Part shown: positions 1-64,000 of the stretch, in pieces
How positions within the stretch are numbered: the first letter of the stretch is position 1
Layout: each line of letters opens with the position of its first letter
Assembly (NCBI GenBank): GCA_029862205.1
Contig: JAOTXT010000009.1
Coordinates: 21,266 to 85,265, forward strand
Source of the DNA: Paracoccaceae bacterium
GTDB taxonomy: Bacteria > Pseudomonadota > Alphaproteobacteria > Rhodobacterales > Rhodobacteraceae
Reading direction: 5' to 3'
DNA: 64,000 nt
The notes under the pieces: generated by a model
Told to the model about the DNA's origin: nothing
What the model saw: the letters and a program-made list of their open reading frames with translations, nothing else
Database searches by the model: none
Program-made: the position numbers and the translations under genes

Positions 1-1
1 G

Positions 2-295
2 AAAATTGAGATCGAGCCGGCGGCGCTGGCCCGGGCCGATCTATATGTCGCAGACCGGGTCAGCCAATGCGCCGAACGGGGTGAGTTGCGCAGTGCCATT
101 ACAGCAGGCCTGATGCCTGCAGAAGATCACGCAGAGCTTGGGGCCATTGTAACAGGGGAGCTTCCCGGCCGCACGGCGCCGGATCAGGTGACGATCTTCG
201 ACTCGACCGGCACCGGCGCACAGGACACAGCCATCGCGCTCCACGCCTTGGCCCTGGCCCAAAATGCCGGGGTGGGCACTGTGATCAAGGCCTGA
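2..295 (+). CDS. Ornithine cyclodeaminase/mu-crystallin family protein, C-terminal fragment
   Basis: The reading frame is open from the window edge to the TGA at 293-295, so only the last 97 residues are visible. They include a GELPGRT segment followed by VTIFDSTGTGAQDTAIA, the typical C-terminal pattern of the ornithine cyclodeaminase/mu-crystallin family, where an FDSTG-x-A-xQD stretch sits near the NAD(P)-binding fold. Family members deaminate or reduce small amino acids and imines; the substrate cannot be told from this fragment. It lies 132 bp upstream of a peptide-type ABC importer on the same strand and may be the first catabolic gene of that unit. The start lies outside the window. 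Confidence 0.75.
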   Translation, partial: KIEIEPAALARADLYVADRVSQCAERGELRSAITAGLMPAEDHAELGAIVTGELPGRTAPDQVTIFDSTGTGAQDTAIALHALALAQNAGVGTVIKA

Positions 296-427
296 TTGAC
301 GTGATGTTAAGGGCCGGATCAGCGAAAAATTGATACCGATCCGTTGGACGAGCGGCAGCGAATGCACTAACACTTTCGCCAGGCCCTTCCAGGAGGGGCG
401 GCATAAAAACGACGACAGGAGGAAATC

Positions 428-1993
428 GTGAAATTTGCGAAATATCTTGGTGCCTCGGTGGCGGCTTTGGCGCTGATGGCCAGCGCGGCCTCGGCCCAGA
501 ACGTACTGCGCTGGACCAGCCAGGGCGACGCCCTGACTCTGGACCCGCATTCCCAGAACGAAGGCCCGACCAACGCGATGAATGGGATGATCTATGAATC
601 GCTGGTCAGCCGTGACGCGGATCTGGCGCTGCAGCCGGAACTGGCCGAGAGCTGGGAATCCAGCGCGGACGGCTGGACCTTCAAGCTGCGCAAGGGCGTG
701 AAGTTCCACGACGGCGCCGATTTCACCGCCGAAGACGTGGTCTTCTCGTTTGCCCGCGCTAACGAGGAATCATCGGACTTCAAGGAGCAGGCCACGAACG
801 TCGCTTCGGTCGAGGTGATCGACGACCATACGGTCAAGCTGCGCACGGACGGGCCGAACCCGATCCTGCCGAACCAGATGACCTCGATCTACATGGTCGA
901 CAAGGGCTGGGCCGAGGCCAACAACGTGGTCAAGCCGCAGGATTTCGCCGCCAAGGACGAGACCTATGCGGTGCGCAACGCGAACGGCACCGGGCCCTTC
1001 AAGCTGGTCAGCCGGGCCCCGGACGAACTGACGGTGCTCGATCGCAACCCGGATTGGTGGGGCGAGGGCCAATTCCCCGGCAATATCGACCGGATCGAGT
1101 ATCGCCCGATCGCGAATGCGGCGACACGCGTGGCCGCGCTCTTGTCGGGCGAAGTGGACTTCGTGCTGGACCCGCCGCTCCAGGATCTGAAACGGATCGA
1201 AGGGGCGGCTGGCCTTAAGGTCACGACCGTCGCCCAGATCCGCTCGATCTTCTTCGGCTTGGATCAGGGCGTGGACGAACTGCGCACGTCGGACGTGAAG
1301 GGTAAGAACCCGTTCAAGGATGTCCGTGTCCGCGAGGCCTTCAACCTGGCGGTCGACAAAGAGGCCATCAAGCGCGTGGTGATGGAGGGGCTGAGCTTCC
1401 CGACTGGTATCATCACCCCGCCGGGCGTGCTGGGCAATACGCCCGACAACGACACACCGTATGGTTTTGATGTCGAGAAAGCGAAGTCGCTGCTGGCCGA
1501 TGCGGGCTATCCCAATGGGTTCAGCATCCAGCTCGACTGCCCGAACAACCGCTACAACAATGACGAGAAGATCTGTCAGGCGGCGGTGGCGATGCTGGCC
1601 AAGATCGGCGTCAAGGTGAATCTGGACGCGATCCCGAAGGCGCAGCACTTCCCGAAAATCCAGAACCGGACCTCGGACTTCTACATGTTGGGCTGGGGCG
1701 TGCCGACGCTGGATAGCCACTATGTCTTCCAATATCTGCTGGAAGGCGAGGGTTCGTGGAATGCGACCGGCTACAGCAATCCTAGGGTCAACGAGATCAC
1801 CCAAGTGATCGCGACCGAGACCGATCTCGCCAAACGCACGGCGATGATCGACGAGGCCTGGGACATCGTGAAGGCCGAGATGCCCTATGTGCCGATCCAC
1901 CACCAGGTAATCGCCTGGGCGATGTCCGAGAACCTGGAGGCGCCGATTGGGGCCGACGACGCCCTTCGTCCGCGCTTCGCGGTCATGAAGTGA
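428..1993 (+). CDS. ABC transporter substrate-binding protein, family 5 (dipeptide/oligopeptide type)
   Basis: Periplasmic binding protein of 521 residues, normal for SBP family 5 (DppA/OppA/NikA). A Sec signal peptide covers residues 1-23 with cleavage after ASA before QNVLRW. The mature part shows the family hallmarks: LTLDPHS near the start, YESLV, the WTFKLRKGVKFHDG segment with FTAEDVVFSF, and a C-terminal half ending in RPRFAVMK. The ATG follows a strong AGGAGG ribosome site at 417-422. It heads a unit with two permeases and a double ATPase. A GC-rich hairpin between this gene and the first permease would favour high expression of the binding protein. The ligand is unknown: peptides, or other amide- or amine-containing compounds. 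Confidence 0.93.
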   Translation: MKFAKYLGASVAALALMASAASAQNVLRWTSQGDALTLDPHSQNEGPTNAMNGMIYESLVSRDADLALQPELAESWESSADGWTFKLRKGVKFHDGADFTAEDVVFSFARANEESSDFKEQATNVASVEVIDDHTVKLRTDGPNPILPNQMTSIYMVDKGWAEANNVVKPQDFAAKDETYAVRNANGTGPFKLVSRAPDELTVLDRNPDWWGEGQFPGNIDRIEYRPIANAATRVAALLSGEVDFVLDPPLQDLKRIEGAAGLKVTTVAQIRSIFFGLDQGVDELRTSDVKGKNPFKDVRVREAFNLAVDKEAIKRVVMEGLSFPTGIITPPGVLGNTPDNDTPYGFDVEKAKSLLADAGYPNGFSIQLDCPNNRYNNDEKICQAAVAMLAKIGVKVNLDAIPKAQHFPKIQNRTSDFYMLGWGVPTLDSHYVFQYLLEGEGSWNATGYSNPRVNEITQVIATETDLAKRTAMIDEAWDIVKAEMPYVPIHHQVIAWAMSENLEAPIGADDALRPRFAVMK

Positions 1994-2004
1994 CCTGATC
2001 ATTT

Positions 2005-2028
2005 CCGGGGGCGGCGCGCCGCCCCCGG
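2005..2028 (+). other. Intercistronic GC-rich hairpin (24-bp perfect palindrome)
   Basis: CCGGGGGCGGCG followed directly by its reverse complement forms a perfect 24-bp palindrome in the 56-bp gap between the SBP stop and the first permease start. There is no U-run, so it is unlikely to be a full terminator. Stems at this place in ABC operons commonly stabilise the upstream SBP message or partly attenuate the permease genes. Confidence 0.6.
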
Positions 2029-2049
2029 TTCCCTTCCAAAACCAGCCCG

Positions 2050-3021
2050 ATGTTCGCTTTCATCCTGCGCAGGCTCGCCCAGTCCATCCTGGTGATGGCT
2101 GTGGTTTCGGCGATTGCGTTCTCGCTGTTCAACTTCGTTGGCGATCCGGTCAACAACATGGTGGGCCAGGACGCGACCCGCGAGGACCGCGTCCGCATCC
2201 GCCAGGAGCTGGGGCTGGATGACCCGGTCCTGACCCAATACGTGCGGTTCCTCGGTAACGCGGTGCAGGGGGAGTTTGGGCTGTCCTACCGGATCAAGCG
2301 CCCGGTGGACCAGTTGATCCTCGAACGCCTGCCGGCGACGCTGGAGTTGGTCCTTGTCTCGGCGGTCATCGCGCTGGTTCTGGGGATCACGGCGGGGGTC
2401 TATACGGGCATCCAGCGCAACAGCTGGTTCAGCCGGTTCATTCTGTCCTCGTCCCTTGTGGGCGTCTCGCTGCCGACCTTCATCATCGGCATCGCGCTGA
2501 TCTACATCTTCGCGGTCTATCTGCGCTGGCTGCCGTCCTCGGGCCGCGGCGGCGTGGTCGACCTTGGCTGGTGGAAGACGAGCTTCCTCACAATCGACGG
2601 GTGGCGGGCGATCCTGCTGCCCGCGCTGACGCTGTCCCTGTTCCAGACGACAATGATCCTGCGGCTGGTCCGGGCCGAAATGCTGGAGGTGATGCAGTCC
2701 GACTTCATAAAGTTCGCGCGCGCCCGCGGCCTGAGCGAGCGGGCAATCAACTTTGGGCACGCATTGAAGAACACACTGGTGCCGGTGATCACGATCATCG
2801 GTATCAATATCGGCGGATTGATCGCGTTCTCGGTGATCACCGAGACCGTGTTTCAATGGCCCGGCACGGGGCTGATGTTCATCCAGGCGGTGGATTTCGT
2901 CGATGTGCCGATCATGTCGGCCTATCTCTGTTTCGTCGCCCTGGTCTTCGTCATCGTCAACCTGGTGGTCGATCTGATGTATTTCGCGATCGATCCCCGC
3001 ATCCGGATCGGGGCGCAATAG
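2050..3021 (+). CDS. ABC transporter permease, DppB type
   Basis: Inner-membrane permease of 323 residues (family BPD_transp_1, DppB/OppB subgroup). The N-terminus MFAFILRRLAQSILVM gives the first membrane span, followed by the DppB signature region with VGDPVNNM and a GLDDPVLTQYVRFLGNAVQGEFG segment. The EAA loop that contacts the ATPase is visible as FIKFARARGLSERAI. It ends in AIDPRIRIGAQ, typical of the subgroup. It pairs with the DppC-type permease that starts 1 bp after its stop. No strong ribosome site precedes the ATG. Confidence 0.93.
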   Translation: MFAFILRRLAQSILVMAVVSAIAFSLFNFVGDPVNNMVGQDATREDRVRIRQELGLDDPVLTQYVRFLGNAVQGEFGLSYRIKRPVDQLILERLPATLELVLVSAVIALVLGITAGVYTGIQRNSWFSRFILSSSLVGVSLPTFIIGIALIYIFAVYLRWLPSSGRGGVVDLGWWKTSFLTIDGWRAILLPALTLSLFQTTMILRLVRAEMLEVMQSDFIKFARARGLSERAINFGHALKNTLVPVITIIGINIGGLIAFSVITETVFQWPGTGLMFIQAVDFVDVPIMSAYLCFVALVFVIVNLVVDLMYFAIDPRIRIGAQ

Positions 3022-3022
3022 G

Positions 3023-3970
3023 ATGACCGAGCATACCGAAGACGTCTCGGGCAAGCCCCCCAGCCTGTGGGCCCGGATCCTGGATTCGGACATCACATAT
3101 TCCTTCCTGCGCACGCCCAGCGCGATCATCGCCGCCGCTATCACGCTTCTGGCCGTCGGCGCGGCGCTGTTGGCGCCCTGGATCGCGCCCTTCAACCCGT
3201 TCGATCCGTCGCAGATCTCGCTTTGGGACGGCAAGCTGCCGCCCGCCTGGGCCGAGGGCGGCCAGCCGCAATACCTGCTGGGGACCGACAATCAGGGCCG
3301 GGACATGCTGTCGACCATCCTATATGGCGGGCGGCTGTCGATCATCGTCGGCATCGCGGCGGTGTGCCTGGGCATGGTGCTGGGGGTGACGCTTGGCGTC
3401 ATCTCGGGCTATTTCGGCGGCATGGTGGACGCGGTGATCATGCGGTTCGCCGACGTGCAGCTGACCATCCCGGGCATCCTGCTGGCGATCCTGATCAATG
3501 GGATCGGGCGCGCCGCCCTGCCGCTGGAGTTCCGCGAGGAATTCGCGATCTACGTGGTGATCGTCGCCATCGGGTTGACCGACTGGCCGCAATTCGCCCG
3601 TGTGACCCGGGGCGCGACCCTGGTCGAGGTCAACAAGGAATACGTTCAGGCGGCCCGGGTGATCGACCTGCCGGGTTGGTTGATCATGACCCGGCATATC
3701 CTGCCGAACGTCATGCGCCCGGTGCTGGTGCTGGCGACCATCGGCCTGGCGCTGGCGATCATCGCCGAGGCGACGCTGAGCTTCCTGGGGCAGGGCATCC
3801 CGCCGACGACGCCCTCGCTGGGGACACTGATCCGGGTTGGCAACGAGTTCCTGTTTTCCGGCCTCTGGTGGATCACCTTCTTCCCGGCCATCGCCCTGGT
3901 GGTGCTGGTTTTCGCCGTCAACCTGCTGGGCGATTGGATGCGCGACGCCCTGAACCCGAAGCTGCGCTGA
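3023..3970 (+). CDS. ABC transporter permease, DppC type
   Basis: Second inner-membrane permease, 315 residues. It has the DppC/OppC layout: a short cytoplasmic N-terminus, a first span around residues 35-55, then the conserved LLGTDNQGRDMLSTILYGGRLS segment and an EAA loop (YVQAARVIDLPGW). It ends LGDWMRDALNPKLR, the usual C-terminus of this subgroup. The stop overlaps the start of the ATPase gene in an ATGA arrangement, indicating translational coupling. Confidence 0.93.
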   Translation: MTEHTEDVSGKPPSLWARILDSDITYSFLRTPSAIIAAAITLLAVGAALLAPWIAPFNPFDPSQISLWDGKLPPAWAEGGQPQYLLGTDNQGRDMLSTILYGGRLSIIVGIAAVCLGMVLGVTLGVISGYFGGMVDAVIMRFADVQLTIPGILLAILINGIGRAALPLEFREEFAIYVVIVAIGLTDWPQFARVTRGATLVEVNKEYVQAARVIDLPGWLIMTRHILPNVMRPVLVLATIGLALAIIAEATLSFLGQGIPPTTPSLGTLIRVGNEFLFSGLWWITFFPAIALVVLVFAVNLLGDWMRDALNPKLR

Positions 3971-5679
3971 TGCTGCTGGAAATCAAGGGACTGGATGTGG
4001 ACTTCCCGACCCGGCGCGGCACGGTCAAGGCCGCGCGCGCGGTCTCGCTGACGGTCGAACCAGGCGAGGTGCTGGGATTGGTGGGCGAGTCCGGGGCGGG
4101 CAAGTCCACAATCGGCAACGCGATCATGGGGCTGTTGGAGAAGCCCGGGCGTGTGACCGCGGGCGAGATCGTCTTCCAGGGTCAGGATATTCGCGGGCTG
4201 CCCGAAGACCAAATGAAGAAGATCCGGGGCGACAAGATCGGGATGATCTTCCAGGACCCGCAGACCTCGCTGAACCCGCTCCTGACCATCGGCGAGCAAC
4301 TGGTCGAGACGATCCAGAAATCGCTGGGCCTGCGGGAGAAGGAGGCGGAGGTCCGCGCGGTCGAGCTGTTGGAAAGCGTCGGCATCACCCATGCGCAGAC
4401 CCGGCTGAAAGCGTATCCGCACCAGTTCTCGGGGGGCATGCGCCAGCGGGTTGTGATCGCGCTGGCGCTGGCGGGTGACCCGGACCTGATCATCGCGGAC
4501 GAGCCTACAACCGCGCTCGACGTCTCGATCCAGGCGCAGATCCTGGACCTGATCAAGGGGCTCTGCCGGTCCCGCAACCTGGGCGTCATCATCGTGACCC
4601 ATGATATCGGGGTGATCGCCAATATTGCCGACCGGGTGGCGGTGATGTTCCGGGGCGAGGTGGTCGAGACCGGGACAGTCGGCCAGGTGCTGGGCGCGCC
4701 AAAGCATGAATACACCAAGAGCCTGATCGCCGCGGTGCCGCGCGCCGACCGGAAGCTCGACCGCTTCACCTCGGTCGACTACATCGAGGGCGGCGCGAAG
4801 CCCTTCCAGCGGATCGATGTGCAGACCCACTGGCTGGGCCAGGCGCAGGATCTGAAGAGCCCCGAAGGCACCGCCATCAATGTGCGGAACCTGGAGCTGG
4901 GGTTTACGCTGAAGAAGGCGATCCGGCGCAAGAACCGGGTGATCCTGAAGGCGGTCGACGATGTGAGCTTCGATATCCGCGAGGGTGAGACCTTTGGGCT
5001 TGTGGGCGAGTCGGGGTCTGGCAAATCCACCGTGGCGCGCTGTATCGTCAGGCTCTACGCGCCCGACGGGGGCGTGATCCGGGTGATGGGGCGCGACTTG
5101 CTGACCGACCCGCGCGCGCCCGAGACGCGTGCCGCGAAACGCTCGCTGCAGATGATCTTCCAGGACCCGTATTCCAGCCTCAACGGGCGAATGCGGGTCA
5201 TGGACATCGTGGCCGAGCCGATGCGCTCGTTCGGGCTGACTTCCGGCGAGCGCGAGACGCGCAAGATCGTCGGTGATTTGCTGGATCATGTGGGCCTGGG
5301 GGCCGAGGTGGCCCTGCGCTATCCACACGAATTCTCCGGCGGGCAGCGTCAGCGGATTTCGATCGCGCGGGCCCTGGCGTCTCGGCCGCGCATCCTGATC
5401 TGCGACGAGCCGACCAGCGCATTGGACGTCTCTGTTCAGGCGACGATCCTGAACTTGCTCAAGGACCTGCAGGACGAGTTGGGGCTGACAATGCTGTTCA
5501 TCAGCCACGACCTGCCGGTTATCCGGCAGATGTGCGATCGCATCGCGGTTATGAAGGACGGGCGCATCTGCGAGGTGTCCGAGAACGAGGCATTGTTCTC
5601 GAATCCCAGCCACCCCTACACCAAGCATCTGCTGGACCTGATGCCGCGAATGGATCTGCTGCAACCGGCTGTTGCTTGA
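3970..5679 (+). CDS. ABC transporter ATP-binding protein, fused DppD-DppF type
   Basis: Cytoplasmic ATPase of 569 residues carrying both nucleotide-binding domains that are separate DppD and DppF proteins in E. coli. Domain 1 has Walker A GESGAGKST (residues 39-47), signature SGGMRQR and Walker [12 protein letters not shown]. Domain 2 has Walker [10 protein letters not shown] (346-354), signature SGGQRQR and Walker B LICDEPTSALD. Each domain is followed by the HEYTKSLI/HPYTKHLL oligopeptide-transporter C-terminal motif. The start is the ATG at 3970 overlapping the permease stop; the frame is open further upstream, but that part lies inside the permease gene. Both active sites look intact. Confidence 0.95.
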   Translation: MLLEIKGLDVDFPTRRGTVKAARAVSLTVEPGEVLGLVGESGAGKSTIGNAIMGLLEKPGRVTAGEIVFQGQDIRGLPEDQMKKIRGDKIGMIFQDPQTSLNPLLTIGEQLVETIQKSLGLREKEAEVRAVELLESVGITHAQTRLKAYPHQFSGGMRQRVVIALALAGDPDLIIADEPTTALDVSIQAQILDLIKGLCRSRNLGVIIVTHDIGVIANIADRVAVMFRGEVVETGTVGQVLGAPKHEYTKSLIAAVPRADRKLDRFTSVDYIEGGAKPFQRIDVQTHWLGQAQDLKSPEGTAINVRNLELGFTLKKAIRRKNRVILKAVDDVSFDIREGETFGLVGESGSGKSTVARCIVRLYAPDGGVIRVMGRDLLTDPRAPETRAAKRSLQMIFQDPYSSLNGRMRVMDIVAEPMRSFGLTSGERETRKIVGDLLDHVGLGAEVALRYPHEFSGGQRQRISIARALASRPRILICDEPTSALDVSVQATILNLLKDLQDELGLTMLFISHDLPVIRQMCDRIAVMKDGRICEVSENEALFSNPSHPYTKHLLDLMPRMDLLQPAVA

Positions 5680-5911
5680 ATCGGGGCGAAGACGGGGCGT
5701 TCAGGGCAGTCCTGCGGCGAAAGCGCGGCAGTAACCGGCGCTCCCATCAACCTGGGATTGAAGCGGAGGAAATTCCACCTATCCCCGCATGTTTGTTGTA
5801 TTTTTCGAATTAATACGGAAATGAAAACTTATTCTTTGTGTTATCCAATTGGATGGAGTCGAGGCCATCGCGTGAGTGATTTGGCGTTGTGGGAAACGGG
5901 GGAATTGCATC

Positions 5912-6838
5912 GTGACCAGCGTTTTCGAGAATACTGTCGAGCCCGAATTGGAACGCATCCCCGTTTTGGAGGTTGTGCATTTCGAGAAGCATCACGGGCG
6001 CAAGTTTCAGGTCCATCAGACCATCTGCCGGAATGTCTTCACCAGCTTCGACCGCAAGCTGTCCCGGCATCTTGCAGCCACCACCGGCGAGGGCTTTCCC
6101 GCCTTCAAGACGACGGTGGAAGTGCGTGAGATCAAGAAGAACGGCCAGAACCGGAAGCTGACTTCCGCGTCGCACAGCTCGGTGCCGCACGCGCTGATGT
6201 CGATCGCCAAGCGCGCCTTCGACCGGAACGGGGCGGTGGAGTTGATCTTCAAGCACGGGAACCAGTCCGAGGCCGATCCGAAGGGCCCGCGCCGCACCGT
6301 CAAGGCAGACGATCTGCAGATGCTCGCCAGGGCGCTGAAAGTCTGCCGGCTGCTGGGCGAGACCGAGTTCCTGGATATCTCGGGCGATTTCGACATTCTG
6401 ATCGTCTCGCCCCCGGGCGGCCTCAAGCCGATGACGATGAGCTTGAGCAAGGGCACGGTGTCCGTGCCCGGCACCGGCGGCAATGACATGCCCTTCGAGT
6501 GCCCGATCATGACCTTCTCCGAAAAAGCAGCCAAGGACCCGATCGCCCAGCAATACCTGGCCCGGGCGCGCCACGCGCTCGTGGCCGCGAAGGAAGAGGC
6601 GATCGCCGAGTTCCGTACCGCTGCCGAAGAACGTATCCTTGAGACCAACGAGGCGCTCGACGGCCGTGCCCTGGATGGTCACCGGTTAACCGCGGTCGAA
6701 AGTCTGGTCGAGCGTCTGAGGGAAGGCCTGGGCTACAATCTGCGCGGCCTCTCCGAACACGCCCGGATTACCGCGCTCGACTGGTCGGCCGACAATATCG
6801 GCGACTCGACCGCGGTGGTGCATGTCGTCGCAAGCTGA
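5912..6838 (+). CDS. Protein of unknown function, 308 residues
   Basis: No family recognised. The GTG at 5912 is preserved behind a GGGGGAA purine stretch, giving VTSVFENTVEPELERIP; an in-frame ATG lies 36 bp upstream but has no better ribosome site. The protein is soluble, with no signal peptide or membrane span. It has a basic central stretch (VREIKKNGQNRKL), a glycine-rich turn (SKGTVSVPGTGGNDM) and a helical, charged region around residues 205-235 rich in Ala, Arg and Glu. It stands alone between an ABC operon and a convergent oxidoreductase operon, with a bidirectional terminator directly behind it. Codon use resembles its neighbours and favours a real gene. Confidence 0.7.
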   Translation: MTSVFENTVEPELERIPVLEVVHFEKHHGRKFQVHQTICRNVFTSFDRKLSRHLAATTGEGFPAFKTTVEVREIKKNGQNRKLTSASHSSVPHALMSIAKRAFDRNGAVELIFKHGNQSEADPKGPRRTVKADDLQMLARALKVCRLLGETEFLDISGDFDILIVSPPGGLKPMTMSLSKGTVSVPGTGGNDMPFECPIMTFSEKAAKDPIAQQYLARARHALVAAKEEAIAEFRTAAEERILETNEALDGRALDGHRLTAVESLVERLREGLGYNLRGLSEHARITALDWSADNIGDSTAVVHVVAS

Positions 6839-6863
6839 TCCAACTGAACCGGAAAACCCACAG

Positions 6864-6891
6864 AAGGCCCCGCCCCGGTGCGGGGCCTTTT
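6864..6891 (+). terminator. Bidirectional intrinsic terminator
   Basis: AAGGCCCCGC (6864-6873), a six-base loop, and GCGGGGCCTT (6880-6889) form a perfect 10-bp GC-rich stem followed by TT on the plus strand; the mirror-image AA precedes it for the minus strand. It lies between the convergent 3' ends at 6838 and 6893 and can serve both. Confidence 0.85.
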
Positions 6892-6892
6892 G

Positions 6893-8317
6893 CTATCCAA
6901 GCCTTGCCAGGTTCCGCACCGCCCACTTGACGAGGGCGCTGTCGAAAAGCCGCGGCGCGAAATAGGCGCCGGCGGCGCGCTTGTTCGCCTCGCCCAGCGT
7001 CGGGTAGGGCGCGACGAAGCCCGCCATGTGCTTGGCCTTCAACCCGGCGGAGATCGCCAGCGCCCAGGGGTGGATCAACTCGCCAGCCTGGGCGCCCACG
7101 ATCCCGCAGCCCAGGATCTTGCCGCGCTTGGAGAAGACCGCCTTGACCAGGCCCGTCGGTTTGCCCTCGGCCAGCGCGCGGTCGCTGCCGTCGAAGGTAA
7201 ATTTGTGGACCTCGATCCTGCCGCCGTAGGCCTCGCGCGCTTGGTCCTCGGTGAGCCCCACATTAGCAAGCTCCGGGTCCGTATAGGTCACCCAGGGGAT
7301 ATGGCGGGTCTGATTTCTGACGGGCAGGCGGAAGAGCGCGTTCCGGATCACCAAACCTGCATGGTAGTTGGCCACATGGGTGAATTGCAGGCCCCCAGCC
7401 ACGTCGCCGATCGCATAGACCCGGCGGTTCGAGACCGAGCGCAGGCCCTTGTCGACCACGACCCCCTTGCGGTCGTGCTCGATTCCCGCCTCGTCCAGCC
7501 CCATGCCGTTGACATTCGGCTTGCGCCCGACCGCCATCAGCAGGTGCGAGCCCTCGATTGTGCCGGCATCCTCCAGCGTCGCGGTGATCGCGCCCGTTTG
7601 GCCGGAGAATTGGGTGACCTTCGCGCCCTCGCGGATGTCCACGCCCTCGGACCGCAATTGGTCGAGCGCAATGGCGGTGAGTTCCGGATCGTCCTTGCCG
7701 AGGGCGGTAAAGGCTTCGAGCACCGTGACCTTTGATCCAAGCCGCCGATGGGCCTGGGCAAGCTCGATCCCGATCGGGCCGCCGCCGATGACTATCAGGT
7801 GGTCAGGGCGCGTGCGATTTTCCCACAGCGTTTCGTTGGTCATGTAGGGAACTTGGTCGAGGCCCGGGACCGGCAGCACCACCGGCGCCGAGCCGGTGGC
7901 GACCACGAAGCGCCGCGCCTTGATCACCTGGTCGCCGGCGGTGACTTCGGCCGGTCCGGTGAAGCGCGCCCGCGCCTTGATCACACGCACGCCCAGCCCT
8001 TCGAACCGCTCGACCGAGTCGTGCGGCGCGATCTTGGCGATGGTTGCCTCCACATGGGCCATCGCGGCCGCGTAGTCGATTTCTGGCTCGTGCCCCGCGA
8101 CGCCCAGTGGGCCTGAACTGCGGTGCGCGTGCGCCGCCTTGCCGGCGGCAATCAGCGCCTTCGACGGCACGCAGCCATAGTTCAGGCAGTCGCCGCCCAT
8201 CTTGCCTTCCTCGATCAGCACCACCGATGCGCCCATCTGCACGGCGCCCGCGGCGACTGAGAGCCCGCCCGGACCAGCGCCGATGACGCAGAGATCGGCC
8301 TTGATGGGGGTGGTCAT
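6893..8317 (-). CDS. Pyridine nucleotide-disulfide oxidoreductase (Lpd/MerA-like flavoprotein)
   Basis: Class I FAD/NAD(P) disulfide oxidoreductase, 474 residues. The N-terminal FAD-binding GAGPGG is at residues 13-18, and the redox-active pair is CLNYGC (Cys44 and Cys49), followed by VPSKALI. A second GGGPIGIE nucleotide site lies near residue 180, and YAIGDVAGG binds the flavin. The C-terminal dimer-interface motif reads PYPTLGE, where dihydrolipoyl dehydrogenase has HPT. The catalytic His is therefore Tyr, as in MerA-like members, so ordinary dihydrolipoamide dehydrogenase activity is doubtful. It overlaps the upstream TVP38-type gene by 4 bp (ATGA); this oxidoreductase/TVP38 pairing is common in proteobacteria. 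The electron acceptor is unknown. Confidence 0.88.
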   Translation of the reverse strand: MTTPIKADLCVIGAGPGGLSVAAGAVQMGASVVLIEEGKMGGDCLNYGCVPSKALIAAGKAAHAHRSSGPLGVAGHEPEIDYAAAMAHVEATIAKIAPHDSVERFEGLGVRVIKARARFTGPAEVTAGDQVIKARRFVVATGSAPVVLPVPGLDQVPYMTNETLWENRTRPDHLIVIGGGPIGIELAQAHRRLGSKVTVLEAFTALGKDDPELTAIALDQLRSEGVDIREGAKVTQFSGQTGAITATLEDAGTIEGSHLLMAVGRKPNVNGMGLDEAGIEHDRKGVVVDKGLRSVSNRRVYAIGDVAGGLQFTHVANYHAGLVIRNALFRLPVRNQTRHIPWVTYTDPELANVGLTEDQAREAYGGRIEVHKFTFDGSDRALAEGKPTGLVKAVFSKRGKILGCGIVGAQAGELIHPWALAISAGLKAKHMAGFVAPYPTLGEANKRAAGAYFAPRLFDSALVKWAVRNLARLG

Positions 8318-9054
8318 ATATCGCCCCTCCCGCGCAGTTTCTTGACCACGACGGGCAGGGCGGCGAGCGCGGCAAGGCCCAGAAGCGGCAGCAGCACATG
8401 GAGCTCGAAAATCACGCCCAGATTGGGCTCACCACCTCGTTCGAGGATCTCACCGAGGCCAGCGCCGACCGAACTGATGATCGCGGTTGCCGGTGCGATG
8501 CCCACAAACGTCGTCCAAATGAAGTTCCCAAGCTTCACATTGACGAAGGCCGGGGCAAGATTGGCGACGAAGAACGGGATCGCCGGGATCAGGCGCATCA
8601 CCAGCAGGAAGCTGATTTCGCCTTCGGCGACCTCGCGCTCGACCCGGGCGAGCCAAGGCCCAGCTCGTGCCCGCAGGAATGCCCCCAGCGACGAGCGCGC
8701 GGCCAGGAAGATCAGGGTCGCGCCGATCGTCGCCGAGACGACGGTCAGGAATGCGGCCAGCACCGTGCCGAAGATGAACCCGCCAGCGAGCGTCAGCCAG
8801 ATCGCGCCCGGCACCGAAAAGGCGACCGAAATGACGTAGATCGCCGCATAGGCAAGGCTGGCGGTGACGATGTTCCGATCGCGCCATTCGACCAGCGCCT
8901 CGCGGTTCTCGCGCAGGGTCTCGAAACTCAGATAGTCGCCGAGGAAGATGTAGGCCAGCAGGGCGCCCGCTCCGAGCACGCCGATCGGCAGGAAGCGTCT
9001 CCAGCCGGGCTCCTGTGCCTCCGTCGCGGTCGACGTTTCGTCGGTGGCGGGCAT
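8314..9054 (-). CDS. TVP38/TMEM64 family membrane protein
   Basis: Integral inner-membrane protein of 246 residues in the TVP38/TMEM64 (SNARE-associated, DedA-like) family. About five hydrophobic spans are visible. The core family motif is present as FSVPGAIWLTLAGGFIFG, followed by the second conserved region LLVMRLIPAIPFFVANLAPA. The ATG at 9054 is chosen because a GAGGAG ribosome site sits 7 bp upstream; the frame is open further but that part is not family-like. DedA/TVP38 proteins are linked to lipid scrambling or transport in other organisms; the role here is unproven. It is co-transcribed with the downstream flavoprotein. Confidence 0.85.
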   Translation of the reverse strand: MPATDETSTATEAQEPGWRRFLPIGVLGAGALLAYIFLGDYLSFETLRENREALVEWRDRNIVTASLAYAAIYVISVAFSVPGAIWLTLAGGFIFGTVLAAFLTVVSATIGATLIFLAARSSLGAFLRARAGPWLARVEREVAEGEISFLLVMRLIPAIPFFVANLAPAFVNVKLGNFIWTTFVGIAPATAIISSVGAGLGEILERGGEPNLGVIFELHVLLPLLGLAALAALPVVVKKLRGRGDI

Positions 9055-9193
9055 TCCAAACGCTCCTCGGCCAATGCTCCGCGATGATACTGGCGATGGA
9101 GCCAGAGCCTTGCCAGGGCGTATCACGCCAGGGTGATATGATTTGCCGCGGATGTAACATCGCAGGACGGTGTCCCGGATGGCCTTGGCCGCG

Positions 9194-9222
9194 TTGACTT
9201 GAGTATGGCGCCGGGCTATACG
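9194..9222 (+). promoter_or_regulatory. Sigma-70-type promoter for rpmH-rnpA-yidD
   Basis: TTGACT (9194-9199) and TATACG (9217-9222) are separated by 17 bp, close to the housekeeping consensus. The predicted transcript starts near 9229, about 70 bp before rpmH. Confidence 0.65.
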
Positions 9223-9299
9223 CCGCCTCTCTGACATTTGCCGAGCGGTTTGCGGCAGCGCCCCGACGCGCGCCACCGCTCAAGGCCCAGGAGGACGAC

Positions 9300-9434
9300 A
9301 TGAAGCGCACATTCCAGCCCAGCCGGCTCGTCCGCAAGCGCCGCCACGGCTTCCGTGCGCGCATGGCGACCAAGAATGGCCGCAAGATCCTGAACCGCCG
9401 CCGCGCCCAGGGGCGTAAACGCCTGTCGGCGTGA
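9300..9434 (+). CDS. rpmH: 50S ribosomal protein L34
   Basis: The 44-residue product begins [18 protein letters not shown] and ends GRKRLSA, an unmistakable L34: very basic, usual length, component of the large ribosomal subunit. CAGGAGG lies upstream of the ATG with normal spacing. The stop overlaps the GTG start of rnpA, so the two are translationally coupled in the conserved alphaproteobacterial order rpmH-rnpA-yidD. Confidence 0.98.
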
Positions 9435-9898
9435 CGGAAACGGGGCCAACCGGCCCCGGCACGCGGCCCATGCCGGAGGCGCCGGACCCGGGCATTCAGA
9501 TCCCGGGCGCGCCTGAGTCGGCCGTAGCAGCCAAAATCGAGATCCTCAAGCGCCGTGCTGATTTCCTGGCCTGCGCCCGCGCGCGGCGCGCCCATGCGTC
9601 CGGCCTGATCCTGCAGGCCCGGCGGCGGGAAGAGGGCGAGGGCGCGGACGAGGAAGCGGACCGGGCAATCCGCGTCGGTTTCACCTGTTCCAAGAAGGTC
9701 GGCAAAGCGGTCGCCCGCAACCGGGCGAAGCGTCGCCTGCGCGAGGTCGCCCGCGTGGTGTTGCCGCGCGCAGGTCAGCCGGGTTGGGACTATGTGCTGA
9801 TCGGCCGCTCGGAGGTGACGGCAAGTCGGCCCTTCGCCTCGCTGATCGGCGATCTGGAGGCCGCGCTGGATCGCATCCATAACGGAAAGGCAAAATGA
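9431..9898 (+). CDS. rnpA: Ribonuclease P protein component
   Basis: Protein subunit of RNase P, which with the catalytic RNA trims tRNA 5' leaders. The conserved core begins at [10 protein letters not shown], and the RNA-binding RNR region reads [18 protein letters not shown]. At 155 residues from the GTG at 9431 it is longer than the usual ~120. The first ~37 residues are Pro/Gly-rich and unlike the family, so a later start is possible, but the GTG overlap with the rpmH stop favours this one. It overlaps yidD by 4 bp. Confidence 0.95.
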
Positions 9899-10134
9899 GT
9901 CCGCTTGCCCGGATCGCCGCCCTGCCGGTCCATGCCTACCGGCTGGCGATCAGCCCGCTGCTGGGCACCAATTGCCGGTTCCAGCCCACCTGCTCGGCCT
10001 ATGCGCTGGAGGCGCTGGAGAAGCATGGAGCCTTCAAGGGGTCATGGCTGGCGCTGCGCCGCTTCCTGCGCTGCCGGCCGGGCGGCGGGTCCGGCTATGA
10101 TCCGGTGCCCGATCCGGAGGGGCCGGCGGGCTGA
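9895..10134 (+). CDS. yidD: Membrane protein insertion efficiency factor YidD
   Basis: The 79-residue product shows the YidD/DUF37 pattern: an amphipathic N-terminus ([12 protein letters not shown]), then [16 protein letters not shown] and a C-terminal [19 protein letters not shown]. YidD assists membrane protein insertion together with YidC. It starts in an ATGA overlap with rnpA. yidC, usually next in this order, is absent here; the last 40 bp overlap the 3' end of the convergent RND pump gene. Confidence 0.95.
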
Positions 10135-13100
10135 GCCGCGCCCCGCGCCAGGGCCCCTAGCCAGCGGCAGGTCACGTAGAAGACCGGTGTGAAGACCAGG
10201 CCGAAGAACGTCACCCCGATCATCCCCGCGAAGACCGCGGTGCCGAGCGCCTGGCGCATCTCCGAGCCCGGGCCGGTGGCCAGAACCAGCGGCAGCACGC
10301 CCAGGATGAAGGCGAACGAGGTCATCAGGATCGGTCTCAGGCGCAGGAAGGCGGCCTCGATTGCGGCTTCGACCCGGGACTTGCCCGCCTCCTCGCCTTG
10401 GCGCGCGAACTCGACGATCAGGATGGCGTTCTTCGAGGCCAGGCCCACCAGTACCACCAGCCCGATCTGGGTCAGGATGTTGTTGTCCATGCCGCGCAAT
10501 TGGACCCCGACGATCGCCGCCAAGAGGCACATGGGCACGATCAGGATCACCGAGAGCGGCAGCATCCAGCTTTCGTATTGGGCGGCCAGCACCAGGAAAA
10601 CAAAGACGACCGCCAGACCGAAGATCAGCACGATCGAACCCGTGGCCTGTTTTTCTTGCAGCGCCAGTTCGGTCCATTCGAAACCGAAGCCCGAGGGCAG
10701 GACCTGGCCCGCCAAGGCTTCGACCTTGCCGATCGCCTCGCCGGTCGAGACACCAGGCAGGCTGCCGCCTTGGATTGCGGCGGCCGGGAAGAGATTGTAG
10801 CGCGCCACCCGCCACGGGCCGGTCGTGTCGTGGAAGGTTGCCACCGCTCCGATCGGCGTCATCGCACCCGAATCCGAGCGGGTGCGCAGTTTCGCGACAT
10901 CCGACAGAGTGTCGCGGAATTCGCCGTCGGCCTGGGCGGTAACCCGGTAGGTGCGGCCCAGAAAGTTGAAATCGTTGACGAAACTAGAGCCTAGATAGAT
11001 CTCCAAGGTCTCGTTGACGTCGGCCGGGCTGACGCCGATCAGCTCGGACTTCACCCGGTCAATATCGGCGAAGATGCGCGGAGTGCGGGTGTTGAAGAGG
11101 GTGAAGACGCCCTGAAGCCCCTCGACCTGGTTGCCCTGGATCATCATCCCGAAGGCAGCCTGTTCGAGCGCCGCCAGGCCGCGCCCGCGCCGGTCCTGGA
11201 CATACATCTTCCATCCACCGGTCGAGCCGATGCCACGCACCGGGGGCGGCTGGACGATGAAAATGTTAGCCTCCTTGATGCCATAGAGCTGGCCCATCAG
11301 CTCGCCCTGGATCCGGCCCGCCGGATAGCCGTTGGCGACGCGCCAGTCGAAGGGTTTCATCGGCAGGAAGATCGCCGCCGCGTTGGGCGCGTTGGTGAAG
11401 GTTCCGCCGTCCAGGCCGACGATCGGAACCGCATGGGCAATCCCGGGATGTTCGAGCATGATCTCGGTGGCCCGTTTGGCCACCGCGTCGGTGCGCGAGA
11501 GCGACGAGCCGGCGGGCAACTGGACGACCGTGATCAGGTAGCCTTGGTCCTGGGGCGGGATGAAGCCGGTCGGCGTCGCCTGGAACCGGTCATAGGCCAG
11601 GTAGATCAGTCCGGCATAGACCACCAGCACCAGGGCCGAGACCCGGAGCAGGCTTCGCACCAGACCGGAATAACCGCCGGCGAGATACCGGAAGGCCCAG
11701 TTGAAGGCAGCGCCCGCTTTGCGCCCGGGCCAGGAGAGGCCGTTCCAAACGGCGCCCAGCACGCCGGGCGGTGGCGGCGCCGATTTCGGCCGCATCAAGA
11801 GCCGCGCCAGTGCCGGCGAGAGGGTCAGCGAGACCACGGTCGAGATCACCGTCGAGGCGGCGATCGTCAGCGCGAATTGCTGGTAGAACTGGCCGGAAAT
11901 GCCCTGGATCGCCGCGACCGGCACGAAGACCGCCAGCATCACCAGGCTGGTGGCGATCAGTGCGCCGCCCACCTCGTCCATGGTCTTGCGTGCCGCGTCG
12001 CGCGGGCTGAGACCTTCCTCCAGATACCGCTCGACATTCTCGACCACGACGATGGCGTCATCGACCACGATGCCGATCGCCAGCACCAGGCCGAAAAGCG
12101 AGAGGTTGTTGAGCGAGAACCCGAAGGCCTGCATGGCCACGAAGGTGCCGATCAGCGAGACCGGGATTGCGATGACCGGGATAATGGCGGTCCGGATCGA
12201 TTGCAGGAAGATCAGGATCACCAGGGTGACCAGTGCGATTGCCGCGAATAGCGTCTCGTAGACCGCGTTGATCGAGTCCTGGATGAACTGGGTCGGGTTG
12301 TAGACCACCGTGTGCTCGACCCCTGGCGGGAAGCCCAGCGACAGCTCGTCCATCTTTGCGAGGACCGCGGCGGCGGTTTCCAGCGCGTTCGAGCCCGGGC
12401 GCTGGAAGATGCCGATCGGCAGGGCGACGTCGCGGTCCAGATAGCCGTTGATCGCGTAGTCCTGGGCGCCCAGTTCGACCCGGCCGATATCGCGCACCCG
12501 GATCAGCCCGCCATTGTCGTCGGTCGCGACCACCACGTCGCCGAACTGTTCGGGCTGCACCAGCCGGCCCGCCGTCGTCACCTGTAGCTCGTAGGCAGTC
12601 TGTTCGGGCACCGGCAGGCGGTTCAGGATGCCGGATGCGACCTGAACGTTGTTGGCCCTCAGCGCCGCAACGGCCTCGCCGGCGGTCAGGCCTCGGGCCG
12701 CCAAGAGGTCCGGGTCAAGCCAGATCCGCATGGAATAGGCGCGCTCGGCGAAGACGGTCGCCCGGCCGACCCCGTCGATCCGGGCAAGCTGGTCGATCAC
12801 CTGGGTGCGCGCGTAGTTCGAGATGTAGAGCTGGTCGCGCGAGCCGTCGGGCGACAGCATGTGGATGACCATCATCAGGTCGGGCGAGGATTTCTGGGTC
12901 GTCACGCCCAGGCGCCGCACCTCCTCGGGCAGGCGCGCCTCGGCGGCCGAGACCCGGTTCTGGACCAAGACCTGCGCCTCGTCCACGTCGGTGCCCAACT
13001 CAAAGGTGACCGAGAGGTTCATGTTGCCGTCGCCGGTCGACTGGCTGAGCATGTAGATCATGCCGTCGACGCCGTTGACCTCTTGCTCGATCACGCTGGC

Positions 13101-13289
13101 GACCGTATCGGCGACGGTCTCGGCCGAGGCGCCGGGATAGGACGCCCGGACCTCGATGCTGGGCGGCGCGATCTCAGGGTATTGCGCGACGGGAAGGGTC
13201 ACATACGAGACCAGCCCCAGCAGGACGATGATGATCGAGACGACGCTGGCGAAGATCGGTCGATCGATGAAGAAATGCGAGAACCGCAT
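10095..13289 (-). CDS. RND multidrug efflux permease (AcrB/HAE1 type)
   Basis: Inner-membrane proton-driven drug efflux pump of 1064 residues. It starts [16 protein letters not shown], typical of HAE1 pumps, with twelve spans in two repeats and large periplasmic loops. The proton-relay aspartates appear as [19 protein letters not shown] in TM4, with [16 protein letters not shown] later. It lies 1 bp downstream of the adaptor gene start unit (13291-14445) in the same transcript. The C-terminal half carries the [19 protein letters not shown] segment. No outer-membrane TolC-type gene is adjacent. The 3' end overlaps yidD by 40 bp on the opposite strand. Confidence 0.96.
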
Positions 13290-13290
13290 C

Positions 13291-14445
13291 CTATTCGCCC
13301 TGGAGGCTGAGCGGGACCTCGTTCGCGGTGACGCTCTGGCCGGCCCGTGCCCGCTGGACGCCCGCGACGATCACTTTGTCATCGGGTTTCAAGCCATCGC
13401 GGACGACCCTCAGGCCCTGATACATGGGCCCGACCGTGACCTGGCGCTGGCCGACCTTGCCCTCGCCATCGACCACCAGCACGATCTTGCGGGCTTGGTC
13501 CGAGAGCACCGCTTCTTCCGGGATCAGCATCGCCTCGTAGGGGCCCGAGCCCGGCAGGCGGATGCGACCGAACGTGCCCGGCACCAAGAAGCCGGTTTCG
13601 TTCGCGATCACCGCGCGTCCGGTCATGGTGCCGGAATTGGGGTCGAGTTCGTTGTTCACGAACTCCATAACACCTTCGTGCCGGAAGCTGTCCTCGTCCA
13701 TCAGCCGGACGGAGACCGGGTTGGCCGTGGTCCGCGACGAGGGCCGACTGCCCGCGCGCGCCAGCCGCACATAGCGCAGGAAATCCGCTTCCGAGACGGT
13801 GAAGGAGAAATAGATTGGATCGGTCGACAGGATGACCGCCAATAGCGTGGGCTGCGTCGATCCGCCCGCGATCAGGTTCCCTGGATCGACCTTGCGGTCC
13901 GAGATGCGGCCGGTGAACGGCGCGCGGATCTCGGTAAAGGCCAGGTCGAGCTCGGCCGAGCGCAATTCCGCTTCGGCAACCTGGACCTGGGCCTCGGCCT
14001 CGGCGACCGAGGCGCGGGCGCGATCGACCTCCTGCACGGTGCCGACATTGCGCTGGGCCAGGGTTTCGGCCCGGTCGAGCTCGATCATCGCTAGATCGCG
14101 CGAGGCCTTCGCCGCCGCAAGTGCCGCTTCCGCCCGGGCTACAACCGCCTCGAACGGGCGCCGATCGATGCGGAACAGCAAGCTTCCCTGCTCGACGGTT
14201 TCCCCGTCCTCGAAGCCCACATGGTCGAGATAGCCCGCGACGCGGGCGCGGAGCTCGACCCGTTCGACCGCCTCGAACCGGCCAGTGTAAGTGTCGAAAT
14301 CGGTGACGGTTCTCACCAGGGGCATGGCGACATCGACCGGCGGCGTCTGTGGAGCTTGCGCCCTCGCGGCAGGGACGCTTAGTGCCGAAACGACTACAAG
14401 CGCAATCGCAACGGGCGGGGCAAAGTTCGAGACAAAGATCGTCAT
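13291..14445 (-). CDS. RND efflux periplasmic adaptor (membrane fusion protein)
   Basis: AcrA/MexA-type adaptor of 384 residues linking the RND pump to an outer-membrane channel. An N-terminal signal peptide ends around residue 29 (ARA before QAPQ). It is followed by the first beta-barrel/lipoyl half (GYLDHVGFEDGETVEQGSLL), a coiled-coil hairpin rich in Ala/Glu (residues ~95-170), then the second lipoyl half (FTEIRAPFTGRISDRKVDPG) and beta-barrel. No lipobox Cys is seen in the signal region. It is the first gene of the pump operon. Confidence 0.93.
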   Translation of the reverse strand: MTIFVSNFAPPVAIALVVVSALSVPAARAQAPQTPPVDVAMPLVRTVTDFDTYTGRFEAVERVELRARVAGYLDHVGFEDGETVEQGSLLFRIDRRPFEAVVARAEAALAAAKASRDLAMIELDRAETLAQRNVGTVQEVDRARASVAEAEAQVQVAEAELRSAELDLAFTEIRAPFTGRISDRKVDPGNLIAGGSTQPTLLAVILSTDPIYFSFTVSEADFLRYVRLARAGSRPSSRTTANPVSVRLMDEDSFRHEGVMEFVNNELDPNSGTMTGRAVIANETGFLVPGTFGRIRLPGSGPYEAMLIPEEAVLSDQARKIVLVVDGEGKVGQRQVTVGPMYQGLRVVRDGLKPDDKVIVAGVQRARAGQSVTANEVPLSLQGE

Positions 14446-14524
14446 GCGGCCCTCTCGTCGCCCGGTTCAGAGTGAGATGATAAGCCGTTGGTGTGATGGA
14501 TCAACAACTGGTTGCGGGTCGTGG

Positions 14525-14557
14525 CCAGCCTGGGGCCAGCCTGGGGCCAGCCCGGGG
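14525..14557. repeat. Tandem repeat, three 11-bp copies
   Basis: CCAGCCTGGGG is repeated at 14525-14535, 14536-14546 and 14547-14557; the last copy has one change (T to C). It lies in the gap between the adaptor gene start and the end of the Liv-type ATPase gene. It may be neutral slippage. Confidence 0.8.
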
Positions 14558-14572
14558 CGGCCGCGCGCGGGG

Positions 14573-15322
14573 TCAGGCGGGCCCGTCCTCCCAATCGCCG
14601 AGGTATATTTCCTTGACCACGGGGCTGGCGCGGGTCTGGTCCGGATCGCCCTCGAACACGACCTCGCCGTAGTTCAGCACCGTCACCCGGTCGGCGATGT
14701 CAAAGCCCAAATCGAAGTCGTGCTCGATGATCAGCATGGTCAGATCGCGCGGCAGGTCGTTGAGCAGGCGGGGGAAGGCCTCGATCATGTCCGGGCCGAC
14801 GCCGGAGGTCGGCTCGTCCAGAAGCAGGATCTTGGGCCTGGTGGCGAGCGCCAGCCCGATCTCGAGGCGCCGGCGGTCGCCATAGCTCGCGCCGCGCACG
14901 GGCTTGTCCAGGATCCGGTCCAGGCTGACCTGGGCGGCGACCCGGTCCACGCACTCCACCACCTCCGGCGCCGCGTGCTGGGGCCTGATCAGCGACCGGG
15001 TGCGCCCTTGCGCGATCATTGCCGCCAGGGTCAGGTTCTCGCGAATTGTCAGATCCTCGAAAAGGTTATTCTTCTGATAGCTGCGCGACATGCCGAGGCG
15101 CGCGCGCTTGTCGGCCGTAAAGCTCGTCACTGGCGCGCCATCGACCAGTATCTCGCCGGAATCCGGGCTGAGCGTGCCCGCGACCAGGTTGAATAGAGTG
15201 GTCTTGCCCGCCCCGTTCGGGCCCAGCACCACGCGGCGCTCACCCTTCGCGAGCGTCAGCGACACGTCCTTGGTGACATTGAGGGCGCCGAACGATTTGT
15301 TCAGCTTGCGGACTTCGAGCAT
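14573..15322 (-). CDS. ABC transporter ATP-binding protein, LivG type
   Basis: ATPase of 249 residues in the branched-chain amino acid (HAAT) transporter family. Walker A is GPNGAGKTT. The Q-loop region is RSYQKNNLFEDLT, the signature reads SYGDRRRLEIGLAL (degenerate at the LSGGQ position, as often in LivG/UrtD), and Walker B is ILLLDEPTSGVG with IIEHDFDLGF after it. It follows the Liv-type binding protein gene with a 64-bp gap. No LivF ATPase or LivH/LivM permeases are present beside it, so the transporter is incomplete at this locus. Confidence 0.9.
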   Translation of the reverse strand: MLEVRKLNKSFGALNVTKDVSLTLAKGERRVVLGPNGAGKTTLFNLVAGTLSPDSGEILVDGAPVTSFTADKRARLGMSRSYQKNNLFEDLTIRENLTLAAMIAQGRTRSLIRPQHAAPEVVECVDRVAAQVSLDRILDKPVRGASYGDRRRLEIGLALATRPKILLLDEPTSGVGPDMIEAFPRLLNDLPRDLTMLIIEHDFDLGFDIADRVTVLNYGEVVFEGDPDQTRASPVVKEIYLGDWEDGPA

Positions 15323-15386
15323 TGGTTCTCGTTTCGGCGGCCGCGGCGTGCCGGCGCCGCGTGTCGGCGCCGGGCAGGGTCAGGTG

Positions 15387-16556
15387 TCACATCGCGCAGC
15401 CATTGACCGGGTCTTGGACGTTCGCGACGCTGCCCAACAGTTTCTGGGTCAGCGTTTCGCCCTCGGCCACGGTTTCGTAGATGTAGATGTTCTGCACCAC
15501 GTTGTTGGTCGCCGGGTCGATGGTCAGCGGCCCACGCGGGCCCACATATTCGACCTTGGGCAAGGCCGCCGCGATCGCATCGCGCCCGCTGGCACCCGAC
15601 TTGACCGCCTCGACCAACACGCGGCCAGCGTCATAGCCCTGGACCGCGAATTCGGACGGCACGCGGTCGAACCTGGCCTGGAACGCCTCGACGAAGGCCT
15701 TGTTCTCGGGCGTGTCCAGCGTCGGGATGTAGTGCAGCCCGGTCTTGACGCCGACCGCCGCCGGCCCCTCGGCATTCACATAGAGCGGCGACGTCAGGAA
15801 GCCCGAGGCAAAGAGCGGGATCTCCGACTTGATCCCGAAGCTGTCATATTGCTTGACGAACGAGATCGCCTCGCCGCCCGCATAGAAGACATAGATCGCG
15901 TCAGGGTTGGTCGCCTTGGCCTTGGTGAGGTAGGGGCCGAAATCCTTGGTCTTGCGGAAGGGGGTGAAATCGCCGCCGATCACCTCGCCGCCCGCGGCGG
16001 TGAAGGTCTCGGTGAAGGCCTCGATCATCTGGCGGCCGGCAGCGTAGTCAGGCGCCATCGTGTAGACCTTCTTGATGCCCTGCTCGGCCATCCAGGGGCC
16101 CATCGGCCGATTGATTTGACCGTTCGAGAACGAGACCCGGACGATGTATTTGCTGCAATCCTTGCCGGTCGCGTTGTTGTTGCCCGCATTGGCGACGACC
16201 AGGGGCACGCCCGCACCGTCGACGAAATCGCGCACGGCGGCCAGGACGCCTGACGAGACGATGCCGACGATTACGTCCACCTCGTCCTGCAGCACTAGCT
16301 TGCGCGCCTTCGCGACGCCGACCTGCGGTTTGACTTCCGTGTCCTCCCGGACGATCGTGAAATCGCCCGCCATGCCCGCTTCCTCGAGCGCGATCATGAA
16401 GCCGTCGTCGATCTCGTTGCCGAGCGACGCGTAGACGCTGCTCTTGGGCAAGAGCAGCCCGACCTTGGTCTGGGCCTGCGCATCAAATGGGGCGCCGGCC
16501 GCCATCAGGGCCGTGACAGCGCAGGCGGCGAGCGCCGCGCGAACGGGGTGTTTCAT
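15387..16556 (-). CDS. ABC transporter substrate-binding protein, Liv/HAAT type (Peripla_BP_6)
   Basis: Periplasmic ligand-binding protein of 389 residues. The ATG at 16556 follows a strong AGGGAGGA site; upstream in-frame codons lack one. The signal peptide ends around residue 28 (AQA before QTK). The mature protein has the family features GLLLPKSSVYASLG, a lobe around IVGIVSSGVLAAVRDF, and TMAPDYAAGRQMIEAF. Such proteins bind branched-chain amino acids, amides or aromatic acids; specificity is unknown. It sits upstream of the LivG-type ATPase, with no permease genes in the unit. Confidence 0.9.
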   Translation of the reverse strand: MKHPVRAALAACAVTALMAAGAPFDAQAQTKVGLLLPKSSVYASLGNEIDDGFMIALEEAGMAGDFTIVREDTEVKPQVGVAKARKLVLQDEVDVIVGIVSSGVLAAVRDFVDGAGVPLVVANAGNNNATGKDCSKYIVRVSFSNGQINRPMGPWMAEQGIKKVYTMAPDYAAGRQMIEAFTETFTAAGGEVIGGDFTPFRKTKDFGPYLTKAKATNPDAIYVFYAGGEAISFVKQYDSFGIKSEIPLFASGFLTSPLYVNAEGPAAVGVKTGLHYIPTLDTPENKAFVEAFQARFDRVPSEFAVQGYDAGRVLVEAVKSGASGRDAIAAALPKVEYVGPRGPLTIDPATNNVVQNIYIYETVAEGETLTQKLLGSVANVQDPVNGCAM

Positions 16557-16701
16557 TGGATTCCTCCCTGTTTCGAGTCCCTTGCCGGGACGCCGGCGCC
16601 ATTTTGACGACAAGGCGGCGCGCGGCGCAAGGTCGGGCGTGCAAGTCAGCGGAGTAGATGGTCGGTTCCGGTGGCGGGCCGAAAAGGCCTTGCCGGCGCG
16701 C

Positions 16702-17519
16702 CTACGCCGCGCGCGGAGCGGCCGCCTTGCCGAAGAAAAGCGCCTGGCCGATCGCGATTTCCAACTCGGTCTTGCTGAACGGCTTCGAGATCAGGAAGGT
16801 CGGCTCGGGCCGTTCGCCTGTCAGCAGGAGCTCGGGAAACGCTGTCACGAAAATCACAGGGACCGTGATGTGTTCGAGAATATCCTCGACCGCGTCGAGG
16901 CCCGACGAGCCGTCGGCCAAGCGGATATCCGCCAAAACGAGGTTCAGCGAATGCGCCTCGGCGGCCTCGACCGCCTTCTTGCGGGTATCAACTATTCCGA
17001 CGACCGTGTGCCCGAGGCCTTGGACGATCCCCTCGATATCCATCGCGATCAGCGGCTCGTCCTCGATGATCAGCACTTGGCCGGCAAGTTGATCCAGAAG
17101 CCGGGCGCGCCCCTGGTCGATGAGCGTTTCCGCCGCTTTCACGTCTGGCAACGCCATGATTTCCGCAACGTCGTCGGGCAGAAAGCCTTCCAAACCGCTC
17201 AGGAGAACGGCTAGCCGGTCGTGGGGGGGGGCAGCACACCCAATCGATCCTGCGCCATCGCCGCCATGGGGTCCGCCTCGCAGGCGGCCGAGGCGGTCGG
17301 TTCGCCGGACGCGGACCAGACGTTGTAGAATTCACCGAAAAGGGCGATCTTAGCCGTGTCGCTGCACGCTATTGGGGGTGGGTCTGTGGCAATTCGCTCC
17401 ACCGTCGCGACCGCCAGACGGTCGCCGGTCCGTTGACATCCGGTCAATGACCGCGCAAGACGCCGCAAATAGGGCAGTTGCGGTGCCATTAGCGTGGCGA
17501 TGTCAATGTGCTCGGTCAA
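16702..17519 (-). pseudogene. phyR: phyR, general stress response regulator, split by a frameshift
   Basis: Two overlapping fragments together match PhyR, the anti-anti-sigma factor of the alphaproteobacterial general stress response: an N-terminal sigma-like domain fused to a receiver domain. The N-terminal part (PQLPYLRRLARSLTG at its start) runs to a TAG at 17211-17213. The C-terminal part continues in another frame with GLEGFLPDDVAEIMAL and the receiver LNLVLADIRLADGSSGLDAV (phosphoacceptor Asp), then GERPEPTFLISKPF. The frames meet at a nine-C run on the coding strand (17223-17231); ten or seven C would restore one ORF of about 272 residues, the normal PhyR length. The start is a TTG at 17519 or the ATG at 17489. 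It is divergent from nepR-ecfG. It may be a true mutation, a phase-variable switch, or an assembly error. Confidence 0.88.
17223..17231. repeat. Nine-base G/C homopolymer inside phyR
   Basis: Nine G on the plus strand (nine C on the coding strand) lie exactly where the sigma-like and receiver parts of PhyR change frame. Such tracts are prone to slippage in replication, in transcription and in sequencing. Confidence 0.95.
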
Positions 17520-17576
17520 AAACGAAACCTGTAATTGATGTCTATCAAAAAGTGTTAACGAATTGTGAGATTGGAT

Positions 17577-17602
17577 GGAACAAAAATTGACAGCCGCGGG
17601 TT
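17577..17602 (+). promoter_or_regulatory. EcfG-type general stress promoter upstream of nepR
   Basis: GGAAC (17577-17581), a 17-bp spacer and GGTT (17599-17602) match the alphaproteobacterial EcfG consensus GGAAC-N16/17-CGTT with one difference in the -10 element. It ends 28 bp before the nepR ATG, which suggests autoregulation of nepR-ecfG. No matching element was found on the opposite strand for phyR. Confidence 0.65.
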
Positions 17603-17630
17603 AGTCTAGGATGAGGCGGCACTTGAAACG

Positions 17631-17798
17631 ATGCCAAAAGAATCGAACCACGAAAAAGACAAGAAGAATTCGGGGCCGGCGATGAGCCCCGATCCGATCT
17701 CGGACAGCCTGAAACGGGTCTTCGACGAGACCTTGAACGAGCCCTTGCCGCAAGAGCTGGCCGACCTGCTCGATCGCCTCAAGAGTGGCAGTCCATGA
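17631..17798 (+). CDS. nepR: Anti-sigma factor NepR
   Basis: A 55-residue protein with a charged Lys-rich N-terminus and the NepR core DPISDSLKRVFDETLNEPLP followed by QELADLLDRLKSG. NepR holds the ECF sigma factor EcfG inactive until phosphorylated PhyR captures it. Its size, its position between divergent phyR and ecfG, and the ATGA overlap with ecfG all fit. The start is the ATG at 17631; an internal ATG (residue 18) sits just before the core and is an alternative. Confidence 0.88.
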   Translation: MPKESNHEKDKKNSGPAMSPDPISDSLKRVFDETLNEPLPQELADLLDRLKSGSP

Positions 17799-18358
17799 GC
17801 GAGCGCGGCGACCGCGGTCCGCTTTCGGACCAGCTCGTCGCCGAGGTGCCCGCGTTACGTGCTTTCGCGCGCAGCCTGACGATGAACCATGCCTTGGCCG
17901 ACGACCTGGTGCAGGAAACGGTCCTCAAGGCGTGGGCTAAGCTCGACAGGTTCGAGCCGGGCACAAAGATGCGGGCCTGGCTGTTCACGATCTTGCGAAA
18001 CACCTTCCTGTCGATCATGCGCAAGCGTGCGCGCGAGGTCGAGGACGTGGATCACGCTCATGCGGCGCGCGTGGTTGAATTGCCCGCACAATCTGGTGTC
18101 CCGGACCTGGTCGATTTCAAGCGTGCGTACACGCAGCTGCCACCGCCCCAGCGCGAGGCGCTGATCCTGGTTTGCGCGGCTGGGTTCACCTATGACGAGG
18201 CGGCCGAGATCTGTGGCGTCGCGCCCGGCACCGTCAAGAGCCGCGTCAACCGCGCCCGCAAGAAGCTGAGCGAAATGCTGCCGCATCTTTCGCAGGATCT
18301 TTCGTCGGTTGAGCCCGTGACCCTGTCGGTGCTGGGGACGCATTTCGCCAAGCTATGA
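17795..18358 (+). CDS. ecfG: ECF sigma factor EcfG (general stress response)
   Basis: ECF15-type sigma factor of 187 residues. Region 2 covers about residues 15-80, with ADDLVQETVLKAW and MRAWLFTILRN for -10 recognition and core binding. Region 4 covers about residues 110-170, with LPPPQREALILV and the helix-turn-helix FTYDEAAEICGVAPGTVKSR. It is translationally coupled to nepR and preceded by an EcfG-like promoter, the standard arrangement of the general stress regulon. With phyR broken, NepR could hold this sigma factor permanently inactive unless another PhyR copy exists or frame is restored. Confidence 0.92.
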   Translation: MSERGDRGPLSDQLVAEVPALRAFARSLTMNHALADDLVQETVLKAWAKLDRFEPGTKMRAWLFTILRNTFLSIMRKRAREVEDVDHAHAARVVELPAQSGVPDLVDFKRAYTQLPPPQREALILVCAAGFTYDEAAEICGVAPGTVKSRVNRARKKLSEMLPHLSQDLSSVEPVTLSVLGTHFAKL

Positions 18359-18365
18359 TCGGCGG

Positions 18366-19061
18366 TCAGCCGCTCTCGCTGTCCCAGCGCCAGTCGATCA
18401 CTTCGCCCAACGGCGCGCGCGCGGTTCGAAAGCTATTCGCGGGGTGGGTTTCGTCTGCTAGGCCGAAGGATATTGCACAAACGATCGTGCGATTTTCAGG
18501 TATCGCGAAGTGCGCGCGCACCACGGGCGCGTGCCAGGCGATTGCCGCCTGAGCGATCGAGGCGATGCCGCGCGCCCGTGCCGCCAGCATGAAGCTGGTT
18601 ATGAAGGCCCCGCAATCGACCAGCCCATAGGACCCTAACTCGGCCTCCGAGGTCAGGATCGCCACATGCGGCGCGTCGAAGAAGCAGAAATTGCGCGCGT
18701 TCTGCCGGGCTGAGCCTTCGCGGTCGCCCTTGGTCACGCCGACCGCTTCGTAGAGCTGCCAGCCGCAGACTCGGCGGCGGTCGAGATGCAGGCCGCTATA
18801 GCGTTCGGGAAACGGGATGTCCGGCGCGCCCGGTTGGTCGGGCGGCAGGGACATGAGCTTTTCGCGCAGCGCGTAGGTCTGAGCCCGGTCGGCGATGACA
18901 AGTTGCCAGGGCTGGGCGTTGCACCACGAGGGCGCGCGCTGAGCGGTGTGGACGATCTCCTCGATGGTCTCGCGCGCAATCGGGTCGGGCAGAAAAGCGC
19001 GGCAGGACCAGCGTTCGCGCAGGAGGTCCTCGTAGACCTGAAGGCGGTCCGGCCCCGGCAT
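18366..19061 (-). CDS. Nitroreductase family protein
   Basis: FMN-dependent oxidoreductase of 231 residues. The N-terminal RWSCRAFLPDPI and APSWCNAQPWQLVIA are the FMN-binding signature of the NfsA/NfnB superfamily; the C-terminal ARARGIASIAQAAIAW and SFGLADETHPAN complete the fold. Members reduce nitro groups, quinones or enones with NAD(P)H. It is the last gene of the long minus-strand operon: its ATG begins 1 bp after the RraA-like stop. The physiological substrate is unknown. Confidence 0.88.
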   Translation of the reverse strand: MPGPDRLQVYEDLLRERWSCRAFLPDPIARETIEEIVHTAQRAPSWCNAQPWQLVIADRAQTYALREKLMSLPPDQPGAPDIPFPERYSGLHLDRRRVCGWQLYEAVGVTKGDREGSARQNARNFCFFDAPHVAILTSEAELGSYGLVDCGAFITSFMLAARARGIASIAQAAIAWHAPVVRAHFAIPENRTIVCAISFGLADETHPANSFRTARAPLGEVIDWRWDSESG

Positions 19062-19062
19062 C

Positions 19063-19776
19063 TCAGCGTCCGGTCCGTTCGCGCCAGGCCGCGAAGTCCG
19101 TCTTGGTCTGTTCGTGGGTCGGGGGATAGAGGCCGATGATCGAGCGGCCCTTTTGCACCTCCTCGGTCACGAAATCCTCGAATGCGGTCATTTCGACCGC
19201 TTCCCCGGCGATCTCGCTGGCCAGATGGGCCGGGATGACGACCACGCCCTCGGCATCGCCCACCACCACGTCGCCCGGCCAGACCGGCGCGTCGCCGCAG
19301 CCGATGGGACCGTCGATCTCGACCGCCTGATGGACCGTCAGGTTGGTCGGCGAGGAGGGCCGGTTGTGGTAGACGGGGAAATCCATTCCGGCCATCTCGG
19401 GCGCGTCGCGGAAGCCGCCGTCGGTGACAATTCCGGCGCAACCGCGCACCATCAGCCGGGTCACCAGGATCGACCCGGCGGAGGCGGCGCGGGGGTCCTT
19501 GCGCGAGTCGATCACCATCACCGCGCCCGGCGGGCAGCGCTCGATCGCGTCGCGCTGGGGGTGCTTGGGGTCCTGGAAAACCTCGATCGGGTTCAGATTC
19601 TCGCGCGCCGGGATGTAGCGCAGTGTAAAGGCCGGTCCAACCATGGTTCCGGCGGTGCTGACCGGATGGACGTCCTGGATGAACTGGTTGCGGAGTCCCC
19701 GCTTGAAGAGCGCGGTGCAAATCGTTGCAACTGAAACAGTTTTCAGTTTTTCGCGGGTTTGATCAGAAAGACTCAC
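19063..19776 (-). CDS. RraA family protein (HMG/CHA aldolase-like)
   Basis: A 237-residue member of the RraA/4-hydroxy-4-methyl-2-oxoglutarate aldolase fold. Visible motifs are SVATICTALFKRG at the N-terminus, MVRGCAGIVTDGGFRDAPEM for the metal/substrate loop (Arg and Asp) and WPGDVVVGDAEGVVVIP near the C-terminus. The GTG at 19776 is chosen because it overlaps the upstream stop (GTGA) and has GAGGTG 6 bp before it; the frame is open beyond but that is not family-like. The typical reaction is retro-aldol cleavage or decarboxylation of oxo acids to pyruvate, which would fit the catabolic operon, but the substrate is unknown. Confidence 0.85.
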   Translation of the reverse strand: MSLSDQTREKLKTVSVATICTALFKRGLRNQFIQDVHPVSTAGTMVGPAFTLRYIPARENLNPIEVFQDPKHPQRDAIERCPPGAVMVIDSRKDPRAASAGSILVTRLMVRGCAGIVTDGGFRDAPEMAGMDFPVYHNRPSSPTNLTVHQAVEIDGPIGCGDAPVWPGDVVVGDAEGVVVIPAHLASEIAGEAVEMTAFEDFVTEEVQKGRSIIGLYPPTHEQTKTDFAAWRERTGR

Positions 19777-20660
19777 GAGATCACCTCGAAGCTGCGCTTG
19801 CCCATGGCTTTTTGCACCTCGTAGATCGAGCCCTGGGTCGGGCCGTCCGGGAAAGCCGCGCGCACGGGGCAGGGGGTGATGCGGGGCTCCAATGTCGGCT
19901 GGCCGCAGAGCATCCGGCTGTCGAACTCCTCGATCCCCTCCCACTTGCCGCGCCCGCAGGCGATTGGGAAGGCATCCGCCGCCATCATCTCGTAGAAGAT
20001 GATCCGGCGGTCTTGGGTCGAGCGGTTGAGCGCCGAGCCGTGCACGATGCGCGCATGGTGGATCGAGATCGAGCCAGCGGGGCCCATCAGCGGCACCGCG
20101 TCGGCCATGTTCAGCCCCTCGGCCGCCAGGTCCATGGCGCCGACGAAGGCTCCGTCATGGTGGTGGTTGAAGACGCCGGCGCGGTGGGTGCTGGGGAAGA
20201 CCATCAGGGGGCCGTTCTCGGGGCCCATATCGTCGATGATCAGACCAACCGCCAGCACGTCGTCATTGGTGTAGGGATAGAAGGCCCAGTCCTGATGCCA
20301 TTCGACCGCCGCCCCGTAGCCTGCGGATTTCATGTTGAGCTTGGTGGTCTGGAGCCTCAGATCCGGCCCGATCAGGTCGCGCACCGGGGCCAGGATATGG
20401 TCCGAGCGCATGAGATCGGCGATCACCTCGCTTTGGGTATGGGGGAGTTTGACCCGGCGGATACGCGGGGCGTCTGGGGTGTGGCTGTCCTCGAGGTCGA
20501 TCTTGTCGTCCGAGACGGTCATGCCGCGGGCCTGGTTCTCGAACCGCACGATCTCGGCGCGAATGGCGTCCATGATGTCGTCGGGGACGCGGCGTTCGAG
20601 GATCAGGTAGCCGCTCTGGCCGTAGAAATCGATCTGGGCTTGGGTCAGGGTTTCGGACAT
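19773..20660 (-). CDS. Phytanoyl-CoA dioxygenase (PhyH) family protein
   Basis: Fe(II)/2-oxoglutarate-dependent oxygenase of 295 residues. The iron ligands are visible as the HxD of EWHQDWAFY (His122, Asp124) and a distal His (HARIVHGSALN, about residue 207), followed by Arg for 2-oxoglutarate binding. The ATG at 20660 has GGAGGA 5-6 bp upstream and starts MSETLTQAQIDFYGQSGYLI, the usual family N-terminus. It hydroxylates an unknown substrate. The long inverted repeat at 20676-20733 lies immediately upstream of its ribosome site. Confidence 0.88.
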   Translation of the reverse strand: MSETLTQAQIDFYGQSGYLILERRVPDDIMDAIRAEIVRFENQARGMTVSDDKIDLEDSHTPDAPRIRRVKLPHTQSEVIADLMRSDHILAPVRDLIGPDLRLQTTKLNMKSAGYGAAVEWHQDWAFYPYTNDDVLAVGLIIDDMGPENGPLMVFPSTHRAGVFNHHHDGAFVGAMDLAAEGLNMADAVPLMGPAGSISIHHARIVHGSALNRSTQDRRIIFYEMMAADAFPIACGRGKWEGIEEFDSRMLCGQPTLEPRITPCPVRAAFPDGPTQGSIYEVQKAMGKRSFEVIS

Positions 20661-20675
20661 TTGGTCCTCCAAGCG

Positions 20676-20733
20676 GTAGGGTGGGTTTTCAACCCACCTT
20701 AGGTCCGAATGGTGGGTTGAAAACCCACCCTAC
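20676..20733. repeat. Intergenic inverted repeat with 23-bp perfect arms
   Basis: Arms at 20676-20698 and 20711-20733 are exact reverse complements, separated by 12 bp; each arm is itself nearly palindromic (GGTGGGTT/AACCCACC inside). It lies within the operon, between the isochorismatase-like and PhyH genes. The shape resembles a REP/BIME-like or small palindromic element that may recur elsewhere in the genome; only this copy is in the window. Confidence 0.9.
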
Positions 20734-20737
20734 AAGT

Positions 20738-21379
20738 TCATGCCGCGCTCGGCGCCACCGCATGAGCCTCCATCGCCGCCAGAACTTCTTCAAGCGATCG
20801 GCGCGCGCCGGTCTGCAAATATTCCATGGCGCGGAGCGCGGCCTCGTGAGCCTCGAGGCTGGACCCCGCGACGCAATCCTCGATCACCCGGCAGAAATAG
20901 TCGGACTGGTGGCCGTCGACGAAGGTGTAGTGGACGCAGACATCCGTCAGCCCGCCGCAGAGGAGCAGCGTGTCGACTTTCAGCCCCCTCAAAAGAATCT
21001 CGAGATCCGTGCCGAAAAAGGCCGAGTAGCGGCGTTTCGGGATGACGTAGTCGTCGGGCCGGATGCCCATCTCCTCGACAGCCAGCGACGTGCCCGGATT
21101 ACCCTCGACGCAATGGACATCCTCCGATCCGTCAAGCTCCCGGCCGAAATCGACCAGGTCCGGGCGGTGGACCTCCTGGATGAAGATGACCGGAACCCCA
21201 CAGGCACGCGCCTTGTCGATGGCCGTGCGGGCCTTCAGCATCCGTTCAGCATAGTCCGGCATGTGGTCGATGGCGCGGGTCTCGCTCTGGTCGATGAAGG
21301 TGCCCTTCTGGATGTCGATGACGATCAGGGCCGGGCGGCCTTCGATCAGGGCGCGGGGTTCGGCGTTGGGATTGGCCAT
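20738..21379 (-). CDS. Isochorismatase-like cysteine hydrolase
   Basis: A 213-residue member of the isochorismatase/nicotinamidase-like superfamily. The catalytic triad is visible: Asp22 in ALIVIDIQKGTF, Lys115 in VIPKRRYSAFFGT and Cys148 in GLTDVCVHYT; the family cis-peptide is next to the Cys. Members hydrolyse amides or vinyl ethers (nicotinamidase, N-carbamoyl hydrolase, biuret hydrolase). In this operon an amide substrate of the TRAP-imported compound is possible, but unproven. No strong ribosome site is seen at the ATG. Confidence 0.9.
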   Translation of the reverse strand: MANPNAEPRALIEGRPALIVIDIQKGTFIDQSETRAIDHMPDYAERMLKARTAIDKARACGVPVIFIQEVHRPDLVDFGRELDGSEDVHCVEGNPGTSLAVEEMGIRPDDYVIPKRRYSAFFGTDLEILLRGLKVDTLLLCGGLTDVCVHYTFVDGHQSDYFCRVIEDCVAGSSLEAHEAALRAMEYLQTGARRSLEEVLAAMEAHAVAPSAA

Positions 21380-21440
21380 GCGTCTGTCCGATCCGGTTTA
21401 AGTGTGAGCTTTCAGTCGTGGATTGGGGTAGGGGCAGTTC

Positions 21441-21842
21441 TCATTCCGCCTTTTTCGCCTTTTCCTTGATCCGGTCGGCGAACCGCGCAGCTGTCACGAC
21501 GACCCGCTGGTGAGTTCCTTCGCTGATCCGGTCCCGTTCGTCCCGCGCGGATACCTTAAACGTCAGCTTGCGCCCGTCAATTTCGATCAGCTCGGCCGTC
21601 GCGGTGACCTTCATACCGATCGGGGTCGCGGCAAGGTGCGAGACGTCCAAATGGGTGCCGAGGGACTGTTTCCCCTCGGGCAGCAGGTGCTCAATCGCCG
21701 CCAGAGCCGCCTCCTCGATCAGCGTGATCATGATCGGCGTTGCCATCACGACGATCCGCCCCGAGCCGACACGTGGCGCGGTGTCATTGGTGCCCACCAC
21801 CATCTCGGCTTCGCCCATCAGGCCCGGTACGATGCGGTCCAT
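21441..21842 (-). CDS. Thioesterase-like hotdog protein (FlK-like)
   Basis: A 133-residue protein with the hotdog/acyl-CoA thioesterase pattern: GRIVVMATPIMITLIEEAALAAIE, then GTHLDVSHLAATPIGMKVTATAEL, resembling fluoroacetyl-CoA thioesterase FlK and related small thioesterases. The ATG at 21842 is 1 bp after the dehydratase stop (21844-21846), so it is translationally coupled; the frame is open further upstream but that part lies inside the dehydratase gene. The substrate is unknown. It is cytoplasmic, and its position among catabolic genes suggests hydrolysis of a CoA-linked intermediate. Confidence 0.75.
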   Translation of the reverse strand: MDRIVPGLMGEAEMVVGTNDTAPRVGSGRIVVMATPIMITLIEEAALAAIEHLLPEGKQSLGTHLDVSHLAATPIGMKVTATAELIEIDGRKLTFKVSARDERDRISEGTHQRVVVTAARFADRIKEKAKKAE

Positions 21843-21843
21843 C

Positions 21844-23571
21844 TCAGAAAATATCCGGCTCCGGCGCCGTCCGCCCGAACCCGGTCTCAAGATAGTCGAA
21901 ATCGCAGCCCTTGTCGGCCTGCTGGATATGGCGGGCGAACATCCAGTTATAGCCGCGGGTCGCCTTGGGCTCGGGGGCTTTCCATTCCGACCGGCGGCGG
22001 TCGAGTTCCGCCTGATCGACAGCCATATCGATGGTCCGGTTCGACACATCGACGCGGATCATGTCGCCCGTGCGCACCAGCGCCAAAGGCCCGCCGATCG
22101 CTGCCTCGGGGGCCGCGTGCAGCACACAGGCACCGTAGGAGGTGCCCGACATCCGCGCGTCCGAGATCCGCAGCATGTCGCGCACGCCCTGGCGCACCAG
22201 CTTGGTCGGGATCGGCAGCATTCCCCATTCCGGCATCCCCGGCGCGCCGATGGGGCCGGCATTGCGCAGCACCATCACATGGTCGGGCGTCACGTCCAGA
22301 CCTGGGTCATCGACCGCCGTTTTCATCTCCGGGTAGCTGTCGAAGACCAGGGCCGGCCCCTCGTGCACCATCAGCCGCTGCTCCATGGCGCAGGGCTTGA
22401 TGACGCAGCCATCCGGGGCGAGGTTGCCGCGCAGGACGGCGAGCGAGCCGGACGGATAGATCGGGTTCTCTACGGGCCGGATCACATCGTCGTTATAGAC
22501 CTCGGCGCCTTTCAGCGTGTCACCCAGGGACCGGCCGGAGACGGTGAGCGCATCCAGGTTCAACCGCTCGGTCAGCCGGCTCATCAGCCCGCGCAGGCCC
22601 CCGGCATAGTAAAAATCCTCCATCAGGTATTCGCTGCCCGAGGGACGGATATTGGCGATCACCGGCACCTCGCGCCCGGCCCGGTCGAGATCGTCCATGG
22701 TCAGGTCGATCCCGGCGCGGCGCGCCATTGCGACCAGGTGGATGATGGCATTCGTCGAGCAGCCGGTGGCCATGGCGACGGTAACGGCATTGTCGACGGC
22801 CTCCTGCGTCATCACCTTGCCGGGCGTCAGGTCCTCCCACACCATCTCGACCGCTCGCCGCCCGCAGGCCGCCGACATGCGCTGGTGGCCTGCATCCGCC
22901 GCGGGGATGGCCGAGGCGCCGGGCAGCGTCATCCCCAAAGCCTCGGCGATCGAGGTCATGGTGGAGGCCGTGCCCATGGTCATGCAATGGCCGTAGGAGC
23001 GCGCGATGCCGCCCTCGACCTCGACCCAGTCCTGGTCCGAGATATTGCCGGCGCGCCGCTCGTCCCAGTATTTCCAGGTGTCGGACCCCGAGCCCAGCGT
23101 CTTGCCCCGCCAATTGCCGCGCAGCATCGGGCCGGCGGTCAGAAATAGGCAGGGATAGCCCGCCGAGATAGCACCCATCAGCAGGCCCGGCGTGGTCTTG
23201 TCGCAGCCCCCCATCAGGACAGCGCCGTCCACCGGATGCGAGCGCAGCAGTTCCTCGGTCTCGATCGCCAGCAGGTTCCGGTAGAGCATGGTGGTGGGCT
23301 TGACCATCGGCTCGGAGAGCGAGATCGCCGGAAGCTCCAACGGAAACCCGCCCGCCTGGAAGATGCCCCTTTTGACGTCCTCGACCCGGGATTTGAAATG
23401 GGCGTGGCATTGGTTGATGTCGGACCATGTATTGATGATCGCGATGACCGGCTTGCCCTTCCAGTCCTCCGGTCCATAGCCCATTTGCATGGCGCGCGAC
23501 CGGTGACCGAACGCGCGCAGGTCGTCGGGCGCAAACCAGCGGGCCGAGCGCAGGTCTTCCGGCTGTTTCAC
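21844..23571 (-). CDS. IlvD/Edd family dehydratase (sugar-acid type)
   Basis: An iron-sulfur dehydratase of 575 residues. The three cluster cysteines are visible at Cys55 (DINQCHAH), Cys123 (GGCDKTTPG) and Cys196 (YGHCMTMGTASTM), spaced as in L-arabinonate and D-xylonate dehydratases rather than with the IlvD isoleucine/valine pattern. The C-terminal DKGCDFDYLETGFG is typical of the sugar-acid branch. It removes water from a sugar acid to a 2-keto-3-deoxy acid. The start is a GTG at 23571 with no clear ribosome site, close behind a 44-residue membrane protein gene. Together with the TRAP importer it suggests uptake and dehydration of an aldonic or similar acid. Confidence 0.9.
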   Translation of the reverse strand: MKQPEDLRSARWFAPDDLRAFGHRSRAMQMGYGPEDWKGKPVIAIINTWSDINQCHAHFKSRVEDVKRGIFQAGGFPLELPAISLSEPMVKPTTMLYRNLLAIETEELLRSHPVDGAVLMGGCDKTTPGLLMGAISAGYPCLFLTAGPMLRGNWRGKTLGSGSDTWKYWDERRAGNISDQDWVEVEGGIARSYGHCMTMGTASTMTSIAEALGMTLPGASAIPAADAGHQRMSAACGRRAVEMVWEDLTPGKVMTQEAVDNAVTVAMATGCSTNAIIHLVAMARRAGIDLTMDDLDRAGREVPVIANIRPSGSEYLMEDFYYAGGLRGLMSRLTERLNLDALTVSGRSLGDTLKGAEVYNDDVIRPVENPIYPSGSLAVLRGNLAPDGCVIKPCAMEQRLMVHEGPALVFDSYPEMKTAVDDPGLDVTPDHVMVLRNAGPIGAPGMPEWGMLPIPTKLVRQGVRDMLRISDARMSGTSYGACVLHAAPEAAIGGPLALVRTGDMIRVDVSNRTIDMAVDQAELDRRRSEWKAPEPKATRGYNWMFARHIQQADKGCDFDYLETGFGRTAPEPDIF

Positions 23572-23572
23572 G

Positions 23573-23707
23573 TCAGGCGAACCCGTCGGCCAGCGTGAAC
23601 ATGAACCAGATCAGTCCCGCCGCGAACAGGGCGCCGGCGATAGCCGGTGCGACCCCGTAATAGGCGCCGATCCCTCTCAGATCCTCTTCGCCGTCTTCGC
23701 TGTGCAT
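23573..23707 (-). CDS. Small single-span membrane protein, 44 residues
   Basis: No family recognised. The product starts MHSEDGEEDLRGIGAYYG, acidic, then has one hydrophobic span AIAGALFAAGLIWFMFTLA (about residues 22-40). It lies between the TRAP permease (stop at 23720) and the dehydratase GTG (23571), overlapping or abutting both. The tight packing and operon position suggest a real gene, possibly an accessory of the transporter. It could also be a chance open frame, as no strong ribosome site is visible. Confidence 0.55.
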   Translation of the reverse strand: MHSEDGEEDLRGIGAYYGVAPAIAGALFAAGLIWFMFTLADGFA

Positions 23708-23719
23708 CGGGTCTCTCCT

Positions 23720-25780
23720 TTATCCGCTCAGCGCCTTTGGCATCCAAAGCGCGATCTCGGGGAAGAACATGACCAGCAGCATGCCCAAGATTTGCAGCGC
23801 GATGAAGGGCAGCACACTGAGAAAGATCTCCTGCAGCGTGATCTCGCGCCCATCCGGCATCTGCTTCGCTTGCGGCACAACCGATTTCAGCCAGAAGCAG
23901 GCGGGGCCGAACGGCGGGCTGAGGAAATAGATCTGGATGTTCATCACGAAGAGCACGCCGAACCAGACCGCGGCCCAATCCGGGTCCATGCCCAACGCCG
24001 GGGCCAGGTCGCGCACGACGGGTGCGAAGACCGGCACGGTGATGAAGATGATCGCGATCCACTCCATGAACGTTCCCAGGATCACCAGGATCGCCATCAT
24101 GACGAAGATGGTGCCGAGCGGTCCCAGCCCCGCCGACTTGATCAGGCCGCCCATGAACTCGGACCCGCCGATCAGATTGTAGAGACCGACGAATGCGACC
24201 GCGCCCAGGATGAGCCAGATGATCGTGCCGACGATGGTCATCGTGCTGGCCAGGCAATCGCGCAACAGCGCGTAGTTGAACTTGAAGCGCACCGCCGCGA
24301 CCACGATGGCGCCGAAGACACCGACAGCGGAGGCCTCGGTCACGCTGGTGATGCCGGCATAGATGAAACCCATGACGCAGGCGATCAGCAGGATGCACAG
24401 AATCACCGCCACCACCTGATGCGTGCCGAGCTTGGTCTCGGACCCGGTCATCTTGGCGATCTCGGCGGCGGTGGGGGCGAATTCCGGATTGATGTTCACC
24501 CGTACCAGCACATAGATCACATAGAAGCTGGCCAGCATCAGGCCCGGGACGAAGCCCGCCGAGAAGAGATCGCCGATCCCGACATTGGCGGAGAGCCCAT
24601 ATACGATCATTACGATCGAAGGGGGGATCAGGGTGGCGAGCGCGCCGGCTGCGCAGATCAAGCCGATGGTCAGCTTTCGGTCATAGCCGAGCCGCAGCAT
24701 CTGTGGGAGCGCGACCAGGCCCAGCATCACGATCTCGCCGCCCATCACGCCCGACATGGCGGCCAGGATCACCGCGACGATGGTGGTCTGCAGTGCCACG
24801 CCGCCGCGGAACCCGCCCGCGAAGATCGACATGGCGTCAAAGAGGTCCCGCGCGATGCCGGAGCGTTCCAGGATCGAGGCCATCAGCACGAAGAACGGCA
24901 CTGCGACCAGCGGATATTTCTCCAGCAGGTCCATGGCATTGGTCGAGACCAGATACATGCCGTTATTGCCGTAGAAGAGCAGCGCGCAAATCACCGAGAT
25001 GATCAGCGTCACGATCCCCAGTGGCATGCCGGTCATCATCAGCGCCATCAGCGCGATGACGATCATCAGGCTGATCGTGCCGATCCCAACCGCGTCGCGG
25101 TCCACACGGAAATTCTCGACGAAGGCGCCGCCGGTCTCGTTGAACGCTTCGTCGATGCCGGCGACGGCGCTGTCATAGCCCCCGTAATGGGCCGCGATCT
25201 GCACGAGGTAGCGCAGGCAAATGAGCGCCAGCAGCGCGAGGGTGGCAACCTGGAGCGGACGCGATTGAAAATGCCGGGTCAGGTTCACCAGAAGCTGGAC
25301 CAGATACATGAAGAGGCCCAGCACCAGCACCGATTTAAGGATGATCGGCTGCGGCGAGTTCCACGCCGAACCCAGGCGCTCGGTCAGATCGATGCTCTCG
25401 AGTGCCCGGATCAACGTGTCGCCGACCAGCATGTAGAGGGCGAAGACGCCGACCAGCATGGCAAAGAGATCGAGCCACCAGCGAGTGCGCTCGGATGCCA
25501 TCAGGTAGAAGACGGTGATCCCGATATGGCGCTTCTGCAGTGTCACGAACCCGGCCGACAGCATCCAGGCGCAGGCGCAGAGCACCATGACCACCTCGAA
25601 AACCCATTGGGTCGGGTCGTTCAGGATGTAGCGCGAGAAGACTTCCCACAACGTGGCGGCGGCGGCGATGATATACAAGTTGCCCACCGCCAGCCCGGTG
25701 AACCGGCTGACATGATCGACCACCCGGCCGAAGCCGGCGCCCGCGGGCGGGTTTATGACGGTTTCAGTGACCGCAACCAT
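23720..25780 (-). CDS. TRAP transporter permease, fused small and large subunits (DctQ-DctM)
   Basis: A 686-residue inner-membrane protein joining the small (DctQ) and large (DctM) TRAP subunits. The N-terminal ~230 residues hold four to five spans with the DctQ-type RRHIGITVFYLM/WWLDLFAM region; the rest holds a DctM-type series of spans with GVMGGEIVMLGLVALPQML and GTFMEWIAIIFITVPVFAPVV. It imports organic acids with a sodium or proton gradient together with the DctP protein encoded 95 bp upstream. The ATG at 25780 is chosen (MVAVTETVINPP, with AGGGGG upstream); the frame is open further. Fusion of the two subunits is known in this family. Confidence 0.93.
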   Translation of the reverse strand: MVAVTETVINPPAGAGFGRVVDHVSRFTGLAVGNLYIIAAAATLWEVFSRYILNDPTQWVFEVVMVLCACAWMLSAGFVTLQKRHIGITVFYLMASERTRWWLDLFAMLVGVFALYMLVGDTLIRALESIDLTERLGSAWNSPQPIILKSVLVLGLFMYLVQLLVNLTRHFQSRPLQVATLALLALICLRYLVQIAAHYGGYDSAVAGIDEAFNETGGAFVENFRVDRDAVGIGTISLMIVIALMALMMTGMPLGIVTLIISVICALLFYGNNGMYLVSTNAMDLLEKYPLVAVPFFVLMASILERSGIARDLFDAMSIFAGGFRGGVALQTTIVAVILAAMSGVMGGEIVMLGLVALPQMLRLGYDRKLTIGLICAAGALATLIPPSIVMIVYGLSANVGIGDLFSAGFVPGLMLASFYVIYVLVRVNINPEFAPTAAEIAKMTGSETKLGTHQVVAVILCILLIACVMGFIYAGITSVTEASAVGVFGAIVVAAVRFKFNYALLRDCLASTMTIVGTIIWLILGAVAFVGLYNLIGGSEFMGGLIKSAGLGPLGTIFVMMAILVILGTFMEWIAIIFITVPVFAPVVRDLAPALGMDPDWAAVWFGVLFVMNIQIYFLSPPFGPACFWLKSVVPQAKQMPDGREITLQEIFLSVLPFIALQILGMLLVMFFPEIALWMPKALSG

Positions 25781-25875
25781 GGGCCTCGCCCCCTGAAAGA
25801 TGCATGCCTTCCCCCCTGTTACGGAGAGGTGCGAGGCACGCGCCGAAATCAACGGGCGCGCGCCCCGGCCCGAGC

Positions 25876-26919
25876 TTACTCTTTCAGCAGACCGATGCTC
25901 TTCATGTAGGTCAGATGCGCGTCGAGGGCTTCCTTGGCGAGCTCGGACTTGGCGGCGAAGTCGTACCAGGCGCCAACCGCGATCTCACGGAACTTGGCAC
26001 GTTCTTCTGTCGACCAGTCGATCACCGTGACATCCCCGCCGGCGCGCTGCTCGGCTGCGATCGCGCGATCCTGCAGGTCCGCCTCGCGGCGCATGGCGTC
26101 GTACGCCGCCGAATACCAGATCTCGAGTTGCGCCTGGCCCTCGGGACCCAAGCCGTCCCAGATCTTTTTGTTGACGATGAACTGCAGCACGGCCATCGAG
26201 TGGATGCCCGGATAGATCGGGTATTTCGCGACCTTGTACATGCCCGACGCGTTGTTGTTGACGTGCGCCGAAGCATCCGCCGCGTCGATCACGCCCTTCT
26301 CGAGCGCCGTGTAGACCTCGGAGAATGGCAGCGAGACCGGGGCCGCGCCCGCGCGCTTGAAGATTTCCGCCGCCAGGCCTTCCGGCGAGCGCACCTTGAC
26401 GCCTTTCATGTCGTCAACGGTGTTGATCGGGATGGTCGAGACAAAGGCTTCCTTGGCATAAGGCCCACAGCCGACGACGTGCACTTTGCCGTTGGTGTAT
26501 TTGTCGTAGAGCTTCTGCAGGATCTCCTTGCCGCCGCCATGCATGCAGAACGTACGCACCTGGTCGACCGTGTCATAGCCCGCAATCAGATCGCCGATCA
26601 CGGCGAAGGCCGGATCACGGCCCGAGAAATAGCTGACCGCGTTCAGGTCACCGTCCAGGATACCATTGGCCACCGCGTCGATCGTTTCGCGGTGGGGAAC
26701 CACCGCCTTGGTGGGCAGCACGTCGACCTTGAGATTGCCGCCGGTCATCGACTCGAGCTTCGGCGCCCAATTATCGGTCATGAAGCGATGCGCCCAGTCG
26801 CCAGCCTTCGACGAGGCCTGCAGCTTCAGCGTCTTCGCCTCGGCGCTGACTGCGCCCAGGCCCAATGTCACCGCAACCGCAGCGGCGGTGCTCATCTTGA
26901 TGATCGAATGAATTCCCAT
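25876..26919 (-). CDS. TRAP transporter substrate-binding protein (DctP)
   Basis: Periplasmic DctP-family protein of 347 residues. The ATG at 26919 follows a perfect AGGGAGGAAAG site, and a signal peptide ends near residue 26-28 (VSA/AEA before KTLKLQ). Visible features are the DctP ligand-binding core FPLPTKAVVPHRETIDAVANG (split here with VDVL before it) and RSPEGLAAEIFKRAGAAPV, where an Arg contacts the ligand carboxylate. It heads the TRAP/catabolic operon, so its expression marks the promoter in 26920-27147. The substrate is probably a carboxylate; identity unknown. Confidence 0.92.
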   Translation of the reverse strand: MGIHSIIKMSTAAAVAVTLGLGAVSAEAKTLKLQASSKAGDWAHRFMTDNWAPKLESMTGGNLKVDVLPTKAVVPHRETIDAVANGILDGDLNAVSYFSGRDPAFAVIGDLIAGYDTVDQVRTFCMHGGGKEILQKLYDKYTNGKVHVVGCGPYAKEAFVSTIPINTVDDMKGVKVRSPEGLAAEIFKRAGAAPVSLPFSEVYTALEKGVIDAADASAHVNNNASGMYKVAKYPIYPGIHSMAVLQFIVNKKIWDGLGPEGQAQLEIWYSAAYDAMRREADLQDRAIAAEQRAGGDVTVIDWSTEERAKFREIAVGAWYDFAAKSELAKEALDAHLTYMKSIGLLKE

Positions 26920-27147
26920 TGCTTTCCTCCCTGATCCAGCACGTTCGCAATACACGGTCGCCGGAGCCTTCGCGGCTCCCTTGAATCCCGACTAGAAGAT
27001 CAGACCCTGCGGTGCAAGGCTGTCAGGGAGTCCATCAAGTAGGTGCTGGAACGGGAATGCACGGTCGGCGCAGGCATCGCGGCCGCCGTGGCAAGTGCAA
27101 AGGCTCGGTTGGAACGAAATCCGGTGCGGATGATCCGCGACGCCCGG

Positions 27148-27528
27148 TTAAAGATCGGCCGACAGACCAATTTCCAGGAACGCGCTGACCATGCCGGCGA
27201 CCAGAGCCAGGATCTTTGGGCGCAGTGCGTGGGTCACGATCGCGTCTTCCAACAGCTCGGCACGTTCCGACAAGCTGGCATAGCCGAACGATCCGGCGGT
27301 GCCCGCCAGCGAATGCGCGAGCGTTTCGAGTTCGGTAAGTGTCGCCTGCTGTTCGGCGGTCTGCCCAGCCTTGAGCATTGTTGCCAAGCTCGCGGCGCGA
27401 TGGATCTTCTCGCCGGCGCGGTGAAGGAACGCGGCGCGCGCCGTCTCGATCCGATCGCGCAGTTGCGTCCGGCCGTCCAAGGCGGTTGCACCGTCCAAAC
27501 GGTCCACATGCACATTCATGGAAGTCAC
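27148..27528 (-). CDS. Hpt domain protein (histidine phosphotransfer)
   Basis: A 126-residue helical protein whose LAHSLAGTAGSFGYASLSERAELL matches the HPt signature; the phosphorylatable His is His72. HPt proteins pass phosphoryl groups between receiver domains. The GTG at 27528 has GAGG 6 bp upstream; the ATG at 27519 is the alternative. It is transcribed divergently from the TPR-exporter/synthase/kinase/regulator operon that begins at 27979, and could be the relay partner for the two receivers in the synthase. No membrane segment is present. Confidence 0.8.
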   Translation of the reverse strand: MTSMNVHVDRLDGATALDGRTQLRDRIETARAAFLHRAGEKIHRAASLATMLKAGQTAEQQATLTELETLAHSLAGTAGSFGYASLSERAELLEDAIVTHALRPKILALVAGMVSAFLEIGLSADL

Positions 27529-27978
27529 TTGCCCCCTCGCTTTGCGAACCCGCAACTGGTCACTCGAGATATTCTAAATAGAGCAGTGATTTTTTGGTAT
27601 TTTTGTGACGTATTCGCGCGACGCTACCTAAGATGAAATTGGTGAATTCGAGGACAACCGGCAGTTGATATACGCTCCCAAATCGGAATTTTTTTTGCTC
27701 TGACCTCAACTATGAGCAGACAACCCGGCCAGCTGAGCCGAGATTCGATGATCGCGCGGGATGGGATGTGGCGATGTCATATAACTCTTTGATAATAATT
27801 GATAAAATCATCAACGCTAGAGACCTGCAATGCGGAGAGATGCCGAGTCGCGGCTGCTGAACGCCCGTTTCTCACCTCGCTTCCATCTCTGAAATGCGTT
27901 TTTTATCCGTGACCTATGGTGATATCTTAATGCCAAGCCTGAGTAACCAGGCGCGCACCGGGAGGTGGGGGTCGCTCT
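27529..27978. other. AT-rich intergenic region upstream of the exporter/synthase operon
   Basis: About 450 bp without a convincing gene between the Hpt gene and the TPR exporter. It is clearly more AT-rich than its surroundings and must hold divergent promoters. An A/T-rich dyad TTGAT-N6-ATCAA lies at 27799-27814. The TPR gene has GGGAGG at about 27959-27964, and a purine-rich GTGGGGG just before its ATG. No recognised riboswitch, including a c-di-GMP type, was seen. Confidence 0.6.
27799..27814. promoter_or_regulatory. Candidate dyad operator TTGAT-N6-ATCAA
   Basis: TTGAT (27799-27803) and ATCAA (27810-27814) form an inverted repeat with a 6-bp spacer, 165 bp before the exporter ATG. It resembles an FNR half-site pair but with 6 rather than 4 bp between arms, so a different regulator is more likely, or chance in AT-rich sequence. 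Confidence 0.35.
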
Positions 27979-30618
27979 ATGACCATGCGTTGGATGATTG
28001 CGCTTACGGTTCTGGTCGTGCTTGGCATCAGCGCGGTCAAGTTCGTCGATGCGCGCGAAGCCGAGGGCTTGATCGCCCAGGCCCGCGAGGCCGCGCGCGG
28101 TGACGAGAACGTACGATCTGCCGATCTCTTTGCTCAAGCCCTGCGTCAGAATCCCTGGCTCCGCCGCGAGATCCTGCGCGAATACGCCGATCAACTACTT
28201 TATTCCGGCCGTGCCGCCGAGGCCATTCCGCTGTTTCACGAGACGCTGGAGACCCCGCGGTTGTCCGCCCTCGATACTGAGCGGGCGCGGCGCAGCCTGG
28301 CGCTCGCCTATCTTTGGTCGGGCAATCATACGGAGGCGGTGGCGGCTTACGAGGAGGCTCTGCAGCGCAAGCCCAGCGACAGCGATCTGGAGCGGAACTA
28401 TGTCCAGGCGCTGATCGGCGCCGCGCGCGACCTTGGCCGCCAGGACCGGAACCATGAAGCAGTTGAGCGTTTCGCCGCCGTGATTGAGCGCGTCCCCGAA
28501 CGCCGTGCCGAATTGTTGCGGGAATATGCCGACCAGCTGACCTATTCCGGTCGGGCCGCCGAGGCAGTCGCGCTCTATAATGAGGTTTTGGCCCAGCCGC
28601 AGCTTTCCGAAACCGATCTGCAAAACGCGAACCGAGGCCTCGCGCTGGCCTATCTCTGGTCCGGCAATCACGAGCAAGCGAAGGCGGCCTACGAGCAGGC
28701 AATGCGGCTGATGCCGCGCGACGCCGACATGACGAAGAACTATGTCGAGGCGATCATCGGCGCTGCCCGCAACGCGGCCCGGCGGGACCAGAACCGGGAT
28801 GCGGCCGAGCGTTTCGCGACCGCGATCAGCCTGGCGCCCAATCGCCGCGGCGAATTGCTGCGTGAATATGCGGACCAGCTAACCTTTTCCGGCCGGGCGG
28901 CGGTGGCGGTCGAGTATTATCTCGAGATCATCGCGACCCAGGCGGATCAGCCGACCGATCCGCAACTGCTTTCGGCGCTGGGCCTGGCGTTGCTCTGGTC
29001 CGGACAGGCCGACGCGGCACGTCAGGTCTACGAGGAGGTGGTGGAGCTTCTCCCCGAGGATGCGGACGCTCGGAAGAGCCTGGCCGAGGCGGTTGTCGCC
29101 CAGGCCCGCAAGGCCGCCTCCCAGAACGAAAATGCATCGTCGGCCGCGTTGTTCGCCCGAGCGATCGCTTTGTCGCCCGACCAGCGCGCGGAGTGGCTGA
29201 AGGAATACGCCGACCAGCTCACCTATGCCCAGCAGGCCGACAAGGCGATCCAGCTCTACGAAGAAATCCTGAGCAATTCGGGGCTGACCGGCGAACGCAG
29301 CGCCGAGGTGCGCCTGGCGATGGCGCTGGCCCAGGCCTGGTCCGGGGCGCTGGCGGAAGCGCTTGGCGAGTACGACTCGCTGATCGCCGAGGACCCGGCG
29401 AATACGCGGGCGCGGCTGGGCCGGGCCGAGGTTCTGTCGTGGCTGCATGACCACGACGCGGCGTCCTCGGAGCTGAGCCAGATCCTGGAGACCGACCCGG
29501 AGGACGATGTGGCGCGCCGCCGTCTGGCCCGGTCCGAGAGCTATCGCGGCCGTCACCGTCAGGCCATCGCGCTCGCCAAACCGCTGCTCCAGGCCGATCC
29601 GTCGGACGAGGACGCGGCGATCATCATCGCCCAGGCGCAGCGCTGGATGGGCCGCCCGGACCTGGCGATCATAACGGTTGAAGGGCTGCTGGCCATCAAC
29701 CCCGGCAGCGTGCGCGCACAACGCCTACGCACCGAATTGATGAACGACCGCCGTGCCCGCAGCTCGTTCGGCACGTCCTACTCTGATCAATCCGACGATT
29801 TGGGCATCGCGCGCGCCGGACTTCGGCAAAGCTTCAGCGTGAACGATGGGCGCACCGGTTTTGGCCCGGAAGTCCGATATATCAACTACGACCCCGAGGG
29901 TGCCGATGGGGTCGACGTGGTCATGGTGGGCGGGCATTTCCGTCACCGTTTCAGCGACGAGGTCGAGCTCAATTCTGCATTCTTCCTGAACCAGCAGGAA
30001 GGGGTGAACGACGAGACGCTGTTCACGCACGATTCCTACATCACTCTCTACCCCGACGATGCCTGGCGCGTCGACATCGGCGCCAGCCGCTCGACGCTGG
30101 ACAACATCACCTCGCTGAACCAGGGCCTGACCGTCGATACGTTCAGCGGGTCGGTGGATTTTTGGCCGGCAAGCGACATCAAGCTGACCGGGCGGGCCGC
30201 CTGGTCGGACTATTCGGACGGCAATGCGCGGTGGTGGTTCCAGGGGGAGGTCCTGCACCAACTGATCAGTGAGTCGCCGGAGCTGTGGCTGGGCGCGCGC
30301 TATACGCGCTTTGCCTTCGAAAAGCAGCTGGCCAACGGCTACTTCAACCCGGAAGAACTGCAATCGATCGAGTCGACTCTGAAGCTGTCGGGCGTCCTGC
30401 TGGGCAAGACCGTCTATGAACTGCAGGGAAGCGCGGGCTACGAGAACGCCAATCCCGGATCGGGCATGTTCATCTGGTCGGCGGGGCTGAAGCTGCGCCA
30501 TCCGATCGCCAAGAACGTGGTGCTCGAAGCCACGGCCGCCCACTCGTCATCTACGCTGGGCAGCGATTCCGGTTTCGAGCGCACGACCGTGGGCCTTGGC
30601 CTGAACGTGCGGTGGTGA
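27979..30618 (+). CDS. TPR-repeat outer-membrane exporter (BcsC/PgaA-like)
   Basis: An 879-residue protein with an N-terminal signal/anchor (MTMRWMIALTVLVVLGISAV), then a long helical TPR region (about residues 27-600) and a C-terminal beta-barrel (about 605-879) ending in an aromatic residue (LGLNVRW), typical of outer-membrane barrels. Four near-identical ~113-residue units carry REYADQL at residues 67, 181, 295 and KEYADQL at 408. This plan matches BcsC/PgaA, which export exopolysaccharide across the outer membrane. It stops 1 bp before the synthase ATG. Which polysaccharide it exports is unknown. Confidence 0.85.
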   Translation: MTMRWMIALTVLVVLGISAVKFVDAREAEGLIAQAREAARGDENVRSADLFAQALRQNPWLRREILREYADQLLYSGRAAEAIPLFHETLETPRLSALDTERARRSLALAYLWSGNHTEAVAAYEEALQRKPSDSDLERNYVQALIGAARDLGRQDRNHEAVERFAAVIERVPERRAELLREYADQLTYSGRAAEAVALYNEVLAQPQLSETDLQNANRGLALAYLWSGNHEQAKAAYEQAMRLMPRDADMTKNYVEAIIGAARNAARRDQNRDAAERFATAISLAPNRRGELLREYADQLTFSGRAAVAVEYYLEIIATQADQPTDPQLLSALGLALLWSGQADAARQVYEEVVELLPEDADARKSLAEAVVAQARKAASQNENASSAALFARAIALSPDQRAEWLKEYADQLTYAQQADKAIQLYEEILSNSGLTGERSAEVRLAMALAQAWSGALAEALGEYDSLIAEDPANTRARLGRAEVLSWLHDHDAASSELSQILETDPEDDVARRRLARSESYRGRHRQAIALAKPLLQADPSDEDAAIIIAQAQRWMGRPDLAIITVEGLLAINPGSVRAQRLRTELMNDRRARSSFGTSYSDQSDDLGIARAGLRQSFSVNDGRTGFGPEVRYINYDPEGADGVDVVMVGGHFRHRFSDEVELNSAFFLNQQEGVNDETLFTHDSYITLYPDDAWRVDIGASRSTLDNITSLNQGLTVDTFSGSVDFWPASDIKLTGRAAWSDYSDGNARWWFQGEVLHQLISESPELWLGARYTRFAFEKQLANGYFNPEELQSIESTLKLSGVLLGKTVYELQGSAGYENANPGSGMFIWSAGLKLRHPIAKNVVLEATAAHSSSTLGSDSGFERTTVGLGLNVRW

Positions 30619-30619
30619 C

Positions 30620-33600
30620 ATGGCAAGCTCGGCGCACTCCACCACGCTGTCACGCACGGCGAATGTGCTTCTGGTCGAGGACGAGCCCGAGCTCGCCGAC
30701 CTGCTGAAGGCCGAGCTCGAGGCCGCGGGCTATCATGTGGAGCTTGGCCGCAACGGCCGGGAGGGCCTCGACTATCTGGGCCACGCGACACCAGACGTCA
30801 TCGTCACTGACGTGATGATGCCCGAAATGGATGGGCTGGAATTCATCCGCATTCTGCGCGCCAAGCCGGATTGCGCGCAGGTTCCCGTCATCGTGCTCTC
30901 AAGCAAGCGCAAGATCGCCGATATCGTCGCCGGGTTCGATACCGGCGCGGACGACTATATCACCAAACCGGTCGAGCCGGCCGAGCTCGTCGCCCGGGTC
31001 CATGCCAAAGTCGACCGGCCAACGGTTCCTGCGGACCAGCTTTGGCATGTGCGCCATTCCAATGTCGTTTCGGAGAAAGCGTTCCGGATCGAGCTGCAGG
31101 CCGAAAGCCAGCGTGCGCTGCGGGTCGGCTATCCGATCACGGTGGCACTGGTGGCATTGTCCGAAGCGGCGCAGCCGCCTCCGGAGACCGCCGGCGCCGT
31201 AACGCGCCAAATTCAAACCGGCCTGGCTTCGGAAGTGCGCCCGCTCGACCTGATTGGTCGGTCGGGCGAAAACGGCTTCCTGCTGATGATGCCTGGGGCG
31301 ACGGAGTTCGAGGCGGCGCGGCGGTTGCAGCGCCTTTCGCAGCACATCGCCGGCGATCCGCTGGACGAGGATTGCCAGTCGCCCGGCATGCCGCCCCTGA
31401 TCGGCTACGGCCGTGTGATGCCGGGAGAGGACGCGGACGCGGCGTTGGAGCGGCTGCAGGGGACATTGCTGCGGGCGGCCGTGCAGCGCGGTCACAAGCC
31501 CGTGCGCTACCGGCCCAGCATGGGCGCGCCGAGTCAGGTCCCGTTCCTGGAGCGCTTTGATCTGTTGAAGCGCGAGCGCCTGTTCTGGCGCGATACGCTG
31601 GGCTCGAGCGGTCCGGTTACCGTGCCCGAAACGGCGCCGGAGCGTATCTCGCGGCTGCTTCTGGTCGAAGACGACCCGGACCTGGCAGCGAAGATCACCG
31701 CTGACCTGGAGGAGGCGGGGTATTTCGTCGAACATGCGAGCAACGGGCGCGAGGGGATCGAGCACGCGAAGCTCTGGGTCCCCGACCTGATCGTTAGCGA
31801 CGTGATGATGCCCGAGATGAACGGGCTCGAATTTCTCTCGGCGATCCGCGCCGACGAAGAACTGCGCCGCACGCCGGTCATCATGCTCACCACCCGGCGC
31901 AAGGCCGCGCAGATCGTCGAGGGGTTCGGCCTAGGAGCGGACGACTATGTGACCAAGCCGGTCGATCCGGCGGAGCTCGTTGCCCGGGTGCGCGCCAAGA
32001 TCGAGCGCCCGCCGGTGCCCGGCGAGGACCTGCGCCAGGACCGCCAATCCGGGTTCCTGTCTGCCACCGCATTCGCCGTGGCTTGCCAGGCCGAGATGCA
32101 TCGCGCGGTGCGGGCCGGGTACGACCTGACCGCCGTCAGCATTGATTTCGCCGAGCGCGTTCCGGTGCGCGAGCGGATCGGCCCTGGGGCGGACGGGCCA
32201 ATCGCGCGCCAGGTTGCCGAAGTGCTCGCAACAGAGCTCCGGACCCTCGACCTGATCGGGCGCTCGGCCGATGGCGGCTATCTGGTCCTGATGCCCGAGG
32301 TCACCGAGGACGAGGCCGCCAAGAAGCTGGAGCGTATCTCGCAGACCCTGATCGGCAAGGTCTTCACGGCCTGCGGCGAGTCCCTGCATCTGACGCCGAT
32401 CATGGGCTATGCGGACGCAATTCCGGCCGAGGACTCGGACGACCTGCTCGAGCGCATGCGCATCGCGCAATCCCATGCCGAGGCGCATCTGGACCTGCAG
32501 CCTGCGCGCTACCAGACCAGCATGGTCGTGCCGCCGAAGCCGGACAAGATGCCGAAGACGTTCCGCGGCCTGATCGAGCGGCTGCGTTTTCCGCTGCAGA
32601 TCGCCGCGACCTTCGTGCTGGGATGGGGTCTTCCCTACGCCATCTATCATTTTTCCGCGATGCTCGGCCACGACATCACAAAGGCAGCCTATATCGTCGT
32701 GGTGGTCAGCCTCGTCCTCACCTGCACCCTGATCTGGGTCGAAGGCTTCATGTCGCTGAAACGCATCGATCCGCCTGCGGACGATGACATGGAGTATCCG
32801 ACCGCGAGCGCGATCATCGCGGCCTATCTGCCGAACGAGGCAGCGACAATCATCTCGACGCTCGAGGCAATGCTGAACGTGGATTATCCAGGCCAGATTC
32901 AGATCATCCTGGCCTACAACACGCCCAAGGACATGCCGATCGAGAAGACCCTGCGCGAGATGGCGGCGAAGGACTCTCGGCTGGAAGTCGTGCGGGTGAT
33001 CGGCAGCACCTCGAAGGCGCAGAACGTGAACGCGGCGATCGCCTATTCGAAGGGGGCGTTCACAGCGATCTTCGACGCGGATCATCAGCCCGACCCGGAC
33101 AGCTTCACCCGCGCCTGGCAGTGGATCAACTCGGGCGCCGACGTGGTCCAGGGCCATTGCCTGATCCGCAACGGCGACGCGTCCTGGGTCGCGCGCATGG
33201 TCGCGGTCGAGTTCGAGCAGATCTATACCGTCAGCCATCCGGGCCGCGCGCGTCTGCACAAGTTCGGCATCTTCGGCGGCAGCAACGGCTTTTGGCGCAC
33301 CGATCTTCTGCGCCGCATCCGGATGCGCGGTTTCATGCTAACCGAGGATATCGACTCGGCGCTGCGCGTGGTCGAGGAGGGGGGTAACATCGTCTCGGAC
33401 CCTTATCTGATCTCGCGCGAACTGTCGCCAACGACGTTCAAGGGCCTGGCCAATCAGAGGCTCAGATGGGCGCAGGGTTGGTATCAGGTGACGAATACCA
33501 GGCTACCGACCGCGCTCAAGTCGAAGCACCTGTCGATCAGACAGAAGGTGGGCATGTTCTATCTGCTGGCCTGGCGCGAATTCTTCCCCTGGATTTCGAT

Positions 33601-33898
33601 GCAGATCGTGCCGATCATTGCTTATTGGGCGATCCAAGCGGGCTCGCTGGCGGCGATCGACTGGACCGTGCCTCTGCTCTTGATAATCACGATCTATGTG
33701 ATGTCGACGGGCCCCGGGCAGATGGTTTTCATCAGCCGGCTTGCTGACCCCGAGATCCGAAAGCGGCGCTGGTGGCTGGTTTTCTATGTCTTCATCGCGT
33801 TCTTCATGTATGCGGAATTCAAGAATCTTTTGTCCCGTGTCTCGAACATCAAGGAATGGCTGAAGGAGAAGGAGTGGAAGGTCACTCCGCGCAGTTGA
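30620..33898 (+). CDS. Receiver-GGDEF-like-receiver-GGDEF-like-GT2 membrane polysaccharide synthase
   Basis: A 1092-residue fusion. Residues ~14-132: receiver (phospho-Asp64 in IVTDVMMPEM). ~150-300: GGDEF-like with the catalytic loop degenerate (RSGENGFLLMMP). ~345-462: second receiver (Asp394 in IVSDVMMPEM). ~478-632: second GGDEF-like, also degenerate (RSADGGYLVLMP). Two membrane spans follow (~655-712). The GT2 domain (~727-960) has DAD (819-821), TED (908-910) and QRLRW (946-950), the processive beta-glycosyltransferase signature of cellulose/PNAG/hyaluronan synthases, then C-terminal spans. The synthase part looks active; the GGDEF loops cannot make c-di-GMP but may bind it or dimerise. 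Inferred role: exopolysaccharide polymerisation controlled by phosphorylation. Confidence 0.9.
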   Translation: MASSAHSTTLSRTANVLLVEDEPELADLLKAELEAAGYHVELGRNGREGLDYLGHATPDVIVTDVMMPEMDGLEFIRILRAKPDCAQVPVIVLSSKRKIADIVAGFDTGADDYITKPVEPAELVARVHAKVDRPTVPADQLWHVRHSNVVSEKAFRIELQAESQRALRVGYPITVALVALSEAAQPPPETAGAVTRQIQTGLASEVRPLDLIGRSGENGFLLMMPGATEFEAARRLQRLSQHIAGDPLDEDCQSPGMPPLIGYGRVMPGEDADAALERLQGTLLRAAVQRGHKPVRYRPSMGAPSQVPFLERFDLLKRERLFWRDTLGSSGPVTVPETAPERISRLLLVEDDPDLAAKITADLEEAGYFVEHASNGREGIEHAKLWVPDLIVSDVMMPEMNGLEFLSAIRADEELRRTPVIMLTTRRKAAQIVEGFGLGADDYVTKPVDPAELVARVRAKIERPPVPGEDLRQDRQSGFLSATAFAVACQAEMHRAVRAGYDLTAVSIDFAERVPVRERIGPGADGPIARQVAEVLATELRTLDLIGRSADGGYLVLMPEVTEDEAAKKLERISQTLIGKVFTACGESLHLTPIMGYADAIPAEDSDDLLERMRIAQSHAEAHLDLQPARYQTSMVVPPKPDKMPKTFRGLIERLRFPLQIAATFVLGWGLPYAIYHFSAMLGHDITKAAYIVVVVSLVLTCTLIWVEGFMSLKRIDPPADDDMEYPTASAIIAAYLPNEAATIISTLEAMLNVDYPGQIQIILAYNTPKDMPIEKTLREMAAKDSRLEVVRVIGSTSKAQNVNAAIAYSKGAFTAIFDADHQPDPDSFTRAWQWINSGADVVQGHCLIRNGDASWVARMVAVEFEQIYTVSHPGRARLHKFGIFGGSNGFWRTDLLRRIRMRGFMLTEDIDSALRVVEEGGNIVSDPYLISRELSPTTFKGLANQRLRWAQGWYQVTNTRLPTALKSKHLSIRQKVGMFYLLAWREFFPWISMQIVPIIAYWAIQAGSLAAIDWTVPLLLIITIYVMSTGPGQMVFISRLADPEIRKRRWWLVFYVFIAFFMYAEFKNLLSRVSNIKEWLKEKEWKVTPRS

Positions 33899-33901
33899 GC
33901 A

Positions 33902-34651
33902 ATGAGCGATCAAACGACTGACACTTTTGGAGACAAGACCGGGCTGTGCGCACGCGGTGTGCCGGTCTCGCCCGGCAACGAGATCATATCCTTTGTCAGC
34001 CACGAATTCCGGGCACCGCTCGGCGCGCTGATGGGGGCGCTCAGCATCATTGAGAGCGGGGTCTTGGGCGATCTGCCCCCGAAGATGCGGCCGATGCTGG
34101 AAATGGCGCAGCGTAATGCCCGCCGGCTGCTGGCGTTGTCCGACGATCTCATCGACGCGGACGTCATCGAATCTGGGTGCCTGAAGCTGCATTTGTCGCC
34201 GGTCGATCTTTCGGACGTCGTGCGCGACTGCGTTTCCGCGAACCGGGTGATCGCCGATCGGAAGGGCGTCGCGGTCGAGGTTGCCGCCATCGATCGGCCG
34301 GTGAAAGTCCGGGCCGATCGAAAAAGGCTCGAGCAGGTTCTGACCAACCTGTTGACCAACGCAATCAAGTTCTCGGAGGAAGGCGGCACCGTCGATGTCG
34401 CCGTGGTGCATGAGGGGCAGGGCGCGCGGATCACTGTCCGTGACCGCGGACCCGGCATTCCCGCTGACCTGCAGCCGCGCATCTTCCAGAAATTTGCCAA
34501 GTCAGACGACGGTAATCACGCCGGCAACGGCCTGGGGCTCTATATCTCGAAGGCATTCGTCGAGGCCCAGGATGGGCAGATCGAGTTTACCAGCCAGCCC
34601 GGCGATACGCGCTTCGTGATTGTGCTGCCATTGTCCTTCACGGACGAATAA
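33902..34651 (+). CDS. Soluble sensor histidine kinase
   Basis: A 249-residue kinase with no N-terminal sensor or membrane span. The phosphorylated His34 lies in FVSHEFRAPLGALMG (HisKA), followed by the HATPase domain with N-box NLLTNAIKFSE, G1 DRGPGIPAD and G2 NGLGLYISKAFVE. The ATG is 3 bp after the synthase stop. It most likely phosphorylates the response regulator downstream, the Hpt protein upstream, or the receivers of the synthase. Its signal is unknown; it may act with an unlinked sensor. Confidence 0.9.
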   Translation: MSDQTTDTFGDKTGLCARGVPVSPGNEIISFVSHEFRAPLGALMGALSIIESGVLGDLPPKMRPMLEMAQRNARRLLALSDDLIDADVIESGCLKLHLSPVDLSDVVRDCVSANRVIADRKGVAVEVAAIDRPVKVRADRKRLEQVLTNLLTNAIKFSEEGGTVDVAVVHEGQGARITVRDRGPGIPADLQPRIFQKFAKSDDGNHAGNGLGLYISKAFVEAQDGQIEFTSQPGDTRFVIVLPLSFTDE

Positions 34652-34694
34652 CGTACCAGCACGGACAAGGCCGTTGGACGATCCGGTGGGAACA

Positions 34695-35063
34695 GTGCGT
34701 CGAATTCTTTGTGTCGATGATGATCCGGACGCGCGGGCGTTGCTCGAGATCGCGCTTGCAACGGTGGGCGGGTTCGATTTGCAGTTTTGTGCCTCGGGCG
34801 AACAGGCGCTTGGCGCGATCCCGGAATTCGCGCCCGATCTCGTGATCCTGGACGTCAAGATGCCGGGCTTGAATGGACCGGAGACCCTGGACGGTCTTCG
34901 TAAGCGTTCGAATGGCAGCGACTGCCCGGTGATCTTTCTGACAGCGGTCGCGCAGCCGGAGATTCTGGAGTCGCTTGGCGGCGTGGGCGCCGCGGCAATC
35001 GTAACCAAACCCTTCGATCCGATGACCCTGGCTGATACGGTCCGCGAGTTCCTGGACCGGTAG
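34695..35063 (+). CDS. Single-domain response regulator
   Basis: A 122-residue receiver with acidic pocket CVDDDPD at its start, phospho-Asp53 in LVILDVKMPG, and the conserved Thr and Lys (FLTAVAQ, VTKPFDP). There is no output domain, so it acts by protein contact or in a phosphorelay. The GTG at 34695 is chosen because RRILCVDDD is the natural receiver start and GGTGGGAAC lies upstream; the frame is open to 34620. It closes the exporter/synthase/kinase operon and faces a convergent NRPS-like gene. Confidence 0.85.
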   Translation: MRRILCVDDDPDARALLEIALATVGGFDLQFCASGEQALGAIPEFAPDLVILDVKMPGLNGPETLDGLRKRSNGSDCPVIFLTAVAQPEILESLGGVGAAAIVTKPFDPMTLADTVREFLDR

Positions 35064-35085
35064 CGGGGCCAAATTCTCAATCGAA

Positions 35086-37665
35086 TTACAGCGCTTCGCC
35101 CATCATGCGCGCGAGGTCGCCGACATAGGGCTCTCCGGTCAGATGGACCCGCCGTCCCGGAATGGCGGTCCCGCGGATTTCAACGACTTGAAGTGCGGGT
35201 AGGATGCGCTTCCATTTCGCTCGGCTATCGGGCGCGCCGGACGTGTAGAACGTAACCGGCCCGTCATAGGGCTGGGGCCGATACTGTTCGCGAACGCGGC
35301 GCCGGGCGTCCGCTTCATTCGCCGCATTGGCGGATGTGCGGGTCAGCCGAGACCTGGCCGATCGGAGATGATACGCCGACAATGCGTGGAGGCGTTTGGC
35401 ATAGCGCTTGAGGCGTTCGGCGACAAATGCGGCCCGCTGGCGCGCCGGCATTGCCGTCAGCTCGGACCAATACTCCCGGACCGGGCGGCCCGGCATGTAG
35501 GCTTCGACCGTGCCGCTTGGGAATTCGGCGTCGATCAATCCCAGATAGTCGACCGGCTGGTCCAGCGCGCGCAGGCGGTGTGCGGCTTCAAGCGCGACCA
35601 CGCCGCCCAAGCAATTTCCGCAAATACGATAGGGTCCGTGGGGCTGTTGGCGGCGGATCTCCGCGACCGCCTGCTGCGCCATCTCTTCGATGTCCGGCGG
35701 CGGCTCGGACCGGTCAATCAGGCGCAGGTTTTGTACGCCGTAGATTGGGTGCTCGGAGCCGATGCATTGGGCCAAAAGCCGGTATTCCAGCACGAATCCG
35801 CCAACACCATGGACGCAGAACAAGGGCAGCCCGTCGCCCTCTGGCGTCAGCCTCACCAACGCGCCGCCGCGTGTCTCGTCGTCGAAACTTTGATCCAGGC
35901 CGGCGACGGTCGGCGCCGAGAAAAGGAACTCGGGCGTGCATAGAATTTCGAGGCGGGCATTGAGCACGAGAAGCAACTCGGTCGCTTGCAGCGAGTCTCC
36001 GCCCATCTCGAAGAAGTCGTCGTTCAACCCGACTTGGTCGAGATCGAGTGTTTCCTCGAAGCAGGCGGCGATCTTGCGCTGGCGATCGGTTTCGGGCGGC
36101 ACATAGGGCTCGGCCAGGTCGGGCCGTGTCCTGTCGGGTACTGGCAGGGCCTTCCGGTCGATCTTGCGGTTCGCGTCCAGCGGAAAGGTGTCCAGCGCCA
36201 GATAGCGCACCGGTACCATGGCTTGGGGCAGCGAATTTGACAGGGCGCGGCGCAGCGAGGGGATTGCCGGAGGGTCGCCAGCGGGCGTCAGATAGGCGAC
36301 CAATTGCTGAGATCCGGGGCGGTCTTCGCGCACCATCACCAAGGCGCGGTCGACGCCCGGCTGTGCCGTGAGTGCCGCCTCGACCGCGGCGATGTCGATA
36401 CGGATGCCGCGGATCTTCGCCTGAAAATCCTTGCGCCCCAGATATTCCAGGCAATTGCCTGGGCCCAGCCGGCCCAGATCGCCGGTCCGGTAGATCCGCC
36501 CTTTGGGGTCATCCGGGTCGGGGGCAAAGGCGCGGGCGGTCAGATCGGGCTGTCGCCAGTAGCCGGTGGCGAGGTAGCGGCTTGCGACAGCGATCTCGCC
36601 TTCTGGAACTCGGGCGCCATCCTCGTCGATGAGCCGGATATTCATGTCCGTGATCGGATAGCCGATTGGAACCACGGTTTCCGGCACCTGGCTGTCGTGG
36701 GTGATGAAGAACTGGCGCACGATCCCGGTCTCGGTGGCGCCGAGGCCGTTCACCAGGACGGTGTGGGGTCCGAAACGCTCGATAAACAGCCGGACATGGC
36801 GTGGTTCGCTGCGGTCCCCTTCCAGGCGGATCAGGCGCAAATCGGGCAGGGCAGGGGCGACCCCCGCCAATTGCTCGAAGATCATCGGGACGGAGTGAAA
36901 GATGGTGATCCGGTCGCGTTCCAGCCACCCGGCCATTGCCTCGATCCCTTGGCCCTGCAGGTCGAAGGGATGGATCGCGGCACCGTTCAACAGCGCGCCG
37001 AACAGGCTTGAGACGGTGCCGCTGAAGCTGCAGGACTGGATCATCGACAGCCGGTCCTCCGGGCCGATTTCCAGATTGTTGGTATAGCGCATCACGTTGT
37101 GCAGCACGTTGCGATGGCAATCGACCACACCCTTAGGCGTGCCGGTCGAGCCGGACGTGTAGAAGAGATACGCTGGGCGGTCAGGGGCGAGATCGAGCGC
37201 CGGGTCGTCCGCTTTCCCCCCGGTGCCCGTCCCGGACACGTCAAGCACGGATGTTTCGCCGGCCAGGCTCTGCGCCAGTGCGTGATCGGCCCGGTCCGTG
37301 ACGATGAGCTCCGCGCCACTCTGCGTACGATAGCTTTGGAGGTCCTCTGCGGGATGGCGCGGATCGAGCGCCAGGTAGATCTTTCCCGCCTTCAAAGTGC
37401 CCAGGATCGCCGCAACGAGATCCGCGCCCTGCGGGAACAACAGGCAGACCGGCTCGGCGCCATCGCCGCGCCGGTCGAGGATTTGGTGCGCGATCCGATT
37501 GCTCGCCGCGTCCAGGTCGCCATAGGTCAAGCGCGTGGCGCCCGCGCTGACCGCGATCCGGTCGCGATGGGCCACGGCGATCTTCGCGAACCGGTCGGAA
37601 ATCGACTGTTCGATCTCACTCGGATCGAAGGAGCGATTGGAACCGGCTGAGCCCTTGGTTCGCAT
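35086..37665 (-). CDS. Single-module NRPS-like protein: adenylation, carrier and thioesterase domains
   Basis: An 859-residue protein. The adenylation domain spans about residues 20-510 with A3 FYTSGSTGTPKGV (168-180), A5 NGLGATETG, A7 YRTGDLG and A10 DANRKIDRK. The carrier domain has phosphopantetheine Ser558 in FEMGGDSLQATEL. The thioesterase (~600-850) has the nucleophile elbow GNCLGG with Cys685 in place of Ser, an Asp712, and a C-terminal His (VHLTGEPYVG). There is no condensation domain, so it should activate one amino or hydroxy acid and release it as a free, oligomeric or cyclised product. The substrate code was not decoded. The start is the ATG at 37665. Confidence 0.9.
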   Translation of the reverse strand: MRTKGSAGSNRSFDPSEIEQSISDRFAKIAVAHRDRIAVSAGATRLTYGDLDAASNRIAHQILDRRGDGAEPVCLLFPQGADLVAAILGTLKAGKIYLALDPRHPAEDLQSYRTQSGAELIVTDRADHALAQSLAGETSVLDVSGTGTGGKADDPALDLAPDRPAYLFYTSGSTGTPKGVVDCHRNVLHNVMRYTNNLEIGPEDRLSMIQSCSFSGTVSSLFGALLNGAAIHPFDLQGQGIEAMAGWLERDRITIFHSVPMIFEQLAGVAPALPDLRLIRLEGDRSEPRHVRLFIERFGPHTVLVNGLGATETGIVRQFFITHDSQVPETVVPIGYPITDMNIRLIDEDGARVPEGEIAVASRYLATGYWRQPDLTARAFAPDPDDPKGRIYRTGDLGRLGPGNCLEYLGRKDFQAKIRGIRIDIAAVEAALTAQPGVDRALVMVREDRPGSQQLVAYLTPAGDPPAIPSLRRALSNSLPQAMVPVRYLALDTFPLDANRKIDRKALPVPDRTRPDLAEPYVPPETDRQRKIAACFEETLDLDQVGLNDDFFEMGGDSLQATELLLVLNARLEILCTPEFLFSAPTVAGLDQSFDDETRGGALVRLTPEGDGLPLFCVHGVGGFVLEYRLLAQCIGSEHPIYGVQNLRLIDRSEPPPDIEEMAQQAVAEIRRQQPHGPYRICGNCLGGVVALEAAHRLRALDQPVDYLGLIDAEFPSGTVEAYMPGRPVREYWSELTAMPARQRAAFVAERLKRYAKRLHALSAYHLRSARSRLTRTSANAANEADARRRVREQYRPQPYDGPVTFYTSGAPDSRAKWKRILPALQVVEIRGTAIPGRRVHLTGEPYVGDLARMMGEAL

Positions 37666-37718
37666 GCCGAAAGATTATCGCGCGCCAATCCGGCAGAGAA
37701 CCGGCAACAGAACATTGT

Positions 37719-39356
37719 TCACGCCGACTGTTCCCTGTGCCGATAGGCGGTCTTTCCCCGGACAATGGTCTCGAGCACCTCGATATGGCGGATTTCGGCG
37801 GGATCGTCGAGGGGATTGCCCGAGAGGATCGCGAAATCGGCGCGTTTTTCGGGCTCGATGCTGCCGCGCGTGTGGTCCTGGAAAACCTGCCAGGCGGCGT
37901 CGATGGTATGCGCCCGCAACGCCTCGCGCGGGGTCAGCGCCTGTTCGGGGCCCAGCACCGCGCCGCTGACCGAGCTGCGGTTGACCGCGCACCACATCAG
38001 ATGCAACGGCCGGGTCGGGGTCACCTGGGCGTCATTGTGGATGGTGAAGCGCATCCCCCGGTCCACCGCCCAGCGGGTCGGGCAAATGTTGCGCACGCGG
38101 TCCGGACCGAAGGTCACGTCGCGATGAAAATCGCCCCAATAGTAGAGATGGGCCGGGAAGAAGCTGGCGGTCACGCCCAGGCGCATCATCCGGTCCAATT
38201 GATCCTCGCGCAGCACCTGAGTGTGGATCAGGGTATGGCGGTGGTCGTCGCGCGGGTCCTCGGCCAGCACGTCCTCGATCGCATCCAGGATTACGTCGGA
38301 GGTCGCGTCGCCATTCGCGTGGATGTGGCACTGATATCCCATCCGGTGGATGCGGCCGATATCCCGGGCCATTTCCTCGCGCGTGATTGAGACCGGGCAG
38401 CAATAGCCGGGCTCGCCATTGAGCGGTTTGTAATAGGGCTCGGTGATGCAGGCGGTCTGGATGTGGAACGAGCCGTCACCGAAGAACTTGCGAGGGCCGA
38501 GGAGGATGCCGCTGCCGTCGGCCGGCGGCGCGAGGCCGAGGCGGCCGTCCGTGAAGTCGGGTTCCAGGAAACCTGCGGGCAAGACCAGGGTCTCGATCTC
38601 GGCATCGCCTTCGCGGGCGAGGCGCAGAAAGTAGCCGAGCAGGGCCTCGGTCGCCCAGGCGTTCTGGGCCAGGGCGACGCCTTGCGAGAGGTATTCGTCG
38701 GCCGCCGCCCGATAGGCCGTGCGGAAACGGTCATACGTGACCTGAAATTCGGAATCGCCGAGCTCTCCCATCGCGGCCATCCCTTTGAGAAGACCCGTCA
38801 ATTCGCCGCTCGCGGGATCGCGCCCCAGCCATCCGCCGGCCGGATCAGGCGTGTCGCGGTCGACGCCGCGCGCAGCCAGTGCCAGGGAGTTCCCAACCCC
38901 CGCATGGCCGGTGAAATGGATCACCCAGACCGGGTGGTCGGTGGAGACCGCGTCGAGCTCGGCCCGGGTGGGAAAGCGGTTTTCCGCGGCCCCGCCCGGC
39001 TCGAACAGGACACCGATCACCCACTCGCCGAGGGGTGTAGCGGCGGCACGGTCACGCAGGCGGCCGAACGCCTCCGATAGCGTCCGGCAATCGCCGATCG
39101 GCGGGCCCGACAGGTCTGCCCGGTGCAGGCCCAAATAGCCCGAATCCGGGAAATGCCCGTGCGGGTCAATGAAGGCGGGGATCATGGTGCGCCCGCAGAG
39201 ATCGCGCCGCGTGGCGCCAGGGCCGGCGGCGCTCTCGACCTCGGCAAACGATCCCACCTCGCGAATGGTCCCGCCTTCGGCCAGCACCGCCTCGACCACA
39301 CGGTCGTTGCCGTCGACGGTCAGGATCGTGGCATTCGAATAAAGGGTCTGGGCCAT
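37719..39356 (-). CDS. Amidohydrolase family protein (YtcJ-like)
   Basis: A 545-residue metal-dependent hydrolase of the amidohydrolase superfamily, YtcJ/AepA-like branch. Metal-binding FIDPHGHF follows the N-terminal beta-domain (residues ~55-70), a further His is in CHIHANGDATSD, and the C-terminal RADFAILSGNPLDDP is the typical post-barrel motif. It hydrolyses an amide or similar bond of an unknown substrate; cytoplasmic, with no signal peptide. It is divergent from the CocE-type genes with a 74-bp gap that carries an inverted repeat. It is the upstream gene of the NRPS-like pair, separated by 53 bp. Confidence 0.88.
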   Translation of the reverse strand: MAQTLYSNATILTVDGNDRVVEAVLAEGGTIREVGSFAEVESAAGPGATRRDLCGRTMIPAFIDPHGHFPDSGYLGLHRADLSGPPIGDCRTLSEAFGRLRDRAAATPLGEWVIGVLFEPGGAAENRFPTRAELDAVSTDHPVWVIHFTGHAGVGNSLALAARGVDRDTPDPAGGWLGRDPASGELTGLLKGMAAMGELGDSEFQVTYDRFRTAYRAAADEYLSQGVALAQNAWATEALLGYFLRLAREGDAEIETLVLPAGFLEPDFTDGRLGLAPPADGSGILLGPRKFFGDGSFHIQTACITEPYYKPLNGEPGYCCPVSITREEMARDIGRIHRMGYQCHIHANGDATSDVILDAIEDVLAEDPRDDHRHTLIHTQVLREDQLDRMMRLGVTASFFPAHLYYWGDFHRDVTFGPDRVRNICPTRWAVDRGMRFTIHNDAQVTPTRPLHLMWCAVNRSSVSGAVLGPEQALTPREALRAHTIDAAWQVFQDHTRGSIEPEKRADFAILSGNPLDDPAEIRHIEVLETIVRGKTAYRHREQSA

Positions 39357-39370
39357 GCGAATGAAACCAA

Positions 39371-39419
39371 TTGCGCCATCATTGGGATCGGGTCAGGGTG
39401 ATCTGATTGAATGGCGCAA
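39371..39419. promoter_or_regulatory. Inverted repeat in the divergent amidohydrolase/CocE promoter region
   Basis: TTGCGCCAT (39371-39379) and its exact reverse complement ATGGCGCAA (39411-39419) flank 31 bp in the 74-bp gap between the two divergent starts. It may be an operator for a regulator controlling both directions; part of the right arm lies just before the CocE ATG at 39431. Confidence 0.45.
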
Positions 39420-39430
39420 GGCAAGCATCA

Positions 39431-41467
39431 ATGAGCGCGGACGGCCCCCGCATCGTCGAGACCTTCCCCCACAAGGTGCGCCAGATCGAGCATCAGTGGA
39501 TCGAGATGCCGGACGGGGTGCGGCTTTCGGCCCGGATCTGGCTACCGGAGGGGGCGGGGACCGGTCCGGTTCCCGCGATCCTGGAATACATCCCCTACCG
39601 CAAGCGTGATAGCACCCGGCCTAGCGACGACCGGCGCCATGGCTATTGGGCCGGGCATGGGTTTGCCTGCATCCGGCTGGATATCCGTGGTACTGGGGAG
39701 TCCGAGGGGCTGATCACTGACGAATACCCGAAATCCGAGCAGGACGACGCAGTCGCCGCCATCGCCTGGATCGCCGAGCAGCCCTGGTGCAACGGTAATG
39801 TGGGCATGACCGGGATTTCCTGGGGCGGGTTCAACGGGCTGCAGGTGGCCGCCCGGCGCCCGCCGGCACTGAAGGCGATCATCACCCATTGCTCGACCGA
39901 CGACCGCTATGCGGATGACGTGCACTGGATGGGCGGCTGCCTGCTGCTGGACGGGTTCTTCTGGGGCTCGGGCTTCTATCAGCGAATGGCGCGCCCGCCC
40001 GACAAGGCGCTGGACGCCCAGGGCTGGCGCGCGAGGTGGCTGGAGCGGCTGGAGCATTGGGAGCCCCCGGCCTCGCATATCTGGATGCGGCACCAGCGGC
40101 GCGACGATTATTGGCGCCACGGTTCGGTCTGCGAGAACTACGCCGATATCGAATGCGCGGTCTACGCGGTCGGCGGCTGGGAGGACGGCTATTCCAACGC
40201 GGTGCCGCGCTTGCTCGCCAACCTCTCGTGCCCGGCCAAGGGGTTGGTCGGACCATGGGGCCACAAATACCCGGAGGTCGGGATGCCGGGACCGGCCATC
40301 GGGTTCCTGCAAGAGGCTTTGCGCTGGTGGGACCACTGGCTGAAGGGCGAGGCGAACGGGATCATGGACGAGCCTGCCTATACGGTCTGGATGCAGGATT
40401 TCGTGGTGCCGGATGCCTGTCTGGCCGATGTGCCGGGGCGCTGGGTGGCCGAAGAGGCGTGGCCGTCAGCGAATGTCTCTACACGATCATATGCAATTAA
40501 TAACAATGCGTTGGGAGGAGAATCTGAACCCGAAGGGGTTCTGCGTCATAGCTCGCCCCAGACCCTCGGCGTCGCTAGTGGCAATTGGTGTCCCTATGGG
40601 CTGGGTGGGTCCAGCCCCGACCTTGCCATCGACCAGCGCGAGGATGACGGACGGTCGCTGTGCATCGACACCCAGCCGCTCGACGCGCCGATCGAAATTC
40701 TCGGCGCGCCGGTTGCCCGCCTGCGCATGGCTGTCGATCAACCTCAGGGCATCCTGGCGGTGCGGCTGATGGATGTGGCGCCGGACGGCACGTCGCGGCG
40801 CATCAGCTTCGGGCTCTTGAACCTGACCCATCGCGAGGATCACGAGAACACCCGCCCGATGGTGCCGGGCGAGATGACCGAGGTCGCGGTGCAACTGAAT
40901 GACCTTGCCCATCGCGCGGTCCCGGGCCACCGGCTGCGCTTGGCGCTGTCGACCACTTATTGGCCAATGGCCTGGCCTGGGCCAGCGCCGGTGGAACTTA
41001 CCCTGGAGACTGGAACCAGCACATTGGACCTGCCCCTGCGCGATCCCGACAACGGTCCGGATGCGCCCACCTTCGGACCACCCGAGATGGCTGGGACCGC
41101 CATTTCCGTGATCGAGCCCGATCACTCCGCCCGGACGGTCGAGCGCGACCTCGCGACTGGACGCTGGGTCACCCGGCTGGTCGAGGACAGCGGGCGCTAT
41201 CACATCGAGGATATCGGTCTAGATGTCGTGAACGGGATGACGGCTGAATTCATGATTGACGAGGATGACCCCCTGTCGGCCGAGGCGGTCTGGCAATGGC
41301 ATTCGCTGAGGCACCGCGATGATTGGCATGTGGAGGTCGATAGCACGACCCGGGTCCGCGCGACGGCGACCGACTGGCTGATCGATACCGATGTCGAGGC
41401 GCGCGACGGCGACGAGGTGGTCTTCGCGCGGAATTGGCGTGAGAAGGTGCCGCGCGACGGGGTCTAA
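39431..41467 (+). CDS. CocE/NonD family hydrolase (S15-type), copy 1
   Basis: A 678-residue alpha/beta hydrolase of the CocE/NonD (X-Pro dipeptidyl-peptidase C-terminal) family. Catalytic Ser130 in GISWGGFNG, Asp251 in GWEDGYSN and His278 in GPWGHKYPE are all visible, followed by the C-terminal jelly-roll domain (~370-560). Members cleave esters and amides such as acyl-amino acid esters, cocaine and beta-lactams. The ATG at 39431 gives a family-like N-terminus; an in-frame TTG lies 24 bp upstream. A short AT-rich stretch (40485-40510) in the interdomain linker differs from the rest. It is followed by a paralogue and a peptide importer. Confidence 0.9.
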   Translation: MSADGPRIVETFPHKVRQIEHQWIEMPDGVRLSARIWLPEGAGTGPVPAILEYIPYRKRDSTRPSDDRRHGYWAGHGFACIRLDIRGTGESEGLITDEYPKSEQDDAVAAIAWIAEQPWCNGNVGMTGISWGGFNGLQVAARRPPALKAIITHCSTDDRYADDVHWMGGCLLLDGFFWGSGFYQRMARPPDKALDAQGWRARWLERLEHWEPPASHIWMRHQRRDDYWRHGSVCENYADIECAVYAVGGWEDGYSNAVPRLLANLSCPAKGLVGPWGHKYPEVGMPGPAIGFLQEALRWWDHWLKGEANGIMDEPAYTVWMQDFVVPDACLADVPGRWVAEEAWPSANVSTRSYAINNNALGGESEPEGVLRHSSPQTLGVASGNWCPYGLGGSSPDLAIDQREDDGRSLCIDTQPLDAPIEILGAPVARLRMAVDQPQGILAVRLMDVAPDGTSRRISFGLLNLTHREDHENTRPMVPGEMTEVAVQLNDLAHRAVPGHRLRLALSTTYWPMAWPGPAPVELTLETGTSTLDLPLRDPDNGPDAPTFGPPEMAGTAISVIEPDHSARTVERDLATGRWVTRLVEDSGRYHIEDIGLDVVNGMTAEFMIDEDDPLSAEAVWQWHSLRHRDDWHVEVDSTTRVRATATDWLIDTDVEARDGDEVVFARNWREKVPRDGV

Positions 41468-41485
41468 GTCTTTGGGGGACAAGGC

Positions 41486-43501
41486 ATGAAAATCGTCGAG
41501 ACCTTTCCACGCCAGACCGAGGTGATGGACCCGATCTTCATCACCCTCTCCGACGGAGTGCGTCTCGCCGCGCGGATCTGGCTGCCGAAGGATGCCGCCC
41601 AGAACCCGGTCCCGGCGATCCTGGAATACCTGCCCTATCGCCGCAAGGACGGGACCGCCGACCGGGATGCGATGACCCATCCCTATTTCGCGGGCCATGG
41701 CTATGCCTCGGTCCGTGTCGATATGCGCGGCGCCGGGGATTCCGAGGGTGCGATGCTGGGCGAATACCTTAAGCAGGAGCAGGACGACGCGCTGGAGATC
41801 ATCGACTGGATCACCGCCCAGCCATGGTGTTCTGGCAATGTCGGCATGATCGGAATTTCCTGGGGCGGTTTCAACGGCTTGCAGGTCGCGGCACGCCGTC
41901 CGCTGGCGCTGAAGGCCATCGTCTCGATCTGCTCGACCGATGACCGCTACGCGGATGACATCCACTACATGGGCGGCTGCCTGTTGAACGACAACGCCGC
42001 GTGGAACAGCTACATGTTCTCGATCAACACCACGCCGCCCGACCCGGCCGTGGTCGGCAACAAGTGGGAGCAGGTTTGGCGTGACCGGCTGACCGGTTCC
42101 GGTATGTGGCTGACCGACTGGCTGGAGCATCAGACCCGCGACGACTTCTACAAGCACGGCTCGGTCTGCGAAAACTTCGACGACATCGAAGCGGCGGTCT
42201 ATGCGGTCGGCGGCTGGGCCGATGGATATTCCAATGCGGTCTTCCGGCTGCTTGCGGGGCTGAAATCGCCGGTCAAGGGCTTGGTGGGTCCTTGGGCGCA
42301 CAAATACCCGCATTTCGCCGAGCCCGGGCCCGCCATCGGGTTCCTGCAGGAATGCATCCGCTGGTGGAATCACTGGCTGAAGGGCGAGGAGACCGGGATC
42401 ATGGACGAGCCGCAACTGCGGTGCTGGATGCAGGATCCCGTGCCGCCGCGCACATACTTTGCGGAACGGCCCGGCCGCTGGGTCGCCGAGGCGTCCTGGC
42501 CCTCGCCCCGGATCGAGGATCGCGTGCTGCACCTGAACGCGGGCGGTCTGGAAGCGGCCGCGGGATCGGGCACGCGCACCATTAGCTCGCCCATGGATAC
42601 CGGGCTAATGGCCGGTCAGTGGTGCCCGCACGGGCTCGACCCGGATCAGCCGGGCGACCAGCGGAACGACGCGGGCGGGTGCCTGACCTTCGAGACCGAG
42701 CCATTGGACGAGACGGTGGAGATCCTCGGTGCCTCGGTGCTGGAGTTGGAGCTCGCCAGCGACAAGCCCGTGGCCATGGTCGCGGCCTGTCTGAACGAGG
42801 TCCTGCCCGACGGCGCGGCGACCCGGATAAGCTACGGCCTGCTCAATCTCACTCACCGCGATAGCCACGAACACCCAGAGCCGCTGGAGCCCGGCAAGAC
42901 CTACCGGGTCCGCCTGCAACTCAACGAGGCGGGGCATAGCTTCGCGCCCGGACACAAAATTCAGGTTGCGCTTTCCAACGTCTACTGGCCCATCGCCTGG
43001 CCCTCGCCGGAAAAGGCGACGCTGATGATTGCGCTGGGCGCCAGTACGCTGACCTTGCCCGTGCGCCCGGCCAGCGATGCGGACGCGGGCCTGCGCCCGT
43101 TCGACCCGCCGGAATCCGCCGCGCCGTTGGATAAGGCGATGGAGGAGCCGCCCTTCTACACCTGGTCCTTCGAGCGCGACATGATCTCAGGCGCCGTCAC
43201 CCAGCACCAATGGTTTGACGAGGGACGCACCGTCTACAACGAACATAACGGCTGGACGGTCGCCTCGACCCATGACGAATACCTGTCCGTCCATCCAGAC
43301 GATCCCAATAGCGCCAAGCTCGACATCACCTGGACCGAGGATTTCAGCCGCGGCCCCTGGCAGATCACCAGCCGGACCCAGACCGTGCTGACCTCGACCG
43401 AGACCCATTTCGTGCTGGTGGCGCGCATGGAGGCCCGCCTCGGCGACGAGGTGGTGCATTCCCAGGCTTGGGAGCGGGAGTTCCCCCGGCAACTGGTCTA
43501 A
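41486..43501 (+). CDS. CocE/NonD family hydrolase (S15-type), copy 2
   Basis: A 671-residue paralogue of the preceding gene; the two share long stretches such as CSTDDRYADD and the catalytic blocks, so they arose by tandem duplication. Catalytic Ser125 lies in GISWGGFNG, Asp in GWADGYSN and His in GPWAHKYPH. The jelly-roll domain follows. The ATG at 41486 has GGGGGACAAG upstream and starts 18 bp after the first copy's stop. Being kept as two copies next to an importer suggests different ester or amide substrates. Confidence 0.9.
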   Translation: MKIVETFPRQTEVMDPIFITLSDGVRLAARIWLPKDAAQNPVPAILEYLPYRRKDGTADRDAMTHPYFAGHGYASVRVDMRGAGDSEGAMLGEYLKQEQDDALEIIDWITAQPWCSGNVGMIGISWGGFNGLQVAARRPLALKAIVSICSTDDRYADDIHYMGGCLLNDNAAWNSYMFSINTTPPDPAVVGNKWEQVWRDRLTGSGMWLTDWLEHQTRDDFYKHGSVCENFDDIEAAVYAVGGWADGYSNAVFRLLAGLKSPVKGLVGPWAHKYPHFAEPGPAIGFLQECIRWWNHWLKGEETGIMDEPQLRCWMQDPVPPRTYFAERPGRWVAEASWPSPRIEDRVLHLNAGGLEAAAGSGTRTISSPMDTGLMAGQWCPHGLDPDQPGDQRNDAGGCLTFETEPLDETVEILGASVLELELASDKPVAMVAACLNEVLPDGAATRISYGLLNLTHRDSHEHPEPLEPGKTYRVRLQLNEAGHSFAPGHKIQVALSNVYWPIAWPSPEKATLMIALGASTLTLPVRPASDADAGLRPFDPPESAAPLDKAMEEPPFYTWSFERDMISGAVTQHQWFDEGRTVYNEHNGWTVASTHDEYLSVHPDDPNSAKLDITWTEDFSRGPWQITSRTQTVLTSTETHFVLVARMEARLGDEVVHSQAWEREFPRQLV

Positions 43502-43565
43502 CTCATTGACTTACGGTCCCGTCAGTGGCGGAGTGAAACCAAATATAAGCAACAGGGAGGATAAA

Positions 43566-45119
43566 ATGAGAACGGATTCGCACAGCCGGCGCCAATTCCT
43601 GCAGACCGCCGCTTTCGCCGGGACGGCGAGCTTGGTCGGCAGCTTCCCCGGCATTTCCTGGTCGGCGTCGGATGGCACTCTGACCGTGCGCTTCGACCGC
43701 GAGATGGAGAGCCTGGACCCGGGCTATTACGTGGGCGGGCATCCGCCGAACGACGTCAACTGGTGCGTCATGCCGGCGCTGGTCCATTACGGTTACAAGG
43801 ACGGCCAGGCGATCTGGGTGCCTTCGCCCTTCGTCGAGAGCGTCGAATTGCGCGACGCGACGAATATCGATTTCACTCTGAAATCCGGCCTGATGTGGTC
43901 CGGCGGCAACGGCGAGCTGACGACCGAAGACGTCGCCTATTCCTATGACCGAATGAAGGAGAGCGAGTGGAAGGGTGACTACGTCGCCTACGACCACGTG
44001 GAGATCAAGGACAAGTATTCCGGCACCATCGTGCTGAACCAAGCCTTCTCGCCCTTCATGACCACGACGCTGGCGTCGGGCACTGGCATCATCGTCTGCA
44101 AGAAGGCGGTCGAGGCCGCTGGTGGGCGTTATACGGTGGATATCCCTGCGACATGCGGGCCCTACGTCATGGAGCACAAACAGGCGCAATACGTGAAGCT
44201 GCGCCCGAACCCAGAATGGACCGGTGCGAAACCGGCCTACGACAATATCGACTGCCTGTTCGTGACCGAGGACGAGGCCGGCGCCCTGGCCTTCGAGGCG
44301 GGAGAGCTCGATTGCGCCAAGATCACCTCGAACTCCTACGCCCGCTATCAGAAGGAGCTGCCGCCCAACGCCAAGCTGACGGTCGCGGGTGCCCTGCAAT
44401 ACATGTGGATGGGCATGAACATCGAGAACCCGAAGCTGCAGGATATCAAGGTGCGCCAGGCGATCCAGCACGCGGTCGATCAAGCCTCGATCATCCAGGG
44501 CGCCTATGCCGGCACGGCCGAGCCCTCGTTTGGCGTGGTCTGCCCGGGCCTTGTCGGGCGGCGGCTCGAGACCAGCTACTCCTACGACCCGGCCAAGGCC
44601 AAGGCGATGCTGGACGAGGCGGGGGTTTCGGGCCTGACCTTGACGCTCCGCACCCTGAACGCACAGGAGCGCGTCCTGGCAGCCCAGATCATCCAGGCAA
44701 ATCTCGCTCAGATCGGTGTTACCGTCGAGATCATCCCGCTCGATTCCGGCCCCTTCTGGGAGATGGGGCAGGAGAGCAAGGGCGAAACCTGGAAAGACCT
44801 GGAGCTTTGGATCATGCGCTTTGGGTCGGGCCCCGACCCCTACGAGCCCTTCCAATGGTTCGTGCGTGACCAGGTTGGCATCTGGAACTGGGAACGCTGG
44901 TCGTCGGACGAGTTCGAGGACCTGTTCAAGCAGCTTGTGTCGGTCTCCGAAGTGGACGAACGCCACAAGATCGCGATCAGGATGCAGGAGATCATGGAGG
45001 AGACCGGCGCCTATGTCTGGCTGACCCACGAGCCGGAGGTCTTCATCCACCGCGCGGATATCGCGACCCAGTTCGCGCCGTCAGGTGAAATGCAGCTCGG
45101 CTACTTCAAGCCGGTCTGA
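43566..45119 (+). CDS. ABC transporter substrate-binding protein, family 5, Tat-type signal
   Basis: A 517-residue family 5 binding protein. The N-terminus SHSRRQFLQTAAFAG holds a twin-arginine motif (SRRQFLQ) before a hydrophobic stretch and an alanine-type cleavage region, so Tat export is likely. The mature part has DREMESLDPGYY, a WSGGNGELTTEDVAYSYDR segment and a C-terminal part ending MQLGYFKPV. ATG 43566 follows AGGGAGGATAAA. It is the SBP for the permease/ATPase genes that follow and probably collects the substrate or products of the CocE-type hydrolases. Confidence 0.92.
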   Translation: MRTDSHSRRQFLQTAAFAGTASLVGSFPGISWSASDGTLTVRFDREMESLDPGYYVGGHPPNDVNWCVMPALVHYGYKDGQAIWVPSPFVESVELRDATNIDFTLKSGLMWSGGNGELTTEDVAYSYDRMKESEWKGDYVAYDHVEIKDKYSGTIVLNQAFSPFMTTTLASGTGIIVCKKAVEAAGGRYTVDIPATCGPYVMEHKQAQYVKLRPNPEWTGAKPAYDNIDCLFVTEDEAGALAFEAGELDCAKITSNSYARYQKELPPNAKLTVAGALQYMWMGMNIENPKLQDIKVRQAIQHAVDQASIIQGAYAGTAEPSFGVVCPGLVGRRLETSYSYDPAKAKAMLDEAGVSGLTLTLRTLNAQERVLAAQIIQANLAQIGVTVEIIPLDSGPFWEMGQESKGETWKDLELWIMRFGSGPDPYEPFQWFVRDQVGIWNWERWSSDEFEDLFKQLVSVSEVDERHKIAIRMQEIMEETGAYVWLTHEPEVFIHRADIATQFAPSGEMQLGYFKPV

Positions 45120-45138
45120 TCGGCCAGTGATGTTGCCG

Positions 45139-45158
45139 CCGGGGCGCGCGCGTCCCGG
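45139..45158 (+). other. Intercistronic hairpin after the SBP gene
   Basis: CCGGGGCGCG pairs with CGCGTCCCGG (one G-U pair) to form a GC-rich stem in the gap before the permease ATG. It is placed as the hairpin at 2005-2028 is in the first importer operon. Confidence 0.45.
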
Positions 45159-45169
45159 TGGCGAACGCC

Positions 45170-46114
45170 ATGTGGTGGTATCTGCTCAAGCGTCTGGCGC
45201 TCTCCGTCGTCATCATCCTGCTGGCGGTGGCGGCGCTGTTCCTGATGCTGCATTCGATTCCGGGCGATCCGGTGTCGATTGCGTTGGGCCCCCGCGCCAC
45301 GCCGGAAGTCCAGGCGGCCTATGCCGCGAAAATGCATTTGGATAAACCGCTTTACTATCAGTTCCTCATATTCGCTGGGAACGTGTTGCAGGGCGATCTG
45401 GGCAGCGATGTGTTCTCGAACCGCTCGGTCGCGCTGACCCTGTCCGAGCAGTTGCCCTACACGATCGCGCTTGCGGTGGCGGCGCTTGGATGGGCGGCGC
45501 TGGTCGGTATTCCGCTTGGTTGCCTGTCGGCGATCCGGCCCAATAGCTGGCTCGACCGGATCACCGGGATCATCTCGGTCGGCACCATCGCGGTGCCCTC
45601 GTTCCTGGTCTCGATCTGGGCAATCCTCTTGTTCTCGATCACGCTCAGATGGCTGCCAGTGATCGGGGCGGGAGAGGAGGGCGACATTCTCAGCCAACTG
45701 CGCCATCTGATCCTACCGGCCTTCGCGGTCGGTCTCGGCTGGGTCGGATATCTGGCGCGCATGGTGCGCGCCTCGATGCTGGAGGTGATGGGCGAGAATT
45801 ATATCCGCTCGGCCCGGGCTTTCGGCCTCAGACCCCGCACCATCGTCTTCCGCTATGCGCTGAAGGTCGCGATCCTGCCCACGATCACCCTGATCGGCGT
45901 CGGGTTCGGCGGGCTCCTCTCGGGCACCGTTTTCGCCGAGATCATCTTTTCGCGCCCGGGCGTCGGCAAGATCATCTACGACATGGTGCTGGCGCGGAAC
46001 TTCCCCGTGGTGCAGGGCGCGGTCCTGGTGACCATTGCTCTTTACGTGGTGGTGACGCTGATTGCCGATCTGATGGTCTCGTGGCTCGACCCCCGTGTCC
46101 GTGAATCCCTCTGA
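45170..46114 (+). CDS. ABC transporter permease, DppB type
   Basis: Inner-membrane permease of 314 residues from the ATG at 45170 (MWWYLLKRLALSVV); a GTG 12 bp upstream is the alternative. It has the DppB features PGDPVSIALG, an LGSDVFSNRSV segment and the EAA loop YIRSARAFGLRPR, ending SWLDPRVRESL. It overlaps the next permease start by 20 bp. Confidence 0.92.
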   Translation: MWWYLLKRLALSVVIILLAVAALFLMLHSIPGDPVSIALGPRATPEVQAAYAAKMHLDKPLYYQFLIFAGNVLQGDLGSDVFSNRSVALTLSEQLPYTIALAVAALGWAALVGIPLGCLSAIRPNSWLDRITGIISVGTIAVPSFLVSIWAILLFSITLRWLPVIGAGEEGDILSQLRHLILPAFAVGLGWVGYLARMVRASMLEVMGENYIRSARAFGLRPRTIVFRYALKVAILPTITLIGVGFGGLLSGTVFAEIIFSRPGVGKIIYDMVLARNFPVVQGAVLVTIALYVVVTLIADLMVSWLDPRVRESL

Positions 46115-47012
46115 TATCCCCGCCCCCGCGCCCGACCCCGTGAGGACGGGCGCGGCCGAGCGCGCCTACAGCGTGCGGCGCGAGAAGCTGATCCTGTTTC
46201 TGCGCAACCCGCAGGGCATGTTGGGTCTTTTCCTGGTGATCATGTTCTTCGCCAGCGCGATCTTCGCGCCGGTCTTCGCCACCCACGACCCCCTGACGAT
46301 GGACATCCCGAACCGGCTGTCAGGGCCGACGGCGGACCATTGGGCGGGCACCGATCAGTTGGGGCGCGACACCTATACCAGGGTCCTCTACGGCGGCCGG
46401 GTGGCGCTGGAGGTCGCGGCGATCGGGGTCTCGGTCTCGCTGGTGATCGGGCTGGTATTGGGCATGGTGGCCGGGTTCGGCCCCACCTGGCTCGACAATC
46501 TGCTGCTGCTTATCTTCGATGCGATCCGGTCATTTCCGACCGTGATCCTGGCCTTGGCCGCGGTCGCGCTGCTCGGGCCAAGCCTGAAGCTGGTGCTCGC
46601 CATCGTCATCGTCACCTCGATCCCCAGCTACGCCAGGCTGGCGCGGACCAGCACGCTGGCGCTGAAGCGAACCGAGTTCATCCTTGCCGAGCGCTCGCTG
46701 GGCGCCAGCACGCCGCGCATCCTGGCCCGGCACATCATGCCGAACGTCATCGGGCCGCTTTTGATCCTGTCGGCCATGGACGTGCCGGTCGTCGTGACCA
46801 TCGAGGCTGGGCTGAGCTTCCTCGGGCTCGGCGTCCAGCCGCCGACCGCGAGTTGGGGAACCGTGCTGAACGAGGGCTACCTGATCATCCGCGATACGCC
46901 CTGGATGGTCATCGCCGGGGGTATTCCGCTGGTGCTGACCACCCTCGGCTTCACCTTCCTGGGCGAGGCGCTGCGCGACATTTTCGACCCCAAACTTCGC
47001 AAGGGGCGCTGA
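46095..47012 (+). CDS. ABC transporter permease, DppC type
   Basis: A 305-residue DppC-type permease starting at the GTG 46095, inside the preceding gene. It shows WAGTDQLGRDTYTRVLYGGR and the EAA-loop region FILAERSLGASTPR, and ends LRDIFDPKLRKGR. The ATPase ATG follows 3 bp after its stop. Confidence 0.92.
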   Translation: MSVNPSDIPAPAPDPVRTGAAERAYSVRREKLILFLRNPQGMLGLFLVIMFFASAIFAPVFATHDPLTMDIPNRLSGPTADHWAGTDQLGRDTYTRVLYGGRVALEVAAIGVSVSLVIGLVLGMVAGFGPTWLDNLLLLIFDAIRSFPTVILALAAVALLGPSLKLVLAIVIVTSIPSYARLARTSTLALKRTEFILAERSLGASTPRILARHIMPNVIGPLLILSAMDVPVVVTIEAGLSFLGLGVQPPTASWGTVLNEGYLIIRDTPWMVIAGGIPLVLTTLGFTFLGEALRDIFDPKLRKGR

Positions 47013-47015
47013 GGG

Positions 47016-49034
47016 ATGACCGCGCTTCTGGATATCCGCAGTCTGAACGTCGATTTCCGCACCCCACGCGGCCGGGTCCATGCGCTGCGCGACGTTAGCC
47101 TCCAGGTGCCCAAGGGCAAGATCGTCGGCGTTGTGGGCGAGAGCGGATCGGGCAAGAGCACGGTGATCTGGACCGTTACACGCCTTTTGGCCGCCAACGG
47201 CGTTGTCGAGAGCGGCGAGGCGATCTTCGACGGCCAGGATTTGCTGACCTACCCGGAACCCCGGATGCAGGAGGTGCGGGGCGAAAAGGTGTCGATGGTC
47301 TTCCAGGATCCGATGACCTCGCAATCGCCGGTGCTGTCCTACGGCCAGCAGATGACCGATATCCTCTACCGCCGCCCGGAGCCCGATGCCGAGAAGATGC
47401 GCCGCGCGGTTGAGATGATGCGCCGGGTCGGTATCCCCGACCCGGAAAGCCGGATCGCCCAATACCCCCATCAATTCAGCGGCGGGATGCGCCAGCGGGC
47501 CGGGATCGCCATGGCGCTGTTGATGGACCCGATGCTGCTGGTCGCGGACGAGCCAACCACGGCGCTGGACGTCACCATGGAGGCGCAGATCATTCACCTG
47601 ATCCGCGAGCTTCAGCGCGAATTCGAGGCCACCATCATGGTCGTCTCGCACAATCTGGGCCTGATCGCCGAGCTTTGCGACGAAGTGGTGGTTATGTATG
47701 CGGGCGAGGTGGTCGAGCACGGGGACGTGCGCGATATCTTCTACCGCGCGGCGCACCCCTATACCCGGGCGCTGTTGGAATGCGACCCGGCGCGCGAGAT
47801 GACCCGCACGCGGCTTCTGCCGGTGATCCCGGGCGATATTCCGGACCTGCACATCAAGCCGACCGGATGTGTCTTTGCGCCACGCTGTCCGAAGGCGATG
47901 GTCGTCTGCCGCGAGCGCCAACCGGACGCCCACACGCTGGAAGGCGGTCATGCGACGCGGTGCCATCTGTTGGACCCGGGCCTTGCCGAGGGTCCTGTGG
48001 CGCAAGCAGAACACACGGCCCCCGAGGCAGTTTCCGAGGGTCCGCGGTCCAGCGGAGCACCGCTGCTCGAGGTCGATCATCTATCGGTGCGATTCCGGAT
48101 CATGGGGGCGCTGAAGGCGAGAGTGAAGGGGGTCCAGGAACCGTTCGTCGATGCTGTCTTGAACGCCTCGCTGACGCTCAAACGGGGCGAGACCCTGGGC
48201 CTAGTCGGCGAGTCCGGGTCGGGCAAGACGACGCTGGGCCGGGCGGTACTGGGGCTGGCCGAGGCGCATTTGGGAAACGTGACATTCGAGGGGCGCGACG
48301 TCCTGGGCCTCAGCCCCGCAGCCTTCAAGCCCTTACGGCGAGACATGGCGATGATGTTCCAGGACCCGGTTGGCTCGCTCAGCCCCCGCCAGACCGTGCG
48401 GGCGCTGGTCACCGAGCCGTTCGAGATCCATGGCCTCTCGAAGGGCCGCCTGGACGAGGAGGCCGAACGGCTTTGCGACATGGTGCGCCTGCCGCTGAAC
48501 TTCCTGTCTCGGTATCCGCACGAACTCTCCGGCGGCCAGGCCCGGCGCGTGGGCGTGGCGCGCGCGCTAGCGCTGAACCCGAAGCTGATCATTGCTGACG
48601 AGCCGACCGCGGGGCTCGATGTCTCGGTCCAGGGCGAGATCCTGAACCTGATGGGCGAGCTGCAGCGCGAACACGGGCTGGGCTACCTGATCATCAGCCA
48701 CAACCTGCCGGTGGTGCGCCATATCAGCGACAAGCTGGCGATCATGTATCTGGGCCGGCTGGTCGAGCGGGGTGACAGCGAGGCGATCTTCGCCCGGCCC
48801 GCGCACCCCTACACGGAAGCCCTAGTCGGCGGCGTGCCGCAGCCCGATCCCGACAAGCGGCGCGCGCTGGTTTCGATCGAGGGCGAGGTGCCGAGCCTGG
48901 CCAGCCGCCCCTCGGGCTGCGAGTTCCACACCCGCTGCAAATACGCGACCGAGCGCTGCCGCGCCGAGCGGCCCGGCGACACAGTGCTGGGCGACGGGCG
49001 CATCGTAACCTGCCATCATCCGTTGACGGATTGA
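47016..49034 (+). CDS. ABC transporter ATP-binding protein, fused DppD-DppF type
   Basis: A 672-residue double ATPase, larger than the one at 3970-5679 because it keeps both oligopeptide-type C-terminal extensions. Domain 1: Walker [10 protein letters not shown], signature SGGMRQR, Walker [11 protein letters not shown], then the Cys-rich [12 protein letters not shown] loop. Domain 2: Walker [10 protein letters not shown], signature SGGQARR, Walker [12 protein letters not shown], then [10 protein letters not shown]. All catalytic residues look intact. It powers the importer encoded by the three preceding genes and starts 3 bp after the permease stop. Confidence 0.95.
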
Positions 49035-49037
49035 CCC

Positions 49038-49841
49038 ATGACGCGGCCGCCGATCGACTTCGCCCGCTACCCGCTGGACCAAGACACCGCTGCCATGGGG
49101 CCCATCATCGCCGAGGCCCGGGCGCAGCTCGACCGCGATCAATATTGCTCGCTCCCCGGCTTCCTGACGCCTGAGGCCGTCACCGAGGCTGCTGCCGAGG
49201 CGACCGGGCTCATGGGCCAGGCAAATCCGGCGGAGTCGCTCCGCAACTGCTATCTCCAGCGCCAGGGCGACCCGTCGATGCCGGCGGATCATCCGCGCAA
49301 CGTCCTGCAGCCCGCGCGCTATCGCATGATCGCCGCTGATCTGCTGCCCCAGACGTCGCATCTGAAGCGCCTGTACTTCTGGGAGCCATTCCAGCACATG
49401 GTTGCCGCGATCGTCGGCGCGCCAAAGCTCTACCCGAACGATGACCCGCTGCAGCCGGTCAACGTGATCTGCTACGGGCCGGGCGACCAATCCGCTTGGC
49501 ACTACGATTCCACCAACGCCTTCACCATGACGCTGATGCTGCAGGGAGCGGAGGCGGGCGGCGCGTTCGAGTTGGCGCCGAACACCCGCGAAAGTCCGGA
49601 CGGTGAGGACATCCCCTATATGACCGAGGTGCTGACCGGCGCCTCGGACCGCGTGCGGACGGTCTCGCGCGCGGCAGGCGAGCTCACGATATTCCGAGGC
49701 TGCAATTCGCTCCACCGGGTCTCGCCGGTCGCGGGCAGCCGCACCCGGCTGATGGCCGTCTTCGTCTACGAGGAGCGGCCGGGTGTCACCGGCGATCCGG
49801 AGGTCAATCAGACGGTCTATGGCCGGACCGGGACCGGTTGA
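49038..49841 (+). CDS. Phytanoyl-CoA dioxygenase (PhyH)-like oxygenase
   Basis: A 267-residue Fe(II)/2-oxoglutarate oxygenase-like protein. The HxD motif is His155 and Asp157 in SAWHYDSTNAF, the distal His is His226 in CNSLHRVSP, and Arg follows for 2-oxoglutarate. It starts 3 bp after the ATPase stop and is followed 3 bp later by the hydrolase gene, so it belongs to the importer operon. Substrate unknown; it may hydroxylate an imported amino acid or amide. Confidence 0.83.
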   Translation: MTRPPIDFARYPLDQDTAAMGPIIAEARAQLDRDQYCSLPGFLTPEAVTEAAAEATGLMGQANPAESLRNCYLQRQGDPSMPADHPRNVLQPARYRMIAADLLPQTSHLKRLYFWEPFQHMVAAIVGAPKLYPNDDPLQPVNVICYGPGDQSAWHYDSTNAFTMTLMLQGAEAGGAFELAPNTRESPDGEDIPYMTEVLTGASDRVRTVSRAAGELTIFRGCNSLHRVSPVAGSRTRLMAVFVYEERPGVTGDPEVNQTVYGRTGTG

Positions 49842-49844
49842 ACC

Positions 49845-50700
49845 ATGGCGGCCTTCGGTAGCTTCGATCCGTCGGTCCGGGTCTTTTCCGTCGAGACGAG
49901 CGGCGCCCGGATGCGGGTGGCGCAGGTGGGGCAGGGGCCGGACATCGTCTGGGTGCCGGGCGGCGACTCGCCCGCCGAGGCCTGGCGGCTGCAAATGACG
50001 CATTTTGCGGGCCGGTTCCGCTCGACATCATACGACCCGCGCGGCGTTGGCGAGACCACCTCCGATCCCGCACCCTGGTCGATCGCCGATTTTGCGCGCG
50101 ACTGCGCCGAGATGATCGAGGCGGCTTGCGCGCCGCCGGTGATCCTGGCCGGCCTCTCGATGGGCGCGCTGATCACCCAGCAGGTTGGCGATCGACTATC
50201 CGCATCTGGTGCGCCTGGCGATTCCCATGGGCACCGCCGCCTATATCGGCGGCTTCACCCGCGACTGGATGCAAGCCGAGATCGACCTGCGGAAGGAGGG
50301 TGTCGCACTGCCGGACTATTTCCTGGCACCCCACTACGCGGCCTTTGCGCTGCCGGCCAAGGCGCTGGGCGACCCGGCAATCTGGGAGCCGGTCAAGGCC
50401 GCCTATACCGAGCGCTTCGCCAACCGGGCGCCCCAGGATTTGATCGACCAATGGGACGCCTGTCTGGACTTCGATTGCCGCGATGGGCTGAAGACCTGTC
50501 CGGTGCCGATCGACGCCATTGCCTTCGCCGAGGATGTGCAAACCCCGCCTGCAATGGTGAGGGTCGTCGCCGACCTGGCGCAGAACGGGCATTTCCACGA
50601 GATCCCGGGCCTTGGCCACGTCTCAGTCGCCCGGCATCGCCAAGAGGTGGTGAACGCGCTGATCGAAAAGATCATTGACGGGGCAGGAGAGGCCGGCTGA
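49845..50700 (+). pseudogene. Alpha/beta hydrolase, interrupted by a single-base frameshift
   Basis: The N-terminal part has the alpha/beta hydrolase core with oxyanion region WVPGGDSP, YDPRGVGET and nucleophile elbow GLSMG (Ser105). At about 50184-50187 the reading shifts by one base: GTTGGCG would read GTG GCG in frame if one T were absent, giving QQVAIDYPHLVRLAIPMG, and the frame then stays open to 50700 with a C-terminal GLGHVSVARH His. The joined protein would be about 284 residues, typical of the family. It is the last gene of the importer operon. Either a mutation or a sequencing error. Confidence 0.8.
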
Positions 50701-50847
50701 ACGTTGGGCGACCTGGGGGCGCTATCCGCCCGAGCATCCGGCAGCGCGGCGCGGGGTTTTCAGCGGCACAGGACGCAAAACACTCATGTCCCGGACCGAA
50801 AGGCCCCGGTCGAATTTTTGGTCACGCCGTTGTAGCCAGCACAGGCC

Positions 50848-51096
50848 TCAATCGATTGAAGCAACGTCCTTTGGACGGAACCGCACCAGCGGCATATCTG
50901 CGGCCGCATCCCTGATCCGCCCGACGAACGATGTGCCGAGGCGCTCGATGGACTCGACCTGAAGCGGAAGCGGGCTTCCGCGATAGACAAGTGAAACCCG
51001 CGTGCCGACCAACAATGGCGTGGTCAGCGGCTCCGTGCTTTCCGGCCGATCAAAGGTCGGCTCAACAATCTCTACAGAAGCGTCCAGCACACTCAT
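50848..51096 (-). CDS. Small protein of unknown function, 82 residues
   Basis: No family recognised. The ATG at 51096 has GGAGGG 5-7 bp upstream, which decides the start. The N-terminal ~25 residues are acidic and disordered-looking, then there is a predicted beta-rich core (GTRVSLVYRG, LPLQVESIERLG, SFVGRIRD, MPLVRFRPKD). It stands alone behind the frameshifted hydrolase. Confidence 0.6.
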   Translation of the reverse strand: MSVLDASVEIVEPTFDRPESTEPLTTPLLVGTRVSLVYRGSPLPLQVESIERLGTSFVGRIRDAAADMPLVRFRPKDVASID

Positions 51097-51389
51097 GGTG
51101 CCCTCCGGGTGCATCGTCCCTCGCTCCCAGATGTGCGCCGATAATATAGCGATTCCCACATTTTTCCTAATTTTCTTGTCAAGTTCGCTGATTGGTTTTT
51201 TTCAGCAATCAGTTGAGTGCTGACAATTTTTTCAACCTATGCGATAGTATTGCTTCAAGTCGCCACCTCTCCCCTTCGGTGGCAAGTGTGCGGCCGCGCC
51301 GGCGGCCTTTGGGAGCGTGCGGTAGGCGCTCGTGTTGAGTTTGGCGGGAATTGGTTACCGCTCGTGCGTAACGTTAAGGGATGATTGAG
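51097..51389. other. AT-rich intergenic region with hairpins and a candidate promoter
   Basis: No gene is seen here. A hairpin CTGATTG (51188-51194)/CAATCAG (51206-51212) has a T-rich loop. CTGACA (51220-51225) and GATAGT (51243-51248), 17 bp apart, are a weak rightward promoter candidate. A GCCACC/GGTGGC stem lies near 51260-51282. Together they suggest a leader for the tiny ORF at 51390. Confidence 0.45.
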
Positions 51390-51479
51390 ATGGAAAGTGC
51401 TATCCTTCCCATCGGCGCCATCATTGGCGCGATACTTGGTGTTCTGATCGCGATCTACCGTTTCATGCATGCAAGGTGA
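51390..51479 (+). CDS. Small single-span membrane peptide, 29 residues
   Basis: No family recognised. MESAILPIGAIIGAILGVLI followed by AIYRFMHAR is almost wholly one hydrophobic helix with small-residue G-x3-G-x3-G spacing and a basic tail. The start at 51390 has AAGGG 9 bp upstream; the earlier in-frame ATG 51381 adds MIE. It may be a regulatory membrane peptide or a toxin-like product, or a chance ORF. Confidence 0.4.
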   Translation: MESAILPIGAIIGAILGVLIAIYRFMHAR

Positions 51480-51506
51480 TCGCGGCCGAGCAATGCCCAG
51501 TACTGC

Positions 51507-52751
51507 CTACCGGTTGTCATCAGGCACGGAGGCGTCGTCCCCTTCGATCTCGTAGATCGATTGGGTGGTTTTCATTGTCGTGCGGTATCGCGCCGGATAG
51601 AGCCGGATCAGATGACGCGCGGCGACCAGCCGGTAGGCGATCACCAACGCGAAGAAGCCAAGCACGCCCGAGACGAAGATGAACAGTCCGCCCGGACCAA
51701 ACCGGTCCATCAGCGGGGCGGCGGCGAGCGGACCCAGCGCGGCGCCCGCTGAATATATCAGCAGCAGCCCCGAACTCACCTGGACGAACCGGTCAGACGG
51801 CGCGCTGTCGTTCACATGGGCGAGGCAGAGTGCATAGATCGGCAGCATCAGCGCGCCATGAGCTATCGCGAGCGCGATGGTGGGCCCGGAAGACAGATTG
51901 CCGCTATAGGCCATGACCAAGCCGGTCACGATGGTCGCCAGGGCGACCGGCAGGATCACCACGCGCCGGTCATGGTTGTCGGAGATGCGCCCGATCGGCC
52001 ACTGGGACAGCGAGCCGCCCAGCACGAATGCCCCCATCAGCAGGGTTACTTCGAAGACCGCCATGCCGCGCTGCTGGCCGAAGACCGGCCCTAATGTCCA
52101 GAACGCCCCTTCGGCCATGCCCACCAGGAAGCAGCCGACGGTCCCCACCAGGGACAGTCTGACCAGCCCCGGAAGATCCAACCGCGCATCGGGGATCGGT
52201 GTCGGCTCGCGTGTCGGGGTCAGCGCGACGGGGCCGACCGCGAGGCAGATCGAGATCGTCGCCAGGAGGAAAAGCGTCGCGCCCGCCAGCGAGGCCAGGT
52301 TGATGGCCAGCTGCCCGCCAATCCAGCCTGCATTGGTTAGGATGAAATAGAGCGACAGGATACTGCCGCGATTGGCGTTGGTCGCCTGGTCGTTTAGCCA
52401 GCTTTCCAGCGACATATAGGTGACCGCGAGGCAGATGCCCGTCACCAGCCTGATCCCGATCCAGGCGGCTGGCTGGACCCAGATCGGGAAGATCAGCACC
52501 AGCGCGGCGAGCAGCGCCACGACGCCCGCGAACGCCCTGATATGCCCCACGCTTTTGATCAATCGCGGCCCCAGGACACAGCCGGCGATGAACCCGCCGA
52601 AATAGCCTGTGCCCTGAAGGCCGATCATCGCCGTCGAGAAACCCTCGAGGTCCGAGCGCATCGGCAACATCGTCTGCAATAGCCCGTTGCCGGCCACGAC
52701 AAAAGCCGCGCCCAGCAGGATGATGGCAATGGTGGCGGAGGCAGTGCGCAT
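51507..52751 (-). CDS. MFS transporter (YcaD-like)
   Basis: A 414-residue major facilitator protein with about 12 hydrophobic spans in two halves. The N-terminal ATIAIILLGAAFVVAGNGLL and the loop-2 region GYFGGFIAGCVLGPRLIK match the YcaD-like group of putative MFS carriers; the second half has GPTIALAIAHGALMLPIYALC. The substrate is unknown. The ATG at 52751 is chosen; the GTG at 52787 is an alternative. Neither has a strong ribosome site. Confidence 0.88.
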   Translation of the reverse strand: MRTASATIAIILLGAAFVVAGNGLLQTMLPMRSDLEGFSTAMIGLQGTGYFGGFIAGCVLGPRLIKSVGHIRAFAGVVALLAALVLIFPIWVQPAAWIGIRLVTGICLAVTYMSLESWLNDQATNANRGSILSLYFILTNAGWIGGQLAINLASLAGATLFLLATISICLAVGPVALTPTREPTPIPDARLDLPGLVRLSLVGTVGCFLVGMAEGAFWTLGPVFGQQRGMAVFEVTLLMGAFVLGGSLSQWPIGRISDNHDRRVVILPVALATIVTGLVMAYSGNLSSGPTIALAIAHGALMLPIYALCLAHVNDSAPSDRFVQVSSGLLLIYSAGAALGPLAAAPLMDRFGPGGLFIFVSGVLGFFALVIAYRLVAARHLIRLYPARYRTTMKTTQSIYEIEGDDASVPDDNR

Positions 52752-52871
52752 CGCACCGACCGTGATAACGGACGGTGCTTCGGTCACTCAAGCGGCAAAA
52801 GACCGATCGCTTCCGCGACACATCGAGAAGGTTCGGCTTGGCGCCAGGTTATATCGTGAGCGGGCGCAGGC

Positions 52872-53252
52872 TCAGTTGCACGGGAAGCTGTCACGAAGCG
52901 TGGCATGCACAGCCTCGGATGCCGACATGGCGCCGCGTGCAGAATAGTCCGCGTGGACCCAGCGCATGAAGGCCCAGCGCACTTCGTCCGCGGTGTTGAG
53001 CGCGGGCGGGCAAATGCCGCTATCACCGCCGATCATGCCGACGACCCGCAGGGCATCGACGAAGCCGATCAGGTATTGCTCGCATTCCGCCTCGGCCGCG
53101 GCGCCCCAACGGGCGTCGTTGTCGGCTTCTTGGCAGGGCGACAATAGGTCAAACGCCGAGTAGGTCGCGCCGCCGGTCAGTGTCTGCGCGAACCCCTGTG
53201 GCGCCGCCGCGATCATCGCGGCTGTCAGCGTGGCGATCACTTCCCTGCGCAT
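52872..53252 (-). CDS. Rap1a/Tai-like periplasmic protein
   Basis: A 126-residue exported protein. The signal peptide ends around residue 22 (FAQ), and the ATG at 53252 has GAGGAG 7 bp upstream. The mature part shows a Cys pair and the layout of Rap1a/Tai type VI secretion immunity proteins: SPCQEADND, then CEQYLIGFVDALR, GICPPALNTADEVRWAF and a C-terminal Cys. No effector or type VI gene is nearby, so an immunity role is not supported by context. It lies between the MFS gene and the multiheme cytochrome gene on the same strand. Confidence 0.65.
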   Translation of the reverse strand: MRREVIATLTAAMIAAAPQGFAQTLTGGATYSAFDLLSPCQEADNDARWGAAAEAECEQYLIGFVDALRVVGMIGGDSGICPPALNTADEVRWAFMRWVHADYSARGAMSASEAVHATLRDSFPCN

Positions 53253-53325
53253 GGTCGTCTCCTCACATCCTTGTGGCGCCGGCTTCTGACGCTGCGCGGC
53301 CCGCGGGACGGGCCGCCCGGTTCTG

Positions 53326-55647
53326 CTACTTCGTATCGCCCAGCGCGCGGACCGCTTCGTTCATCACCGCCTGGTGCTGCTCGTTGCTGACGAAGGCGGG
53401 CGAATTGACCTTCGACCACAGGTCTTCGTCGTTCATGTTCTGGTGGCAGCCCATGCAGAGGCCCGTGCGCTCGATCCGGTCACGCATCTCCTTCGGCAGT
53501 GGGCCCGTCAGCGGCCAATGCGAGCCGACCGTGACCAACACCTCGTCGTCGCGCGTCACAATCTGGCTGAGATCGTGATCCAGTGTCGGCACCGGCTGCG
53601 CCTGGAGCTGCGTCTGCTCTGGGATGATCTCGCCCAGCGCCGTCTCCAGATCGACATAGAAGCCGTCCTCGTAGCCCTTCATGAAGCGGCCATCCGAGAT
53701 GCCGTAACCCAAAGCCTTCGGGTTGTTGTGGCAGCTCTCGCAGGTCCTGGCTTCGCGGCCCGCGGTGTGTGGTTGCACGGCGGCGTGGTCCAGTCCCTTC
53801 TTGCCGTCTGGCGTGATCCAGGTCTCGTTGTGCGCGACCGTGTTGCCGTCCTTGTCGATCACCGTGGTGATGACTTGGCAGCCGGGCATCAGCGGGCTGA
53901 CGCGTCCTTCGCCGTTGATCCCCAACGTCGGCTCTTCCCAGCGCAGATACGAGCGGGTCTCGGATACTTTGCCCGGACCGGTCAGGCCGTTCGTGCCCAG
54001 CGGATAGTCGGCGGTCAGGCCGGAGTCCGTGCGGGCATTCGCCGTCGTGATCCAGTCGATGTCGGTCTTTCCTTCCGAGTAGTCGACCGTAACGTGGCAG
54101 CCGTAGCACTGAGGTGCCCAGTCGGCGTGGCAGGCATAGCACTCCAAGTTCTCCATGTGTCTGTCGACACGGCCCATCGCGACCATGGCATTCGGGCTTT
54201 TCCAGGTGCCGTCGGTGGCAATCTGCTTCAGGAGCGGCACCTTGAAATCGAGCCCGGAGGCCGAGTGCATGATCACCTCGACACCGTTCTTCACGACATT
54301 GCCGAAGGGGTTCCCGCGGGTGGTCAGCAGGTAGCCGTCCCGGCCTTCGTAGATGGTCGCGAAATATTGCTCCTCGGTGATGTCGTCGCCCAGGCCGCGG
54401 GCAGCATCGCCGATATCGGCGTCGTGCTCTTCGCCATAGCCGAGTGGTAGCTCCCACGGGAACTTCGAAACGGTGCCGTGGCAATCCTCGCACTCGATCT
54501 CGACCTGCGCCAGTGTCGTGCCGGGCAGGTTGCCATCGCCGTGCATGTCGACGGTGGTGTGGCAATCCTGGCATAGCATCCCGCCCGTCGGGTTCTCGGG
54601 GCGCGATTCGATCTGGTGGTGCAGGTCATCCTTGATGAAGGAATAGCTCTTGGTGTGCAGCTTCGGCTGTTTCCCGCCGGTCGGCCCATAGGGCGAGCCG
54701 TAGGGGAATTCCATGATGCCCTGATAGCTGACACCGATCCGCTTGCCGCGGTTGTGGCAGCTTACGCAGGTCTCGGTCGGAATGCCGGTATAGGTCGTGT
54801 CGCCCACATCGACGACCGACTTGCGTGTGGCTTGCATCCGGTGAACCAGCAGCTTGCCCGGCTGTTCCTTCGTGATCGTCGGATCGCCGCCTTCGTAGAA
54901 TCCCTCGTTCGAGTACGGCACATGACAGGACGAGCAGCCCGCGCCGCGGTAGTCACCGCGTTTTTCACGGCCCGAGACGCCAACATGGCAGCGCTGGCAT
55001 TGCTGCCGGCTATAGGTGATGCCCGCCAGATTCGGGTGCTGAGCGACCGCTTCGACGTCGACATCCGGAACCTGCTTCATCTCGGATGGCATCTGATCGG
55101 GATGCGCGGCGACATAGGCCGTCATGTACTCTTTATATGCGTCGGTCCCAACGCTCGGCGTCGGGCCGTCATCGTCGACCATGTCATAGTTACCCCAGAC
55201 GACCTCCATGCTCTCCTGCACGCCCCAGGACCAAAGGTTTCCCTGCAATTTGCCGGCTTCGGTGTTCATCAGCGATTTAGCCAGCCGGTCCGCATAACCC
55301 GCATGGCACTGGCCGCAGGATTTCTCGGCGATCCAGACCGATCCCGGATCGGGATAGAATGTGTGCGGGCCTCCGGCCTCGGTCAACGGGGCCGGCGCGC
55401 CGGTATGGGCCGCCTCGGCATCCGTTGCCTCCGGGTTGCCACCGTGACAGGTGACACAGCCCTGCGGGTCGTTGAATTCCTCGCCGATCGCCACCACCGC
55501 ATCATGCATCGGGCCATCGACGAATTGCTCGATTCCCTCATGGCATGACATGCAGCCGCTGCTTTGCGCCTGCGCGGGTTGCGGTGTCATGATCCCGTAA
55601 GCAGTGCCTAGGCCCAAGATTATCGCGATCGCGAGCACCCGTTTCAT
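53326..55647 (-). CDS. Periplasmic 12-heme c-type cytochrome
   Basis: A 773-residue exported protein (signal up to about residue 27-28, QAQ) with twelve CXXCH heme-attachment motifs: CMSCH, CVTCH, CGQCH, CQRCH, CSSCH, CVSCH, CQDCH, CEDCH, CYACH, CYGCH, CESCH and CMGCH. No CXXCK or other unusual motif was noted. It belongs to the multiheme cytochrome c superfamily, but the subfamily is not recognised; reductase, oxidase or electron-shuttle roles are all possible. The ATG has AGGAGGG upstream. It is divergent from the Cys-rich FNR-type regulator and ccmFHI-hemA, which can supply the heme and attach it. Membrane anchors are absent after the signal. Confidence 0.9.
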   Translation of the reverse strand: MKRVLAIAIILGLGTAYGIMTPQPAQAQSSGCMSCHEGIEQFVDGPMHDAVVAIGEEFNDPQGCVTCHGGNPEATDAEAAHTGAPAPLTEAGGPHTFYPDPGSVWIAEKSCGQCHAGYADRLAKSLMNTEAGKLQGNLWSWGVQESMEVVWGNYDMVDDDGPTPSVGTDAYKEYMTAYVAAHPDQMPSEMKQVPDVDVEAVAQHPNLAGITYSRQQCQRCHVGVSGREKRGDYRGAGCSSCHVPYSNEGFYEGGDPTITKEQPGKLLVHRMQATRKSVVDVGDTTYTGIPTETCVSCHNRGKRIGVSYQGIMEFPYGSPYGPTGGKQPKLHTKSYSFIKDDLHHQIESRPENPTGGMLCQDCHTTVDMHGDGNLPGTTLAQVEIECEDCHGTVSKFPWELPLGYGEEHDADIGDAARGLGDDITEEQYFATIYEGRDGYLLTTRGNPFGNVVKNGVEVIMHSASGLDFKVPLLKQIATDGTWKSPNAMVAMGRVDRHMENLECYACHADWAPQCYGCHVTVDYSEGKTDIDWITTANARTDSGLTADYPLGTNGLTGPGKVSETRSYLRWEEPTLGINGEGRVSPLMPGCQVITTVIDKDGNTVAHNETWITPDGKKGLDHAAVQPHTAGREARTCESCHNNPKALGYGISDGRFMKGYEDGFYVDLETALGEIIPEQTQLQAQPVPTLDHDLSQIVTRDDEVLVTVGSHWPLTGPLPKEMRDRIERTGLCMGCHQNMNDEDLWSKVNSPAFVSNEQHQAVMNEAVRALGDTK

Positions 55648-55737
55648 CGCTGTCCCTCCTGAAATCTAGGCGGCCTCAGCGAGTTGCCGAGAGCCGAGGA
55701 TCTGAGGGAATGTTATTGGGGCTCGCCCGCGCACGCT

Positions 55738-55751
55738 CTGACCTAGGTCAG
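55738..55751. promoter_or_regulatory. Palindrome upstream of the cytochrome gene
   Basis: CTGACCTAGGTCAG is a perfect 14-bp palindrome, 91 bp upstream of the cytochrome ATG and 91 bp upstream of the 55842 start of the regulator gene. It may be an operator in the divergent promoter. Confidence 0.45.
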
Positions 55752-55790
55752 GAATGGGCAAATTCCTGCGACAATCTTGCCATGGCTCAT

Positions 55791-55804
55791 TTGATATAGT
55801 GCAA
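55791..55804. promoter_or_regulatory. Degenerate FNR-like site
   Basis: TTGAT-ATAG-TGCAA matches the FNR consensus TTGAT-N4-ATCAA on the left arm and at three of five positions on the right. It lies between the cytochrome and the FNR-type regulator gene, where self- or cross-regulation would be expected. Confidence 0.35.
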
Positions 55805-55841
55805 TTTTGCTGTTCCGCGGGCGTGATCTAGTTTGTGTGCG

Positions 55842-56639
55842 ATGGGAGAAACGCACCGAGACAGGGGGGCCGCGGATCAAATGCTGAACCGCCTGCCAAC
55901 TGCCAAAGGCAACATCTTCTGTGCCTGCGGCGCATTCGGTTGCCAATGCGCCGAGCTTTGCAGGTTTGGCGACAGCCAAGGGCTTGGGGCGTCCGTTCGA
56001 AGCCTGGCTCGCGGAGACCGGATCTACCCAAGCGATCAACCCTGTATGCGCTTCCATGTTGTGCGGACCGGCCTCGTTGCGACCTGCGCGATGACGCTGG
56101 ATGGGCGGCGGCAAATCCTTTGCCTTAACGTGGCTGGCGACGTGATCTGCGCGATGTCCGCGAAGGGCGCCGAATGCTGGTGCGAGGCGTTGGCGCCTAG
56201 TGAAATTTGCGAACTCGATCTTACGTCTCAGGCTGCGCGCCTGCGGGGCGAGCCGGGATTCTTGCGCGCGCTCTTCGACCTTGCGCATGACCGATTGGAA
56301 CGCTCGGCGGCGCACCTCATTGCGCTCGGCCGCTTGGACGGCATGGAGCGTCTGTGTGGATTCCTTGCGGAAATGACCCGTCGAACCGGGCGGCGCATTG
56401 GGCAGCGCTGGCTGGTCTGCCTGCCGATGTCCCGCGAGGACATTGCGGATTATCTGGGGTTGAACTCCGATACGGTGAGTCGGCTAATGACCCGGATCAA
56501 ACAGGCCGGACTGGTGCGGTTCCTGTCGGTCTCCGAGTTCGAGGTCGCGTCCCTTGAACGGCTGGAGGACCGAGTTCCCAATTCACTTGCCCGGCACCTG
56601 TCGGATTGCGAGCAGCCGGACGAGGAATTGATGCTATGA
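55842..56639 (+). CDS. Crp/Fnr family transcriptional regulator, Cys-rich FNR type
   Basis: A 265-residue regulator. The N-terminal CACGAFGCQCAELC cluster resembles the [4Fe-4S] cysteine array of FNR, and further Cys lie in the cyclic-nucleotide-like domain, so redox or oxygen sensing is likely. The HTH reads MSREDIADYLGLNSDTVSRLM, with SR and a Thr/Asp where FNR has E-x-x-S-R. A possible later start is the ATG at 55881, with an AGGGGGG 12 bp before it. The stop overlaps the ccmF start (ATGA), so it is coupled to the cytochrome-maturation genes and probably controls them and the divergent cytochrome. Confidence 0.88.
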   Translation: MGETHRDRGAADQMLNRLPTAKGNIFCACGAFGCQCAELCRFGDSQGLGASVRSLARGDRIYPSDQPCMRFHVVRTGLVATCAMTLDGRRQILCLNVAGDVICAMSAKGAECWCEALAPSEICELDLTSQAARLRGEPGFLRALFDLAHDRLERSAAHLIALGRLDGMERLCGFLAEMTRRTGRRIGQRWLVCLPMSREDIADYLGLNSDTVSRLMTRIKQAGLVRFLSVSEFEVASLERLEDRVPNSLARHLSDCEQPDEELML

Positions 56640-58615
56640 TCGTCGAACTGGGCCACTACGCGCTGTGTCTGGCGCTGGTCGCCGCGGCTCTGCAAGCGGT
56701 GACCCCGCTTTGGGGCGTGCGGAACGACAATGTTGCCGCGATGCGTTTCGGCGACTCTGCAGCGCAGGTGCAGTTCCTGGCCACGCTGGGTGCCTTCGCG
56801 GCGCTGACCTATGCCTATGTGGTCTCGGACTTCTCGGTCCGCACCGTCGCGCTGAACTCGCATTCCGCGAAGCCGTTGATTTACCGGATCACCGGCGTTT
56901 GGGCGAACCATGAAGGCTCGATGCTGCTCTGGGTGCTCGTCCTGGCGCTTTTTGGCGCGGCGATCGCGACCTTCGCGCGGGCCGTGCCGTTGGCCATGCG
57001 TGCACGGGTGCTGGCGGTCCAGGCGATGATCGGGGTCGGCTTCTTCGCTTTCATCCTACTGACGTCGAACCCGTTCGAGCGTCTGCCCCTGCCGCCGATG
57101 GACGGGCAGGGGATGAACCCGCTCCTGCAGGATCCAGGCATCGCGCTGCATCCGCCGTTTCTCTATATCGGCTATGTCGGGTTCTCGACCGCCTTCTCAT
57201 TTGCCATCGCCGCACTGATGGCGGGCAAGGTCGAGCCGGCCTGGGCGCGATGGATGCGGCCTTGGGTGCTGGGCGCCTGGGCGGCGCTGACCTTCGGCAT
57301 CGCATTAGGCAGCTGGTGGGCCTACTACGAGCTTGGCTGGGGCGGGTTCTGGTTCTGGGATCCGGTCGAGAACGCCTCGTTCATGCCCTGGCTGCTGGGA
57401 ACCGCGCTGCTGCACTCGGCGATCGTGGTCGAGAAGCGCGACGCCCTGCAACGCTGGACCATCCTGCTGGCGATCTTCACCTTCTCGCTCAGCCTGATGG
57501 GGACCTTCCTGGTGCGATCGGGCATCCTGTCCTCGGTCCATGCTTTCGCCAACGATCCCGAGCGCGGGGCGTTCATCCTGGTTCTGCTGGCGATTTCGCT
57601 GGTGGGGTCGATGGTTCTGTTCGCGATCCGCGCACCGGCGATCCGCGAACGCGGGGTCTTCTCCCCGATTTCGCGCGAGGGAGGGTTGCTTCTGAACAAC
57701 CTGCTTCTCGCCGCCGCCTGTGGAGTTGTCTTCGTTGGCACGCTTTATCCCCTACTCTTGGATATTGCGACAGGTGACCGGATCACCGTGGGTGCGCCAT
57801 ATTTCAATCAGACCTTCGGGCCGATCTTCGCGCTGGTTGCGATCGCCGCGGCGATCGGGCCGTTTCTCTCGTGGAAGCGTGCCGATGCAAGGGCGATCGC
57901 CCATCGGCTGCGGATCGTTCTGGCGCTTTCGTTGCTCGTGCCTGTGATTTGGGCAGCATTGACCGGTTGGCGCGAGCCGCTTGGCCTGGCGGGGTTGGGC
58001 CTTGCTGCCTGGCTTTTCACCGCGACCCTGGTGGATCTCGGCCGCCGCGCGGGTATTGGCGCAGCGCCCATCGCGACGGTATTGCGCAGGCTCGTCGGAC
58101 TGCCCCGGTCGGCATGGGGTCTCTATGCCGGTCATGCGGGACTCGCGATCTGCATCTCCGGCGTCGTCGCGATTTCCGTTTGGAAGGTCGAGGCAATCCA
58201 GACCCAGCAGCTGGGATCCCCGGTCCCAGTCGGCGGCTACGAGTTCACGCTGGTCGATGTTAGCCAACGGGCTGGGCCGAACTACCAGTCCTCGATCGCG
58301 ACGGTTGCGGTCTCGAGGGACGGCGAGCAGGTCGGCTTGCTATTCCCAGAACGGCGCTGGTATCCGGTCGAGCGTAAACCGACCACCGAGGCGGGCATCC
58401 GCACTCTCTGGCACGGCGACCTTTATGCGGTCCTAGGCGACCCTGCGCCCGAGGGCCAGTTCGTCACGCGCTATTACTATAATCCGGGCGTCGCCTGGAT
58501 GTGGCTTGGCGCCACGCTGATGGCGCTGGGCGGGTTGCTGACTATCTCGGACCGGCGCCTGCGGGTCGGGGCGCCGGGCGCGCGCAAGGTGCCCGTCCAG
58601 GCACAACCGGCATGA
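56636..58615 (+). CDS. ccmF: Cytochrome c-type biogenesis protein CcmF
   Basis: A 659-residue membrane protein of the CcmF/NrfE family, which takes heme from CcmE or directly and joins it to apocytochrome CXXCH sites. The WWD heme-binding region is WGGFWFWDPVENASFMPWL (about residues 235-253), with supporting His in GVWANHEG, ALHPPFLYIGY and LLHSAIV. About 13-15 spans fit the family, and the length is normal. It starts at ATG 56636 overlapping the regulator stop. No ccmE or ccmABC is in this locus, so this may be a dedicated lyase like NrfE. Confidence 0.93.
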   Translation: MIVELGHYALCLALVAAALQAVTPLWGVRNDNVAAMRFGDSAAQVQFLATLGAFAALTYAYVVSDFSVRTVALNSHSAKPLIYRITGVWANHEGSMLLWVLVLALFGAAIATFARAVPLAMRARVLAVQAMIGVGFFAFILLTSNPFERLPLPPMDGQGMNPLLQDPGIALHPPFLYIGYVGFSTAFSFAIAALMAGKVEPAWARWMRPWVLGAWAALTFGIALGSWWAYYELGWGGFWFWDPVENASFMPWLLGTALLHSAIVVEKRDALQRWTILLAIFTFSLSLMGTFLVRSGILSSVHAFANDPERGAFILVLLAISLVGSMVLFAIRAPAIRERGVFSPISREGGLLLNNLLLAAACGVVFVGTLYPLLLDIATGDRITVGAPYFNQTFGPIFALVAIAAAIGPFLSWKRADARAIAHRLRIVLALSLLVPVIWAALTGWREPLGLAGLGLAAWLFTATLVDLGRRAGIGAAPIATVLRRLVGLPRSAWGLYAGHAGLAICISGVVAISVWKVEAIQTQQLGSPVPVGGYEFTLVDVSQRAGPNYQSSIATVAVSRDGEQVGLLFPERRWYPVERKPTTEAGIRTLWHGDLYAVLGDPAPEGQFVTRYYYNPGVAWMWLGATLMALGGLLTISDRRLRVGAPGARKVPVQAQPA

Positions 58616-58622
58616 GGGCAGG

Positions 58623-59096
58623 ATGATGGCGCGGATAGTGATGTTCATGGCGGCCGTGATGCTCGCTTTCGCCGTTCCTTCGCCGGTGCAAGCGATCGAT
58701 CCTGACGAGATGTTCACCGACCTGGCGCAGGAAGAGCGGGCCCGCGAAATCGGGAAGCAACTGCGCTGCCTGGTCTGCCAGAACCAGTCGATCTTCGACT
58801 CGAATGCAGGATTGGCGCGGGATCTCAGAATGGTGGTGCGAGAACGGATCACGGCGGGCGACAACGACGACCAAATCATCACCTTCGTCGCGGAGCGGTT
58901 CGGCGACTATGTTCTGCTCGAGCCGCCCATCAAGCAAACGACGTACGCGCTTTGGGCCGCGCCGGTCGTGTTCCTCATCGCCGCGCTGGGCCTTGGCGCA
59001 GTTTATTTGCGCCGGCGCCAGCCGGTCATCGAAGATGGGCTGAGCGAGGCTGAGCGTGCCGAGGCGCAACGCCTGCTGAAGGGAGGCGACGCATGA
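58623..59096 (+). CDS. ccmH: Cytochrome c-type biogenesis protein CcmH
   Basis: A 157-residue thioredoxin-like reductase that keeps apocytochrome cysteines reduced for heme attachment. A signal or membrane anchor covers residues 1-24. The redox pair is in LRCLVCQNQSI (Cys49, Cys52), and a C-terminal span (ALWAAPVVFLIAALGLGAVYL) anchors it. It overlaps ccmI by 4 bp (GCATGA region). Confidence 0.95.
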   Translation: MMARIVMFMAAVMLAFAVPSPVQAIDPDEMFTDLAQEERAREIGKQLRCLVCQNQSIFDSNAGLARDLRMVVRERITAGDNDDQIITFVAERFGDYVLLEPPIKQTTYALWAAPVVFLIAALGLGAVYLRRRQPVIEDGLSEAERAEAQRLLKGGDA

Positions 59097-60523
59097 TCTT
59101 CTGGATCACTCTCGCGGCGGCGGCCGCAATCGCCGGATTCTGGCTGGCCCGGTCGTTTCTGATCAGCGGTGGCATCGAACTGGCTGAGGGCGAACAATCG
59201 ATCTCGATTTACCGGGATCAGATGGACGCCGTCGAGCGTGACGCCAGGCGCGGGCTGATCAGCGAAGTCGAGCGCGCCGAGGCGGAACGCGAGATCGAGG
59301 GCCGCGCGGTGCGGGCGGCGAAAGGCATCGACAATGACCTTCTTCGGGCCAAGACCTCACCCATCGCGGCGATCGGAGTGTTTGCCGTAGCGCTTGCCAC
59401 GTCGGGCGCTCTCTATTGGGGTTTGGGCGCGCCCGGTACGCCCGACCAGCCGCTCGCCGAGCGTCGGGCGCAGGTATTGACCCAGCAAGCGGAGGCCGGC
59501 GACGAGGTCGCGCAAGCCACGTTGGCCGAGCAGGAAGCCGCCGAGGCCCCGGATTCCTTCGAGAAGTGGTGGCAACTTGCCCGCGCCCGAACCGCCAGCG
59601 GCGACCATGCCGCCGCCGCCGAGGCCTATCGCAAGGCCGCCGAAGCATCCAATGACAGCCCAGCGGTGCTCTCGGCCTATGCGGAAGCGCTTACACTCGC
59701 GAATGGCAATAAGGTGCCCCCTGCCGCCAAGATCGTGCTCGCTCAGGTTCTCGACCGCCAGCCGTTGGACGCCCGCGCGCGCTACTACTCCGCGCTCGCC
59801 AAGGCGCAGGCGCAAGACTTCGAAGGTGCGCTTCGCGATTGGGCGGCGCTCTACGGTCAATCGGCCCCCGATGCGCCCTGGGCCGCCCTGGTCCGGCGCG
59901 ACATCATCAATATGGCGCGCTTCACGCGCCGGCCATTGCAGGAGATCCTTCCCGACGCATCGGCCGAAGAAATCGCACTGGCCGCCAGCGAACCGGCGAC
60001 ACAGGAGCTACCCGAGATGCGCATCGCGGCGATCGAGGAGAGCCTGGCGGCCGATCCGAAGAACTTCGAGCTGTCGATCGAATTGGCGGCGCTCTACGCC
60101 GGTAACGGTTCGTCCGACAAGGCCGCCGCCGCGATCGACGCCGCGAAGGCGCAGTATCAGGGCGCTCCGTTCGTTCAGCAGCGACTGGCCGCAACGGCAG
60201 AGGAGCTTGGGCTCGGCGCCGATGCCGAAAGCGCGGGGCGCCGCGGCCCGACGGACGATGATGTCGCCGCTGCGGCCGGGATGACCGAGGCCGAGCGTGG
60301 CGACATGGTTCAGGGCATGGTCTCAGGCTTGGCGGCGCGGCTCGAGGATCAGCCGGACGACTTGAACGGCTGGATCATGCTGATCCGGTCCTATGCCGTG
60401 CTGCAAGACCCAGAGAACGCGAAAACCTCGGTCGCCAAAGCCTATGCCCATTTCGACGGCAGGCCGCAGCAACGCGCCGCAATCCGCTCGATCGCCGCCG
60501 AATTTGGAATACCGCTGCTCTAG
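59093..60523 (+). CDS. ccmI: Cytochrome c-type biogenesis protein CcmI (CycH)
   Basis: A 476-residue CcmI protein with an N-terminal two-span domain ([19 protein letters not shown]... and a second near residue 90) and a periplasmic TPR domain from about residue 140 that binds the apocytochrome C-terminus. Repeats with [16 protein letters not shown] and [18 protein letters not shown] are visible. It acts with CcmF and CcmH in the heme lyase complex; NrfG is the counterpart in the Nrf system. It overlaps ccmH and is followed by hemA 31 bp later. Confidence 0.92.
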
Positions 60524-60554
60524 TCCCGCCGCCAACCCAAGACAGGAGACGACC

Positions 60555-61790
60555 ATGGACTACGAAACCCGTTTCGCCGAGGCCGTGGACAAGGTGCGCG
60601 GAGAGGGCCGGTACCGGGTCTTCGCACATCTGGAACGTGTCGCGGGGCGATTTCCACGGGCGCGCAATCACGGGCCCGGGCCGGACGAGGTGGTGGTCTG
60701 GTGCTCCAACGACTATCTAGGCCAAGGCTGCAACCTGGACGTGATCGAGGCCGGACGCGCCGCGATGGCGGCGATGGGCGCGGGCTCCGGCGGCACCCGC
60801 AACATCTCCGGCACCAACGATCTCCATGTCAGGCTCGAGCGGCGGCTGGCGGAGTTGCATGGCAAGCCGGCGGCGCTGCTCTTTACCTCGGGCTTCGTCT
60901 CGAACGCGGCGACGCTTTCGATGCTGGGGCGGCTGTTCCCGGGGCTGGTCATTTTCTCGGACGCGCTGAACCACGCCTCGATGATCGAGGGGATCCGCCA
61001 TTCCGGCGCCCATAAGCGGATCTGGCGTCATAACGACTTGGGCCACTTGGAATCGCTTCTGGCCGCCGAGGACCAGGACGTGCCCAAGCTCATCGCCTTC
61101 GAATCCGTCTATTCGATGGATGGCGACGTGGCGCCGATCCACGCGGTCTGCGATCTGGCGGATCGCTATGGCGCGATGACCTATCTGGACGAGGTCCATG
61201 CGGTCGGCCTTTACGGGGCGACGGGCGGCGGGATCTCCGAGCGCGACCGGGCCGCGGACCGGATCACCATCATCGAGGGCACGCTGGCCAAGGCCTTCGG
61301 CTGCATGGGTGGCTATATCGCCGCCTCGGTCGCTTGCACCGATGCGATCCGCTGTTCGGCCCCCGGCTTCATCTTCACGACGTCGTTGCCACCGTCGGTA
61401 ACCGGCGCGGCGTTGGCCTCGGTGGATCATGTCTCCGGCGACAACGCGCTGCGCATCCGTCATCAGGAGCGTGCTCGGCGGTTGAAGGAGCGGCTGCGGG
61501 CCGAGGGCCTGCCGGTGATGAGCAGCGACACCCATATCGTGCCGGTCCTGGTGGGCGACCCGGTTCTCGCCAAGGCGGCCACCGACCGGCTGATGCAGCG
61601 CCACGGGGTCTATATCCAGCCTATCAACTACCCGACCGTGCCCAAGGGAACCGAGCGGCTGCGGATCACACCGAGCCCGCATCATGGCGACGACCTGATG
61701 GATGCTCTGGTCTCCGCACTGGACGAGACCTGGTCGGCCCTTGGCATCGCCCGCGAGCCCGGCGCTCAGGCGGCCCTAGCGGTTGCCTGA
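60555..61790 (+). CDS. hemA: 5-aminolevulinate synthase
   Basis: A 411-residue pyridoxal-phosphate enzyme (alpha-oxoamine synthase family) that joins glycine and succinyl-CoA in the Shemin heme pathway. It has [15 protein letters not shown] for cofactor binding, [12 protein letters not shown] and the catalytic Lys246 in [13 protein letters not shown], matching the known Lys248 of Rhodobacter. AGGAGA lies upstream of the ATG at 60555. Its place after ccmFHI suggests supply of heme for the 12-heme cytochrome; whether it is the only copy in the genome is unknown. Confidence 0.96.
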
Positions 61791-61825
61791 GGCGATTTGG
61801 AGCCCGGGAGAGGGGACGTGATATT

Positions 61826-61927
61826 ATGCGCATGACCTTTCACGCGGGGAGCGGGACCGGTGTGGCTGATGTCGACGATGCCGCCGAACGGGCAAACTTG
61901 ATCGCCAATCTGAAATTCGTGACGTAA
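61826..61927 (+). CDS. Small protein of unknown function, 33 residues
   Basis: No family recognised. A possible ORF starting MRMTFHAGSGTGVADVDDAA and ending LIANLKFVT, with GAGGGGAC about 8 bp upstream of the ATG. It is soluble. It lies between hemA and the DksA-type gene. Confidence 0.4.
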   Translation: MRMTFHAGSGTGVADVDDAAERANLIANLKFVT

Positions 61928-61990
61928 AATTCCGATTCGCTTTGCCGCCGGTTGGCGAAGTTGGGGTCAATCTGTGTGCGAGGACGCTCT

Positions 61991-62311
61991 ATGAAAGATC
62001 AAGACCATTTTGCAACCGTCCTGCGGAATCGGCTGAACGAGCTGACCCAGCGCCTGTCTGAGGTGGAGACCGAGCTGGACAAGCCGGCCGACCCGGATGT
62101 CGAGGAACGTGCTGTCGAGCGCGAGGGGGACGAGGTCCTCGAAGGGCTGGGAAATGCAGGCCTCAAAGAGATCAGGATGATCGAGGCGGCCCTCGAGCGG
62201 GTTGAGGAAGGGACATTCGGATTTTGCGTCGCTTGCGGCGAACCGATCTCGCGAGAGCGCCTGACCCTGGTCCCGCACGCGGCACGGTGCCGGAACTGCT
62301 TCGAAAGCTAA
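61991..62311 (+). CDS. TraR/DksA family zinc-finger protein
   Basis: A 106-residue DksA/TraR-type protein. The C-terminal zinc finger is FCVACGEPI...RCRNCFES, with Cys79, Cys82, Cys100 and Cys103. The N-terminal coiled coil spans about residues 5-70. GAGGAC lies 7 bp before the ATG. Small members of this family bind RNA polymerase secondary channels or act in stress; the function here is unknown. Confidence 0.85.
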   Translation: MKDQDHFATVLRNRLNELTQRLSEVETELDKPADPDVEERAVEREGDEVLEGLGNAGLKEIRMIEAALERVEEGTFGFCVACGEPISRERLTLVPHAARCRNCFES

Positions 62312-62530
62312 AGGAGCAGGCGTTTCATTGGACGGCGGCGTTTCTGTTTCTGGTCTGCCATCGGCGGATGCACCACCGCATCGGCCAGTCAGCGCGTCTG
62401 CGTACCCCGCAGCGCATCCTGCGGCGCGCCAGGCAGGCGAAGATTCCGGTGAATCGAGTGGCGGTGCTGTCAGACTGGTGGTCGCATGTTCAGCGCCTGA
62501 TGCGGTGTTTATGTCTGTAATCGAAATCTC

Positions 62531-64000
62531 CTATCGGAATAGATAGATCGGGCTTGTCCAAGCGCGGTGGCCGTCAATTTGCTGAACCCGGATGTAAAGG
62601 CGGGTGTCTCTATCAGCATGGACCAGGCAACTCTGGTTGATCTCCATGCTGCGTTGATCCAACTGTTCGGGCAGCCGCTGCGCAGTCATTCTGCGCTTGA
62701 GGCCACCGGCTTCGACTTTGGTCTCCTCAACCGAAAGCTCCGAAATCGGCACCTCCAAGCGCGCATGTGACGTATCAATCTTCAGCCGCCCCGCGGCACC
62801 GTTCTTGAACCAAAGGTCGACACCGCAATAGTTGCCGGAGGTGACCGCTTTCCAGCTGACGGCTTTTGCGGATCGATGCTGAATGCCCCTGTCCAGGTTC
62901 CAGTTGTTAAACATTTCAGCGCGGATGATCTCGTTGCCATCAATCTCAAGCGAGCCGTCCCAGTTGGTCGTTCGCGAACGACCACGATATTCGGCTCCAG
63001 AGAAGGTCAAGCGCACGCGGCTTCCAAGATCGTCGGCGCCATAAGTTCGGTAAGTCGCGAGATGATCCAGGCCGTCGAAAAGATCGATCTTCTCAACCGG
63101 GGCTGATCCGATCACGTTGATGAACAGCTCAACCTCGTCATCCGAAACTCGGGCAATGTCCCCGACCAGAAGCTCTGATACTCGCTCGCATTCAGCATCT
63201 GCGAACTCGGCAGGATCGCGCAAATAGCGCTCCACACCCCCTGCAACGCGAGCCCGGACGTCCACGTACACGCGGTTTCCCGTTGTCCCGTAGTGCCGGC
63301 GCGCGCGCAGTGCTTCGAAAATCCCGTCGCGGCTGAGTTCGTTGGCGAGATAGCAGGTCAGGCCGCCATAGGCGCCAAAGAAGCTTGCACCTGGGTAACT
63401 CGCGCCGACGCGTCCTTTATGGCCGTCTGAGTTGCAGACGACGCCAACGCGGTAGTTCTTTGAAAACGCATCGTGCAGCAGCCATTCAAAGGTGCCCCAG
63501 GACGAATGAACCTCGACAGAGGCCTCAAGCTTCCCGTCGTGAGCGTAGACGATATCCGCGTATCGACCTCCGCAATGCGCCCAGCAGACACAATCCTCAT
63601 CCTTCAGAAGCTCGAACAGATCATTTGCCAGGTGGCCGTCATTCACCTCATCGGAAAGGTCTGGCACCTGGGCGTGCGACGAGCGGTAAATCGGGCGGCC
63701 TTCGTGGCGGTAGAAAACATTGCGGTCGCCGCCGATCGCCGTGTTGGCGCTCCATTCGTATCCCGGGATTGCGACGAACCGGCCGGGCTCGTCGAGGCGC
63801 GCGGTAAGCGCATTGAGCTCTTCCCAGAATTGGCCGGTGATCTGAAAGTCGTTTCCTTGATGGGAGGACACATCGAGAAACGCGCGGTCGCGCGCGAACA
63901 AAAAATATTCCTCGGCGGTGTTCGTCCCGAGGGTCTCATTGGATTGTCCGTGCAGGTCACCCCAAAAGTGGAGCCAATCGGGCTCGTCTTGAATGCAGAG
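62531..64000 (-). CDS. DUF3604/PHP-like family protein, 5'-truncated by the window edge
   Basis: The frame is open from the window edge (64000) to the stop at 62531, so the start is outside. The visible 489 residues begin with LHFWGDLHGQSNETLGTNT, a metal-binding GDLH motif typical of PHP-type phosphoesterases, and continue with IPGYEWSA, WAHCGGRYADI and VCNSDGHKGRVG, which carry His and Asp metal ligands. This matches the DUF3604 family. The C-terminal half has a beta-rich domain of unknown role. The reaction is unproven; metal-dependent hydrolysis is a guess from the fold. Confidence 0.75.
   Translation of the reverse strand, partial: LCIQDEPDWLHFWGDLHGQSNETLGTNTAEEYFLFARDRAFLDVSSHQGNDFQITGQFWEELNALTARLDEPGRFVAIPGYEWSANTAIGGDRNVFYRHEGRPIYRSSHAQVPDLSDEVNDGHLANDLFELLKDEDCVCWAHCGGRYADIVYAHDGKLEASVEVHSSWGTFEWLLHDAFSKNYRVGVVCNSDGHKGRVGASYPGASFFGAYGGLTCYLANELSRDGIFEALRARRHYGTTGNRVYVDVRARVAGGVERYLRDPAEFADAECERVSELLVGDIARVSDDEVELFINVIGSAPVEKIDLFDGLDHLATYRTYGADDLGSRVRLTFSGAEYRGRSRTTNWDGSLEIDGNEIIRAEMFNNWNLDRGIQHRSAKAVSWKAVTSGNYCGVDLWFKNGAAGRLKIDTSHARLEVPISELSVEETKVEAGGLKRRMTAQRLPEQLDQRSMEINQSCLVHADRDTRLYIRVQQIDGHRAWTSPIYLFR

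What the first reader, a model, noticed from the sequence alone, without database searches (positions are those of the whole stretch)
27979..35063. Receiver-controlled polysaccharide synthase with its own TPR exporter, kinase and regulator
Seen: a TPR/beta-barrel exporter, a 1092-residue protein joining two receivers and two GGDEF-like domains to a GT2 synthase with DAD, TED and QRLRW motifs, a soluble kinase and a lone receiver, with gaps of 1-45 bp. Known: BcsA/PgaC-type synthases are normally activated by c-di-GMP through a PilZ domain or partner protein. Inference: here phosphorylation of two built-in receivers may gate polymerisation directly. I know of no named system with this architecture.
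Basis: partly seen in the sequence, partly recalled or inferred. Interest (0 to 1): 0.85.

Follow-up and report, generated by a model that had tools for sequence, protein, structure and literature searches.

The report
Phosphorelay-switched polysaccharide synthase with own exporter
This bacterial gene cluster encodes a predicted membrane enzyme for making a sugar polymer that is fused to two signal-receiver domains and sits beside a predicted outer-membrane exporter, a kinase, a lone receiver and a histidine phosphotransfer protein, so polymer production is likely switched by a phosphate relay acting directly on the enzyme rather than through a gene regulator.

Summary
At 27979-35063 lie a TPR/barrel exporter, a REC-GGDEF-REC-GGDEF-GT2 synthase, a kinase without a sensor domain and a lone receiver. 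One part was missed: a divergent Hpt phosphotransfer gene at 27148-27555 (minus strand). Two relatives in one unnamed actinobacterial family carry synthase-kinase-REC-Hpt as a tight string, so kinase, lone REC and Hpt look like one phosphorelay aimed at the synthase. In the window and the 120 listed relatives the receiver phospho-Asp is kept in 134 of 136 RECs, the GGDEF signature in 0 of 136 GGDEF-like domains: selection sits on phosphorylation, not on making c-di-GMP. Against this, both GGDEF-like domains of the window keep an I-site triad that is rare elsewhere (15 of 136), so c-di-GMP may be a second input in this clade. Models match PleD plus cellulose/hyaluronan synthases (synthase) and PgaA/BcsC/PelBC (exporter). 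Among sampled relatives of the host only its own genome has it. Ten searches of open-licence papers showed no description. Phosphate flow, gating and polymer are inferred. New variant of a known kind: a synthase-dependent exopolysaccharide machine whose synthase is itself the response regulator.

The parts
27148..27555 (-). Hpt phosphotransfer protein (135 aa from a TTG; internal ATG at residue 13), likely phospho-His H81 in LAHSLAGTAGSFG; divergent from the operon
   Evidence: PF01627 33.0 bits over cut-off 24.6; aligns with the Hpt genes next to synthases in L102 and L108, LAHxLAG shared by all three; third-position G+C 0.74
27556..27978 (.). divergent intergenic region between Hpt gene and exporter, likely holding the promoters
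   Evidence: G+C 48.5% against 64.4% for the window; function inferred, no promoter scan was run
27979..30618 (+). TPR + 16-stranded beta-barrel predicted outer-membrane polysaccharide exporter (879 aa) with N-terminal hydrophobic segment
30620..33898 (+). receiver-controlled GT2 polysaccharide synthase: REC1 (about 13-133), GGDEF-like 1 (about 138-300), REC2 (about 343-465), GGDEF-like 2 (about 468-634), two long helices before the GT2 (646-712), GT2 (about 727-960), C-terminal helices
   Evidence: Pfam; model pLDDT 85.9, pTM 0.80; PleD and cellulose/hyaluronan synthase matches
30809..30811 (+). codon of D64, predicted phospho-acceptor of REC1
   Evidence: position; family conservation
31799..31801 (+). 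codon of D394, predicted phospho-acceptor of REC2
   Evidence: position; Asp in 41 of 42 aligned proteins
33902..34651 (+). soluble histidine kinase (HisKA + HATPase_c), H-box H34, no sensor domain found
   Evidence: Pfam; nearest relatives 90, 81 and 74% identical
34686..35063 (+). lone receiver protein (start uncertain: 34620, 34674, 34686 or 34695)
   Evidence: PF00072 84.6 bits; a lone REC follows the kinase gene in L098, L102 and L108 too

Best explanation
The locus encodes a predicted synthase-dependent exopolysaccharide machine in which the synthase is fused to two receivers with intact phosphorylation residues, and polymer output is likely switched when a kinase-REC-Hpt phosphorelay phosphorylates those receivers. 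Proposed flow (inferred, Spo0-like topology): the kinase autophosphorylates on H34, passes phosphate to the lone REC, then to the Hpt (H81), then to D64 and D394 of the synthase. Phosphorylation would change REC packing in a synthase dimer; the GGDEF-like domains, which have lost the cyclase signature, would act as transmitter to the membrane GT2 domain. The GT2 domain would polymerise a nucleotide-sugar and pass the chain through its own membrane helices; the TPR/barrel protein would carry it across the outer membrane. In this clade c-di-GMP may be a second ligand at the retained I-sites. Shown: gene order, domains, residues, family conservation, linked Hpt. Predicted: folds. Inferred: phosphate flow, dimer, sign of regulation, gating, polymer.
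For: Phospho-Asp kept in 134 of 136 RECs and Lys in 130 of 136, at least one REC in each of 121 proteins; GT2 catalytic residues D819, D821, D910, Q946, R947, R949, W950 in 42 of 42 aligned proteins; GG[DE]EF in 0 of 136 GGDEF-like domains, an acid at the third position in 7 of 136. No PilZ in the synthase. Signalling genes adjoin the synthase in 5 of 9 loci examined including the window: order GT-kinase gene-REC in window, L098, L102, L108; kinase directly upstream in L099. Hpt in window, L102, L108. Exporter relatives show the same longest-contig length as synthase relatives in four clear cases (228489, 251721, 189402, 204274) and one weaker (7765). Exporter fold PgaA/BcsC/PelBC-like. REC phosphorylation rearranging a REC-GGDEF dimer is described for DgcR (PMC8041772, abstract and section list seen).
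Against: No experiment. L091, L097 and L101 show no kinase by three tblastn kinase queries within about 18-20 kb; L100 ends 261 bases past the synthase. L102 and L108 are one family, so the Hpt link rests on two lineages; the Hpt profile was built from those three sequences and found no Hpt in the other six loci. In L102 the REC part and the GT2 part of the synthase lie in different frames, a frameshift or sequence error. The kinase is not among the 8 relatives at E <= 1e-40 on the contigs of the 65% and 64% identical synthases. The L098 kinase-like gene lacks an ATPase domain. The conserved REC-GGDEF linker is RPPVP-like, so the DgcR coiled-coil register shift cannot simply be transferred. 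The 120 relatives are those most like a REC-bearing query, which biases towards RECs. The clade keeps I-sites, which points to c-di-GMP.
Confidence: 0.6

Rival explanations
1. The GGDEF-like domains are c-di-GMP receptors of the PelD/PopA kind, and c-di-GMP is the main switch of the synthase; the receivers only modulate it.
For: Both window GGDEF-like domains keep RxxD plus the arginine aligned with PleD R390 (R207/D210 and R541/D544 plus a third Arg in each); in the window and its three nearest relatives 7 of 8 domains keep the triad against 8 of 128 in the rest. The host has three other GGDEF proteins over the Pfam cut-off, so c-di-GMP is probably present. PelD uses RxxD in a degenerate GGDEF to activate Pel (PMC8461298, passages seen).
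Against: RxxD in only 46 of 136 and the full triad in 15 of 136 domains while phospho-Asp is in 134 of 136, so c-di-GMP at this site cannot be the family's common switch. The four sequences are related, not independent.
Confidence: 0.25
2. The GT2 domain is not a processive polymer synthase but a membrane glycosyltransferase making a short glycolipid or decorating a carrier.
Confidence: 0.13
3. The receivers serve localisation or complex assembly (or act as a phosphate sink for the relay) and do not set polymerisation rate.
For: PopA, a REC-REC-GGDEF protein, works as a c-di-GMP receptor in cell-cycle control rather than as an enzyme (PMC10333796, passage seen; its role in localisation is recalled). 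106 of 121 proteins have one REC and the window two, so one REC suffices.
Against: Covalent fusion to the catalytic domain is kept across phyla (one search names Chloroflexota, Acidobacteriota, Actinomycetota and a Novosphingobium MAG).
Confidence: 0.15

Closest known systems
PNAG system PgaABCD (synthase PgaC, exporter PgaA)
   Different: Far below both family cut-offs (422.3 and 366.65 bits); synthase carries receivers; no PgaB or PgaD recognised among the six proteins scanned around it; E. coli PgaCD is switched by c-di-GMP (PMC8461298, passages), though staphylococcal PNAG synthesis is said not to need it (PMC10333796, passage).
Cellulose synthase BcsA/BcsC
   Different: No PilZ domain found; 59.8 bits against a cut-off of 699.1; REC-GGDEF modules at the N-terminus.
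PleD, PopA and DgcR (REC-GGDEF proteins)
   Same: REC-GGDEF modules share sequence with PleD (E 4.6e-33) and domain folds (the PleD rows have rmsd 14-19 A, so domains match but not their arrangement).
   Different: GGDEF signature kept in 0 of 136 domains; the output is a membrane glycosyltransferase.
PelD (degenerate GGDEF activator of Pel synthesis)
   Different: PelD is a separate protein with a GAF domain and acts in a complex with a GT4 enzyme (PMC8461298, passages); here the domain is fused to GT2 with RECs, and RxxD is not a family feature.
Spo0-type phosphorelay (kinase - lone REC - phosphotransferase - response regulator)
   Same: Same four roles encoded: kinase, lone REC, Hpt, multi-domain response regulator.
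   Different: Terminal regulator is a membrane enzyme, not a DNA-binding protein; Spo0 wiring is recalled, not tested here.

Membership tests
PNAG synthase/exporter (PgaC, PgaA) | score over NCBIfam cut-off TIGR03937 / TIGR03939 | tested here: not met
   83.6 of 422.3 bits; 62.8 of 366.65 bits
PNAG synthase/exporter (PgaC, PgaA) | PgaA-like barrel fold | tested here: met
PNAG synthase/exporter (PgaC, PgaA) | PgaB deacetylase and PgaD partner in the operon | tested here: inconclusive
   None among the six proteins at 27-38 kb scanned or nine others; not every gene of the window was scanned and PgaD is small
Cellulose synthase BcsA | PilZ domain and CelA score over cut-off | tested here: not met
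   no PilZ in Pfam scan; TIGR03030 59.8 of 699.1 bits
Diguanylate cyclase (GGDEF) | GG[DE]EF signature | tested here: not met
   GENGF and ADGGY in the window; 0 of 136 in the family
Degenerate-GGDEF c-di-GMP receptor (PelD/PopA kind) | RxxD I-site retained | tested here: met
   both window modules R-D-R; not a feature of the wider family (15 of 136 domains)
Degenerate-GGDEF c-di-GMP receptor (PelD/PopA kind) | binds c-di-GMP | not testable with these tools
   needs ITC or similar
Response regulator | intact phosphorylation residues in REC (acid pair, Asp, Thr/Ser, Lys) | tested here: met
   E20/D21/D64/S94/K116 and E350/D351/D394/T424/K446; Asp in 134 of 136 RECs
HK-REC-Hpt-REC phosphorelay | all four phosphorylatable parts encoded together | tested here: met
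   window; L102 and L108
HK-REC-Hpt-REC phosphorelay | phosphotransfer between the parts | not testable with these tools
   biochemistry needed

The most novel reading that the evidence does not exclude
A dispersed family of response regulators whose output domain is itself the polysaccharide-making membrane enzyme: a complete four-step phosphorelay (kinase, lone REC, Hpt, REC) ends not at DNA but at a GT2 synthase, giving bacteria of several phyla a fast, transcription-free, phosphate-driven switch for exopolysaccharide, with dead GGDEF domains reused as the mechanical transmitter.
Probability: 0.48. Interest if true: 0.82.

Novelty: new variant of a known kind. Interest (0 to 1): 0.68.

Why it matters
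The passages I saw describe Pel, alginate, E. coli PNAG (PMC8461298) and cellulose synthesis (PMC10333796) as switched after translation by c-di-GMP. A synthase that is itself a response regulator would show another, phosphorelay-based way to turn polymer synthesis on and off without gene expression. It would give a clean system for watching a REC signal pass through a cyclase-dead GGDEF domain to a membrane enzyme, and it would turn proteins now named 'response regulator' or 'diguanylate cyclase' (some of the 120 listed bear such names) into candidate polysaccharide synthases.

Tried and rejected
Eight of those loci, used as genome handles, had no synthase (0 of 8). Viral-contig scan with the GT2 part found none. 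Plasmid tblastn found one Streptomyces record, without annotation at the locus. I first expected the GGDEF-like domains to be general c-di-GMP receptors because of RxxD; the family count rejected this as a family feature but it survives for the window clade. I considered PNAG or cellulose as product and rejected naming one. Kinase conservation was tested by protein search: 8 proteins at E <= 1e-40 including the window's own, one of them on a known synthase contig length (228489). A profile search of the exporter in the PDB gave TPR matches in the 60 rows shown and says nothing on the barrel. Nine further window genes were scanned; the rest of the window was not.

The figure of 3387 proteins is all matches at E <= 1e-3 and may include other receiver or GT2 proteins; only the best 120 were listed and counted, so I make no claim on how many share the architecture beyond those.

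Literature: ten searches, nine on combinations of receiver, GGDEF, glycosyltransferase, response regulator, phosphorelay, PgaC and cellulose synthase and one on PgaA-type exporters. No row listed described a REC-GGDEF-GT2 protein; I saw titles and starts of abstracts, and for (20 of 36; 15 of 320) only part of the rows. Papers seen by passages: PMC8461298, PMC10333796, PMC9384988, PMC8846402, PMC4558063 (no hit in the last for glycosyl or GGDEF); PMC8041772 abstract and section list only. The library holds open-licence papers only.

Full report
What is there. All four proteins have Pfam domains over threshold, and the codon-position G+C of exporter, synthase and kinase is that of real genes (the lone REC and the Hpt were too short for that scan and were checked: third-position G+C 0.71 and 0.74). 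The exporter, synthase and kinase are separated by 1 and 3 bases; the lone receiver follows by 22-43 bases or overlaps the kinase, depending on the start. A fifth gene belongs with them: on the minus strand at 27148-27555, 423 bases from the exporter and divergent, is a 135-residue Hpt protein (PF01627, 33.0 bits, cut-off 24.6). The spacer between it and the exporter has 48.5% G+C against 64.4% for the window, as expected for a promoter region (inference).

What selection keeps. The protein search gave 3387 matches at E <= 1e-3, of which the best 120 were listed; the total may include other receiver or GT2 proteins and I count only the 120. In these plus the window (121 proteins, each with at least one REC at domain E 1e-5) there are 136 RECs and 136 GGDEF-like domains. 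The phospho-Asp is kept in 134 of 136 and the active-site Lys in 130 of 136. The GGDEF signature is kept in 0 of 136, an acid at its third position in 7 of 136 and RxxD in 46 of 136; the I-site triad including the residue aligned with PleD R390 in 15 of 136. The listed family therefore preserves phosphorylation and has discarded the cyclase signature; c-di-GMP binding at the I-site cannot be a general feature. Two cautions. The 120 were ranked by similarity to a REC-bearing query, so proteins without REC would be under-represented. And the window's own clade is an exception on the I-site: 7 of 8 domains in the window and its three nearest relatives keep the triad, against 8 of 128 in the rest. 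These four are related sequences (96, 65, 64% identity to the window), so this is a lead, not a test. The host encodes three other GGDEF proteins over the cut-off.

Wiring. Synthase, kinase gene and lone REC occur in that order in four: the window, L098 (reached through a Chloroflexota centre), L102 and L108 (one family, reached through an actinobacterial centre). L099 has a GAF-PAS kinase 50 bases upstream of the synthase. In L102 the kinase starts 4 bases after the synthase stop, the REC overlaps the kinase by 4 bases and a 118-residue Hpt overlaps the REC by one base; L108 has the same four, its Hpt with a possible GTG start overlapping the REC end. In L102 the REC part and the GT2 part of the synthase lie in different frames, a frameshift or sequence error that I left as it is. 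The Hpt proteins of window, L102 and L108 share LAHxLAGxxGSxG. L091, L097 and L101 showed no kinase with my queries; L100 is cut by the contig end. So signalling partners adjoin in 5 of 9 and the Hpt in 3 of 9, from two lineages. Kinase, lone REC and Hpt together fit a His-Asp-His-Asp relay better than a two-step circuit (inference). The L098 kinase-like protein has GAF and HisKA but no ATPase domain, so it may itself be a phosphotransferase; this is noted, not resolved.

Distribution. The system is rare per genome. At E 1e-30 only the window's own genome matched among 61 genomes drawn as relatives (four others of the genus lack it), 385 of the class, 390 of the order and 398 of the phylum; the sets overlap, and the larger searches scored only the top candidates per genome. 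Around Chloroflexota centres 1 of 251, 3 of 150 including that one and 1 of 2 (the centre itself) matched; around actinobacterial ones 3 of 198 and 2 of 35 including one of those; 0 of 8 among genomes of unrelated loci. The patchy pattern suggests gain by horizontal transfer (inference).

Mechanism and standing. Best reading (0.60): phosphorelay control by direct phosphorylation of the synthase, with GGDEF-like domains as transmitters. REC modification rearranging a REC-GGDEF dimer is described for DgcR (PMC8041772, abstract), but the linker here is a conserved proline-containing RPPVP segment, so the coupling would differ. Main rival (0.25): c-di-GMP through the I-sites. Both can be true in this clade. 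No description appeared in ten searches of open-licence papers (listings seen); earlier mentions in closed journals cannot be excluded. I class it as a new variant of a known kind: a synthase-dependent exopolysaccharide system whose synthase is itself the response regulator.

Noticed in passing
P0004, P0005, P0006, P0007: Double-length proteins (1538-1709 aa) with two RECs, read in full for P0004 and P0006 as a repeat of the whole REC-GGDEF-GT2 unit; in those two the first GT2 copy has lost catalytic letters, and in P0005 and P0007 a motif scan finds the DAD/TED/QRMRW set once only, in the last copy.
   Followed up: partly
L098:11010-11816: The kinase-like gene after the L098 synthase has GAF and HisKA but no ATPase domain, like a phosphotransferase rather than a kinase.
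   Followed up: partly
L102:6601-9169: The REC part and the GT2 part of this synthase gene lie in different frames (frameshift or sequence error).
   Followed up: partly
L101:11467-13599: A PA14/fn3 protein starts 4 bases after an actinobacterial synthase gene and may be a partner of its product.
   Followed up: no
window 35086-37665 (-): Free-standing adenylation-carrier-thioesterase protein (single NRPS-like module) convergent with the operon; no link to the polymer shown.
   Followed up: no
window 53326-55647 (-) and 56606-60523 (+): Protein with multi-haem cytochrome matches (Cytochrome_C7, MtrC/MtrF-like), near CcmF and CcmH/CycH-type cytochrome assembly genes.
   Followed up: no
window 27043-27636 (+): An open frame opposite the Hpt gene has a weaker third-position G+C (0.64 against 0.74) and is probably not a gene.
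   Followed up: partly
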